Positions 1 to 64,000 of a stretch of DNA of 64,000 nt are shown piece by piece; the first letter of the stretch is position 1; every line of letters begins with the position of its first letter. The notes beneath the pieces are model-generated. The model saw only the letters and a program-made list of their open reading frames with translations, made no database searches and was not told where the DNA came from. The DNA lies in NCBI RefSeq assembly GCF_024323335.1, contig NC_066581.1:184218830-184282829 (forward strand), read 5' to 3'. Both the position numbers and the translations under genes were made by a program. Source of the DNA: Lathyrus oleraceus (lineage: Eukaryota > Streptophyta > Magnoliopsida > Fabales > Fabaceae).

Positions 1-2
1 TG

Positions 3-1427
3 AAGTTGTATCATGTCCCTCGGGATGAGAATCAGATGGCTGATGCTCTGGCTACTTTATCCTCTATGATAAAGGTTCATTGGTGGAATCAGGTGCCACA
101 TGTTGCTGTGAATCGACTCGAGAGGCCTGCGTATGTGTTTGCAGCCGAGTCTGTTAATGCTATTGATGATAAGCCGTGGTATTATGACATCAAGAACTTC
201 CTCAAGACTCAAGAGTATCCTGAGGGTGCGTCGAAGAATGATAAGAAGACCCTGAGAAGGCTTGCTGGAAGCTTTTATCTGAATCAGGATGATGTGCTAT
301 ACAAGCGGAATTTTGACATGGTCTTGCTCAGATGCGTGGATAGACACGAAGCAGACCTGTTAATGCAAGAAGTGCACGAGGGTTCGTTTGGTACCCACGC
401 TGGTGGTCATGCAATGTCGAAGAAATTGCTGAGAGCCGGTTATTATTGGATGACTATGGAATCCGATTGCTTCAAATACGCTCGGAAATGCCATAAGTGT
501 CAAATCTATGCTGATAAGGTGCATGTACCACCAAGCCCGTTGAATGTCATGAACTCGCCTTGGCCGTTCGCCATGTGGGGCATTGATATGATTGGGAGGA
601 TTGAACCAACTGCTTCTAATGGACATCGCTTCATCCTGGTTGCGATTGATTACTTCACCAAATGGGTGGAAGCAGCTTCCTATGCCAATGTCACCAAACA
701 AGTGGTTGCCCGGTTCATCAAGAAAGAAATCATCTGTCGTTATGGAGTTCCCGAGAGAATCATCATTGACAATGGTTCGAATCTCAACAACAAAATGATG
801 AAAGACTTATGCAGAGATTTCAAGATTGAACATCACAATTCTTCTCCTTACAGACCAAAGATGAATGGTGCTGTAGAGGCAGCAAACAAGAACATCAAGA
901 AGATTGTGCAGAAGATGGTCGTTACGTACAAAGATTGGCACGAGATGTTGCCTTTCGCTTTGCATGGATACCGTACCTCTGTACGTACGTCGACCGGGGC
1001 AACCCCCTACTCCCTTGTGTATGGTATGGAAGCAGTCCTACCAGTTGAGGTGGAGATCCCTTCTCTGAGGGTATTATTGGATGTCAAGCTGGACGAAGCC
1101 GAGTGGATTCGTACAAGGTTTAATGAGTTAAGCCTTATCGAAGAGAGACGGTTAGCAGCTGTTTGCCATGGGCAGTTGTATCAGAGAAGGATGAAGCGAG
1201 CCTTTGATCAGAAAGTGCGTCCTCGGACATTTCAAACTGGCGATCTAGTTTTGAAGAGGATCCTTCCTCCCGGTACAGATAACAGGGGCAAGTGGACTCC
1301 TAATTACGAAGGTCCATATGTTGTGAAGAAGGTCTTCTCTGGTGGAGCCTTGATGCTTACAACTATGGACGGTGAAGATTTTCCTTCCCCTGTCAACTCA
1401 GATGTAGTCAAAAAATACTTCGCGTAA
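3..1427 (+). CDS. Pol C-terminus: end of RNase H and complete integrase (truncated by window edge)
   Basis: The frame is open from the first bases of the window, so the true start lies upstream. The first residues (HVPRDENQMADAL) are the end of the archaeal-type RNase H typical of Tat elements. The integrase follows: an HHCC zinc finger ending in CHKC near residue 160, then a DDE core with Asp194 (GIDMIG), Asp255 (IIDNGS) and Glu291 (NGAVEAANKN), numbered from base 6. The 35-residue gap between the second Asp and the Glu is the classical DD35E spacing. A GPY motif (YEGPYVV) follows in the C-terminal part; no chromodomain is seen, as expected for Tat. The enzyme inserts element cDNA into the chromosome. 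The frame ends with YFA and a TAA at 1425-1427. Element B carries the same gene in broken form, so this copy is the better preserved one. Confidence 0.93.
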   Translation, partial: KLYHVPRDENQMADALATLSSMIKVHWWNQVPHVAVNRLERPAYVFAAESVNAIDDKPWYYDIKNFLKTQEYPEGASKNDKKTLRRLAGSFYLNQDDVLYKRNFDMVLLRCVDRHEADLLMQEVHEGSFGTHAGGHAMSKKLLRAGYYWMTMESDCFKYARKCHKCQIYADKVHVPPSPLNVMNSPWPFAMWGIDMIGRIEPTASNGHRFILVAIDYFTKWVEAASYANVTKQVVARFIKKEIICRYGVPERIIIDNGSNLNNKMMKDLCRDFKIEHHNSSPYRPKMNGAVEAANKNIKKIVQKMVVTYKDWHEMLPFALHGYRTSVRTSTGATPYSLVYGMEAVLPVEVEIPSLRVLLDVKLDEAEWIRTRFNELSLIEERRLAAVCHGQLYQRRMKRAFDQKVRPRTFQTGDLVLKRILPPGTDNRGKWTPNYEGPYVVKKVFSGGALMLTTMDGEDFPSPVNSDVVKKYFA

Positions 1428-1436
1428 GTTGACCCG

Positions 1437-1628
1437 CTGGACAAAAAGAACAAAATAGTCCAGGCAAAAATGGGCATCCCGGCGAACCAAAAAACAGAAA
1501 GAAAAGGTTCGGGCAAAAGTTAGGGATAAAAACGAAAAAATTGTACACCCGGTAAGTCGAAAACCCGCAAGGGCGGCTTAGGCAAAAATGGGTATCCCGG
1601 TGGATTGAAAACCCGAAAGGGCGATCCA
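1437..1628 (+). repeat. Ladder of four hairpins with GGCAAAA linkers after integrase
   Basis: Ten bases after the integrase stop codon four hairpins follow in a row. Stems: CTGGAC (1437-1442) with GTCCAG (1458-1463); CGAACC (1483-1488) with GGTTCG (1506-1511); TAAGTCG (1553-1559) with CGGCTTA (1574-1580); TGGATTG (1601-1607) with CGATCCA (1622-1628). The last two share a design: outer stem, AAAA on the left side, then CCC and GGG closing a GCAA or GAAA tetraloop of the GNRA type. Each hairpin is followed by GGCAAAA or a close variant. The stems differ in sequence but stay complementary, counting G-U pairs. Element B has the same arrangement at 45227-45374. Function unknown; possibly a structured 3' UTR signal. 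Confidence 0.8.
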
Positions 1629-2105
1629 GCCAAAAGAGGGATTAAAGCGAAGACTACAGTCTGAGTCATCTGTATTTCGTCATGCTTCGTCAGCTGCCAT
1701 CTCGAAAGATGTGATCGGTCCAGTCAGTCTTCTCAGAAAGCAAGGAATTGGGAGGAAACTGATGATCTATGAGTTATAACAGAGTTGGGAAACAGTGAAT
1801 GCCGTGTTCACATTGCCATTAGGATAGTTTATTTTCCTTTTGTGCGCAATTACCTCTTTCTAGGAATTGCTTCTCAATGTATTTGCCTCTTCAGGCACAC
1901 TTTCAATCAATAAAAGTCGTTATTCAGATAATTTGCTCTCTTGTTTTTACTTTTACTGTTTTGTTTGCAAAAACGTCCGAATTTTTGATAAACATTGCAT
2001 ACAAAAACATGAAGGCTACACAATGACATGCAGGAAGATTAAAACATTTGAAAATCATTTTGAATGTTGAGGACACTTGAGCGCATCTTGTCCATATACT
2101 CCCTG
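1629..2105 (+). other. Unique 3' UTR segment with AATAAA at 1909
   Basis: No coding potential is visible. The stretch contains a short stem-loop (CATCT with AGATG, loop CGAA, 1692-1705) and an AATAAA at 1909-1914 in an AT-rich setting with upstream TGTATTTG, which resembles a plant polyadenylation region. An AATAAA at a similar distance after integrase exists in element B (45621-45626). Confidence 0.5.
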
Positions 2106-2109
2106 GGGC

Positions 2110-3030
2110 ATCTGTTGTTCCGATTTGCAGGACGTCACCTGTGAATATTTTCCCCAGTAAGGTCGTCACCTGTGAGCATTCCCCAGCAGTGCTTTTCCCA
2201 GACAGAATCATTCTCCTAGCTATGGATTTGTTTAAGCCTTCCCCAGCGAAGCAGTTTTTTCTCCAGCAGAGTTCATCCCACCAGTGGATTGGACTAGTTT
2301 TCATAGCAGACGGATGCCTACATCCCCAGCTGCGTTGTTTCTGCTTGTATGGTACGGGTCGTCCCCGGCAGAGTAACAGATATTCCCCGAAGCAGAGTTC
2401 ATCATATCTGAGGATTGTATGAGCCTTATCCCCAGAGAGTTGCCTGGTTTATCGTCCCCCAGCGGAATGGTTATTTCCTCAGCAGAGCAGTTATTTCCCC
2501 AAGTGGAGTTTTTGTGGATTGATTGGGCTATCTCCAGCAGTTTACCGTTGTTTTCCCTAGCAGAGTTGTTTTCTTACTCCCCAGTGAGTTGCCTTGTCTT
2601 CCCCTAGTGGAGTTGTATTGTTGGCCATCCCCAGCAGTTGATTTGTCTCCCCCAGTGGAAGTATCTTGAAGATTCCTCAGCACAGTCGTCCTGTGTACTC
2701 TCCCCGCAGAGTTCTCATCATATTGCATTGCATATAGTAATCATTGCATCCTCAAAATTGCGTAGCATTTCCATCCCATATGGAGCATTACGCCATAGAA
2801 AAATTCAAACATATGCATTCATGTGTTCGAAACCACATCAGACCGTGTCCCCGGCAGAGGCGGATCATCCTTATTCAACATCAGCACAGCAAATCAGCTA
2901 CAGTTGCTTCGACAGTATTCAGAATTGATTATCCCCACAGAGGTTTATTTCCTCACCCGATGGTGACAGAGGTTTATTTCCTCACCCGATGGTGACAGAA
3001 AGTTTGTTTCTCCCCCCAGTGAGACCCCCA
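2110..3030 (+). repeat. Degenerate repeat array with a CCCCAGCAGAGTT core (tRNA-Arg 3' end-like)
   Basis: A loosely spaced array in which variants of CCCCAGCAGAGTT recur every 25 to 50 bases, for example near 2267, 2362, 2392, 2570, 2626 and 2703. Other copies read CCCCAGTGGAGTT or CCCTAGCAGAGTT. The core equals the complement of the PBS used by these elements (PBS TGGCGACTCTGCTGGGGA; complement TCCCCAGCAGAGTCGCCA), that is, the 3' end of the primer tRNA. Similar arrays lie in B (45800-46140) and, inverted, in C (62900-63800). A 30-base sequence with TTTATTTCCTCACCC is also duplicated in tandem at 2940-2998. Confidence 0.7.
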
Positions 3031-3119
3031 GCAAGTGATCAGTCCTGCCTTAACATATCTCAGTTTTGATCTTGTGATACCAGTAAGTGTCATGTCAGCA
3101 CCCGCGTGTTTTTCTCATT

Positions 3120-4445
3120 TTTTGGTGTCGGTAAACGCCATTCTTTCGGTGTCGGTAAACATCGAGTTCCACCCAGTCATCGGTAAATGTCTGGTCATTT
3201 TTTTGGTGTCGGTAAACACCATTGCTTCGGTGTCGGTAAACATCGAGTCTTTCTTTCAGTCATCGGTAAATGTCTAATAATCCCCAGCTAGAAATCCCCA
3301 GTAGAGTCATCTGTAAATGTCCTACCCGGTTTTCAGTTGCAAATATTTGTTTGTCTTTCCCCAATAAATTTCTCATCCCAGTCATCGGTAAATGTCTGGT
3401 CATTCCTTTTGATATCGGTAAACATCATCTTGCGATGTCGGTAAACATCGTGTCTCACCATAAATGTCCCATCCCAGTCATCGGTAAATGTTTGGTCATT
3501 CTTTTTGATGTCGGTAAACATCGTCTTTCGATGTCGGTAAACATCGTGTCTCACCCCAGTCATCGGTAAATGTCTGGTCATTCTCTTTGATGTCGGTAAA
3601 CATCATCTTTCGATGTCGGTAAACATCGTGTCTCATCCCAGTCATCGGTAAATGTCTGGTCTTTCTTTGTTCTCTTGTTAATAAAATCAGAATCCCCAGA
3701 AGTCGTCGGTAAACGTCTTGTCTGGTATCACCACAAAGATTTTGCTACTCCCCAAGCGGAGATGCCATCGGTAAATGGCCCAGTTTTCTTCGATATCGGT
3801 AAATATCGAATTCCCAGTTGCAGCAGCCATCGGTAAATGGCCTTGACATCGGTAAATGTCAAGTTTCTTTGAAGCCACCATCGGTAAATGGTCTTGCTTC
3901 CTTCCTACATCAATTTGTTTCCCAGCAACCATCGGTAAATGGTCTTGCTGAAGTTGATATCGGTAAATATCAAAGTTTTAACCATCGGTAAATGGTTTTG
4001 TTTTTTCAGAAGTTGTTTCCCAGCAGCCATCGGTAAATGGTCTGGCTGAAGTTGATATCGGTAAATATCAAAGTTTTAACCATCGGTAAATGGTTCTGTT
4101 TTTCTCAAGTTGTGTTCCCAGCAGCCATCGGTAAATGGTCTTGCTGAAGTTGATATCGGTAAATATCAAGTTTTAACCATCGGTAAATGGTTTGTTCTAC
4201 ATCGAACCTGTTTCCCAGCAGCCATCGGTAAATGGTCTGGCTGAAGTTGATATCGGTAAATATCAAGTTTTAACCATCGGTAAATGGTTTTGTTTTTCAG
4301 AATTTTATTTTCCCCAGCCGCCATCGGTAAATGGTCGTGTTGAAGTTGATATCGGTAAATATCAAGTTTCCAGTTTTCAACCATCGGTAAATGGTTTTGC
4401 TTTTCTGAAGCTGTCATGCAGTTTGTCATCGGTAAATGACGTGGT
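3120..4445 (+). repeat. Array of short hairpins with invariant CGGTAA loop and variable stems
   Basis: Several dozen copies of TCGGTAAA occur here. Nearly every one lies between two arms that are reverse complements: GGTGT/ACACC, GATGT/ACATC, GATAT/ATATC, GCCAT/ATGGC, ACCAT/ATGGT, GACAT/ATGTC and GTCAT/ATGAC. Longer stems occur too, such as TTCGATAT with ATATCGAA near 3788 and CTTGACAT with ATGTCAAG near 3842. The CGGTAA between the arms is constant, so this is a family of hairpins with a fixed loop and compensated stem changes. The arms group into higher-order units of roughly 100 bases from 3950 to 4400. Tandem repeats at this place in Ogre elements are known and can seed satellites. No protein is expected from the frames that run through the array. 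Confidence 0.92.
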
Positions 4446-4558
4446 TCTTGTATTATATCCAGTCGGTGCAAATTTCTACGGTTCTTTTGTATTCAATCCC
4501 TGCTTACCCTGAAAGTCTGACAGCCATCGCTATCATCCGTTCGGGTTCTCAGCTGATT
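4446..4558 (+). other. Conserved 3' UTR segment before the PPT
   Basis: Unique sequence that matches, in inverted form, the corresponding part of element C (60181-60280), including AAATTTCTACGG, CTGTCAG and TCAGCTGATTGAATAG. The match identifies A and C as members of one family. No gene is seen. Confidence 0.7.
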
Positions 4559-4571
4559 GAATAGGGGCAGC
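4559..4571 (+). promoter_or_regulatory. Polypurine tract of element A
   Basis: The purine-rich GAATAGGGGCAGC lies directly upstream of the LTR start TGTAGCACC. In this family the tract primes plus-strand DNA synthesis. The same tract is found inverted in C (60168-60180), and a shorter relative (TATGGGCAGC) precedes B's 3' LTR at 48021-48030. Confidence 0.8.
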
Positions 4572-7500
4572 TGTAGCACCTCAAATTTGCACTTATCATT
4601 GTACATACCATTTCATATTAGGTCATAGCATATCATGATACATTGCATAGCATTTGCATTGTCCCCAGTTGCCTCAAGAGCAAGCAAGCAAGAATTAGGT
4701 CAAACTGATCAGGAGATCAGTCAGCCAATCAAGCAAGGGTATTTCTCAAGGAATCAAAGCCCTAGGGTTTGTCCAACAAGTTCACATGACTAGAGGGTTC
4801 ATTTGAAGTGTTCAATGTCAAGGGTTGAAGGCTCAAAGGCCATCAGTTCTTGCACAGCCAGGCAGAAACCCTAGAAAGTCAACAATCAGTCAAAGCAATG
4901 GATGGTGGCCATTCTTATGGAATTTGGGCACCATGATCAATAATCAAGAGTTCATATGTCTTGGGACATCATTTGAAGCCAAGGTCTCAAGGAATTAGGG
5001 TTTGGAATTCATCAGTCAGTGCATAGACGGTCCAAAACCCTAGAAAGTCAAAGTTGGTCAACTGTGGTTGATTCTTTGGTTCTGATGGATGGAAATGGTT
5101 TGAAGGAGCTTATTCATGTCCTAATAGACCTTATATGTCATGGCAATCAACATCATGGAAGAATTTGAAGCAAATCAGAAAATTTCCCAAAATAGAAACT
5201 GGACCTGTAATTTCAACTGCCAAAAATGGAAACTTCTTGATCCTCAACTTGCATCATGATACAAGCTTCAAATGAATTTTTGCCCAACATAAAAGTTGAA
5301 GGTTTTGTTCTCCCATTTTCAAAAAGTCCAAGAACTCTCAAATCCCATGTATGGTTGTCAAGATATGATCAAATCATTTTCACAAAATCTTGAACTTCAA
5401 ATGAGCATATCTCTCAAACCATAAGGCCAAATTTGGTGGGGTTTTTTCCTACAAACCACATTTTTCATCCTCTTTCCAAAAATATAGATTTCACCCTCCA
5501 AAACCTTGCCAATCAAAATGGCATTTTTTGACCTATTCCATTAAAAATCAAAGTTTGACCAAACTTTGACTTTTTGATTCATTGACTTTTTACACAATTG
5601 GCCAATTGGGATTCACTTTATATGGTATTTGAAACTTGCTTCAAGCATAATTCCATGTTCATTCTACCATTACACTATTATTTTGGACCAAAAATGTAAA
5701 ATTGGCAAATATGCAAATAGCTTCACAAAGTGAAGGCAAAGTGCAGCAATCCTTCAGCAGACCAAAAACAGCATTAGCAAATGTCATTTGCAGCCTTGCC
5801 AAAGCCCATTCGACCAGCACATACACCTCCATTTTTCACTTATGCAAGATTTAGTAAAATTGCAATTCCATTCATTTAAGCTAACCAAGGTTAGCACTTC
5901 CTAAACCAACTTTAAACAGATGATATAAGCCTCATTTCTGATCATTTTCACAACCCTAGAGACTAAGAGCAGCCAGAGAAAAACCAGAAAACTCTCATTC
6001 CCATTTGCCACGATTTGGATTTTTGCACAAAACTCTCAAAACACTGCAAGCTTCCTTCATCACTCCTTCATCTGAACAACATTTGATGCACCTTTGAGCC
6101 TCCATCCCCCTACTGTAAAGCCTGTCCTTGCTCTGCATCTTCAAGCTACCAACAATGGTGAAAGGAGATTTGAAGAGCTCCATGCACTTTTGAGCCAAAC
6201 CACTTCAAGACTCCATCATTGTAGAGCATAAAGAGGAGCTGTTTCAAGGAAGATCGTCCAAATAAGCACTGTTCCATTGATTTCCTTCAAACAAGTGAGT
6301 TTTTCGATTGCTTTGTTTTGACAAATAATGCTATACTTTAAGTAGGCCTTGCTTCACTGATTCTAAGGAACTATAGTTTGTTTGAAATGATGAAATATTG
6401 CATGAGATATTTGAAATTGAAGTTTTGTGTTCAATGACCATTTTGCTCGATGCATGCTGTCCAACGTGTTTCAATGATTTTTACTTATGGATTTGTGATG
6501 TACAATGTCTACTGAGTGTATTGCCATGCTTAATTTGGACTTCTGGTTGATTTGATTTTGTTCATGTTGGAATAATGATGATGAATACCCTGTTCGTTCA
6601 TGTTTTTATCTGCCCAGAAATTCCATTTGATGTGTTTGTTTGGTTGTTGACTACTGTTGCTTAGTGATGATGTTTAATGGCCAAGCTTAATTATTGAGGT
6701 TGTTGGTCATTGATTCGTGTTTGGATGTTGATACACGATGATGTTACTGCTATGCTATTGAAACCTTAATATTTTCCAGAAAACAGGGACTGTTCGCATA
6801 TGCATGTGTGTTGTTGTTACGTTTGTTGCATAATATCATTATCTTCATTGCCATGCTGTATGAGTATTTTCTTGCTGGAAATTTCGGGATGAATAGTATG
6901 AAAACCGTGTGTGCTTGCTGCGTTTGGTTCTGGGTGTATTGGCAAACTGGTTTTCTTTTTTCTGTTTACTGTAGCATTGCCATTTAATTGCAGAATTTTA
7001 ATATACACTGCTGTGCTTGTTGTTTGCTTTTAAAAAAAAAGGGGAATATTCTAATAGGTTGGGATTTATATGCTGTTGCTGTTTTTCCGCTGTGCATATT
7101 GGTTTTCAAAAGGTTTTCATTGGTCATTAGTGCTTTGTCTACTGTGGGCTGTGCGTTTCTTCTTAGTGGCCTTGGGCCCCACCGACTGGGACTTAAAATC
7201 CCATCAAAAGGCACTTTCGGTGCTACATATGAAGCATAGCATTTAATTTTGGTTTTCATTTCAAACATATTAGGCATTTGCTTTCTTGTAGCCATGCTTT
7301 TTCAGATTTGTAGAGCAGCATTTCCTGTGCATGCTAGTTGTTGAGGTTTACGTTATTTGATTGGGGTAGTACCGCTGTGCATGTCGGTTTAGAGGATTAT
7401 TTTATTCGTTTATTGTTTTGTCCACTATTACCATTGGCTGCTTTTCTTAATCTGCTCTCAATTTCCACAGTGGCCAGGTGACTAGCTACAATAGCATGTG

Positions 7501-9678
7501 CAGTTATTTTATTTTGTCTGCTTTACTGCCAATATTGCATTGCTTTTATCATCATGTTTTTCTATTGGTCCGTGGGTCCCGCTGGAGTCCAATTCGACCA
7601 GGACGCAAGCCACCAAGTGGAGCGCTGGGACCTTGTGTACAGCAGTGCATTTCATTTTTTTTTTTTTAATAATTATTAGATGACCATTATTTAATTCAAT
7701 TTATTTTGGCAATGTTTGTTCCCATTTGCTCATCATCTTACAAAATCCATTTTTCACTCACTTCAACTCCAAAAATCATGGAACTTTTTGCATTATGATC
7801 ACATGAATGTCTACTTTTTTATCATTATTTTTCCAGATTTTTTTTGATCAGGGAGTTTTAAATGGCCTTAGGGTTTGTGTAGTGTGACCATATCTTGTAC
7901 ATGTTGCCAAAACCATTGTGAAATGATCATGTTGCATCCATTTGAGTTGAAATTTTTTGTGCATAATCTACACTCTTCCATGCTTATTTTGATGTAAATT
8001 TCTTGATTTTATCATGTGTGGATTGAGAGCTTTGAATTTTTGAAGTTAGAGGTCACATTTGATGTCACATCATGAATGTGCATTTTCCCAATTTTGTTTG
8101 ACATGCTTCCTTGCATCCAAATGATCCAATTTTTTGCATGAGACATCCTTTATATGTCTAGTTGATGTGTGACTTTTCCTGGATTTAATTGTACTGTTTT
8201 CCATTTGATTGTGAATTTTCTTCCCTGCCTAGTCCATGGTTGACTTTTTGTGCTACATGTTGCCAAATCATTTGGGAAATTCTCATAACATATTGTATGA
8301 CCATGAAATTTCATATGTGATAACTAGACATCTCAAGCTTTGCATTGGTGTTAATCTCATTCATTTCTCATCTGTTTTCAATTTGATATGATTTTTTGAA
8401 GTTGACCTATGTTTATTGACTTTCATTGTGCTTACTTGAAATTGTGTTGACTTCATGATTTTATTTGACTGCCTTCCTCTCATCCAAATGCCATGAAATT
8501 TTACATGTCTACCATGTTAGATGTTAGGATTGAGTGTGATTTATTTGGTGATTTTTGAAGATGCTTGGGTTGACTTTTGATGCAAGTCATTCTGTTGACT
8601 TTTGTATGCTTTCCTTTGCCTTACTTTGACTTCAAATGTTCATAAAATGATCATAATGCATGATTTGAATGTGGGCCCAATTGTGATAGCTTCTCAAATG
8701 TTTGCCTTTGGTTTTGGTTGACTTTTCCTTGCTGCCTTGACTTTTTCTTTCATCCTTGACCCTAGGCTAGTCCTAGTGGTCTTTTGTGCTTACTATTGAG
8801 TTCCTGTTTCAGGTTAAACACCATTGCCATTGAGATCATACAAATGTGATTGGATTTGTTTACATATGAACTAACCTTTGTTTTGTAGATGATTTGACTC
8901 AAGTGTTTGAGTTTTGCTTTGCACAGTTGACCTTCTGTGGTTGACTGATTATCCATTCCTTTTGCTTTTAACTGTTTAATTGCATACTGATTTGTTTGGT
9001 TTTTCTCAGGTACCCTTTAGTTGCTTTAGTTGCTTGCTTTGCTTTTTAGCAATTGCTTTGAGGTATAAACATTCCTTCTTCATGTAGTCTGGAGACCCGG
9101 TCTGTTATTTGACCGGGCAAACTGTCTGAAGTCCTCCTTAAGAGGCAATGCTTGTGTGTGTTTAAAATTGTCCCAAGCAGGAAAAGTCCTTCAAATAAGG
9201 CAATTGGTGGAAGGTAGGGATAAGTAATCTATCCCCCACTATTCAGTGTGTCCTCTCTTTGCTCCCATCACATGGTTGAAGCACTGAGATAAAAACCCAA
9301 GATCTAATCGAGTCAATAATGGGGAAAGAGTTCCATCTTTCTGAACTCCCCCACTTTCTATTATTTGATGCTCTCCCTAATCAGGGATAGAAGCAATGAG
9401 GCACACCCCTCATCTCCTATTCATCTGCTTCACCTTAGCCTCTCAATGGCAAGGTTAAGAGCGACCTTCACCCATTACAGTGGACTTTCATAGTCAAACC
9501 CTCTTGTGTGAGCCCCCTTGTTTGGCTATAGAGTGTGCTGTTTGATTCTCATTGATTGTTTGATTGCTTCATATGCACTTGCTTGCCTGTATGTTATGCA
9601 TTTATCATCATCAATTGCCATTAATGCATGAGCATCTCTTTTGTCTGTTTGACATCATTATTGTTGTTTACCCATTGA

Positions 9679-10170
9679 GGACAATTGTAAGTCCCACAAG
9701 TTGGCATTTGTTCCTATGATATGGAAGTGAGTATAAGACCATCACATTGGCCACTCATCTTATCTTTGCTTGATTTGTTTGCATGTGAGGATACAATTGT
9801 AAGTCCCACGAGTTGGCATTTGTTTTCCTAGGATCATACTGTGTATGTCAGAGTAAGTCCCACAAGTTGGCATCTGACATCTATTGTTTTATTTTATCTG
9901 TTTATGAGAGGATGCAATTGTAAGACCCACGAGTTGGCATTTGCTTTCCTATGATCATGTGTGGAGTTAACCTAAGTCCCACAAGTTGGCAGTTGATTTC
10001 CATATTTCATTCTTGTTTCTTTTTCTTTTGGGGAGATTAGTGTAAGACCATTGAGTGGCCTCTGATATCCATGTCTGTTTTAGGAGATTGGTGTAAATCC
10101 AGCTATTGGTATCCGATATCCGCTTTTGTTTGTGAGATTGGAGTAAGACCATTGAGTGGCATCCGGTATC
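9679..10170 (+). repeat. Nine-unit hairpin array inside the LTR of A
   Basis: Nine units share a core that reads roughly GTAAGTCCCA, five bases, TGGCA: an inner stem CCA/TGG with a 5 or 6-base loop, flanked by constant internal-loop bases (GTAAG.C and GGCA). The outer stem differs per unit but pairs each time: GAGT/ACTC (unit 2), ACAA/TTGT plus AGGA/TCCT (unit 3), ATGTCAGA/TCTGACAT (unit 4, 9845-9852 with 9873-9880), GCAA/TTGC plus AGGA/TCCT (unit 5), GTTAAC/GTTGAT (unit 6), ATTAG/CTGAT (unit 7), ATTGG/CCGAT (unit 8), ATTGGA/TCCGGT (unit 9). Several need G-U pairs in the sense orientation. Two related units lie in the LTR of C (54600-54690). Confidence 0.82.
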
Positions 10171-10754
10171 ATTTGTTTGTTTATTTTATCATTACTTACT
10201 TTCCATTCCAAAGGACACCCTTGAATCATCCTCTATATGATCTCAAGAAGTGAACCTCCTGAGAAGTTTTACAACCCATCCTCACTCATTCATCCTCATT
10301 GTGTCCTAGAACCTTTTCACACTTTGATCTTAAACTTGACATAGACATTGTGCAAACTTCTTCATGTTTTCAAACTAAAAACCTGGACTCAAGTCCTTGA
10401 CTTTTTTTCAAACTTCATTTCATAATACTTCTCTGAATCAATCCTAATCATACTCTGACTCCATTTTCATAATCACAATCAATTAACTTCACTCATTCAC
10501 TTGTTTTGGCCATGTCCATTAATCTTTTCATGCATTAGCCGTAGGTTTCAATTATCATTGTGGTTGATGTAAACCTCACCTTATCTTTAGTGAGTCGACA
10601 GTAAGACTTCCGTACCGAAAATAGGGTTAACCCCTCTCGTACGTCGAAGCTATCCTCGCATGGTGGATGTTGGTTTTGGTCGAGTGTTCTCCCATTGATA
10701 ATGAAAAGCCTCAGTGCTATTGTTTAAAATTGAATCCAACTCACTTTTGGAAAT

Positions 10755-10815
10755 CTTTTAGCCGAACTACGGCGTTTTGATCCTTACCTTTGATGGAAGG
10801 TACGTAGGCAACGGG
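10755..10815 (+). other. Conserved R/U5 hairpin (CTACG/CGTAG) in LTR of A
   Basis: The sequence GAACTACGG ... GGTACGTAGGCA can fold with outer stem CTACG/CGTAG and inner stem ACCTT/AAGGT around TGATGG. Equivalent blocks occur in E (inverted, about 49983-50038) and three times in C (inverted, about 54500-54570, 54870-54935, 55230-55295). Weaker versions are in H (34290-34335) and B (35165-35210). The outer stem is constant and the inner stem changes with pairing kept. The role is unknown; the position is in the transcribed R/U5 part near the LTR end. Confidence 0.6.
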
Positions 10816-12632
10816 TTCATCCGTTCAAACCCAATAAAACTGTATATTCTTTTCTCATCATCTCACTCATGTTTGCACAATGCATACGTCATAACAAATA
10901 ACAATTTAGCATAGCAAGTGTGAAAAGGGCTCCCTAGGAGTACCTAGGACGTAGTGGGTGCCTAACACCTTCCCATTGCGTAACTTACCCCTTACCCGGA
11001 ATCTCTGATCTTTTATTAGTTTTCTACGTGTAAAACTTCTTAGGCTTTTGTTCGCTTTTTAGCCAGTCCTTTGGATAAATAAAAGTGCGGTGGCGACTCG
11101 AAACTTCATTGTATGCTTTGCTTATGGTTTAATTGATAAATCATATGGCGACGAATACACCGCTACACAGATTACACAAACTTATAATCATAATTTACAC
11201 TTAAGCAAGATATAAAATGTTGAGTTCAAAGTGCTTGTTATTCTTATCTCTTGCTTTTGCACAAATGTTCTTCTTGTTGTGCTTTTGTAGTTGATCCTTT
11301 GATGTTTGAGATCACTCCTTATGTCTCTACATTTTGAAGCTCCAGATAAGTGTATTGTGTTTCTCAATGTGTTTATGGGTTGATATCACTCTAAGTGTCT
11401 TTACATTGTTTGAGAACATTTTGTTTTATCTCGCTCATCTCTGGTGCTTTTCCGCACTTCATGCTTTTCCTACTTCTCTTTCCACACACACATCTAATCT
11501 TCCAAGTCTTCCTTAAATAGATAGAGAATGTTACTGTTGAGGATGAATAATAGATCGTTAATAGTGAAGGATTGGCACTTTCTTCAAGGACACTTTTGTT
11601 GTAGAGAAGGTAGATACAACAGTGAATCTTGAGTAGGTAGAAAATTGTTTTCTTATCGTTTGACGTAGAGATTTGATCGTTATCACAATTGTATCAAAAA
11701 ACTCGTTGTTAGAACAGTAAAGTGGGTGAGATGATGTGACGTGAGACGAGACAAAAGAATACATTAGTCCTTTTTGAATGTTAGTGAATTTGTTCCAATA
11801 AACAATTGATTTGATGCTTTAAATGTACTACATTTACAAATATTATTGTTCTCAAAATCATTGGCTTCATATTTGAAATGAGATTTAAAGCTTGATTTGA
11901 GTTCAGAGTCTTTGAAGATGTAGACATCAGAGTCTAGTGAGAATGAATCTTGAATTTAGAGTGAGTATGTTTGATGTCAGAGTCTAGATGCTACGATGTT
12001 CATAGTTCACATTAGATTATGCATTGTTCGGAGTATTGCTTTATAAGCTGCTTTGATTAGAGTCTTCTTTCTTCAATGGTATATCTTTCTTCAGAGTCTT
12101 CCTTTTATAATTTGATGATGCTCATACCTTGCTTTGATTTGAAGTTTTCTTTTCATTAGAATTTTCTTTCTTCTGAATTGACCATTATAGTTAACTTCTA
12201 CAAACTTTGTCTGTTTCAGATTTAACATTAGAAGCTTCTTTGATCAGAGTCTGCTTTACTTTAGAATCTATTATTATATTTCTGTTTATAGTTTTGTTTA
12301 GATTAATTTATTCTTTGTATTGAAGCTTGGTTTTCTCTTTAGTGTCTTGTAATGGTTTGATTATGCATTGATCAAATTTGCTTTTTCATGGTATTCTTCT
12401 CTTCAGAGTCTGCAACTATCAGAGTTGACTTTCAAACTTAACATTAGAAGTTTCTTGACCAGAATCTACTTCACTTAGCATTTGTTTTCTTCATTTATAT
12501 TATGTTTTAGACTTTGAGTTTCTGCACACTTATCAAAACAATTAGTGTATAAAATTGTTCTTTATACTTTGTTATCATCAAAATTTAAAGATAGTTTTAG
12601 AATCAAACTTATTCCAACAACATTGATCATCT

Positions 12633-12769
12633 AGCACCATCATTTGAATCAATATATCAAGCACCGTCACTTGAATCACTTGATCAACATATCAAGCACC
12701 ATCACTTGATCAATCCTCAAACACCATCACTTGAATAAACATATCAAACACCATCACTTGATCAACAAG
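12633..12769 (+). repeat. Minisatellite with AGCACCATCACTTGA units
   Basis: Five imperfect copies of a 25 to 37-base unit with core CACCATCACTTGA, most followed by ATCAACATATCAA. The length differences come from presence or absence of the ATCAACATATCA part. No coding role is apparent. Confidence 0.8.
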
Positions 12770-13339
12770 ACCGATGGAAATTTCTCTTAATGGCATTGTC
12801 AACATCAAAATCAATTCAACAAATTGTTACAAATTGCATAGCTTCAAACACATATCCATGCATTAAAAAAACTCTTGAAATTAATAAATACAACTATTCA
12901 TTAAAAATTCACATTCTTACGGGTCCATTTGTTTTGGCTTTTTAAAAAAATAGTTTTAATAGTGTAATATAATTGAGTAAAAAATTTACAAGAAACTTTT
13001 TATAAAAGCTTTAAATAAAATTTGGTTTGAGTTATTCTTAAAATGTTATTTTAAATATTTTATCATTTTATTGAAACTTTTTTTATATCAAAGTTTATAA
13101 AAAAATACCTATTTCAAATAATTTTTCATAAAATTATTTTTGAGACACAACTTTTTTAAAAAATTACAATCTCGACTATGTTTTGATCTTCAATAATGTA
13201 TGTTTATGTTATAGAATGTCAAAACTAGCATTTCAATTTAAAAAAATGAATATAATTTTTTTTGTAATATTATAAAAAATGATTTTATAAAATTCATTTT
13301 TAAAAATAAAAATAAAAAATATATTTTTTAGAAAAGTTC

Positions 13340-13426
13340 AACAAACAAACCCTACATCAAATAAGCACATGAAACTAATTTTATTGAGTATAAATACAAT
13401 GTTAAAAAACAAACCCTACATCAAAT
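13340..13426. repeat. Direct duplication that holds the copia insertion site
   Basis: The block ACAAACCCTACATCAAATAA, followed by CACATGAAACTAATTTTATT, occurs intact at about 13346-13386. A second copy starts at about 13408 and is cut after CATCAAAT at 13426, where the copia LTR begins. It resumes after the element at 20368 with TAAATAAGTACACGAAAC. The intact copy therefore records the pre-insertion sequence. Confidence 0.75.
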
Positions 13427-14060
<634 letters not shown>

Positions 14061-14688
14061 ATCTCCCATGGACGATATATCTTAATAATTATATCACAAT
14101 TCTTTAGGCGCGCATCTGAATGTTACTTATCCTTAGATTTCAACTTTACAATCTGATCCACCTCACACATCAATAATGAGATCATCACGATTGTCATCAC
14201 TGACGTATAACATGACAGAACCCCGACGACCATCATATCAACGTACTTAATGAGTGAGATGAAAATTTCATGCAATGTGATCTCTAAATATAAAAAACTT
14301 CATACAATGTGATCTCTAAATCATGCATATTTCTAACTGGTCCTACTGAAGTCTTTAGTAAGATCAAACTGAAGTTCCTTAGGTGCAATTCAAAATTACA
14401 ATATTTGCACATAACAAAAAACTTGATATTGTTATAACAATAGTACCTCATAAGTTTTTTTTACAGAAAATTAAACATAACATAAAGTTTGTACCAAAAC
14501 AAAAGCAAAACATAGAACATAGAAAAATGAGGAAAAAACTCCCATTAATCAAAGGCAATCTTAAAACCAAGACCCATGTGACCAACATGTCCATGAAAAG
14601 CCTTAGGTGTCAAACTTCTGGTTAGTGGGTCAGCTAGCATTAAGTTTGTCCCTATATGTTCTATCAAAATTTGCTTCTCATGTACTCT

Positions 14689-15731
14689 TTATTTCACAAC
14701 AAGATACTTGATATCAATAAATTTTGATTTTGTAGAACTCATATTGTTGTTGGAGTAGAGCACAACTGCACTATTTGATGCCTCAAAGCAATGGTCTTTC
14801 AATGCTCCTAACAATGTATAGGCCTGTGACAAAGTTCCACAACCAGATTGCATGATTTGATGCCTCAAAGCAAGCCACAAACTTTACTTCCATGGTGGAG
14901 GGAGCCACTAAAGTCTATTTGGAAGACTTCCAAAAGACAACTCCTCCATCCAAGAGAAAGATGTAACCAAATGTGGAACGTCTACTATCCGGGCATCCTA
15001 CAAAATCTGAGTTAGAATACCCAGTGATCTCCAAGTTATATGACTTCCGATAAGTGAGCACGAAGTCTCTTGTTAGGTAACACATTACATGCTTTACTGT
15101 TATCCAGTGCTGCATACCATGGTTGCTTATATATCTGCCAAGAACTCCTACAGTGAATGCTAAGTCGGGATGGGTGCAAACTTGAGCATACATAAGACTT
15201 CCCTTAGATGAAGCATATGGAACCTTATACATCTCTTCCTTTTCAAGATCCATAGTAGGGCACTTTTTGAGACAAAACTTTTCTCCTTTAGTAACAAGTG
15301 TCTCTCCTGGTTTACTATCTTTCATGGAGAATCTATCAAGAACTGTATCAATATAGCTCCTTTGTGACAATCCTAAAATACCTTGATAACATTCTCTAAG
15401 TATTTAAATTCCTAAGACAAAGGAGGCATCCCTAAGATCATTCATCTCAAATTTATTTGTGAGAAATCTCTTGATTTCGTGCAATGAACCTATAGTGTTG
15501 CTTGCCAAAAGGATATCATCTACATATAGTACCAAGAAAACGAATTTACTCCCACTGAACTTTTGGTATACACAGTTATCAACTGGATTAGCCTCAAAAC
15601 CAAATGAGGATATTACTTGATGAAATTTGTAATACCATTGACGGGAAGCCTGTTTAAGTCCATAGAATGATTTCTTGAGTTTGCAAACCATAGACTTTGG
15701 GTCTCCTAATACAAAGTTTTCTAGTTGCACC

Positions 15732-15763
<32 letters not shown>

Positions 15764-16300
15764 TCTTCAATGTTTCCATTTAGAAATGTAGTCTTTACAT
15801 CCATCTGATGCAACTCTAAATCAAAATGAGCTACCAACTCCATCATAATCCTAATAGAGTCTTTCGAATAAAATGGAGAGAAAGTCTCTTTATAATCAAT
15901 TCCTTCCTTTTGAGTAAAGCCTTTTGCAACAAGACGAGCTTTATATCTCTCATTGTTACCCTTTGAATCCCTTTTGGTTTTAAATATCCATTTATAACCA
16001 ATTGGTTTCTTTCCTTCAGGTAATTTAACGAGATCCCAAATATCATTGTCAACCATCGACTTCATCTCATCCTTCATAGTATCAACCCCCTTAAGAGAGT
16101 TTGGACTCCGTATAGCTTGACTAAAGTTGATAGGATCTTCCTCAGTCAAACCAATGCCATCCCCATGTTCATGAAGAAATACAACATAATCATATGAAAT
16201 TGCACTCTTCCTCTCTCTAGTGGATCTTCTTAATGGTGGCCCTTGAGGTTGTTGAGTTTGTTCTATAGGTGGTGCTTGGGGAAGAAACTCAGTATTGTCT
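14689..16300 (-). pseudogene. copia pol, reverse transcriptase and RNase H part (broken)
   Basis: On the minus strand the RT part runs from about 16149: KRDSKGNNERYKARLVAKGFTQ-like sequence, then the FLNGNIEETIY region. A repeat tract (15732-15760) has expanded inside the coding sequence there and shifts the frame. RT continues at 15733-15404 with SFYGLKQASRQWY and the catalytic YVDDILLAS. RNase H continues at 15370-14915 with TYRKSYNLEITGYSNSDF, SRRSTFGYIF and VVFWKSSK. The final part (14880-14689) is in another frame. Conserved order and motifs place it in Ty1/copia. It cannot give one intact protein because of frame changes and stops. Confidence 0.9.
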
Positions 16301-16305
16301 TGTTC

Positions 16306-17759
16306 TTAAGGGATGTTAGGAATAACATCATTGTTTATTTCAAGATCTATTTTTGGAACAAAGATAGGTACAAAGACTTTATCATTGTAAGAAACAGTTT
16401 CTTCATCAAAGAAAACACTCCTTATGCTTCCTTCCCCTCCAAACTCTACATCCTCAAGGAATCTTGCATTCACCCTTTCAAAAATTGTTCTAGTGATGGG
16501 ATTGTAAAACTTGTACCTGTAAGAGCGTTCAGCATATCCAATAAAATAGCAGCTAATTGTCTTTGCATCCAACTTACCTTCATGAGGCCTATAACGCCTC
16601 GCTTCAGCTGGACATCCCCAAATGTGTAGGTGTCTAATGTTAGGTTTTTTCCCAGTCCATAACTCATAAAGGGTTTAGCTACTACTTTACTAGGTACTCT
16701 ATTAAGGATATAAACTAAGGTCTTTAATGCTTCTCCCCAAAATGACTCTGGAAGTGAAGAATGACTAATCATACTCCTTACCATGTCCTTAAGAGTCTGA
16801 TTTTGTCATTCTACGACTCCATTCATGTTGGGTTCTCCCGGCATTGTATATTGCAGAACAATTCCATACTCATTGAGGAAAAGCACAAAGGGCCCTAGAC
16901 GTTGTTCCCCTGATCCATCATATCGACCATAGTATTCACCACCATGATCGGATTTGATAACTTTTATTTTCTTTCCAAGTTGAAGTTCGACTTCAACTTT
17001 GAATGACTTGAACACGTACAAAGATTGAGATTTCTCATGAATCAAATACAAGTATCCATACCTCGAGTAATCATCTATGAACGTAATAAAATACCATTTT
17101 CCATTCCAAGAACCTGCAGGGAAAGGACCACATATATCGGTATGAATTAGTCATAAGACATTCTTAGCTCTTTCAACATGGAAATTCCTCTTGTTTGTTT
17201 GCTTACCCTTGATACATTGAATCCAAACTTGAAAGTTCGACAAATAAAGGGATATAAGAATACCGTCCGACATAAGCCTCTGAATTCTTTATTTAGATAT
17301 ATGTCCTAATCTCTTATGCCATAAAGTGGCAGAATTCTCATTTAATTTTCGTTTTGTACCATGTGACTCTATTTGCATTATTTTATTATAAGGACATTTA
17401 ATATCAAGCATATAAAAACTATCATTCAAAGAATTGTAACCAACAACATTTGAATCATATGAGAGGCTAAATTTATTATTTCCAAACAAATAAGTATAAC
17501 CTGATTTGTCCAAAATAGAAATAGAAAACAAATTTTGTCTAATAGACGGTGCAACAAAAGTCTCAATCAAATCCAAATGAAAATCGGTCTTTAATAATAA
17601 CCTAAAAGTCCTTATAGCCTCAACTGCAAGTTTATTGTCATCGCCCACATAGATGAATCTTTCAGCATCATTTGGCGGACGAATCCATAAGCAACCATTC
17701 ATGGACATACTAATATGAATAGTAGCACCAAAATCTACCCACCAAGTATCCTTAGGCAC
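16306..17759 (-). pseudogene. copia pol, protease and integrase part (broken)
   Basis: At 17759 the protease opens with WWVDFGATIHIS; most copia proteases have D-S-G at this active site, so the middle residue is changed here. The GAG-pre-integrase motif LWHKRLGHIS lies near 17300 and is followed by a stop at 17289-17291. The integrase core keeps an Asp in HTDICGPF (about 17130), an Asp in KSDHGGEYYG (about 16950) and a Glu in NGVVE (about 16808). Further stops and at least one frame change (about 16640-16680) break it. The last part (16572-16306) matches the usual link between integrase and RT ([14 protein letters not shown]). Confidence 0.88.
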
Positions 17760-17816
17760 AAAAACTAAAATAATTTTAGAATAAACAAAATTAAGAAAAT
17801 TACCCTTCTTTTCACG

Positions 17817-18536
17817 CTATACGACATACTTGGAACACTCCTTCTTCATGTGTCCAGCCTTTTTGCAAAAGAAGCAAGTGGTCTCCATAGGTTGTTCCTT
17901 TTTCTTCTTATTTTGAGAAAAATTTATCGTATGTTTCTTCCTTTTATTCTGAGAACTGGTAGCCAAGTGAGCACCTTCAATTTTATCTCTTTTTAGTCTC
18001 TCTTCCTTTTGCACACAGTGAGGTACGAGCTCATTGAGATACCATTTGTCCTTCTGAGTATTCTAACTCACTTTGAATTTCCCAAAGTGTGTCGGGAGAG
18101 AGATCAAAACCAAGTGCACAATCAAATCCTCAGGAAGTTCTAACTTTAATGCATTGAGTTTTGATGCGAGATTAGACATCTCCATGATGTAATCCCTTAT
18201 ATTCCATTTGCCTTTATAGACCATTGAAATGAGTTTGGACATGGTACTACTTGTCTCAGCCTTATCATTTTTAGAAAAGAATTGCTCCACAATTTTAGGT
18301 ATGGATCTTTTGATCATCATGAGGCACATTCGGTTAGATCAGTCCCATTTTTCTATTTTAGTTCTATTTGGATTCTCAGCAGTGGCGGTGGGCCGCTCCT
18401 CCCTTAAAGATAAGTCTAAATCTATGCATCCAAGAATGATCTCCACAGATTCTTTCAAAGACTTAAAATTCATCCCACTTAGCATTGAGATAAAAGTTAA
18501 TCTGAGCAACAAAATTTGGAGCGGTAGCAGTGGCAA
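17817..18536 (-). pseudogene. copia gag (broken)
   Basis: The gag frame reads from 18536 on the minus strand, with GMNFKSLKESVEIILGCIDLDL near the start, a Retrotran_gag/UBN2-like core (KIVEQFFSKNDKAETSSTMSKL), and a CCHC zinc knuckle CFFCKKAGHMKKEC near 17850. One frame holds throughout and is interrupted by stops at 18339-18341 (TGA), about 18063 (TAG) and 17817-17819 (TAG). The first fits a CGA to TGA change, a methylated-CpG type mutation. Gag would form the particle and bind RNA through the knuckle. Confidence 0.88.
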
Positions 18537-18599
18537 CTGGATCTATAGAAAAGAACAACAAACATACAATAACATTAGTATGCATGCTAAATAACCCTA

Positions 18600-20367
<1,768 letters not shown>

Positions 20368-20559
20368 TAAATAAGTACACGAAACTAATTTTATTGGTTG
20401 TTGCATTTAACTTAATAATATAAAAATGAATAATGTTAATTTGTACCCAAGGGCATGTTAAAAAAACTTAAAAATAGAATATTTGTGTTGGAAATAAAAA
20501 AAAATTATTAATTTATAATTAAAATAATGCACAAATTTCAAGAAATTTTTTATATATTA

Positions 20560-20827
20560 CTACCTTTGTTTTCTATTATAAGTCGTTTTGAAAAAATATT
20601 TTGTACCACAATATAAGTCGTTTTATAATACCAATGAATCATTAATGTTATTTATTATATCCTTAAATATTTATTATTCTCTCTACTTTCAATTATATCA
20701 ATTTTTCTTTCTAATACCATTAATGAAGAACAATTTTATAAAAAAAATTATGATTTTTTTTATACCACAATTATTATTTAATACGTGTGAAAAATCAAAA
20801 ACGACTTATAATAAAAAATGAAGGGAG
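20560..20827. mobile_element. Stowaway-like MITE
   Basis: Terminal inverted repeats start CTACCTTTGTTTTCTATTAT on the left and CTCCCTTCATTTTTTATTAT on the right (read inward). Both continue into AAGTCGTTTT, and TA dinucleotides flank both ends (20558-20559 and 20828-20829). The CTCCCTTC-type end and TA target site are those of Stowaway elements, non-autonomous relatives of Tc1/mariner. The 268-bp interior is AT-rich without coding potential. Confidence 0.82.
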
Positions 20828-20829
20828 TA

Positions 20830-22500
<1,671 letters not shown>

Positions 22501-22518
22501 TTACATTCTTCAAATTCA

Positions 22519-23790
22519 TTAGGGCAAGAGATCATTCACCACATTAGGGTAATCAAAAGTCAGTAGCCCTTTGTTAATCATGTCTTGTACTTCTTCTTGA
22601 AATGCCTTACATTTTTCGATTGAGTGCTCCACTACTTCATCATGAAACACATATTTGACATTCGGGTTGTACCAAGGAGGGAATGGAAACTTCATGGATC
22701 TGGTCTCTCTATATGATATGGACAAACTTTGGACCAACTGAGACCATAGACTTTACGTCATTGGGATCGGGTCAATCTGGAGAGTCTCTCTTTCTTGCAG
22801 GTTTAGAGGTCTGCGTTGATTCTAACGCTGATGTTGATTGTTTGGATTTCTAGCCCGTTGACTCTGACGCTGATGCTGACGCGGAACCAGAGCTAGCCTA
22901 ATTCAACGGACCTTGCCACGATTGCTGGTATTGAGGACCGGGAGGTAATTGTTACTGGCACAACTGCTGCATATGGATGCTGATAATAGGGCCCCAGAGA
23001 TGGAGTTTGTGGATCCTGGTAAGTTTCTGAGGTTGAATCAATTTCATATTCCTCTTCCTCTTGGGAATCACTAAGGGATTCACTCTCAACAATCTACATA
23101 CTCGAGACACCTTGAAGTCTTCCACTTTTGAGGTCACTCTCGACGCGTTCTCTAACTTTCACCAGGTCAGATAAACTTGTTGATGCATTGTCTACCATCC
23201 TTTCGAAGTATGGTATTTGTAGGGTATCCATAAAAATATCAACTAATTCTTTCTCTAAGAGCGACAGTTAAACGTGAGCAACAAACTCTATCCCTTTTGT
23301 ACTTCTAAAAATCAGGTACTTTAAATTTCGAGGGTATAACCAGGTCAGGCATTAAACACATGTTTAAAGCATCCAAATCAAATGCATCATGCCCCTATAC
23401 ATCTTTAAGCCTTTCCTCTAGCATGCAGTGCTTTTCAACAATCTCAATAACCTTTAGTCTCTTGGTCTTCCTCACTGGGATTTCTGTTTGGGAATTTGGC
23501 TTTGAGAATGCAAAATTATGATACTCAATAGCATCATGAGGTGAGGAATGTCTATCTCGGACAATGGGATGCTCTTGTATAACATGGTTCTCAATAGGGA
23601 TCCGAACAGGCTGAGGTTGAGGTTAATCGTTCACTTGAGGTTGAATGACATTTTTAGTGACGACAGTTCGTTGAATTTTGTCATCTCTCCTTATCAAAGC
23701 TATCATAGCCTCATTGAGTTGTTTCAGCTGGTTCTTCATCAGACCAACATCTTCCATCAACATAGTCTGATTTTGCTCTCTAGGATCCAT
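22519..23790 (-). pseudogene. gag of element F (broken)
   Basis: The start is taken at the ATG at 23790 (minus strand), reading MDPREQNQTMLMEDVGLMK, a coiled-coil-like gag beginning. A TAA near 23632 interrupts it, in a place where a CAA codon fits. A central proline- and glutamine-rich part follows. At 22737-22519 the end shows PPWYNPNVKYVFHDEVVEHS and KCKAFQEEVQDMINKGLLTF, which corresponds to the half-zinc-finger region of Tat gag proteins. The same region is found in B near 39650-39760. The intervening frames have several stops. Confidence 0.72.
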
Positions 23791-24674
23791 GATTCTTCAA
23801 GAGTTGCTTCAAGTCCGATACAGGCGTCAGGAAATCAGCTGCGGGTTAAGGACATATGATGGATGAGTTTTTTGGGTATTTTAGAAAATGATATGCAATG
23901 CATGCTGATGAATGCAAATGCAATGGATATAATGCATTTTTTTTTGTATTTTGGTATGCAAAGAAAATGTAATTCCTGTATAGTTAGGATAACATGAGTA
24001 TTTATAGAACAACCTAACATGTAGGTTTCCCTATAATGGATAGTTCTACATTTTCTACCCACAAACCACTCACATGATATCTTTTAGGTTTTGGATAAGG
24101 TTCCCAGAGTCATGGATTCTAATTGTATCAGCGTCATGCAACATGTTAGCCGCTTTATGACAAGAGTAACAAAAAGTTCTATTCTGAGCGGGGTTTTTGT
24201 GTTAGGCGTGCAAGGAGTGGTCCTCGGAGACTAGCAATACGCAACCGGAAAGCAGAAACTGGTTCTAAGAGGGGTCCTAAAGTCATGGACCCTTCATGAA
24301 TCAACATTATGTGACTGACTAGCTGTCTTATAACAAGATCTACAAAAAGGTCTACTCTATGGGGAGTCTTCATGCTAGGCACATAAGGAGAAGCCCTTGG
24401 GGACTAACACTACACAAACTCCAATTCTAAACTATGTGTTCTCTCTTCTTTTTCCAAAGCTCAGGTGTAGAGCTTTACTCATGATATCATTCCAAGATCC
24501 CACAAATAAAAAAGATGATAAACATATAACAAAAAAAATCAACAAAGAAAGAAAATAAGTAAACATATACAAATGAAAAGATCAAACATAAAGAAAACAA
24601 ATAATAAAAACCAACATTCATTGCAAAGTTAACTAAATTAGGTTTGAATCTCTCTTGCTTGGAGCAATATCATA

Positions 24675-24692
24675 TCCCCAGCAGAGTCGTCA
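24675..24692 (-). promoter_or_regulatory. Primer binding site of F (tRNA-Arg type)
   Basis: The plus strand reads TCCCCAGCAGAGTCGTCA, so the element sense has TGACGACTCTGCTGGGGA. This is one base different from the PBS of B (35571-35588) and lies 2 bases from the LTR end at 24695. Confidence 0.8.
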
Positions 24693-24834
24693 TCTGTCGT
24701 ACCTCAAAAAATATGATGCTTCGTGAAGCGCATCGCACGCTCGCAGAAAAAATGTTCAAACATAGTCGCCACCAAACTTTATTTATTCCAATGAAGGAAT
24801 AGTAAAATATCGATAAAACTGTGAGTGCAAGTTC

Positions 24835-25930
24835 TGTTAGATATGTTTTGTATGATGTCAAAACTAGGATACTTTAGCGTTAATGTATATTGGACGATAT
24901 CCTCTGATTCTCTATGTGAAACTTAGCATTAGGAAGCAATAATAGTATTTGGAAACAACTTGGAAAAGGTCTCATGCATCAAACATGCATGAAAAATAAA
25001 TTTTTGTGAAAAAAATTGCGTTATAGGTCGACACATGCAATTACAGGTTGACCTATAGAAAAACTTTATTGGCTATAGGTCGATACATGCATTCTATAGG
25101 TCGACACATATGTTGCAGTACTAAAGCCTGTAGCTTCTGTCTCATATGTTGAGTCTTCAAGTCGACACATAAGCATCACATAACAATTATAGGTCGACAC
25201 ATGACTTTAGATAGATTGATCTATGTATCCAACAGGTCGACACATACCTTTTATAGGTTGACCTATCTGATGTAATTTTTCAAAAATTCATATTTTTTTC
25301 AAGTCCTTTGCGTTCCTTTTTGCCCTAAATCACCCATGCATATAAATACTTCATACATGCATCATTCTCTAGGAAGGTTTCTAGAGTGAGTAAAACCTAC
25401 ATGAATCCAGGATTTTAAAGCATCTCATCATCTTCAATTCATTTTATGCATACACACAATCAAACTACACATAATCATTTTTTAATTGGGTGCCATATAG
25501 ACTAGGATTGATAACGTCCAATTAGGTTTATTGTACTGAGAATATTAGGTTGAGATCTCTGAGGGATTCAAATAAGAAAATCGAGTTGGGGTTTTCCTTC
25601 AAGATCTTTAGGGTTTGAAGGTTTTTGACAAGATTGTGCAATTCAGACTCGATCGAGTGAAAGCATTGGGACTAGGTGTGTTGTGAAAAGGAGTAGCGTG
25701 AAATGGTGGATCGTGTTGATAAATCTTGGGTTCAACAAGTGTGCGCTTGAGATTAATTCAGTCGGGTGAAAGCCTTAAGACAAGGAGGTAGTGCAAGGAA
25801 GTAGCAACAACAGCTGAATTGAAGCGGCATTGTTGGTGTCTTGATCAATCTTTGATCAAGGTTTTTGGAGATGCTAGAGTCAACAACAAACTGAGAGTTT
25901 GTGGGATTTTATTTCTCATCTCTTGTATAT
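24835..25930 (+). repeat. Copia-like LTR G (5' part), cut by Ogre B
   Basis: The segment starts TGTTAGATATG at 24835 inside the LTR of F and runs to the start of B at 25931. It has a TATA box (TATAAATA, 25341-25348) and, downstream, GTGAAAGC-type repeats (25657-25790). Between 25025 and 25270 the motif AGGTCGACACATG recurs. The interior of the element is not in the window, so it may be a solo or truncated LTR. The assignment to copia is by general look only. Confidence 0.5.
25025..25270 (+). repeat. AGGTCGACACATG repeat cluster in LTR G
   Basis: About nine copies of AGGTCGACACAT or AGGTTGACCTAT, spaced 15 to 50 bases, occur just upstream of the TATA box at 25341. Some are adjacent in opposite orientation. 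The place upstream of a promoter suggests an enhancer-like array. Confidence 0.65.
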
Positions 25931-28900
25931 TGTAAGACCCCAAATTTGATGCTAAGATCCCTCATGATATCTCATCATATGCATTAGCTTTTGGATCACA
26001 CCTCCACATCCTCCTTAACCCTCATTCGTTGGGTTTACATTGGGAGAGATCACCAAGCATATTTGATTGTATCATAATTTTTTTTCATTATTTACTAACC
26101 AAAATGCCAAAATATATGTTTATGTATAGTTTGTTGCTTTTGTAGGTGATATGTGTGTTCACCCATGCTATATCAAGCTCATATCTAGGGTTTGAGACCC
26201 TCAGTGCAAGGATACCAATCAAGAAATGGTCCACAATGGCTCTATAAATCATATATGGATCCCCATGATCTTCACATATCATTTTGATCAAGAATTCATC
26301 AAGAGTTTGAAGCTTGTTTGCCTTGGAAACCCTAATTCATCTGGGTATCTTGTGTGACTTCTTCAACAAGTTTATTCAACATTTGATCAAATATTTCAAG
26401 GGATACTTCATATTACATCATCCTACATATATATGATCCTCCATGAGTCCCAAAAATTCAAGATAATGTCAAGCTAGCAAGATGGTTCATGGTGGTTGAC
26501 CAGAGAAAGTCAACTCGGCAAAACTAGTCAACAACTTTTTGTCATATGAAAATTATTACAAGATATAATTTACTCAAAATGACATTACAAACAACTTTCA
26601 TGTTGAGGTCAAGAGCTAGTTTTTCTTGGAAAATCATTGTTTATGATGAAAGATTATAGGTCATTTTGTCTGAACCCTAGTTTGGAGGTCAACTTCCCAA
26701 GACCATAACTTGCTCAATTTTTATGAGATGAAATCCATTAAAATTCCATGATAAAATTAAAGATGTATACTTCAACTTTTATATTTGGAGGAATTTCAAA
26801 TTCAACTTGCAAGTGCATGTGCCAAGAGGAAACATTATAGGTCATTTTGGACCATTACCATTGAACAAGTGATTTTCCTCAACTTCAATAATGCATAACT
26901 CCTTTATGACAAATCCAAATGGGGTCAAATTTGTGACAAAATTTAAGAGGTTTTAAATAGATACAACTTTTATGAAGGAACTGTTTTCATTTGAAGTCCA
27001 TAGCAAAAGTTATTCATGGTGGAAGAAGTGAACATATGGCTTGGTACTTAGAAAATTTTCAAATATGTTTGATTTTCCAAACTTCCACCTTAAAATTCAT
27101 CACGATCCAAGCTTCAAATGAAAAATTGTTAAACATGAAAGTTGTTCCCCTTGATCTCACCTTTCTAAAAAAGTCCAAGATCGTCTCATTTGGATCAGTA
27201 TTGAAGGACTTGCGCATGGGTGCAATGTGAAGTACCATTTGGGAGAATTTCATGATCCAATTCAATTCAATTCAATAATGCATGGCTTAATCCAACACCT
27301 TCAGCATGACATGTGCAGACTTTTGGACCTTTGCCAATCATTCTTTGGGCTTTGTACACGCCCATGCAAGCTCATGATAAAGGTTGTTATTTTTTAACAT
27401 TGAAAAGAAAATGTGTAGAAAGCAATGGCATTGGCTATAAATACATAAGCAATGAGATTAGAACTTCATCAACACCTTGCCCAAGCTTTGCTAGACTGAT
27501 CCAAACCCTCATTTCCATAGAATTTCTGAAGATTTCCCTTGAAATCGAGCTTGAACTTCATCTTCTGTTTGGAAATTCAAACTCCAGCAATTCACTTCCC
27601 TTTTCATCTCAATTGGTTTCTGCAAGCAAGCGGAAGAGAAAGCAAGCAAATCCAGATCAAGATCAACTAAATTTGAACAAACTCGAATGTGATTTTTCAG
27701 AAACTTCATCTTTTCGATTCTCTCTCAATTCTTCACCATTCTTTGTGATTTTTGGTTGGCTGAAGTCCTAGCAATATAGGCAACAAGATTGAGTTACTTT
27801 GAGGTTAAATCGAAGCAACTCAGTTCATGATCCTCAAAATTCAAATCCCTGTATCTTTTTATATACTTGGAATTGGAGAAAATTGACGCCAGATTCAAGC
27901 TCTTGAGCATTTTTTCTTTAAATCCATGTCTTTGTTTTTCATTTTGGTGATGGTTGATGGTGGACCAGTCCGGTGAGGTCCACCGGAGAAGAAGACCGGA
28001 GCCCTAGCTCCGGTGATGTGTTGTCACACCTCTCAACCACAGGATCCATTCAAAATGTTTTAATCTTCGCCCTTGGTTCTGATTACCACGCGTACAACGC
28101 ATTTGACTTGATGCATGTTGGAACACGCGCGTGTGACCATCAGATCTGCCACCTTAATTAATGAGGGAGATCAGATGGCCCCTGATTTTCCATATTTTCT
28201 GATTTTTCATTTAATTGTGTTATTTTGATTAATTCTTATTAATTTCATTTTTAATCCAAAAAATATGGGACTTTCACCAAAAATCTTTAAATATTTTTCT
28301 CTTTCATTTTATGAATTAAAATTATTTTTTGGATTAATTTTGGTATTTTTCATGAATTAATTGTTTTTTTTGCATATTTTAAATTGTTTAAAAATACTTC
28401 TGACTTTTCAAAAACCATGAAATTTGTTGTCTAAGGTCCTTTGACCTTCATTAACCTGGGATAAATCTCTTGGCCATTTATTTGGTGTTTTGAAGAGGTT
28501 TTAGGTTTTGGCCAAATTAAATTGAATTTAAATGCATTTTTAATTGATTAATTGTATAGAAATTATGTTGAGCCATTTTTATTGACTTGTGATGTTTGAC
28601 TATGTGTTTGGGTCTTGGTCAAGGTTGATTTGACTTTTGTTGAGTTAAAATCATTGGATTTAGGGGATTGATGAAATGTACATTTCATCTCCCAAAATGA
28701 ATGGATGATTTTAATTTGATAAAATTCCTCCCATGACCAATTTGTGTTTCTCTCATCTCCCCTCTCTCTTCATCTTCAATCCCATTCTTTCCCATCCCTT
28801 TCATTGACCAATGACATCTCAACATCCCAAAGCTAATTGGTTCATAAATAACTTTGTGTTAGATGAACCAATACAAGTATGGATGAAATATGTCCATCCC

Positions 28901-29800
28901 TTTGTCCTTTTCTTTTAGTGTGTGGTATGTTTTAGGAGTTTGGTTCATTATACCAAATCTCTAACATGCACTAACACCCTAATTTCTATTGCCCGGTCTC
29001 AGATAGTTATGACTTCTACATAAGTCCAATTACGATTGCTTAACATAGAGCTAAATTTTGACCCTAAAAGGCATATCATTCTAGTAAGTGGGATTGTAAG
29101 TCTCCCCCTTTTCATGGTATTATGTGGAAACTTGGCCTTTTTTCCTTCCTATGGAAGATGTCTTGGTTCAAGGATCCATGCTTGTGAATAGAGGGTTGAG
29201 TGTTCTCCAAAGAATGACTTAAACATTTGAAAAGTAAAACATCACTAACATCTAATCGACTAACATTTGACTAACTTGTATTAATATTGCTTTTATCTTC
29301 AAGTCATTTACCTTATGCAATTTAATTTCAAGTCATTTACCATTCATTTGTCATTTACATAACATTTAATTTGTTTATGTTTATGTCATTTTCACTTTGC
29401 TCATTTGAGCCATATATTGTGATTGTATATATTTGTTTGTGTTTCTTGTTTGTGTTTGTGGTCTGAGGACCTTAAAATACTTAATAAAAAACAAAAACCC
29501 TAAAAAAAATTGTATGGACTGTTGGGTGTGATATAAGCTTTTGGACTTAGAATTAGTCAACATTCCCTTTGCAAAAGGACTTGGCCAATACCAACATTCA
29601 GAGATCAAGTTGTTGTAATTGGAGCTTTCATCTGATGCAAGTATTGGGATCCACTAGAATTCATCTGCTACATGGTCTTGATACAACAGTTATTTTGGTC
29701 TCATGCTACACCTTATTTTGAGCAAAAATCAAGAAGTGTTTCATCTGATACATGAGAAGACAAAGAAGACTATTAGCCGTGGATTTATTTTCTTGGATGT
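25931..29800 (+). repeat. 5' LTR of B, first part
   Basis: Begins TGTAAGACCCC. U3 contains diverged blocks marked by TATAGGTCATTTTG. The promoter is TATAAATA at 27436-27443, and R would begin some 30 bases downstream. The homologous start in the 3' LTR at 48031 shares this box (49547-49554). The segment ends in GATGT (29796-29800), the left copy of the target duplication of H. Confidence 0.9.
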
Positions 29801-32800
29801 TGTAAGACCCTAATTTTGACCCTAAGATCCCTCGTGGCATCATATCATTGCTCATTGCATTGTCTCAAGGATCATAGCATGTGTGGCTCCTTAACCCTAG
29901 GGTTGGGACTTGTGTGAGTTGGTTTGAAACCACCAAGCATGATTGAATTGTATATTATTGCTTTTCTTATTTTTTTTACTAACCAAAAGCACAAAAATAT
30001 GTCACTAACTTGTTTTGTTTTGAAGCTCAAGCAATCATGAGATCCTTTGCTCCTAGGAGGCTCCTATGCTCATTGAAATGGCTAGATGAAGATGAAAGCA
30101 AGCATGAAAATGGTTATCAAAGCTCTAAATAATCATATATGTCTCCAAAGTATCTCAATTTGCCAATTTGATCAAGATAAACCAAAGGGCTTGAGGATTG
30201 TTTCCCAAGGAAACCCTAATTCAACTGTGAATTAACTGTGCCTTGCTCATGAAGCAACCTCAACCTATGATCAAATTCAATCAAAGGAAATTTTTTAATT
30301 CATCATTTTATGCATATATGAGCTTATGTGAGTATCCTCAATCATTCATTCATAAAGATTTGAAGTTTGGACTTGAGAAGTTGACCAGTCAAAGTCATAT
30401 GACCAAATTGAAATCCACTAAGACCTAACTTTTGATGTGTTTGTCAAATGAAGATGCTCCCAAGATAAAACATGTTCTTAAGAACCATATGAACAACTTT
30501 AATGTTAATCAAAAATCCATTTGAAACTTGGAAGGTCATCATTCATTTCAAAACATTATAGATCATTTTTAATGAAACCCTAATTTTGGGTCAACTTCCC
30601 AAGGACCTAACTCCTTCATTGTTTATGATTTTGAGGTGAGACCAATTGAATTGGAAAGCTTAAGATGTATAATTCAAATGTTATGTTGGACAAAATTTCA
30701 TAATCCTAAAATAAACACATGTGATAATACAAAACATTATAGGTCACTTTGGACCAAATCCATTGAATCTTGAAAATGTCCAACTTCAAGTGTCCATAAC
30801 TTTCTCATCAAAAATCCAAATGATGTAAAATTTAAGTCCAAATTGATCATCTTGACAAGATCTACAACTTTGATGTCGAAGATGTTTCCATTTGAGGATT
30901 GAATCATTGAAACAGAAGGGCTTGAAGTTGGTCACTTTTGGCAAATTTTTCAAAGACATGTTTTGTACCTCAAACTTCATGATCAGTTTTCATAAATTTC
31001 CAAACTCCAAATGGATTTTTGTCCAACATAGATTTTTTTCCTTATGTCAAGACCTTTCCAACCATTAATTACATGCCTATGTTTAGATTTTCCATGAGTG
31101 ACTTTCGAAGAGGGGAACATTTATGCCCAATTATGGAATTCACATTGAATCTTCATGCACAAGCAATTGCAATTCAAATTGCACGTTCATTTCACTTCAG
31201 AGTGATATCAACTTGCATTTTCAATTGGTTTTGGGGCTCACATGCGCCTGTACAGGCCCATGCATGGAGGATCCAATGATCATGCACACGAGTATTTTCC
31301 CTCCCTGCCTTGCACCTCAGCTATAAATACCATGCTTGCTTCATTCAATTTTGAAACTTAAGGCTACCTGAAGCTCTACAGAATTGAAAACTCAACCATA
31401 CCAAAGGAATTCTCATTTTTAATTTCTCATTTTCAAGTTTGAATTTCAACAAAATCAGTTGATCTTCAATACTTATTCCTTAGCCTTGCATTCATATTAC
31501 ACCTCAAGATCAATTTGGAAGCAAGAGATTGGTTGGATCGTGCTGTTTAAAGCTGCACTTCAAAGGTTTACATCTAACTTTTTTTGATCTGAATCCCACC
31601 ATGTAATGTGAATTTCTTGTGTTCAAATGGTTTTCTGAAGTCCTCGTGCAAGAGGCAAGCCAATGGTGGCTTTGATTTCATGTTTTAGAACATTTCAGTT
31701 TGAACACCTGGAAATTCAAGCTCAGATTTCTCATTTTATAGAGATCTTGAGAGAAATCTAAGGTTACAAGGGTGATGTACATCACCCCAGCTTCATTTTG
31801 GTATAAGGCTCGCGCGTTTTGGTTGAGGTTTGAAAACCTGCAACTGGTGGCCGGATGTAGTTAGCTCACCAGAGAAGACGGTGGTTTCCACCACCGTCCC
31901 CACGTGGATGCCTTGTGTCCATTGGATCTCACATGCATGATCTAATCCTGGCATTTGTTTCTTATGACTTTTTTTAATTCATGGTGTGATGCATTTGACT
32001 GTGGACCATGGTATGCGCGCGCTTCTGGACCATTAGATGTTGTCACGTCAATTAATGAGTTCCATCCAGCGCTCCCTGTTTTTTCATATTTTCTAATTTC
32101 TGTTTTATTTTTCTTTTATTCCATTTATTTTCAAAAATTCATAACTATTTCATTTGGAATCACAAAAATATGAGACCAATTGCAAATTTTTTTTTTAAAA
32201 ATCTAGTTTCATAATCTGATTTTTAGTTATTTTTGTGATTCCATTTAATATTTTTTGTAAATTATTTTGTTTTTAATAGTTTTTAATTCATTTTAATTAC
32301 TTTTTGATATCCAAAAATTCCAAAAATATTTTCTTAACACATATGGATCATGATAAGTCTATGAAAAATATTCTCATCAATTTCTTAATTGATTTGAGGT
32401 TTATTTGAGATTTTAGCTCATTTGTGTTATTTTTCTTGATTTTTAATTGTTTTAAAATAGTTTCTGTTTTCAAAAAATGTTGAGAAAATTTGTCAAACCT
32501 TGTTTGACCATGTTATGACTTATGATGATTCAATTGGACTTATTCAAGTTGATTTGAATTGAATTTGAAGTTTGACCATATTTTATTCATTTTTCTTTTA
32601 TGCTTTATTTTAATTCCAAAAATACCAAAAATATGTTTGACCTTTATTGACTTCTAATATTCATTTCTCTTCTGTTTACCATTGGTTGATGTTGATTTCA
32701 TTCACATTTGATCATTGTGTTTTGATTATGTCATTTGATTTCTCCTTTTGTCCATTTTCATTTCATCTTCATCTTCTTCTTTTTATTTTGGCCAATGAGT

Positions 32801-34693
32801 TAATGATTTATGGTTAGCCTTGACATATGAGAGGCTTAACCTTCTTTGATCCAAATCAAACTCAACTTGATCAAAGATCAAGTGAGTTGCTTTGTGTCCA
32901 AGAAAGGTTGCTTCTTGGTCAAACAAAGAACCTAAAATCCATACAAGGCCTTTCTCTTTTCTTTTGGCATGGCAAGTTGTAGGAGCTTGGCTTACTAGTC
33001 ATGATCTCTAACTTGTGTTTATTTGCCTATAGTTTTATTGACCGACCTCAGATAGGTGTGACTACTACATTAGTCCACTTACGATTGCTTAATATAGCGC
33101 TAAATTGTCTTATGACACACTAACATTAACTACTAACACTAACTTTAATTCAAGCATTTAATTCTTGCAATTTACTTTAATGCAATTTAATTTCTTGCTC
33201 ATTTATTCATATTGCCTTTTCCCTTTGCTCACTTGAGCTCATATTTTATGTTTATGCCATTTTCCTTTTACTCACTTGAGTCCATTATTGTATATAAATA
33301 TATTGTTGTTTTGTGTTTATTTTGTGATTGTTTGTGTGAACCCAATGCAAAAAGGAGAAAAGACTTAAAATTAGGACCTTACCTATGCTTAATGGAGTTC
33401 AAGAGCAACTAAGCCTCATGCCTTTATAATGCTAAATTTGTTGAAGAGCAACTAGGCCTCATGCCTTTAGAATGCTTAATCTTAAAAATTGACTTCAAAG
33501 GATCACCAATCTAAAATCATTCTTTGTCCATTCCTCTTATTGCATTGTGAACTTTTTGATTGTTTGTTCTTGTGTGATAGGGATTCCAAACTTGAGATGG
33601 TAAGAAAGACCATTGTCATGGATAGCCAAGTTAAGAGAGACAAGCCAAATGGAGATCCTAGGAGCTTGAATGTGATACTTGGTTGGTTACTTGAGTTAAT
33701 TGCTTGTTGCTTGCTAAGTCCAAAGGAAAGGAGAATCTTGAATCATCTTTATGATCTCAAGAAAGGAACTCCAAGGGTTTTATCTCTTCTCTTATCTTTG
33801 CATGTTTAGGACTAGCCCTTCTCTTCTTCTCTCCACTCTAACCCAAGCCAAACTCATTATGCAAACATTGACATTGTTCTCAAATTAGAAACCTAGGTCA
33901 TATGCCTTTGATTTTTCAAACTCTTTTCACTAATACTCATTGTAAATGAACCTTAAGTCAACTTTGACCTCATTTTGTGAATACTTCTAATTTGTAAATA
34001 CAACTCACTTAAGTTGTTTTGTGGTTCCAATGACCACCTTTGCTAAACCTTTTCATAAACATTAGTTATTAGGTTTGACTTATCATAGTGGTTGATGTAA
34101 ACCTCACCTTATCCTTAGTGATTGGACTATAAGTCTTCCATACTTATTATAGGGTGGATCCCTCACTAGTATGTTGAAGCTCTCCTCACATTGTGGATTG
34201 TTGGTTTAGGTTGAGTTTTCTCCCTTTGATAACAAAAGACCTTAAGGATTTTGACAAATCAATTCACCAATATTTAGAGATTTTTACCCTGAACTACAAG
34301 GTTTTGATCCTACCTTTGTGATGGTACATAGGCAATGGGTTTATCCATTCAAACAACAAATTTGTAAATAATTTGTATATTCTTTTTTCATCTCCCCAAT
34401 CTTGTTTGCACAAATGTTTTCATAAATACCAACCCACAATACCCATTTGCAAAAAGGGCTCCCTTAGAGTACTAAGGATGTTTTGGGTGCTTAAAACCTT
34501 CCCATTTCATAACCAACCCCCTTACCCAGATCTCTGACATTTTTATTAGTTTTTGATTTGATAAAACTTCTTACTCGGTTTTTGTTCGCTTTCTAACCTT
34601 TCCTTTGGATAAATAGAAGTGCGGTGGCGACTCGAATTGTATGCTTACTTTTGATTTAGTCAATAAATCTAAAGGTAACGAATACCCCCTACA
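29801..34693 (+). mobile_element. Solo LTR H of an Ogre-like element
   Basis: A 4893-bp LTR starting TGTAAGACCC and ending CCCCCTACA, with no internal region, flanked by GATGT on both sides (29796-29800 and 34694-34698). The LTR D carries the uninterrupted form of the target (inverted, about 54035-54060: CTTGGATGTGGC), which confirms the insertion point. H has a TATA box (31322-31329), a 53-bp duplication near 33402-33480, and the R/U5 landmarks GGTTTTGATCC, GGGTGCTTAAAACC and GGTGGCGACTCG (34623-34634). Such single LTRs arise by recombination between two LTRs of one element. Ends and family resemble B. Confidence 0.93.
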
Positions 34694-34698
34694 GATGT

Positions 34699-35561
34699 GG
34701 CCATCTTTATTTGATGCCTTTCTCTTCATATTGCTAAGTGTTTGTTGATTATCGCTTGATTCAAAAGTCCAAAGGGAAAATGGGTGTTCTATATGACATT
34801 TTTGTCAGTTGGATTGCATCCCATTGATCATATCTTTTCAACTCTTAACTTTTAATTTTGTGCTTAGGATTAGTCTCTTCATCTCCTCCCACTTCTGAAA
34901 TTTCAAATCTCTCCCCCCTTTCAAAAACTTTCTTTGTTTGTTATTTCAATCTTAGACATGTTTTAAATTAGAAACTTTGGCCTTATGCCGTTGCATTTTT
35001 TTAAACTCTTTTCTTAAATCAAACTTGTAAATAAATCTAATCATATTGATTTAAAATTTCAAAAGATAAAAAGAACTAACACTCATTCAAACTTTCGGGC
35101 CTTTTGTGCCTCTTTTAAACTTAACTTTTTATTAAAAATAATCCACTCATTTTGAAATTGTTACCACAAACTACGAGGTTTTGATCCCTCTTTTTTATGT
35201 TGGGTAGGCACAAGTCTGAAGGTCTTGTCAAACAAAAAAATATAATCAATGAATTCTTTTCTCATCCCTACATTCTATTTATCCTCAAACATCATTTATA
35301 CCAAAACACATACACACATAAAAAAAGGGCTCCCTAGGAGTATGTAGGACACTTTGGGTGCTAACACCTTCCCTCTGTGTAACCAACCCCCTTACTTGTA
35401 ATCTCTGACATTTTATTAGTTTTGATTTGAAAACTTCTTAAATTTGGGTTTTGTTCGTAATTTTCCCCTTTCCTTTGGAAACAATAAAAGCACGGTGGCG
35501 ACTCTGGTTTTATTGACGTTAAGTTTATCCATAGCTTAATAGTCATGAATTTACCGCTATA
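34699..35561 (+). repeat. 5' LTR of B, last part
   Basis: Continues B's LTR after H to ACCGCTATA at 35561; ACCGCTACA in related LTRs shows one change. It holds GGGTGCTAACACCTTCCC (35355-35372), an AATAAAAG (35482) and GGTGGCGACTCTGG (35494-35507). LTR D matches this part in inverted form (53196-54055). Confidence 0.9.
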
Positions 35562-35570
35562 GAAATTAAG

Positions 35571-35588
35571 TGGCGACTCTGCTGGGGA
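35571..35588 (+). promoter_or_regulatory. Primer binding site of B (tRNA-Arg)
   Basis: TGGCGACTCTGCTGGGGA lies nine bases after the LTR end. It is the complement of a tRNA-Arg 3' end including CCA, as described for Ogre elements. The first 11 bases are also present inside the LTR at 35496-35506. Confidence 0.92.
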
Positions 35589-36487
35589 GTAGTCCTCAGT
35601 GGGTTTAGCATACTTTTTTATGTGTATATATTTGTATATTTGATGTTTGTATACTTGTTTGTATGATATAATATGCTTGTTCTGCTTGGTGATCTCTAAG
35701 TGGTGAGATAAGTTCTAACCCTAACTTGAGTGCAATTAAGATATGAGGATGGTATAGTCATGTTCGACTTGTGTGGAGTAGTCCTTAACAAGTTGGCCTG
35801 AGACCCATCTACTCAGTGGAGACCCTTTTAGAGTTACTATTGTCACACGAGTTATTTGTGGATAAGCATTACTTTCTCTGATTTGGGGTCCGAGAAGCTG
35901 AGGACCGTAGAACATTTAACCTAACTTGGCTTATTTAGGACGTAGTGCGGAGACTATTCAGGTGTAGACTTGATAACAGTTGTTATGCGATACTACACTC
36001 AGACGAGTTTCTCTTGAGAATATTATGGGTTGATGAGTCAGTAATCCTAACATATAATATTCGATATATGAGATTAAGACTATGGGAACTTTTTAGAACA
36101 TGATCTACAAGTTGATATCCTTAGTACACTCCTTTGGGGATGGTTCTTAACCCGACTCCATGCTCGTGACTCACAACAAACCCTTTGATTCTTGGTTGAT
36201 CCGATCAAGTCTTGTCAATATCAATGGAACTTGGGTGTTGATAAGGTGAAAACCATAATCCTCCAAAATGGATGATTGATCTTGACAATGACTTGATCCA
36301 TCCATTGACCTTTGTTTGTGCTTGCCTTGTGTGTGATCCCTTGTTTGTGATTGTTGCATTCATGCATACATGCGCATCATGTCCTTCATCAAAGAAAGTA
36401 AATTTCAAGGAACTAAGGTCTTCTTTGCAAATATTTTCAGACCATAGATTATGGATGAAGGAACACTAAGAAGTACAATTTAAGATG
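35589..36487 (+). other. Leader of B between PBS and ORF1
   Basis: About 0.9 kb without a supported gene. It is the usual place for packaging signals, but I see no particular structure. GAGGACCGTAG-like and TTGATCTTGACAA stretches occur once each. Confidence 0.5.
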
Positions 36488-37951
36488 TCCTGATTTGAAA
36501 GAGCTAAGGAAGTTAGCATCCTTTGTATTAGATCCTTTAGACTTCAAGCAATGTTATGGGAAGCTTTTATGGTATCTACTAATATGGTTGAAGGACTCTT
36601 GAGTGTGTTGGTTCAGTTCTATGATCCTCTCTACCGTTGTTTCACTTTTCCCGATTATCAGCTTATGCCTACGTTAGAAGAGTATGCCCATCTCTTGGGA
36701 ATACCCGTTTTTGACAAAGTGCCGTTTAGTGGATTGGAAGAGATTCATAGATCTCATATCATGGATGAAGCTCTTTACTTGAAGAAGTCTGAGATTGAGG
36801 CTCATTGGGTGAAGAAAGGAGGAGTGTTTGGGTTGACTTCTGAGTTCCTCATTGGAAAAGCTATTGTCTTTGCTCAAGCCGGTAGTGTGGACGCTTTTGA
36901 AGCAATCTTTGTTTTGCTCATCTATGGTTTGGCTATGTTCCCTAACATTGAAGATTTTGTTGATGTCAATACCATTAGAATCTTCTTGATTGGGAATCAT
37001 GTTCCAACGTTGTTGGGTGATGTGTATTTCTCTGTGCATCTAAGGAATTCTAAAGGTGGTGGAACTATTGTATGTTGTATTCCTCTTCTATACAAGTGGT
37101 TTATTTCGCACTTGCCTCAGACGCCTGCTTTTCTGGAGAACAAGCAATGTTTAAGGTGGTCTCAGAGACTTATTTCTCTCACTAATGATGATATTGTTTG
37201 GTATGATTCTGCATTGAGTAGTGTGGATATTATTGATAGTTGTGGTGAATTCTCTAATGTACCTCTCATTGCTACACAAGGAGGAATCAACTATAACCCT
37301 GCTTTGGCTCGTCATCAACTTGGGTTCCCCTTGAGAGATAAACCTAATAACACTCAGTTAGAAGGTCTTTTCTATCAAGAGGGTAAAGATCCCCAACATT
37401 TGAAGCAGAAGATGATTCATGCTTGGCATAATGTGCATAGGAAAGGAAGATTCGAGCTTGGTCCGTGCAATTGTGTAGTTTTGTAAGCTTACACAATTTG
37501 GGTGAAAAAGATAGCTTTGGAGTTGAAGATGTTGTATGCTTGTGAAAGACCTATGTCTTTGGTTGTGGCTGAGCCATCAACTCCCCCTAACCAAGATGTA
37601 GAGGAGTTGGAACACACACTTGCTAAGATGAAACAAGAAAGAGACATGTGGGAAGAGTGGTTCCATGCTTTAAGCAGAAAGCATGAGGAGTTGCAGATTG
37701 AGTCAAAGGACAAAGACGCACTTATTGAACTCCTTGAAGACCGAGCAGTGAAGAGATAGAGAGAGCCAGAGGGTTCATCTTCTTCTAGCATGCCTCAGCC
37801 TTCCGGTGCTTGGAAGAAGATTGTCGATCAGCTTGTCCTTGAGAAAGCTCAGATGAAGACATCTTTTGAGTCCGAGATTCGATGCATCCGAAGGAAGTAC
37901 GTGCCCACAGCCAGATCATCTGATACCGTTGCTAGGGGATCCTTGGGATGA
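36488..37951 (+). pseudogene. ORF1 of B: extra Ogre protein with a plant-mobile-domain-like region (broken)
   Basis: Ogre elements carry an additional ORF before gag, of unknown function. Here its N-terminus is recognisable from about 36488 (DLKELRKLASFVLDP) in one frame. The main part is at 36551-37486 in another frame, so a frameshift lies near 36590. The main part shows VQFYDPLYRCFTFPDYQLMP and LEEYAHLLGIPV, a pattern resembling the plant mobile domain and proteins often labelled DUF7745 (from memory). A TAA at 37484-37486 and a TAG at 37757-37759 interrupt the same frame. The continuation (37502 onward) is rich in Glu and Lys with a likely coiled coil. The frame finally ends at TGA 37949-37951. 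It stands separate from gag, with a 300-base spacer. Confidence 0.78.
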
Positions 37952-38248
37952 TTAGTTTCCTTTTCTCTTGTATTTGTATTTTGGTCTCTGAAATTGTACT
38001 CAGTGTAATCCTTCCAAATTTTATGAATAAAAAGAGATTTTTATGGTGAATCAAATTATTATTATTATTATTTAATATTTGCAAATAGAACTTCATACGT
38101 TCCTTGAAATTAAAACAATAAAAAACATTGCATTTCATGCATCATTTGCATAACATGTTTTCTTCTTCTAGATGTCTTATCGGTTATTCTTCTATGCTTC
38201 AGCCAAGCTGCTCACCGATACAACACTCGCGCCAATCAACCAAAGATT
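37952..38248 (+). other. Spacer between ORF1 and gag with AATAAA
   Basis: The spacer holds TTGTATTTGTATTTTGG followed by AATAAA (38026-38031), an arrangement like a plant 3' end (far-upstream TTGTA-type and near-upstream AATAAA signals). No gene is seen. Confidence 0.55.
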
Positions 38249-40530
38249 ATGGAGCATTTGGAATAAGAGAACATAGAGATGAAGGATGGGATTGTCCGAC
38301 TGACTTCCATGATGGATTTTGTTCTTGCTGCGCAGAGCCAGCCTTCACCAACACTTGCAACTCCTCCCTAGAGGACTGTCATCTCCGAGGTTGCTACTTC
38401 AACCATTCCTGTTACTGCTACTCAATCTAGTCCAACTATGCCTGTTGTATTCCCATGGGGGATTCTACCAAATTTCATGCCTGAGGGATATACACCCAAA
38501 TTTGCTTCTATGCCGGCATCTAGCCCAGTCATGTCTGTGCCGCCTCCGGTTGTTCATACCTTACCTCATGTTGAAGACACCACCTACCATTCTGATCCAT
38601 TTGAAGACCCAGATGTTTATGAGAAGATGGATGAAATGAAGGTTCAATTCCTAGAGCTATGAAAGGAGTTGAAGACATTGAGGGGAAAAGACTTGTTTGG
38701 GAAGAGTGCTGCTGAACTCTGCTTGGTACCAAATGTGAAGATCCCGATGAAGTTCAAAGTCCTTGACTTTTAAAAGTATAAGGGAAACACTTGTCCACTT
38801 AGCCATCTTGTTATGTACGCCAGAAATATGTCAACTCAAACTAATAATGATCAGTTATTGATCCACTACTTTCAAGACAGTTTGACTGGTGCTGCTCTAA
38901 GATGGTATATGAGGCTAGACAGTGCAAGTGTCCATACGTTCAATGATTTGGGCGAAGCTTTTGTGAAGCAGTACAAGTATAATGTGGATATGGCGCCTGA
39001 TAGAGACCAGTTGAGGTATATGTCTCAGAAGGATAAGGAGACATTCAAAGAGTATGCTCAAAGATGGAGGGAACTTGTTGCTCAGATTAATCCCTCATTG
39101 GAAGAGAAGGAGATGACAGAGATTTTCCTAAAGACCCTGAGTTCGTTTTACTACAAATGTATGATTTCCAGTGCCCCCCAGTGACTTTACTGAAATGGTG
39201 AACATGAGGATGAGGCTAGAAGAGGGAGTCCGTGAAGAACGTCTGTCCAAGGAAGAAATGTCGTCTAGTAAGAAGTATGGTGGTGGTTTCTCCAAAAGGA
39301 AGGAAGGAGAAACCAATTCAGTATCTGTGGGGAGGCAGAGGAGGCCTCATGTCAGAAGAAATCCTCAACCGCGTCAGCATCAATATCAAGTTTCATATGT
39401 AATTCGAGTGTTTTCCAATAATTCCAACAATCAATCTATTCCAATTCAGCAACAACAACATCAACAACAACCGCAACAAAGAACCAACTACAACAACAAC
39501 AACAACAACAATAACAATAATCAACAACAAACCTTCGAGAGGAAGAAGGTCTCTTTTGACCCTATTCCTATGACATATGCTGAACTGTATCCATCTTTGG
39601 TTCTCAAGAACCTACTCCAACCAAGAAATCCACCTCAAATTCCCGAGCCACTTCCATGGTGGTATAAACCTGAACTCTATTATGCCTTTCACCAGGGAGC
39701 CCCTGGTCATGATATAGAGAGCTGCTATCCGTTGAAGTATGAGGTACAGAAGCTTGTAAAGAGTGGTATGGTGTCCTTTGAGGACCGAGCACCGAATGTG
39801 AAAGCCAATCCGTTGCCCGCTCATGGTAATGCTTCAGTCAACATGGTGGATGGTTGTCCTGGAGAGTATAAGGTTTATGATATTCTCCATATCATACAAT
39901 CTTTGGTTGCAATCCATAGAGATATTTGTTCGGTCAGTGATTGTGAACATGACCATGATGGTTATGTGATATGCAACATGGACCCTCAAGGATGTATCAT
40001 TGTCAAGAGGGATATTCAGAGGTTGATGGATGAAAGGCTTATCCAAATTTGTCAGTCAAGAGAGATAAATGATGTCAATGTAATTGTGCCAGTGTTTAAG
40101 ACCCCTGAGCGGGTAGTAATTCAATTTGATAGTAATAGCAGCAACATCAATAGATCGGTATCGCTGTTGGTTATACGGTTAGCGGGTCCCATCCCGTATG
40201 CATCCGATAAGGTTGTGCCATGTCAGTATAATGCCACAATGGTGGAGAATGGTCAATAGGTTCCGTTGCTCGTGGAAAATTCTATGGTGAATATAGCTGA
40301 CATTGCAAAGGTGACCCGTAGTGGTCATGTCTTCGGTCCGGTCTTTCCGAGAGAAGTGAAGGATGTTTCAGCCAGCAAGAAGATAAATGTGCCTGTGGTG
40401 AATCCGGTTAGTGCTCCAGTGTGTCAGTCTGGTGAATCCAGCAAACTGAAGCCTAATGATAATGATGATGATGAGGTATTGAGATTAATCAAGAAAAGTG
40501 AGTTTAATATGGTGGAGCAGCTGCTCCAGA
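38249..40530 (+). pseudogene. gag of B (broken)
   Basis: The start is taken at ATG 38249, in the frame that holds the rest. Stops interrupt it at 38264 (TAA), 38369 (TAG), 38660 (TGA) and 38771 (TAA). The region 38813-39184 shows the Retrotrans_gag core (YFQDSLTGAALRWYMRLD, YKYNVDMAPDRDQL). A run of six C at 39174-39179 shifts the frame by one; the protein continues from 39182 to a TAG at 40257-40259, then in the same frame up to 40530. A Gln/Asn-rich tract (39435-39530) is encoded by CAA/AAC repeats. A half zinc finger (FHQGAPGHDIESC, about 39688) follows. Gag would build the particle. Confidence 0.88.
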
Positions 40531-41532
40531 CCCCCGTCTAAGATTTCAGTGTTGTCTCTGTTAATGAATTCCGAAGCACATAGAGAAGCATTGCAGAAAG
40601 TACTAAAGCAAGCCTACATGGAACATGATGTTATTGTGGATCAGTTTGACCACATTGTTGCTAACATCACTGCTTGCAATAATCTGAGTTTTTATGATGA
40701 GGAGCTTCTTGAGGAAGGAAGAAATCACAATTTAGCTCTACATATTTCAATGAACTGCAAGGAGGATGCGCTTTCCAATGTGTTGGTAGATACTGGTTAT
40801 TCTCTGAATGTACTTCCGAAATCAAGTCTTTCTAGACTCTCCTATCAAGTCGCTCCCATGAGATATATTGGCATGATTGTCAAAGCATTCGACGGTTCTC
40901 GCAAAACCGTCATTGGTGAAATAGACCTGCCAGTTAAGTTAGGTCTGAGTGATTTCCAAATTACTTTCCAGGTAATGGATATCCACCCGGCCTATAGCTG
41001 TTTATTGGGGAGGCCATGGATTCACGAAGCAGGAGCTGTGACGTCTACTCTGCACCAGAAGCTCAAATTCGTAAAGAACGACAAGCTTGTCGTTGTTGGT
41101 GGGGAGAAGGCACTGTTGGTGAGCCATTTGTAATCTTTCTCATATGTTAAAGCTGAGAAGGAGGTTGGAACTCCGTTCCAAGCCTTGCCTATTACAGAAG
41201 TGAAGAAAGCTAGGGCACCCATGTCTTCTTTCAAGGATGCTCAGAAGGCTATTGAGGTTGGCTGCACCAATCTATGGGGTCGCATGGTAGAGGTTGCTGA
41301 GAATAAGAACATGGATGGATTGGGATTTCAACAAGGGTTGTCCAATGTCAAAGCTGAAGAAGTGCAACCTAGTTTCCGCAGTGGAGGGTTCATCCATGGT
41401 AATGAACAACACTCAACTGCTGTGATTGAAGATGATGAAGACGAAGACTGCGCCAACTTTGTGGCGCATGGCGAGACTTGCAATAATTGGGTTGCTGTTG
41501 ATATTCCTGTTATCGTTCACCACTCTAAGTAA
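40498..41532 (+). pseudogene. Aspartic protease region of B (broken)
   Basis: A run of five C (40531-40535) shifts the frame relative to gag, and the protease reads in the new frame. The active-site triad is D-T-G (residues 98-100 from 40498, bases 40789-40797) in VLVDTGYSLNVLPK; retroviral-type proteases usually have Ser or Thr next, here Tyr. A LLGRPWIH motif follows near 41005. TAA at 41131-41133 stops it, after which the frame continues from 41134 to the stop at 41530-41532. The enzyme would cleave the Gag-Pol polyprotein. The stop coincides with the intron start (41529). Confidence 0.85.
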
Positions 41533-41780
41533 TTTGTCTTCATGTTTTAAGAAAAATCCTTCTCCTATGCCTAAGGGAGAAGTGAACATTGTTAGGCATT
41601 TTCAATTATCATTAATAAAATCCAATTCTATTCATCCACATCTATGATGTGTTATTCTTACTTTTTGCTTTTCTGAAAAATGGTAATCACAAAAAAACAT
41701 AAATAAATAATAATTGTCCATCTGTAAATATTTGGTCATAATTCACTTCTCTAAAATCAAAATATCAAATCATTATGCAG
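41529..41780 (+). other. Putative pol intron of B (between protease and RT)
   Basis: Ogre elements have an intron in pol between protease and RT. Here the candidate runs from GT at 41529 (CTAA/GTAATT) to AG at 41780 (TTATGCAG), 252 bases, AT-rich. The RT region starts directly after it with GTTGGTTCCCAAACC. It contains AATAAA at 41614-41619. The boundaries come from the GT/AG rule and from where coding similarity starts and ends; they are not proven. Confidence 0.75.
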
Positions 41781-43400
41781 GTTGGTTCCCAAACCCATTG
41801 AATACAATGATCCTACTCCCTCTCCAAACTTTGAGTTTCCCGTGTCCGAGGCCGAAGAAGAGACCGATGAAGAAGTATCTGATGAATTGTCTCGTCTGCT
41901 TGAGCACGAGGAAAAAGTCAACTTGGGTTCCGAGGATGATGTGAAGGAAGTCAGGATTGGGTCTTAGCTATGTCCAGAGGCTAAGAAGGGGTTGATTGAT
42001 CTTCTTCGAGAGTATTCAGATGTTTTTTCTTGGTCCTATCAAGACATGCCTGGGTTGGATTATGAGATTGTTGAACATAAATTGCCGTTGAAGCCAGAAT
42101 GCCCTCTAGTCAAGCAGAAGCTGAGAAGAACTCATCCTGATATGGCAGTTAAGATCAAAGAAGAAGTGCATAAGCAGATCGATGCAGGTTTTCTTGTTAC
42201 CTCCGAGTATCCGCAGTGGGTGGCCAATATTGTGCATGTTCCAAAGAAAGATGGAAAAGTCCGCATGTGTGTTGATTATAGAGATTTGAACAAAGCTAGT
42301 CCGAAAGATGATTTTCCTCTGCCACACATTGACATGTTGGTAGACAATACAACTAAATTCAAAGTCTTTTCGTTTATGGACGGATTTTCCGGCTACAATC
42401 AAATCAAAATGGCACCTGAAGATATGGAGAAGACCATATTCATTACGCCCTGGGGAACATTCTATTACAGAGTGATGCCTTTCGGTTTAAAGAATGCTGG
42501 TGCAACTTACCAGAGAGCCATGACCACTCTTTTTCATGATATGATGCATAAAGAAATTGAAGTATATGTTGATGATATGATTTCCAAATCAAGTGATGAA
42601 GGAGGACATGTTGAGCATTTGTTGAAGTTATTCTAGCGTTTGAGGAAGCACAAACTCCGCTTGAATCCCAATAAGTGTACATTTGGTGTTCGTTCTGGTA
42701 AGTTGTTGGGCTTTATTGTCAGTGAGAAGGGTATTGAAGTTGATCCTGCCAAGGTCAAATCAATACAAGAAATGCTTGCACCCAAAACTGAAAAGCAAGT
42801 CAGAGGTTTTCTCGGCTGCTTGAATTATATCTCAAGATTCATATCGCATATGACTGCCACGTGTGCGCCTATATTCAAGCTTCTTCGGAAAGATCAGTCT
42901 TTTGATTGGACCGAAGATTTCCAGAAAGCTTTTGATAGTATCAAAGAGTATCTGCTAGAGCCTCTGCTTCTGTCTCTGCCTGTTGAAGGAAGACCGTTGA
43001 TCATGTATCTGACTATGCTTAATGAAAGTATGGGTTGTGTTCTGGGTCAGCAAGAAGAATCTGAAAAGAAACAATATGCTATTTACTACCTGAGTAAGAA
43101 ATTCACCGATTGTGAAGCTCGATATTCTATGCTTGAAAAGACTTGTTGTACATTGGCTTGGGCTGCTCAGCGTCTGCGCCAGTATATGTTAAATCATACT
43201 ACTTGGTTGATATCCAAAATGGATCCAATCAAGTATATTTTTGAGAAGCCTGCTTTAACCGGGAGGATTACTCATTGGTAGATGGTTTTTTCAGAGTATG
43301 ATATTGAATATCGATCTCAAAAAGTAATCAAAGGTAGTGTCTTGGCTGACCATTTATCTCACCAACCAATTGAAGATTACCAGTCAGTGCAGTATGATTT
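41781..43400 (+). pseudogene. Reverse transcriptase and RNase H of B (broken)
   Basis: A single frame holds throughout, broken by stops at 41965 (TAG), 42634 (TAG) and 43279 (TAG). RT motifs in order: RMCVDYRDLNKASPKDDFPLPHID, the first catalytic Asp in SFMDGFSGYNQI (GAC 42379-42381), FITPWGTFYYRVMPFGLKNAGATYQR, and YVDD at 42565-42576. The connecting RNase H shows YYLSKKFTDCEARYSMLEKTC near 43080. The 42634 and 43279 stops stand where CAG is expected in the family, so C to T changes at CHG sites would explain both. The product would be copied into DNA with the tRNA-Arg primer. Confidence 0.92.
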
Positions 43401-43449
43401 CCCTGATGAAGAGATCTTGTACTTGAAAATGAAAGATTGTCACGAACCA

Positions 43450-43880
43450 TTGCTTGAAGAAGGGCCAAAACCTGGTTCCCGTTGGGGCATGGTATTTGAT
43501 GAAGCTGTTAATCTGTATGGTAATGGTATTGGGGCAGTGATTATTACTCCTCAAGGCACTCATTTTCCATTTACAGCTAGATTGGCTTTCAACTGTACAA
43601 ACAACATGGTTGAGTATGAAGCTTGAATTATGGGGCTTGAAGAGGCCATTGATCTCAGAATCAAATATCTTGATGTCTGTGGAGATTCAGCTTTGGTTGT
43701 GAATCAAATCAAAGGTGAATGGGAGATGAATCAACCCGGTTTGATACCATATAGAGACTATGCGAGGAGTATTTCAACTTTCTTTACAAAGGTTGAGTTT
43801 CATCATGTCCCTCGAGATGAAAACCGGATGGCAGACGCCCTTACAACGTTGGCTTCAATTATTGTAGTGAACTTTTGGAA
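43450..43880 (+). pseudogene. Archaeal-type second RNase H of B (broken)
   Basis: Tat elements carry a second RNase H after the ordinary one. Four acidic residues expected for catalysis are visible: D in GMVFDEA (about 43498), E in NNMVEYE (about 43614), D in VCGDSALVVNQ (about 43685), D in NRMADALT (about 43840). A TGA at 43624-43626 breaks the frame directly after the second one. Element A shows the end of the same domain at the window start. Confidence 0.82.
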
Positions 43881-45208
43881 TGAGGTTCCCAATTTGACGG
43901 CGATACGTCTTGATAGGCCAGCTCATGTGTTTACTATAGAAGAGGTCAAAGATGAGAAGTCATGGTATTTTAATATCAAGAGTTTCCTCCAAAGGCAGAT
44001 TTACTCGCCCGGGGCATCTTTGAAAGATAAAAAGACTTTAAGGAGATTAGTTGACAACTTCTACCTAAATGGTGATGTGCTTTACAAGAGAAACTTCAAT
44101 ATCATCTTGCTCAGATGCGTGGATAGACACGAAGCAGACATGTTGATGACTGAAGTCCATGAAGGTTCCTTTGGTACTCATTCCAATGGACATGCTATAG
44201 CTAAGAAAATGTTGAGAGCATGTTACTATTGGCTGACAATGGAATCTGACTGTTGCAAGTTTGTGAAGAAATGCCACAAGTATCAAATTTATGAAGATAA
44301 AATTCATGTTCCTCCGGACTGTTGAACGTCATTTCCTCTCCATGGCCTTTCTCCATGTGGGGAATTGATATGATTGGCATGATTGAGCCCAAAGCTTCAA
44401 ACGAACATCGTTTCATTCGGGTGGCTATATACTACTTCACAAAGTGGGTTGAAGCGGCATCATATGCAAATGTAACCAAGCAAGTTGTTATGAGGTTTAT
44501 CAAGAACCAAATTATATGTCGTTATGGTATCCCAAGTAAAATCATTACTGATAATGGATCTAACTTGAATAATAATATGGTGGAAGCTCTTTGCAAAGAC
44601 TTCAAGATTGCACACCATAATTCTTCTCCCTACAAACCTAAGATGAATGGGGTTGTTGAAGCTGCAAACAAGAATATCAAGAAGATCATTCAGAAGATGG
44701 TTGTAACATACAAAGATTGGCATGAGATGCTCCCATTTTCTTTGCATGGGTATCGTACATCCGTCCGCACTTCAACAGGGGCAACCCCTTTCTCTCTTGT
44801 TCATATATGGAAGTTGTGCTCCCAGTAGAGGTTGAGATCCCATCACTGCGTGTCTTGATGGAAGCCAAGTTGGCTGAGGCTGAATGGTGTCAAACCAGAT
44901 ATAACCAGCTGTATTTGACTAAAGAGAAAAGATCAACTGCCATGTGTTATGGTCAGCTATATCAGCAGAGAATGAAGAAGGCATTTGATAAGAAGGTCAG
45001 GCCTCGAGTATTCATAGAAGGTGACCTCGTTATCAAGAAGATTCTACCTTTCAAACCTGATGCCAGGGGAAAATGGACTCCTAATTATGAAGGCTCATAT
45101 GTTGTTAAGAGAGCATTTTCAGACGGTGCTTTGATTCTTACAACTATGGATGATGAAGAGTTCGCGCGTCCTATGAATGCTGATGCAATCAAGAAATACT
45201 TCGCCTAA
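43881..45208 (+). pseudogene. Integrase of B (broken)
   Basis: The zinc finger is damaged: its last cysteine is replaced by Tyr (CHKY at 44272-44283; element A has CHKC). A one-base change near 44315-44323 shifts the frame, and the DDE core follows at 44322-44828: Asp in GIDMIG, Asp in IITDNGS, Glu in NGVVEAANK. A second frame change occurs near 44808, and the C-terminal part (44807-45208) keeps the GKWTPNYEGSY stretch, where GPY is replaced by GSY. It ends YFA with TAA at 45206-45208, as in A. Confidence 0.9.
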
Positions 45209-45226
45209 AAAGAAAAGAACAACTTG

Positions 45227-45374
45227 CTAAGTTGAAAACCCGAAAGGGCGGATTAGGCAAAAATAAGCGTCTCGGTGGATTGAAAACCCGAAAGGGCGAT
45301 CTAGGCAAAAGTTAGAGAGATAAAACAGAAAATTCATCTCGATAGACTGAGTACCCCACCCTGGGGCAATCTAT
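45227..45374 (+). repeat. Ladder of three hairpins after integrase of B
   Basis: Stems: CTAAGTTG (45227-45234) with CGGATTAG (45249-45256); TGGATTG (45276-45282) with CGATCTA (45297-45303); ATAGACTG (45342-45349) with CAATCTAT (45367-45374). The first two enclose AAAA plus CCC-GAAA-GGG, the same GNRA design as in A; the third encloses CCCCA/TGGGG with a CCC loop. Each is followed by GCAAAA. B and A are well diverged, so keeping this structure is noteworthy. Confidence 0.8.
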
Positions 45375-45799
45375 GCAAAAATTAGGGATTAAAGTAACTA
45401 CAGTCAGTTGTTTCCCCAGTTATAAGAGATACTTTGAGCAAGTCAGTCGTTTCTGATTTATCATTCTCAACCAAAGCAACGAGCACAACGGATATTGAAG
45501 TTGGTAGGAGGAGAGTAGTGATCATTGTATTCAATGTATCCCTTTTCCATGTAAATTACCATTTTCAACTATTTGTAAATATCTATGGAGTCTTGTCATT
45601 TACAGACTACCATTCTATTAAATAAATTTGAGCTTGTGTCCAATTGATTCTACTCTTATTTATTTTTCAGCTAAAATAGAATTGAATTTTATGATGATAA
45701 TTTCGAAATAAATTAATAAAAATAATATTTTCTTAAAAAAATAATAAAAGCAATCACTTTAAAAAGAAATCAATTTCGGTAAGGAATATCAACAACAAT
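45375..45799 (+). other. 3' UTR segment of B with AATAAA at 45621
   Basis: No gene is seen. The stretch contains TGTAAATTACC and TTGTAAATATC upstream of AATAAA (45621-45626), a layout like a plant poly(A) region, in a place matching 1909 of A. After it the sequence is AT-rich. Confidence 0.5.
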
Positions 45800-46140
45800 T
45801 TGAGAATAGGTAAGTCTTAAGGTACGAAGCATGATTGGTCTTCCCTAAGCAGCTGATTTGATAACCTCTTCCCAACAGCAAGTCGGTTTCCCCAGCTGAA
45901 TTATGGGCTCACACCCTCAACAGTTTACCTAGGCCCCTGTACAAAGTCTTATCTCCTGTTTTCCCCGACAAATTTCATTTCTGGTTCCCAGCAGTGTTGT
46001 TCCGGAACAATGTTTAAAGTGGTCCCCTGCGAGGTTATCTCCCATGTGATATGGTGTTGATCTAAAATTCCCCGCAAAGTTGACACTTTGGATTCCCGAC
46101 AGATTTTTCTTGCTCTTGCCCCAGCCAGGGTTGGGACCTT
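45800..46140 (+). repeat. Degenerate CCCCAGC..AGTT array in B
   Basis: Copies such as CCCCAGCTGAATT (45889), CCCAGCAGTGTTG (45987), CCCCTGCGAGGTT (46022) and CCCCGCAAAGTTG (46068) recur every 30 to 50 bases. They are weaker versions of the tRNA-Arg-3'-end-like array of A. Confidence 0.55.
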
Positions 46141-46419
46141 CAACACCAGATGGTTTATATCTATCCTATCATTTTTCTCCAGTTGGTGTTTCCACCTTGT
46201 CGAGATTGGCCGAGTTTTGTAGCGATGATTCAAATCTGTAATATTTGTATCCTTTGTGATAGTTTTGTCAGCATAATCATCAAACATATACATATTCATG
46301 CATAACTTACAACATCAGATAATCCATTATGCATTTGTTATGGCATTTCATTATTTTGGTCCCCTGTTACGGTGACATTATTTCCCCATACAAGTTTGGT
46401 GCGTCTGTCCTCTTTCAAT

Positions 46420-47520
46420 TGTAGAGTGTCAGCCCCTTAGGCAGAAAGACTTTAACCTTTCTCACTTCCCCACTAAGTTATTTCCTCGTGGATGATTATC
46501 ATTTCAATTTCCTCCCCAGTAAATTATCTGGATGGAATTGCTCCCCTGAGATATATCCTCATTGGGCCGAGTCTTTATTGAACTGTCTCTTTCTAGCTCT
46601 TACCTAGATAGATACCTTTGGTCCCTTGAGAGACTATTACCCAGTAACTGGTAATATTCCTCTCAATTGTTGAGTATTTTATTATTATCTAATACCTGGT
46701 AAAAGTAACCTACTTCTCTTGTTATCCCTAGTGGATTCATTTTCTCGTGTCCCTAGGCAGTCTATCCTTGATATGTTCATCCTAACCGATGACAGATATT
46801 CTCCTTTTGCGATTTTCTACCCATTAAAAAGGTAGTTGTAATCCCTATTTTCATTCCCCAGAGAGTTAATCCTTGATATGTTCATCTTAACTGATGACAT
46901 ATTTTCTTCTTTCTTTGGTATTCTGCCCAGTAACCGGTAGATATACACTCTATTTCTTCCCTCATAGTTAATCCTTGATATGTTCATCCTAACTGATGAC
47001 GGGTTCTCTCTTTTAGTCTTCTGCCCAATAATTGGTAGTTGTAAATCCTATTTTCCCTTGCAGAGTCTATCCTTGATATGTTCATCCTAACCGGTGACGG
47101 ATATTCTCTTTGGTATTCTATCCAGTAGCCGATAGATATAATTCCTACTTTTTCAGGAAGTTTATCCTTGATATGTTTACCCTAACCGGTAACAGATATT
47201 CTTCATAGTTCCCCAGGTGGTCTATCCTTGATATGTTCATCCTAACCGATGACGAATATTCTTCCCTCTGAGTCTATCCTTGATATGTTCACTTTAACCA
47301 GTGACGGATATTCTCTCTCTTTGGTCTTCTTCCCAGTAACCAGTGGTTGTAAATCATATTTGGTATTTTCCTCAGCAGGTTGTTCTTACCCAGTAACTGG
47401 TAACGAACATACCTCATTTTCCTCAATGAGTCATCCTTAATATGTTTACCCTAACCGGTAACAAATGCCTCTCTGTCAGGGTATGTTATCTTCCTACCCA
47501 GTAACTGGTGGTGGATAATA
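46420..47520 (+). repeat. Hairpin array with YTAACY loops in the 3' UTR of B
   Basis: Eight units of about 60 to 110 bases contain CCTTGATATGTT (or CCTTAATATGTT) followed by a hairpin. Stems are TCATC/GATGA (46777, 46882, 46984, 47236), TCATC/GGTGA (47082), TCACT/AGTGA (47289) and TTACC/GGTAA (47177, 47446), with loop CTAACC, TTAACC, TTAACT or CTAACT. Between them lie copies of CCCAGTAACTGGTA and relatives (CCAGT/ACTGG, CCAAT/ATTGG around one A). The stems vary and pairing is kept. Confidence 0.8.
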
Positions 47521-48017
47521 TACTTCTGGTACTCCTGTGTTGAAGTTCATGCTTCCCCAATTGAGCTCGAGTGCGTATTTCCTCAATGAAGTCGCCAATC
47601 CCCTGTTCAGTTCGAGTATTTCATTTTTATTCTGATTTACCCGCTTCCCCTACAGATTTTCCCTTTACCCCAGACCGAGTCCTTCCATTGATTTATTTTC
47701 ATGGAAATCCCCCTCGTGTCTCTAACAGTTTTTAAGTCGTAGCCTGGCATACGCACAACTTCTTATCCCTAAAGTCTCTGTCTGCCCTATGAGTTTTCCT
47801 TATGGAATGCATTATGCTCCTGTGGACTTTCAGTCTCTCCGAATTCTTTTCTTTTGTAGCAACATTTTCCCCACAAAGATTCTTTTTAACATTCATATCA
47901 CATGCATCATGAGGTCTCTTAGGGACCAAAATCTGTTTCTATATGTTGTTATTTAAGTCCATTCTACTGAGTCGATACGAAGATTTCAATCTTCACCTCC
48001 TCAGTTAGAATGTCCTT
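47521..48017 (+). other. Distal 3' UTR of B
   Basis: No gene is seen. Pyrimidine-rich sequence with a few CCCCAG or CCCCTA remnants of the repeat array leads to the purine tract. Confidence 0.5.
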
Positions 48018-48030
48018 AAATATGGGCAGC
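48018..48030 (+). promoter_or_regulatory. Polypurine tract of B
   Basis: AAATATGGGCAGC directly precedes the LTR start TGTAAGACCCC at 48031. Compare GAATAGGGGCAGC in A. Confidence 0.75.
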
Positions 48031-49669
48031 TGTAAGACCCCAAATTTTACCCTAAGATCCCTCATGCTATCTCATCATATGCATTAGCTTTTGGATCATA
48101 CATTGGCATCCTCCTTAACCCTCATTCATTGGGTTTGCATTGGGAGATATCACCAAGAATATTTGATTGTATCATACTTTGTTTTTCATTATTCACTAAC
48201 CAAAATGCCAAAAATATGTCTATGTATAGTTTGTTGCTTTTGTAGGTGGTGTGTGTGTTCACCCATGCTATATCAAGCTCATATCTAGGGTTTGAGACCC
48301 TCAGTGCAAGGAGACTAATTAAGAAATGGTCCACAATGGCTCTAGACATCATATATGGATCCCCATGATCTTCACATATCATTTTGATCAAGAATTCATC
48401 AAGAGTTTGAAGCTTGTTTGCTTTAGAAACCCTAATTCATCTGGGTATCTTGTATGACTTCTTCAACAAGTTTCTTCAACATTTGATCAAATATTTCAAG
48501 GGATACTATATATTACATCGTCCTAAACATATATGATCCTCCATGAGTCCCAAAAGTCAATAGAATGTCAAGCTAGCAAGATGGTTCATGGTGGTTGACC
48601 AGAGAAAGTGTATTAGGCAAAACTAGGGTTCCCTAGACCTTATCTCCTACAATATTTGTCATATGAAAACTATTACAAGATAAAAGTTACTCAAAATTAC
48701 ATTCCAAACAACTTTCATGTGGAGGTCAAGATCTAGTTTTGCTTGGAAAGTCATTTTTTATGATAAAAGATTATAGGTCATTTTGTCTGAACCCTAGTTT
48801 GGAGGTCAACTTCCCAAGACCATAACTTGCTCAACTTTTATGAGATGAAATCCATTAAAATTACATGATCAAATCAAAGATGTCTATTTCAACTTTTATG
48901 TTTAGAGGAAGTTCAAATTCAACTTGCAAGTGCATGTGCCAAGAGGAAACATTATAGGTCATTTTGGACCATTACCATTGAACAAGTGATTTTCCTCAAC
49001 TTCTAAAATGCATAACTCCTTCGTGACAAATCAAAATGGGGTCAAATTGGTGACCAAATTGAATATGTTTGAAATAGATACAACGTTTATGAAGGAAATT
49101 TTTTCATTTGAAGTCCATAGCAAAAGTTATTCAAAGTGGAAGAAGTGAACATATGGCTTGATACTTAGAAAATTTTCAAATATGTTTGATTTTCAAATTT
49201 TCCACCTCAAAATTCATCATGATCCAGGCTTCAAATGAAAAAGTGTTCAACATGAAAGTTGTTCCCCTTGATCTCCCCTTTCCAAAAAGTCCAGGATCAT
49301 CTCATTTGGATCAGGATTGAAGGACTTGCGCATGGGTGCAATATGGAGTACCATTTGGGAGAATTTCATGAGCCAATTCAATTCAACAATGCATGGCTTA
49401 ATGCAACACCTTCAGCATGACATATGCAAACTTTTGGACCTTTACCAATCATTCTTTGGGCTTTGTACATGCCCATGCAAGCTCATGATGAAGGTTGCTA
49501 TTTTTGAACATTGAAAAGAAAGTGTGTAGAAAGCAATGACATTGGCTATAAATACACGAGCAACGAGATCAGAACTTCATCAACACCTTGCCCAAGCTTT
49601 GCTAGACTGATCCAAACCCTCATTTCCATATAATTTTTGAAGATTTCTCTTGAAATCGAGCTTGAACTT
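48031..49669 (+). repeat. 3' LTR of B, first part (cut by E)
   Basis: Matches 25931-27560 of the 5' LTR with scattered changes and a replaced stretch near 48610-48650. TATA box at 49547-49554. The match ends after GAGCTTGAACTT at 49669, and the reverse-oriented LTR E begins. The remainder is not in the window. Confidence 0.9.
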
Positions 49670-52600
49670 TGAAGCGCCGCGAAAAATATAGAGTCGCCAC
49701 CAGATTTTATTTATTCCAAAGGAAAGGGAAAATAATGATAAAACCCCGAACGAGAGAAATGGTCTTGCAACCAAGAGCGGATTCGGAAGTCGGTTATGCA
49801 AGGGGAAGGTATTAGCACTCCTCACATACATGGTACTCCATGGGAACCACTTGCTCGTATCAAATGCATATATGGATGTTTATTTATTTGTAAGTTACTT
49901 GCTTTCGAGAATAAGATGAGAGGATGAGATGGGAGAGAAAATAAGTTTTAAGTTAGTATGCTCGCCAAGGATTTGGCCCTCGTGCCTACGTATCCCCATA
50001 CGTGCAATAGGGAAGTCAGAGCTTCGTAGTTCCGCTAAAAAATGACGTATTTGTTTGGTTGTTTTTACTGAACAGTATTGACGTTCGCGCACTACTGTTC
50101 ACTTGCTTGTATACTCTGTCATGGGAGCGGAAAACATTTGCTTATTTGCGGTAGAATGGATACGCTTGGTTCCCACTCTAGCAGTTAAACATTACTTGCT
50201 CGCACATGGAGGCTTAAGCTTCGTTCACGGTAGAACGTAAGTAACACATCCTTATTGAAAGGTTTTGATGAGAAAGCCCTAAGGCAAAAGATGATTTGAT
50301 TTGTTAGGGTCGATTTTATGCATGGAGACAAGCATCAGACCCTTGGCTAGATACAGTCAACGGTCCAATAACTCGGGAGTTGAGAGGACAAGTTATCCTA
50401 ACCATTATTTTTCATCCAAAAAAGAGATTTGAATTGTGAAAAGAATTTGGCAAGTCTAATTATTGGAACTTAGAGGGAGACAAGTATATGACCCTTGACT
50501 AAGTATGGTCAACGATCAAAGTACTTGGGAATTGAGAGAACAATGAAGTCCTAACTATTCTTTTTCATCCTCATAGCACCTAGATCTAACTTGTTTGAAT
50601 CATTAGATGTTTTAAGGGGGAAGTCAAGTGTCGGGTCCTCGGGCTAGGTGCGGCTGACAACCCAAGTGCTTGAATATTGTGTACAAACACGTACATCCCA
50701 TTTGACATTCCAATTTGTTATGAAAATGGTTTTGAAAAAGGAACTTGATGTTGGATCAAGTATTTGAATTTATTATGAAAATAGTGTATGAAGAATGAAA
50801 GTGAGAGATAGAATGGATCAAAATCAACATGTGGACACAAAACAACAAATGAGTTAGCATGAGACAAAGTCGAATGAATGAGAATGATGCAACAATATGT
50901 AAGTACATACAATGGTTAGAATCGATTCAAAAGGTAATGTATTAATCAATGAAAAAAAATCAAAGATCTATCCTATGATCATGGCAAATGGAATTAGACA
51001 TACAAAGTATTCATCACCTAAATTGAAATGGGATTTTCAATTTACAATATGATCATAAACCAAAGAAACGATTAAATGGACAATTAAAGTGAACATTATT
51101 TCTAAAGACTAAAGTCTACCTAAACATGAAGTAGAATCACAATCAATCAAATGGAAAATTAACAATCTATATCAAGAATTGAATTTAACGACTATGGTTA
51201 TACAAATCAAACACACAATAGTCCAATCGAATGAAAATTCAACCTAAGGTCTAATCATGATACAATCCACATGAACCATATTAATCTCAACAAAAATCCA
51301 CAAAATGAAATAACCAAAATCTAGTGACTAAAATCTAATTCCGACATGGTAATCAATCATGAATTAATTCTGGAACATTAAGAAATTAAATCTAATCTAA
51401 AAATTGATTACACCTAATTCCTAAATCCAAATCACCTAATTAAATCTAATTATGAATTAAACTAACTATCAAAAACTATGTTAATCCCTAATTAACAAAC
51501 ATCAAGAATTAATCATAATATTTCTATCAAGGTTAAAAGAAGAGAACAATAGCATGATTATAAAAAAAAAAGATTTGAATTAACATAAATTAACAAGGAT
51601 TAAGATGGGATTAGAGGTTTTAATATGAATTGGTTAATCATGGGCCAGGGGTGAAAGTAATAGAGAGGAGTGTATAATGATCAAGAAGATAACATGTCGC
51701 TTGGGCCAAAGGCCCAAGCATTGGCCAAAAAATCCAAAAAAACGGGCTCCATCCCCATGTTACAGCATGTGAATCCCGATGGAACTCTTCTGTGCCCTAT
51801 CCCGTGATTCACAAAGCCAGAATCATATCCCTCAAATTGCGTACGCCATCAAGAACCCTGCAAATCGCCCTCCCTACTCGCGAACATGTGCGTGATCGCT
51901 CGAGGGACTCCAAGAATCAACCTTCCATTTCACTAATAACCAGCAACAAATGCTTCCAACGCTCCGATCCGGGCCGGTGAAATGATGAAGTGAGAAATGG
52001 CATTGAGATCAAGGTCGACGTCGAGGATTTCTCCATGGAAATGGACGCAATCGAAAGGAGAAAAAGAAGAAAAGAGCTCACTGACCTCACGATCCGATGC
52101 GGTAACTTCGTCCTTTAACCGTCTTCTCCGATTGTTATGTTCTTCTTCTTCTTCTGCACACTACTACTCGAACCCTTCTCCTTCTTCTTCTTTGTGTTGC
52201 TGCTATTACTTTAGGTGAAAGGTGAAGACGATACGCTGTGTTTGTGCGTTGTCGATTCATTATGTCGCGGTTGATGGAGGTGCACGATGCGTTGTGAGTC
52301 GAGATGAATATGATGACGACGACGAATTCGTTCCGAACAAGTGAGAACGAGTTTTCACTTCTTCGATCCTTCCCCTTTCCTCGCGCTTTTATTCCGCTTC
52401 TTCTATTTTCTTTCTTTCTATTTCTTCTGTTTCCCGTTCTAGTTCTGTTGTGTGAGGTTGTTGGAGGTTTTTGGTTCCGCTGTGCTATGGTGAGGATGGA
52501 GAGTTGAAGGCGGTTTCAGTTGTTGCAAGTTGGAAGATGAAATGAAGGTTGAGGTTACAGGTTAAAGAGTTGAGGAAATTGGTTATGGAGGATGATGGTG

Positions 52601-53195
52601 TGAATTGAATGATGGTGAAGATGATGGCTGAATGTAGTTAAGATGCGAATGAAGGGTTTTATGTCAATTCAGTTGGCGGCGGTTTGTTGAGAGGTTGGAA
52701 GTTAGTTGTGTGAAAACAGTTAGGTTGGTTAGGATTGAAGGATTCGGTTATTTGGTTAGTGGTTTCGGTTACACTTCGGTTGGAAGTTTGTTATGGATGA
52801 GTTTTTTTTTATAGTTTTGTTGGAAAAATCCCTCCCCAATTATGTTTCCTTTTTTATTCGGTAATTTTTGTTGAATCCGCGGTTATGTGATTGCAGGTTT
52901 CGTTTTGGCTGGACTGGCATATGATGGTTGCTGTTGGATTTTTGCTGTTGTCGTTTGCATTTCTACTGGAAATTGGAGCTGGGTGTTGAGGGTTATGACA
53001 GTTGGAGTTTTGGTTATGCTGCTATTGAAATATTGTAGTATTGTGCAGGTTTGGTAGCAGTTAGGAAATTGAGAATTTTATGTGGTTTTTGAAAATCTTA
53101 AAATGGTCTATTGCCGGGTTTTGTTGCAAATTTCTTAGGGAGTTAGGAAGTTCTCTTACACTTCTACTTTTTAGGAATTTTCTTAGTTGCACTCT
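49670..53195 (-). repeat. LTR E of a Tat/Ogre-like element, partial, inserted in B
   Basis: At 49670 the plus strand turns into an inverted LTR end (TGAAGCGCC, then GAGTCGCCACC at 49691, ATTTTATTTATTCC, and GGAAGGTATTAGCAC, the inverse of GGGTGCTAATACC). It aligns with the LTR end of F. It contains an inverted R/U5 hairpin (49983-50038), a three-unit repeat (50325-50690) and a GC-rich stretch (51640-52300). It is cut at 53195 by D, so its far end and interior are not seen. The 5 bases before it are AACTT. No gene is supported in it. Confidence 0.75.
50325..50690 (-). repeat. Three-unit tandem repeat in LTR E
   Basis: Units begin near 50335, 50477 and 50615 and share GACAAG or GTCAAG, then GACCCTTGGCTAG, GACCCTTGACTAA or GGTCCTCGGGCTAG, then GTCAACGGTCC, GTCAACGATC or GCTGACAACCC. 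Arms such as TTGAC/GTCAA (unit 2) and TTGGC/GTCAA (unit 1) flank an 8-base stretch beginning TA. The copies differ strongly. Confidence 0.6.
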
Positions 53196-54096
53196 GTAGC
53201 GGTAAATTCATGATCATTAAGTTATGGATAAACTTAACGTCAATTAAACCAGAGTCGCCACCGTGCTTTTATTGTTTCCAAGGGAAAAGGGAAAAGTACG
53301 AACAAAACCCAAAGATAAGAAGTTTTCAAATCAAAACTAATAAAATGCCAGAGATTACAAGTAAGAGGGTTGGTTACACAGAGGGAAGGTGTTAACACCC
53401 AAAGTGTCCTAGGTACTCCTAGGGAGCCCTTTTTTGTATGCATATGTTTTTTGTACAAAATGATATTTGCAATAAATAGAGTGAAGGATGAGAAAAGAAT
53501 TCATTAATTATATTTTTGTGTTTGACAAGACCTTCGGACTTGTGCCTACATACTAATATAAAATGAGGGATCAAAACCTCATAGTTCGTGGTAACAATTT
53601 CAAAGTGGATGCATTGCTTTTAACAAAAATTAAAGTTTAACAAAGGCACAAGAGGCCTAAAAAGGTTTGAATGAGTGTTAATTCTTTTTGTCTTTTGAAA
53701 TTTTAAGTCAAGCATAGTTAAGTTCATTTACAAATTTGATAAAAAAGGGTTTAAAAATGCAATGGCATAAGGCCAAAGTTTCTAATTTTCAATATGGTCT
53801 AAGTTAAAAAACACAAGAAAAGAAGATTTTAAAAGGAGGGAGAGATTTAAAATTAAAGAGGAGGGGAAGAGATGAAGAGACTAATCCTAAGCAAAAATTA
53901 AAAGTTAAGAGTTGAAAAGATCTGATCAATGGACTGCAATCCAATAGACAAGAGTGTCATATAGAAACCCAAATTTCCCGTGGATTTTAGAATCAAGCAA
54001 TATCAATACACAAATAGAAAGATAAAGAGCAAGGCATCAAATAAAGATAGCCACATCCAAGCTTAGAAATTCCATGATCTTCTTCACAAACTCCCA
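53196..54096 (-). repeat. LTR D (B family), end part, inserted in E
   Basis: An inverted copy of the LTR end of B (compare 34699-35561), starting TGTAGCGGTAAATTC at 53196. No PBS lies to its left, so it is a 3' or solo LTR. CCAGAGTCGCCACC is at 53249-53262. At about 54035-54060 it contains the sequence that in B is interrupted by H. It is cut near 54097 by C. Confidence 0.85.
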
Positions 54097-54594
54097 TGTG
54101 TCGCATTACGCGAAAAACCGGCGGGAAAACGAAACAACAGAGCCGCCACCGTGCGTTATTTATCCCAAAAGAGGGAAAGGAAACGCTCAGAGTAAACCTG
54201 GAAAAAGCATGGTCTCGCGACCAAAGAGAATGGGATCGGGAGTCGGTTATGCGAAGGGAAGGTATTAGCACCCCTACGCATCCGTCGTACTCGACGGGAT
54301 CCACGCACAATAGGAAGGAAAATGGTTGCTAAAACACTGCTCAAATAAACATCTACACAGGCTGAAAGAGACACAGGATTACAGACAAGACTGACTCGGC
54401 AGGACATCGCGTCCTGGGCCTACTTAGTCTATCAGGCATAGACATCAGAGTCAAAGTAGTTCGGACTGGGGCAACGACACATGCTCGCTAGGATGTCGCA
54501 TCCTATGCATACGTATCTCCTTTGGACGAAGGAGAATCAGAGCATTCGTAGCTCGGCTAACACGCACACAAACAAACACAGGCAAAGGCAAACG

Positions 54595-55010
54595 TGGAGC
54601 CTGAATGCCAATCACTGGACTTACATCAGCATCCGAACCAAAACACACCACACTGGAACCCGAATGCCACTCGATGGACTTACATCGGCTTCCAAGCACA
54701 CAACAACACACACAAGTTAATAGGGAGTCGGGGACTCGAGCCTATAACTGTCAAGCAACACACACAAACAAACAGACAACAAATTGCTAAGGAGTCAGGC
54801 ACTCGAGCCTAGCAACTGTCAAACAACACACACAAAAAAGAAAAAGGGCGCCCGGAGAGATCAGCTCAATCTCCCGCCTACATACTTCATCTGGTATGAA
54901 GATCAGGGCGATGTAGTTCCCCTACGCAGGGACAAAGGACTAGCCTAACCAGATAACAGAGGGAGACACAACTCTAGGGAGACTACGACTCGAGCCTAGA
55001 TGTTGTCATG
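54595..55010 (-). repeat. Hairpin cluster in LTR of C
   Basis: On the minus strand two units carry the core of A's LTR array (TGTAAGTCCA, five bases, TGGCAT), with outer arms GGAA+CCGA/TCGG+TTCC and GGA+CTGA/TCAG+TCC. Next to them are three hairpins around GGCTCGAGT with arms TTGCTAGG/CCTTAGCAA, GTTATAGG/CCTATTAAC and TCTAGG/CCTAGA. The arms differ and pair, some with a single bulge. Confidence 0.65.
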
Positions 55011-58000
55011 CAAAGTCAACCCTAAGTTAAGGTTTCTAGCTAGATGGCACAAGGGCCAACCTATCCTAGACATGACTTGCACAGGAAGCAAGCCACACCT
55101 AACCTAACTTGCACAGGAAGCAAGGGGGGTCTCGATTGCAACTAGGGCAAGAGAAAGGGGAGGTCTCAATCGCAACGCGGGCGAGAGAAAAGAATTAGTG
55201 TTAGTGGTTAGTCAAACTCGACAAGACATCGCATCTCGTGCCTACGTATCTCATCTGGACATGAGAATCAGAGTTGCCGTAGTTCGGCTAAACTATTCCT
55301 GTTGGTTTGTGTTTTTTAAGTGGATAACGTCACTACGCAATCTACCGGATGCTCGACCTTTGGAGACTTACTCACCTGTAGTAGAAGGAGTTGACGTATC
55401 CTTAAGAGGGGATAATGTTTGTTTGTGTTTTAGGAAAGCTCAAGCAAGAAAGGAAGTCCTATACGAAGGAACCGTGCTACCTTAATTGACATCAAACGAG
55501 ACTACGCGGAGTCTAGCAAACCTAGGGGATACAATCACACCACACAAACATATACAGCATGAAATAAACACACCAACAAGGGGCTCAAACATCAGGGCCA
55601 GGCTTTAGTCGAGGGGTCATATCAACCTCAACAAACAAGCCTCTGTATCGGGGTAAGGTTAGCTCTTAACCTTGCCATTGAGGGGCTAAGGTGAAGCTGA
55701 TGAAAGGAGAGTGAAGATAAGACTTCACAGCTCATATCCCTGGTCAGGGAGAGCTTCAGACAAAGGAGCGTGGGTTCAGAATGGGGGAACCCTTCTACGC
55801 TCAAGACTCTGACTCGATTGTGCAACAGCACAAGATCTTGGGTTTGTGTCCCAATGCATCAACACACAGCCGTGCGAGCAGAGGGACGACTCAACAGAAT
55901 AGTGGGGGATAGATTGCATATCCCTTGGCTTCCACCAATTGCCTTAAATAAGGACTTTCCCTGCCTGGCACAAAATGTAAACAACCACAAACATCGCCTC
56001 TTAAGGAGGACTTCAGACAGTTGCCTGGCCAAGTAACAGGCCAGGTCTTCCAGACTACATGAAGTCAGAAGATTATACCTCAGTGGTAAGCAACCACAAG
56101 CTAGCAAAGCAAAGTTCAAAATGAACTCAAAGCCACTTAGGTACCTGTGAAAAAATCTAAAACAATCAGTTAAACTGTATAGACAAACAACCAACAGTCA
56201 ATATTAAACAGACAGTCAAAGCATCATCAGACAATGAGCAAGGCACAAGCACAAGTGAATTTGTTCTCAAAGCCTACAAAACAACACAATGTTAGCCAAC
56301 ATCAACCAATAATCAGGCTTAAATGAATGAGGCACTCCAATCATGGCAATATGCCTTTGAACCTGAAATCCATAATCCAAACAGTGAGTCCAAACCACTA
56401 GGTCAAAGCCTAGGGTCAAAAGAGGGAAAAAAAATCCAGAACAGAAGCTGATACTCCACATGAAATTCATTTACTCAAGTGATAACATGTCCTAAAATTA
56501 AGGGAGCATGCAAGGTTGAATTATTTCTAAGCCTAGGGGTAGAATAGTCATTTCACAGTTATGGATTAATATTGAATTAGAATTCTACTCTAGGTAAGTT
56601 CTATTTGAAACAATTAAATTCTAAACTAATTTACTATTTCCAAAAAAACCCCTAAGAGATTTTTCTAATCCTAAAATTATTTACTCCTAATATCTCTAAT
56701 CTAATCAACTAAATCTAAAATTAATTTCTAAATCAACATAATATCCTAGCTCTAAAATTAATCCAGAATTTCTAATCAAATTCATTAATTCTAAAATCAG
56801 TTTTTTATATTTCCAGTTAATCTAATTGAACTAATTCTAGAAATTTAATCCAAAAACTTCTAATATCTCCTAAGCTTAGTTCTAACATTCTAAATACTTA
56901 ATCCTAAAATCAACATTTCTAATTATCTAAATGCATACTTACCTAATTACCTAAACTAAACCTGGCGTCAATTAATCCTAATTACTAGTTAACCTAATTA
57001 ACTATTGTAAAAAACCAAGCCATGGATTATTCAGAAATTCAGCAGACTGGGCCTAAAGGCTAAGCCCACACTGAGGGGGTATGAATAGCGGAAGCAGCAT
57101 GGAAATACCGAAGGCTCGGGCCTAAGGCCCAACCAAACCCAAGGCTGCATCAACGGGATGTATATCCCTTCTTCGCCTTCCTGTGAACAAAAATTCCTCT
57201 AAGGAAAAATGGAAACAACGCGTGTTTAAACAACTCCGCCACGCCGGAGCTCATCGCCGGTGACGGCGGAGCTCCTATCACCCCCAAAACCAGGTCAATA
57301 CAGCGAAATTCCAAACCGAACCTACGCATGGGAATAGTTTCCCTTAACTCTCTATAATCCGTCCGATTCGAGGATGTCCTTCCAAGAAACCAAACTCTCA
57401 CAGGCGAAATCACACGGAGGATTCGCGTCAACTCAAACAACTAGCTTAGGGTTCACGATCTCTAAGAACGACTCCACAATACGGTGGCGAATTTATGCCG
57501 AACTAAAGGGAGAAGATAAATACCTCCGAAGTGAATTCCGACGATGCTGAGCTGAAGAAGACGGACGTGGTTTTATTGACGGTGAAGCGCCGACGATGAC
57601 CGAGTGAAGTAGACGCCGGTGTTGGATCCAAAGGCGTACGCGAGCAAGTGATTTCTCCGTGTCGGACTTCCGTCGGTCCTTCCGTTTACGTTCAGCCGCA
57701 AAGAGGCGTTCGTCACCGGTTCAGATCGAACCGATACCGGTATTCCGAAGTTGTTAATGATGTTCACAGGTGATTATCCTTCCTCTTCCGTATGAATCTT
57801 TTACGCTATATTCCTGCTTCTTCCCTATGGATTCTTGCGGTTGTTTCTTCTTCTTCAGTTTCTTTCTTGGAGTGATTCTGGTGAGATGTTGATTGTTGAT
57901 GGTGAAGGTGTCGTGAATTTGTTACGGTGGTTGAAGCTTCTGTGAGTATGGTTGAAGATTGATGCAGTGAACGTCGTTGAAGAATCGAGGTGGAAGTGGA

Positions 58001-58974
58001 GGTTGAAGCGGTGGTTTAGCTCTGCCGTGTAGAGCTTCGAATGATGAAGCTCCCTCAACAATGGAGGATGAGCGTGTACTGAAGGTGAGGATTGAGTGCA
58101 GAAGCTTTTTGGAATCAGGGAAAAATCTTTCGAACCCAATGATTGGCAATGATTGCCTCTTATATAGGCTTGATCCAAGGGGCAAATTGGAGAATTGGAT
58201 CTGGGTTGTTAGATCCTGATTTTGCCAGCTGGATTTAAGTGAAGGTGAGTTTTAAATTAAATCACGTGGAATTTTCCACAAGTTCACTCTCTAATCCCTT
58301 TGCTTTAAGTTCTTTGATCCAACTGTGGATAACTGTTATTGAACCAAACTGATTTGGACTGTTGCTTAACTTCCTGCACTGCATATTATTTTGAAACTCA
58401 TTGATTTGAATTGAACTGCATTGGCTTGTTGTGACTTGCTTAGATATTTTCTATGGTGCAGGATTCGTATTCAGTTTGGTGTAGTGTCAAGGTTAATATA
58501 CATTGTATCAACACAAACAAATTCATTGCAAGCCCCCGTCGGTTGCCGTTATTGCTCGATGCTAAGTTTAGTGGCCTGATGCAAGACTCGCCCTGTCGCA
58601 GTGCAGGATTGTTATGCTGCTAGATCCGGAACTAGCCTTAGACCGATGTTGCCGTTTGTGCTGAAAACCGATTCGCAGGGCCTCGTTTGAGCACGGCTGC
58701 AGGTCTGATCCCTCTTGCACCGCCTTGGATTGTAGTAGCATTATTTCATGGTGTAGCATCGGGTGCCAGTGCTTTGGTTTCAACTCACTGGTAAGTAATA
58801 ATGTATATCTTGCAATCGATGTTCTTGGATGGTGCACCAATGACGCTTTATTGACAGCAGGATGTTTACTGTGTTATGATGCAGGATTTTGCGTTTTGCT
58901 TTGCGGTTTACCGGCTTGGAATTGTGGCTATAGTTTTTTGCTCGGCTGTTTGGCGTTTTGGACTCACTTTTATG

Positions 58975-59330
58975 CAGGTTTTTGGTGGTATTTAAATGCA
59001 GAAATTTGGTTTTGGAATGCAGAATTTTTGGTTTTTGAATGCAGAATTTTTGCTGTATTTTATGCAGAATTTTTGCTGTATTTTATGCAGAGTTTTGGTG
59101 TGTTGCTGCAGAATTTTTGCTGTATTTTGGATGCACTTTAATGCAGAATTTTGTTTATGAAAATGCAATGCAGAATTTTTGTTTATGAAAATGCAGAATG
59201 TTTCAATGCAGAATTTTGTTAAAAGTTTAATGCAGAATTTTGTTTCAATGCAGAATTTTGTTTATGAAAAATGCAGAATTTTGTTTCAATGCAGAATTTT
59301 GTTTATGAAAAATGCAGAATTTTGGTTTTG
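58975..59330 (-). repeat. Low-complexity ATGCAGAATTTTG repeat in LTR of C
   Basis: Sixteen or so copies of TGCAGAATTTT with 5 to 25-base spacing. The next 200 bases are rich in ATGGATTATGG-type sequence. No equivalent is seen in the LTR of A, so the expansion may be specific to this copy. Confidence 0.75.
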
Positions 59331-60167
59331 TAAAAATGGATATGGGTATGATTGGATAATGGCCATTGGTTTTAAACGGATAAACTAAATTGGATATGGA
59401 TAATGGATTATTGTAAAAATGGATTGTGTTAAAATCAAACTAAATGGATTATGGATTATGGATTATGATTTGGATAATGAAAATGGAATTATTTGGAAAA
59501 TGGTTAATGGGCTTTTGAAAATGGTCTATCAAGATGAAATATGGACAAACGTGGATATTGAATGAATGTTTAGAAAATGGATCAATTTGGAAAATGGTTA
59601 ATGGACCAAACTTATGGACTTAATAAAAAAAGAAAAGAATGGGCTCAATGCAACCATGATTAAATTTCCACAACCAAATCAACTTTTCAGTAATCAACTC
59701 GGATCATCCAACTCAACTTGAATTTCCAAGATTAATTCGAGAAAAGAACGAAATGATTTCTTCTTCCAGATAAGTGTTTGTAATGACAAATGACCTTCTT
59801 TGGGACATGAAGGAAGCGTCTCAAACCATCTCTCCACTTCCTAGCCCATGATTTCTAGCACAGTTGACCTTTATGGGCCTCAGATGACTTGGTCATGTAC
59901 TGTGGACTTTGAGCCTTCAACACTTGGCCAAATTGCATCAAAATGAACCTTGGATCAGGTAAGCTCTCTAGAACACCCGCAGAGCCTTTATCTCATAGAA
60001 AAACCCTTCCTCTCTTGCACAGATGGATTCTCCTGATCAGTTTTGACTGATGAAATACAATGCACTATGCAATGTGAATGCAATGTTTATGCAATGTTAA
60101 TGTGATGTTAGTGACCTAAAAAATGAAATGAATGTACAAATGAGAGGTGCAAATTTGAGGTGCTACA

Positions 60168-60180
60168 GCTGCCCCTATTC
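60168..60180 (-). promoter_or_regulatory. Polypurine tract of C
   Basis: Plus strand GCTGCCCCTATTC, so minus strand GAATAGGGGCAGC, identical to the tract of A, directly beside the LTR. Confidence 0.8.
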
Positions 60181-60289
60181 AATCAGCTGGGAACCCGAAT
60201 GGATGAGAGCAACGGCTGTCAGACTTTCAGGGTAAACAGGGATTGAATACCAAGTACCGTAGAAATTTGCACACTGCTGGGAAATTTTT

Positions 60290-61600
60290 CTGTTGTTTTT
60301 TCCTTTTCTATCTTCTCTTCAAAAGCACAACCACGTCCAGACATCGACACACGATGACTGGGATCAGAAATCTCAACTAGATGCCAGCGGACAACTAGGA
60401 AAAACTCAACGTTTACCAAGACCAACGGAGAGGTAAATCAACTCTACTGGGGATAACCAGGAAAGGATACAACCATACGTCAGCGGACGTAATGGGAAAA
60501 ACTCAACGTTTACCGAAACCAACGGAGAGGTAACCAGACATCATAGGATGAAAGGCGGGGATAGTGATACAACCATGCGTCAGCGGACGAAATGGGAAAA
60601 ACTCAACGTTTACCGAAACCAACGGAGAGGTAACCAATCATTAATGAATGATTGGAAGGATAGATACAACCATACGTCAGCGGACGTAATGGGGAAAAAC
60701 TCAACGTTTACCAAGACCAACGGAGAGGTAACCAGACATCATAGGATGAATGGGAAGACTCGACCAGACGTCATAGGACGAAAGGGAGAAGCTCGACGTT
60801 TATCGACACCAACGGAGAAGGAGGAAACTCAACCAGACGTCATAGGACGAAAGGGAGACTCAACGTTTATCGACACCAACGGAGAAGGAGAAAACTCAGC
60901 CAGACGTCGTAGGACGAAAGGGAGACTCAACGTTTATCGACACCAACGGAGAAGGAGAAAACTCAACCAGACGTCATAGGACGAAAGGGAGACTCAACGT
61001 TTATCGACACCAACGGAGAAGGAGAAAACTCAACCAGACGTCATAGGACGAAAGGGAGACCACAACCGGACACCAAATAGGACGTCTACTGGGGATTCTG
61101 GCTGGGAAATCAACCAGACATTAATGAATGACTGGGAATAGGGTATACAATCAGACGTCATCGGACGAATGAGAAAAACACAACGTTTATCGAAACCAAC
61201 GGGGAGGTAAATCCACTTGGGGAAGGGTACAACTAGACGTCATAGGACGAATAGGAAAAACTCGACGTTTATCGACACCAACGGAGAGGAGGAAACTCTG
61301 AGGGGAATCATATGGTATTACCAAATGATCTGTAGGGAATAAGCAACTAGACATCATCAGACGACTAGGAAAAACTCGACGTTTATCGACACCAACGGAG
61401 AGGAGGTTCAACTGGGGAAGACTCTGTGGGGAAAGATATCAACTATACGCTACGCATAGGAAAAACTCGACGTTTATCGACACCAACGGAGAGGAGGACT
61501 CTTCTAGGGAGAGCGAACACAACCAAATCATCAATGGATGATGGGGAAAAACTCGACGTTTATTGACACCAACGGAGAGGAGGAAAATCTCTGGGGATCA
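60290..61600 (-). repeat. Hairpin array in the 3' UTR of C
   Basis: Two elements alternate every 50 to 80 bases: a GTTTACCGAAACCAACGG or GTTTATCGACACCAACGG block, and a hairpin with four-base centre. Stems on the plus strand: TACGTC/GACGTA around AGCG (60476-60491), CATC/GATG around ATAG (60539), CCAATCATT/AATGATTGG around AATG (60634-60655), CGTC/GACG around ATAG (several) or ATCG (61156), and ATCATC/GATGAT around AATG (61527). This is the same family as the CGGTAA array of A (inverted). No protein is expected from frames crossing it. Confidence 0.85.
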
Positions 61601-61639
61601 AGGTCATGACAGAGAGTAGACAGGAAGGAACACCAAGGA

Positions 61640-62130
61640 TGCCGGGTTGTAGGCAGAAAACAGGTGACCGACCAAAACGTGAATTGGTTTGTGTTCAAAA
61701 ACACTCAACATCCTGAAGAGGGCTAGAAAAGCAGTCTTGTTAGAGGATGGACATTCAATTCCACAAGGAATACGAATCTTACTCGACTGGGGAGGACGAC
61801 TTCGACCCAAGAGCGCATGAGACAGATTACCTATAGCCGTCAAAACGTAGATAATAGACTCGCATGGAAGATTATCCATAACCGGATTGGAGGTTGTTAA
61901 ATGGATAAGCGACCGACATCATCCTGAAGAGAGCGAAAGCAAACTTGTTAAGGGATGGACATCCGATTCCACGAGGAATACGAATCTTACTCTGCTGGAG
62001 GAAACAATCAAAAGACTGACCAGAGAGTGCATGAGACATATTATCTATAGCCGTCAAAACGTAGATAATAGACTCGCATGGAAGATTATCCATAACCGGG
62101 TTGCAGGTTGTTAGATGGATAAGCGACCGA
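61640..62130 (-). repeat. 214-bp tandem duplication in the 3' UTR of C
   Basis: Two copies of a 214-base unit (for example GTAGATAATAGACTCGCATG at 61847 and 62061). TGCC/GGCA hairpin near 61641. No coding role. Confidence 0.75.
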
Positions 62131-62334
62131 AAAGAAAGGCATCGGGGTACCAGGAATAGGTATGCAAAGATGACCAATCAAAAGAGGATGAAGTTGCTTA
62201 CTCGGAGCAAGTGCCCAAAAGGAAGGGGAAGACCCACTGGGGACAATACTGCTTGATCAAGGCAAGTATCCAGAGGGGACAAGACTATCAATACCGCAAA
62301 CTGGGTACTGATAACTGCAAAGAGGGGATTACAT

Positions 62335-62800
62335 CTACCGGTTTGTAGGCAGAAAACCACGGAAAAGGTAACCGTCCTCAATCAGGATGAGCACAAAGGT
62401 TCAACTCCACCAAGGGGAGAACGTGGGATTTTACAACTACCAGCTAGTAGGTAGAAAACCACAAAGATAGGACTTACAACTACCGGTTTGCAGGTAGAGG
62501 CCAACAAACAGAATGAACCACAAAGGTTACCTCTGCTAGGGGGTGAAAGTGGGATTTTACAACTACCGGCTTGTAGGTAGAAAACCACGACGATAGGACT
62601 TACAGCTACCGGTTTGTAGGTAGAAGCCATCCGACAGAATGAACCACAAAGGTTACCTCTGCTAGGGGATGAAAGTGGGATTTTATAACTACCGGTTGGG
62701 TAGAAAACCACAAAGATAGGACTTACAACTACCGGTTTGTAGGTAGAAGCCCACAAATTCCGCCGAGGATAAGATGAATGAGTACCGGTTAGTGAGCCAC
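62335..62800 (-). repeat. 126-bp tandem units with CTACC/GGTAG hairpins
   Basis: Units spaced 126 bases (GAATGAACCACAAAGG at 62511 and 62637). They contain ACTACCGGTTTGTAGGTAG-type hairpins (CTACC/GGTAG); one variant near 61641 has TGCC/GGCA. Related CCAGT/ACTGG sequences exist in B. Confidence 0.75.
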
Positions 62801-62879
62801 TATTCATTCATGCCCCAGGGCAACACAAGAGACAGTCAACAAGAAGCCAATTTAGGATCGATCCAAAAAGGCAAACTGA

Positions 62880-63800
62880 ATCAAGACTCATCCTAATGAG
62901 GAAAGAACTCAATAGGGAAAACCCATCCCATTAGGGAGGGAACGGAAGCAACCGTCATCCACGAGGATGTATCTCAGTGGGGAAATGGCAGGAAAGGATG
63001 GACACTTTCTGCTTAAGGGGTAGACTCTACATGGAGAGATCAGACACACCCACATCTACTAAGAGGCTACTGGGTAGAGCCAGGTTTGCAAGATGCTGCT
63101 AGCTTCGGGGAGTGGCACTGCTGGGTATACCCACTCAACTAAGGAGTCGCTTGCTGAGAAAACACCAACCTCTCAACCATGCTGGGGAACCCAGCTCTGA
63201 AGCCGATCCAATGGCGCGATGCTAAACTCTTTCCAACAACCCAATCTTGGCTGGTCACCACGGCCTAGGGCTAATGGACATGTTTGCAATGTTGATGCAT
63301 GAGTTTTTTTTTTGTTTTACACAATGCCCCATGATCACGGAAATGCTATGCACTAATGATGCAATATGCCATGCTTATCTAAATGATGGATGCATAAACA
63401 CACGTCTCCTCCAGAGACAACACCGGGGAACTCCAGGAACTGTGCTGAGGATCTCCTTGCCACGTCAATTTCCACCCTGCTGGGGAAAGACAATCCTCGC
63501 TGGGGATGAACTCCATCGAACCCGCACTGCTTGGCGATTACCCTGCTAGGGGAGGCAACCAATTCTTACCTCTATTGGGAATGATTTCACCGGACTCGAT
63601 CCGCTTGGGGACCTTGCTGGGGGAGAACCATCAACACAAACTCTACTGGGAAGACAACTTCAGACTTGGGAAACAGTCACAACTCCGCTGGGGATACGGT
63701 AACCTTCAGGCTTGCTGGGGAGGCACCGATCTCGAATCTGCTAGGGAGATGACACTCTCAAACCCATTGGGGAAATACGGCCTATCGGACACGGGCCGCC
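62880..63800 (-). repeat. GCTGGGGA array (inverted tRNA-Arg-end-like repeats) in C
   Basis: On the plus strand CTGCTGGGGA and relatives occur every 20 to 45 bases (near 63180, 63476, 63497, 63541, 63614, 63680, 63711 and 63737). The closest is ACTCCGCTGGGGA (63679-63691), nearly the PBS sequence. In the element sense they read TCCCCAGC(A/G)GAGT, as in A at 2110-3030. Confidence 0.7.
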
Positions 63801-64000
63801 CTTCGATTCGTCGAACACTGGTGTTCATCACCCTACCACAGTGTTGACTTTCCACTTTTGAGAACTCCCAGGCTCATCTGGACTTTTCTGATTCATCCCA
63901 CGAAGACCGAGTTCCCGGGATCCACACAAACTTTCCAGTCTTTAGACTTTGAAGAGTCTTCTTGATTAAACCTTCCAGGATCGTCGTCCTTCTTTCGTCG

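Follow-up and report, generated by a model that had tools for sequence, protein, structure and literature searches.

The 3′ UTR of the Ogre/Tat-type LTR retrotransposons analysed here is, on a modest balance of probability, best explained as holding an array of short stem-loops kept by selection on pairing in the sense RNA. In element A of the region described here, loops and arms are conserved while the spacers between them drift, and arms covary in several hairpin families of three elements (A, B and C), each represented by one copy. Selection for pairing is considered likely, and we infer that the constraint acts on RNA.

The window, i.e. the whole stretch of 64 kb of plant DNA that was analysed, contains several LTR retrotransposons, of which A (plus strand), B (minus strand) and C (plus strand) were studied. 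The main parts of A and the coding part of C are as follows.

3..1427, plus strand: 3′ end of the pol gene of element A (integrase), an ORF open from the window start to its stop codon, with the Pfam domains rve and Integrase_H2C2
1428..4572, plus strand: 3′ UTR of element A, as read from the sequence
4573 onwards, plus strand: 3′ LTR of element A, taken to begin at 4573 (TGTAGCACC after AATAGGGGCAG)
36551..45208, plus strand: coding part assigned to element C, with DUF7745 ORF, RT, RNase H, RVT_3 and integrase in several frames (Pfam)

Homologues of the A integrase, among the 120 of 2278 matches listed, include proteins named for Trifolium (clovers), pea (Lathyrus oleraceus), vetch, chickpea and cotton (Gossypium). 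A protein filed under Salmonella enterica (P0022; 68% identical to the A integrase over 99%) is probably plant contamination. The integrases of A and C align by tblastn in three pieces with 83, 66 and 65% identity. In element C, Pfam places RT_RNaseH at 42640–43278 and RVT_3 with Integrase_H2C2 at 43630–44322. The DUF7745 ORF (36551–37483) lies upstream of the RT; its order and strand suggest that it is part of element C, and it may correspond to ORF1, the extra ORF upstream of gag in Ogre. A second RNase H (RVT_3) between RNase H and integrase is a trait of the Tat lineage and of Ogre. It is found in C; the visible frame of A begins downstream of that domain. The 3′ UTR of C extends from about 45209 to 48030 (plus strand), that of B from 64000 down to about 60167 (minus strand). 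As the pol gene of B is outside the window, its type is deduced from the likeness of its UTR and LTR to those of A, which share 86% identity over 199 aligned columns across the UTR end and LTR start. Element-specific tandem repeats are located between the pol stop and the 3′ LTR in A and C, as judged by position, and before the LTR in B. The arrays of the three elements are all different. Rfam gave no match in the window at the gathering score. Elsewhere in the window, four perfect AT dinucleotide runs of 103–128 bp occur within about 8 kb (13946–14053, 19178–19305, 20258–20360 and 21895–21999).

The sequence-only reading had proposed dozens of hairpins with a fixed loop in the 3′ UTR of A. 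Such hairpins are present, as 38 CGGTAA units between 3129 and 4430 on the plus strand, large parts of which are organized in two kinds of higher-order repeat.

3120..4445, plus strand: hairpin array of A, with 38 CGGTAA loops and one CTGTAA loop (3311); stems mostly of 5–8 bp, some longer with a bulge
3113..3656, plus strand: higher-order repeats of about 82 bp with three hairpins each, GRTRT/ACRYC, CGRTGT/ACATCG and CCAG-T-CAT/ATG-T-CTGG
3915..4411, plus strand: higher-order repeats of 98 bp with three hairpins each, CAGC-RCCAT/ATGGT-CT-GCTG, TTGATAT/ATATCAA and AACCAT/ATGGTT

All arms named beforehand were located: GGTGT/ACACC (3210), GCCAT/ATGGC (3769 and 3831), GACAT/ATGTC (3850), GTCAT/ATGAC (4430), also GATGT/ACATC, GATAT/ATATC and ACCAT/ATGGT, and the long pair TTCGATAT/ATATCGAA at 3797. 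With the CTGTAA unit, which was added by eye, the array comprises 39 units. Their five innermost positions (p1–p5) make 195 pairs, of which 178 are Watson–Crick, eight G·T, one A·C and eight T·T. The T·T mismatches are central in eight units of the GTCRT/AYGTY kind, and the A·C is found in a single unit (GATAT/ACATC, 3416). Pairing declines beyond p6–p8. In all 38 CGGTAA units at least four of the five flanking positions are paired, G·U being allowed, and in 30 all five are paired. The corresponding values in a viral control were 24 and 3 of 490 units (both strands), taken from 107 unrelated viral loci chosen only for three spaced copies of TCGGTAAA. A blind scan of the A array for Watson–Crick hairpins of at least 6 bp (loop 3–10) found 13, compared with 1.15 expected from 100 first-order Markov randomizations (sd 1.1, maximum 5). 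The inverted loop TTACCG does not occur within 3120–4445. Loop–loop kissing was rejected as an explanation, as the sole TTACCG of the A UTR, at 2547, is at about chance level.

Among the viral loci (L019–L125), many contain at least three copies of TCGGTAAA, which often extend over 52 bp and lack complementary arms. One example is an iteron- or operator-like set in which TACCGAAT precedes and AACTAACC follows a loop. Eighteen viral stretches with ACCATCGGTAAATGGT were taken for chance. Two scans of genome contigs and three of viral contigs revealed no related locus: the exact pattern was without a match in one scan of each kind, and the peptide-pattern stretches from the other scans (31 in genome contigs, 1 and 81 in viral contigs) were left unconfirmed by tblastn. 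Plasmids and phages yielded 10 plasmid records with integrases or transposases below 60% identity and nothing else.

Alignment of the 39 units of A, which required no gaps, gave 29 distinct rows. In this alignment 92.0% of the cells are paired, compared with a shuffled mean of 69.8%, and the covariation score is 0.689 compared with 0.298; neither value was reached by any of 500 shuffles. When the partner was slid by one to three columns, pairing dropped to 24–46%. Five of the six stem positions have changed on both sides, and p4 occurs as all four Watson–Crick pairs (A-U, C-G, G-C and U-A). Unit alignment with RNAalifold, which had been suggested as a check, recovered the same six pairs unguided. 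Simple counts are weaker measures: 443 of 500 shuffles had as many doubly changed pairs, and the number of further pair types in A was equalled in 347. The latter count never exceeds the shuffles in any of the four hairpin sets analysed in A, B and C (347, 480, 193 and 395 of 500 as high). For A, we read the weakness of the count measures as a consequence of arms so varied that shuffles also meet other types.

As much of the A array consists of higher-order repeats, its units are not independent. Counted over p1–p6, they comprise 22 distinct arm pairs. Exact block copies are removed from the comparison if whole right arms are exchanged among distinct arm pairs only. The observed pairing (120 of 132) was never attained in 20 000 such trials, which had a mean of 92.5 and a maximum of 112. 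The objection that the arms are a few ancestral units copied in blocks thus holds in part: copying is plain, but it leaves the 22 distinct arm pairs unexplained.

The higher-order repeats also allow loops, arms and spacers to be compared between copies. Five copies of each repeat were aligned by sequence alone, excluding the parts outside both repeats and the stretch 3275–3395, which is degenerate and lies between copies of the 82-bp repeat. Differences were found at none of 360 loop bases, 42 of 710 arm bases and 182 of 697 spacer bases; these comparisons are pairwise and non-independent, so that their P values overstate, and the ranking of loop, arms and spacer is plain. One hairpin of the 82-bp repeat reads GGTGT/ACGCC, GGTGT/ACACC, GATAT/ACATC, GATGT/ACATC and GATGT/ACATC in its five copies, its neighbour CGGTGT/ACATCG in two copies and CGATGT/ACATCG in three. 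At p4, the first hairpin has thus gone from G-C to A-U and the neighbour from G·U to A-U.

Translated frames through the array match five proteins (P0121–P0125), which indicates that the array is present in other copies of A; P0123 matches the end of the UTR only. In P0124 and P0125, the T·T kind retains its unpaired p4 (V-I-G-K-C). Loop changes were seen in P0121 (T-I-G-R-W) and P0124 (V-S-I-N-I). Because of codon degeneracy, no covariation count is possible from these proteins. One of the loop changes in P0121 and P0124 is consistent with CGATAA, the loop of B at the like place.

Hairpin families of other sequence were found in elements B and C.

60353..61579, minus strand: B array of YRTC/GRYR stems with the 4-nt loops CTAT, CTAC, CGCT, CGAT, CATT and TGAT
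60353..61579, minus strand: outer parts of the same B array, mostly with a T·T mismatch next and then outer arms such as CCAG/CTGG, CTAG/CTAG or TCA/TGA
60353..61579, minus strand: CTC-CGTT/AACG-GAG, also in the B array (RNAalifold)
61444..61460, minus strand: replaced 7-bp hairpin CTATGCG-TAG-CGTATAG at a site of the YRTC/GRYR family, the usual hairpin having been lost by an indel
61637..62757, minus strand: B hairpins CTACC/GGTAG around TACAAACC-type loops, and two long stems TTATCCAT/ATGGATAA
46762..47478, plus strand: C hairpins TCATC/GATGA, TTACC/GGTAA and TCACT/AGTGA with YTAACY loops, eight units
46635..47513, plus strand: C hairpins with CAGTAACY-type loops (arms such as CTGCC, CTATC and TTACC), aligned with the B family

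The YRTC/GRYR family of B was counted in 17 units, made up of 14 of 16 rows and three units added by eye (60377–60398, 60634–60655 and 61114–61135); the replaced hairpin at 61460 is outside this count. Each of the 13 distinct rows has its inner four pairs intact, and the outer arms covary. Over nine pairs, 78.6% of the cells are paired and seven pairs are doubly changed; one aligned position occurs as G-C, G·U and A-U. A T·T stands at the like place in 9 of the 13 distinct rows by alignment, and 10 of 13 are unpaired there by the pairing count. The B units CGTTGGTGT/ACGTYGAG, if placed in the register of A, have a p2 mismatch in 5 of 13 and were kept out of all counts. RNAalifold pairs them otherwise, as CTC-CGTT/AACG-GAG (12 of 13 units used).

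In the YTAACY family of C, all 40 cells are paired. The arms are TCATC/GATGA in four units, TTACC/GGTAA in two, and TCATC/GGTGA and TCACT/AGTGA in one each, so that one position occurs as U-A, U·G and C-G. RNAalifold found the inner four pairs unguided and placed the outer ones beyond a bulge. The CAGTAACY family of C aligns with the CTACC/GGTAG family of B, the two elements being 68% identical over 157 columns in this region (blastn). The joint set of 15 units was drawn from 21 B rows, of which 8 were used (the remainder being off-register or with different stems), and from 8 C rows, of which 7 were used (the one at 46517 has no hairpin); it retains one broken unit (47334). Its arms include CTACC/GGTAG, CTGCC/GGTAG, CTGCC/GGCAT (four of five paired) and CTATC/GATAG; 96% of the cells are paired, three of the five pairs are doubly changed, and A-U, G·U and G-C occur at one position.

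Arm swaps among distinct arm pairs gave P values of 0.08, 0.014 and 0.033 for these three small sets, each of which is modest alone. The blind hairpin scan is weak outside A, with 4 hairpins in the proximal array of B compared with 1.4 expected (maximum 4), 3 in the C array compared with 1.0 (maximum 3) and none in the middle part of B compared with 1.1. The sequence-only reading had allowed that covariation might be no higher than in shuffled units. This outcome was not obtained in any of the four hairpin sets, in all of which pairing and covariation score exceeded those of 500 out of 500 shuffles. The selection for pairing that it had proposed is thus supported, as it is by the G·U intermediates, by the conservation of loops and arms over spacers and by the like behaviour of the B and C families. 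The CGGTAA loop is particular to A, and several other loops are used in B and C: the loop is specific to A, the held pairing general to A, B and C. A role of the loop as a decoy for U1 or the 5′ splice site (GGTAAAT) was dropped, the motif being absent from most B and C loops.

Hairpins of another kind are located close to the pol stop.

1434..1636, plus strand: proximal hairpins of A, CTGGAC/GTCCAG, CGAACC/GGTTCG, AAGTCG/CGGCTT and GGATTG/CGATCC, found by eye

Singly they fold with −8.1, −7.1, −13.7 and −14.5 kcal/mol, and AAGTCG/CGGCTT and GGATTG/CGATCC enclose CCC-GNRA-GGG. A like set follows the pol stop of C (45206–45400, plus strand). In both sets the arms are diverse and mostly paired, the flanks are alike (CCCGG before, GGCAAAA after), and the loops are long or contain a nested CCC-GNRA-GGG, which in several units is CCC-GAAA-GGG or CCC-GCAA-GGG. 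The predicted fold of the third of the three C units (45325–45385) is without the arms read by eye. As a whole, the A UTR from 1428 to 3119 is not notably structured (z −1.1). A C-rich motif resembling CCCCAGCAGAGT recurs at irregular spacing upstream of the arrays, at 2100–3010 (plus strand) and 62800–63800 (minus strand).

The argument that the structure is formed in RNA had been based on G·U pairs occurring only in the sense orientation. The comparison of wobble frequency between the strands bears this out as a lean and not as a rule: A·C, the antisense counterpart, does occur, and the ratio in favour of the sense strand is 10 or 11 to 2. Counted as distinct core-helix states, there are 11 G·T and 2 A·C (two-sided P 0.022), or 10 and 2 (P 0.039) when two adjacent contexts belonging to one kind are counted once, with a small bias towards G·T since the helices of the four sets were named after reading the sense strand. 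Inclusion of p6 of A gives 13 G·T and 5 A·C (P 0.096); of the A·C cells at p6, four out of six belong to a kind that has a CU bulge at this place when folded (as judged from two of the four repeats concerned). Two more sense wobbles proposed by RNAalifold, which folds the sense strand, were for that reason not counted. Under span-limited folding, two runs on the A array gave sense z values of −5.7 and −6.2, and the antisense strand scored −9.4. The B arrays have −5.6 and −5.4 (sense) and −5.2 and −6.7 (antisense), respectively. The C array, with −2.4 (sense) and −2.3 (antisense), is no better than a control at 53 kb (−2.3 and −2.5); the C regions and two controls, together with the second run on the A array, were folded under a slightly modified scheme. 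In the sense strand, the z values of the ten other stretches stay within +1.6 to −1.6, except for that of the 53-kb control. As the antisense strand is more stable in A and the two are about equal in B and C, folding energy does not pick the sense strand. At least part of the antisense excess in A is due to the terminal loop bases C and A, whose complements pair there as U·G. In the predicted antisense fold of the CGGTAA units (3129–4430), the U·G from the fixed loop ends closes a UACC tetraloop.

These energies bear on two of the alternatives to selection on the sense RNA. The functional strand might be the antisense, either as a transcript or as minus-strand cDNA, with the U·G and UACC tetraloop formed by the loop ends of A. 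The z value of −9.4 is in line with this, as is the summed energy of the 39 A units taken as 22-mers (−212 kcal/mol compared with −186 for sense, some units being more stable in the sense), and passages of PMC11963269 describe ORFs on the antisense strand for the corresponding region of Retand elements, a related lineage. We nevertheless regard an antisense function as very unlikely, given the excess of G·T over A·C in the sense reading and the fact that the counted B and C hairpin loops are mostly without the U·G feature. Template switching of DNA or cDNA in near-palindromes, during replication or reverse transcription, would copy arm onto arm without any selection; it would account both for an energy without preference for the sense strand and for the many perfect stems in the A array. 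However, repair of palindromes would remove T·T, yet the mismatch persists in eight units of A and, in B, in 9 of 13 distinct rows. Conservation is highest in the loops, which gain no protection from repair; the array contains no inverted loop, and the non-Watson–Crick states lean to G·T. The T·T mismatch kept in A and B, the conserved loops and the missing inverted loop disfavour palindrome repair, which we consider unlikely.

The hairpins could also matter only as recombination hot spots at which reverse transcriptase pauses and switches strands, with a hypervariable array as the result. An array of higher-order repeats with indels fits such a process, and a strand-transfer model is set out in passages of PMC7004042; the unvaried loop and the greater conservation of arms than of spacers are both left unexplained, which makes pausing alone quite improbable. 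A function in the nuclear export or retention of unspliced RNA, similar to a CTE, would suit elements whose gag-pol carries an intron, as is the case for the Ogre type. The location of the array between pol and the 3′ LTR agrees with it, as do parts of two reports, on GmOgre with an intron in gag-pol (PMC3305785) and on the Cer1 retrotransposon, which needs the CERV protein for export of its genomic RNA (PMC10309623). If a host factor were involved, a motif shared by A, B and C would be expected, but the loops differ, and we hold this export function to be distinctly unlikely.

Hypervariable tandem repeats in the 3′ UTR of the Tat lineage (Ogre, Retand) and satellites derived from them are described in passages of PMC7004042 and PMC11963269, which cite Macas 2009. 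According to passages of PMC7004042, such repeats are known as seeds of satellite DNA and would have arisen when co-packaged copies recombined illegitimately or underwent abnormal strand transfer. The arrays described here share the location between pol and the 3′ LTR, the element specificity, the unit length of tens to about 100 bp and the variability. They differ in that the repeats form stem-loops whose arms covary and, in A, whose loop does not vary. Neither ‘hairpin’ nor ‘secondary structure’ is used in the main text of PMC7004042, PMC3305785 or PMC11963269; ‘palindrom’ is absent from the first two and occurs twice in the third. The region is known as a hypervariable tandem-repeat 3′ UTR; hairpins with covarying arms appear to be new, as no report of hairpins or covariation in these 3′ UTRs was found in the literature searched, most subscription papers being outside it.

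On the reading that we prefer, stem-loops held by selection on pairing in sense RNA, the hairpins of the full-length RNA would act as a multivalent binding platform in which each is one weak site. The loop would provide the recognized letters (CGGUAA in A, others in B and C), with the stem merely as its holder, so that the arms would be free to drift while pairing holds and copy number would be free to vary. Since loops differ between elements, a partner encoded by the element is likelier than one from the host, and Gag/nucleocapsid or the ORF1 product would be the likeliest candidates. Binding of such a partner could let the element choose its own RNA for packaging or export, and loop turnover among elements would follow partner specificity. 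Packaging or assembly is put forward tentatively as the purpose of the array. A more doubtful extension is an evolving RNA code, in which the loop would be the recognition word of the element, copied tens of times, altered from one element to another and read by an element protein to tell its own RNA from that of the many sister elements.

Among known systems, packaging signals of small RNA viruses such as STNV-1 are described as many dispersed, degenerate copies with common loop letters and free stem sequence. The A array would work in a like way and differs in being tandem, in the 3′ UTR of a retroelement, with a strict loop (38 of 39). The common loop on variable stems is found in A only (22 distinct arm pairs). 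Retroviral CTE and RRE export elements are compound structures at one or two sites. They share with the present case the presence of structured RNA towards the 3′ end of a retroelement that has an intron, but here there are dozens of simple hairpins with element-specific loops. Against a packaging role, PMC6475782 reports no discernible function in vivo for the multi-copy packaging hairpins proposed for STNV-1. In yeast Ty3, a Ty3/gypsy relative, both UTRs and POL are needed for RNA localization and packaging, according to passages of PMC11381356; these give a 3′ UTR of 214 nt and describe no hairpin array in it.

The covariation and unvaried loop in A, together with the separate families in B and C, point to a repeat structure under constraint, and the hairpins may help to reveal how plant LTR elements select their RNA or export it. 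If the proposed RNA code is real, the hypervariable 3′ UTR repeats and the plant satellites derived from them would be relics of a selected RNA structure and not by-products of reverse transcription.
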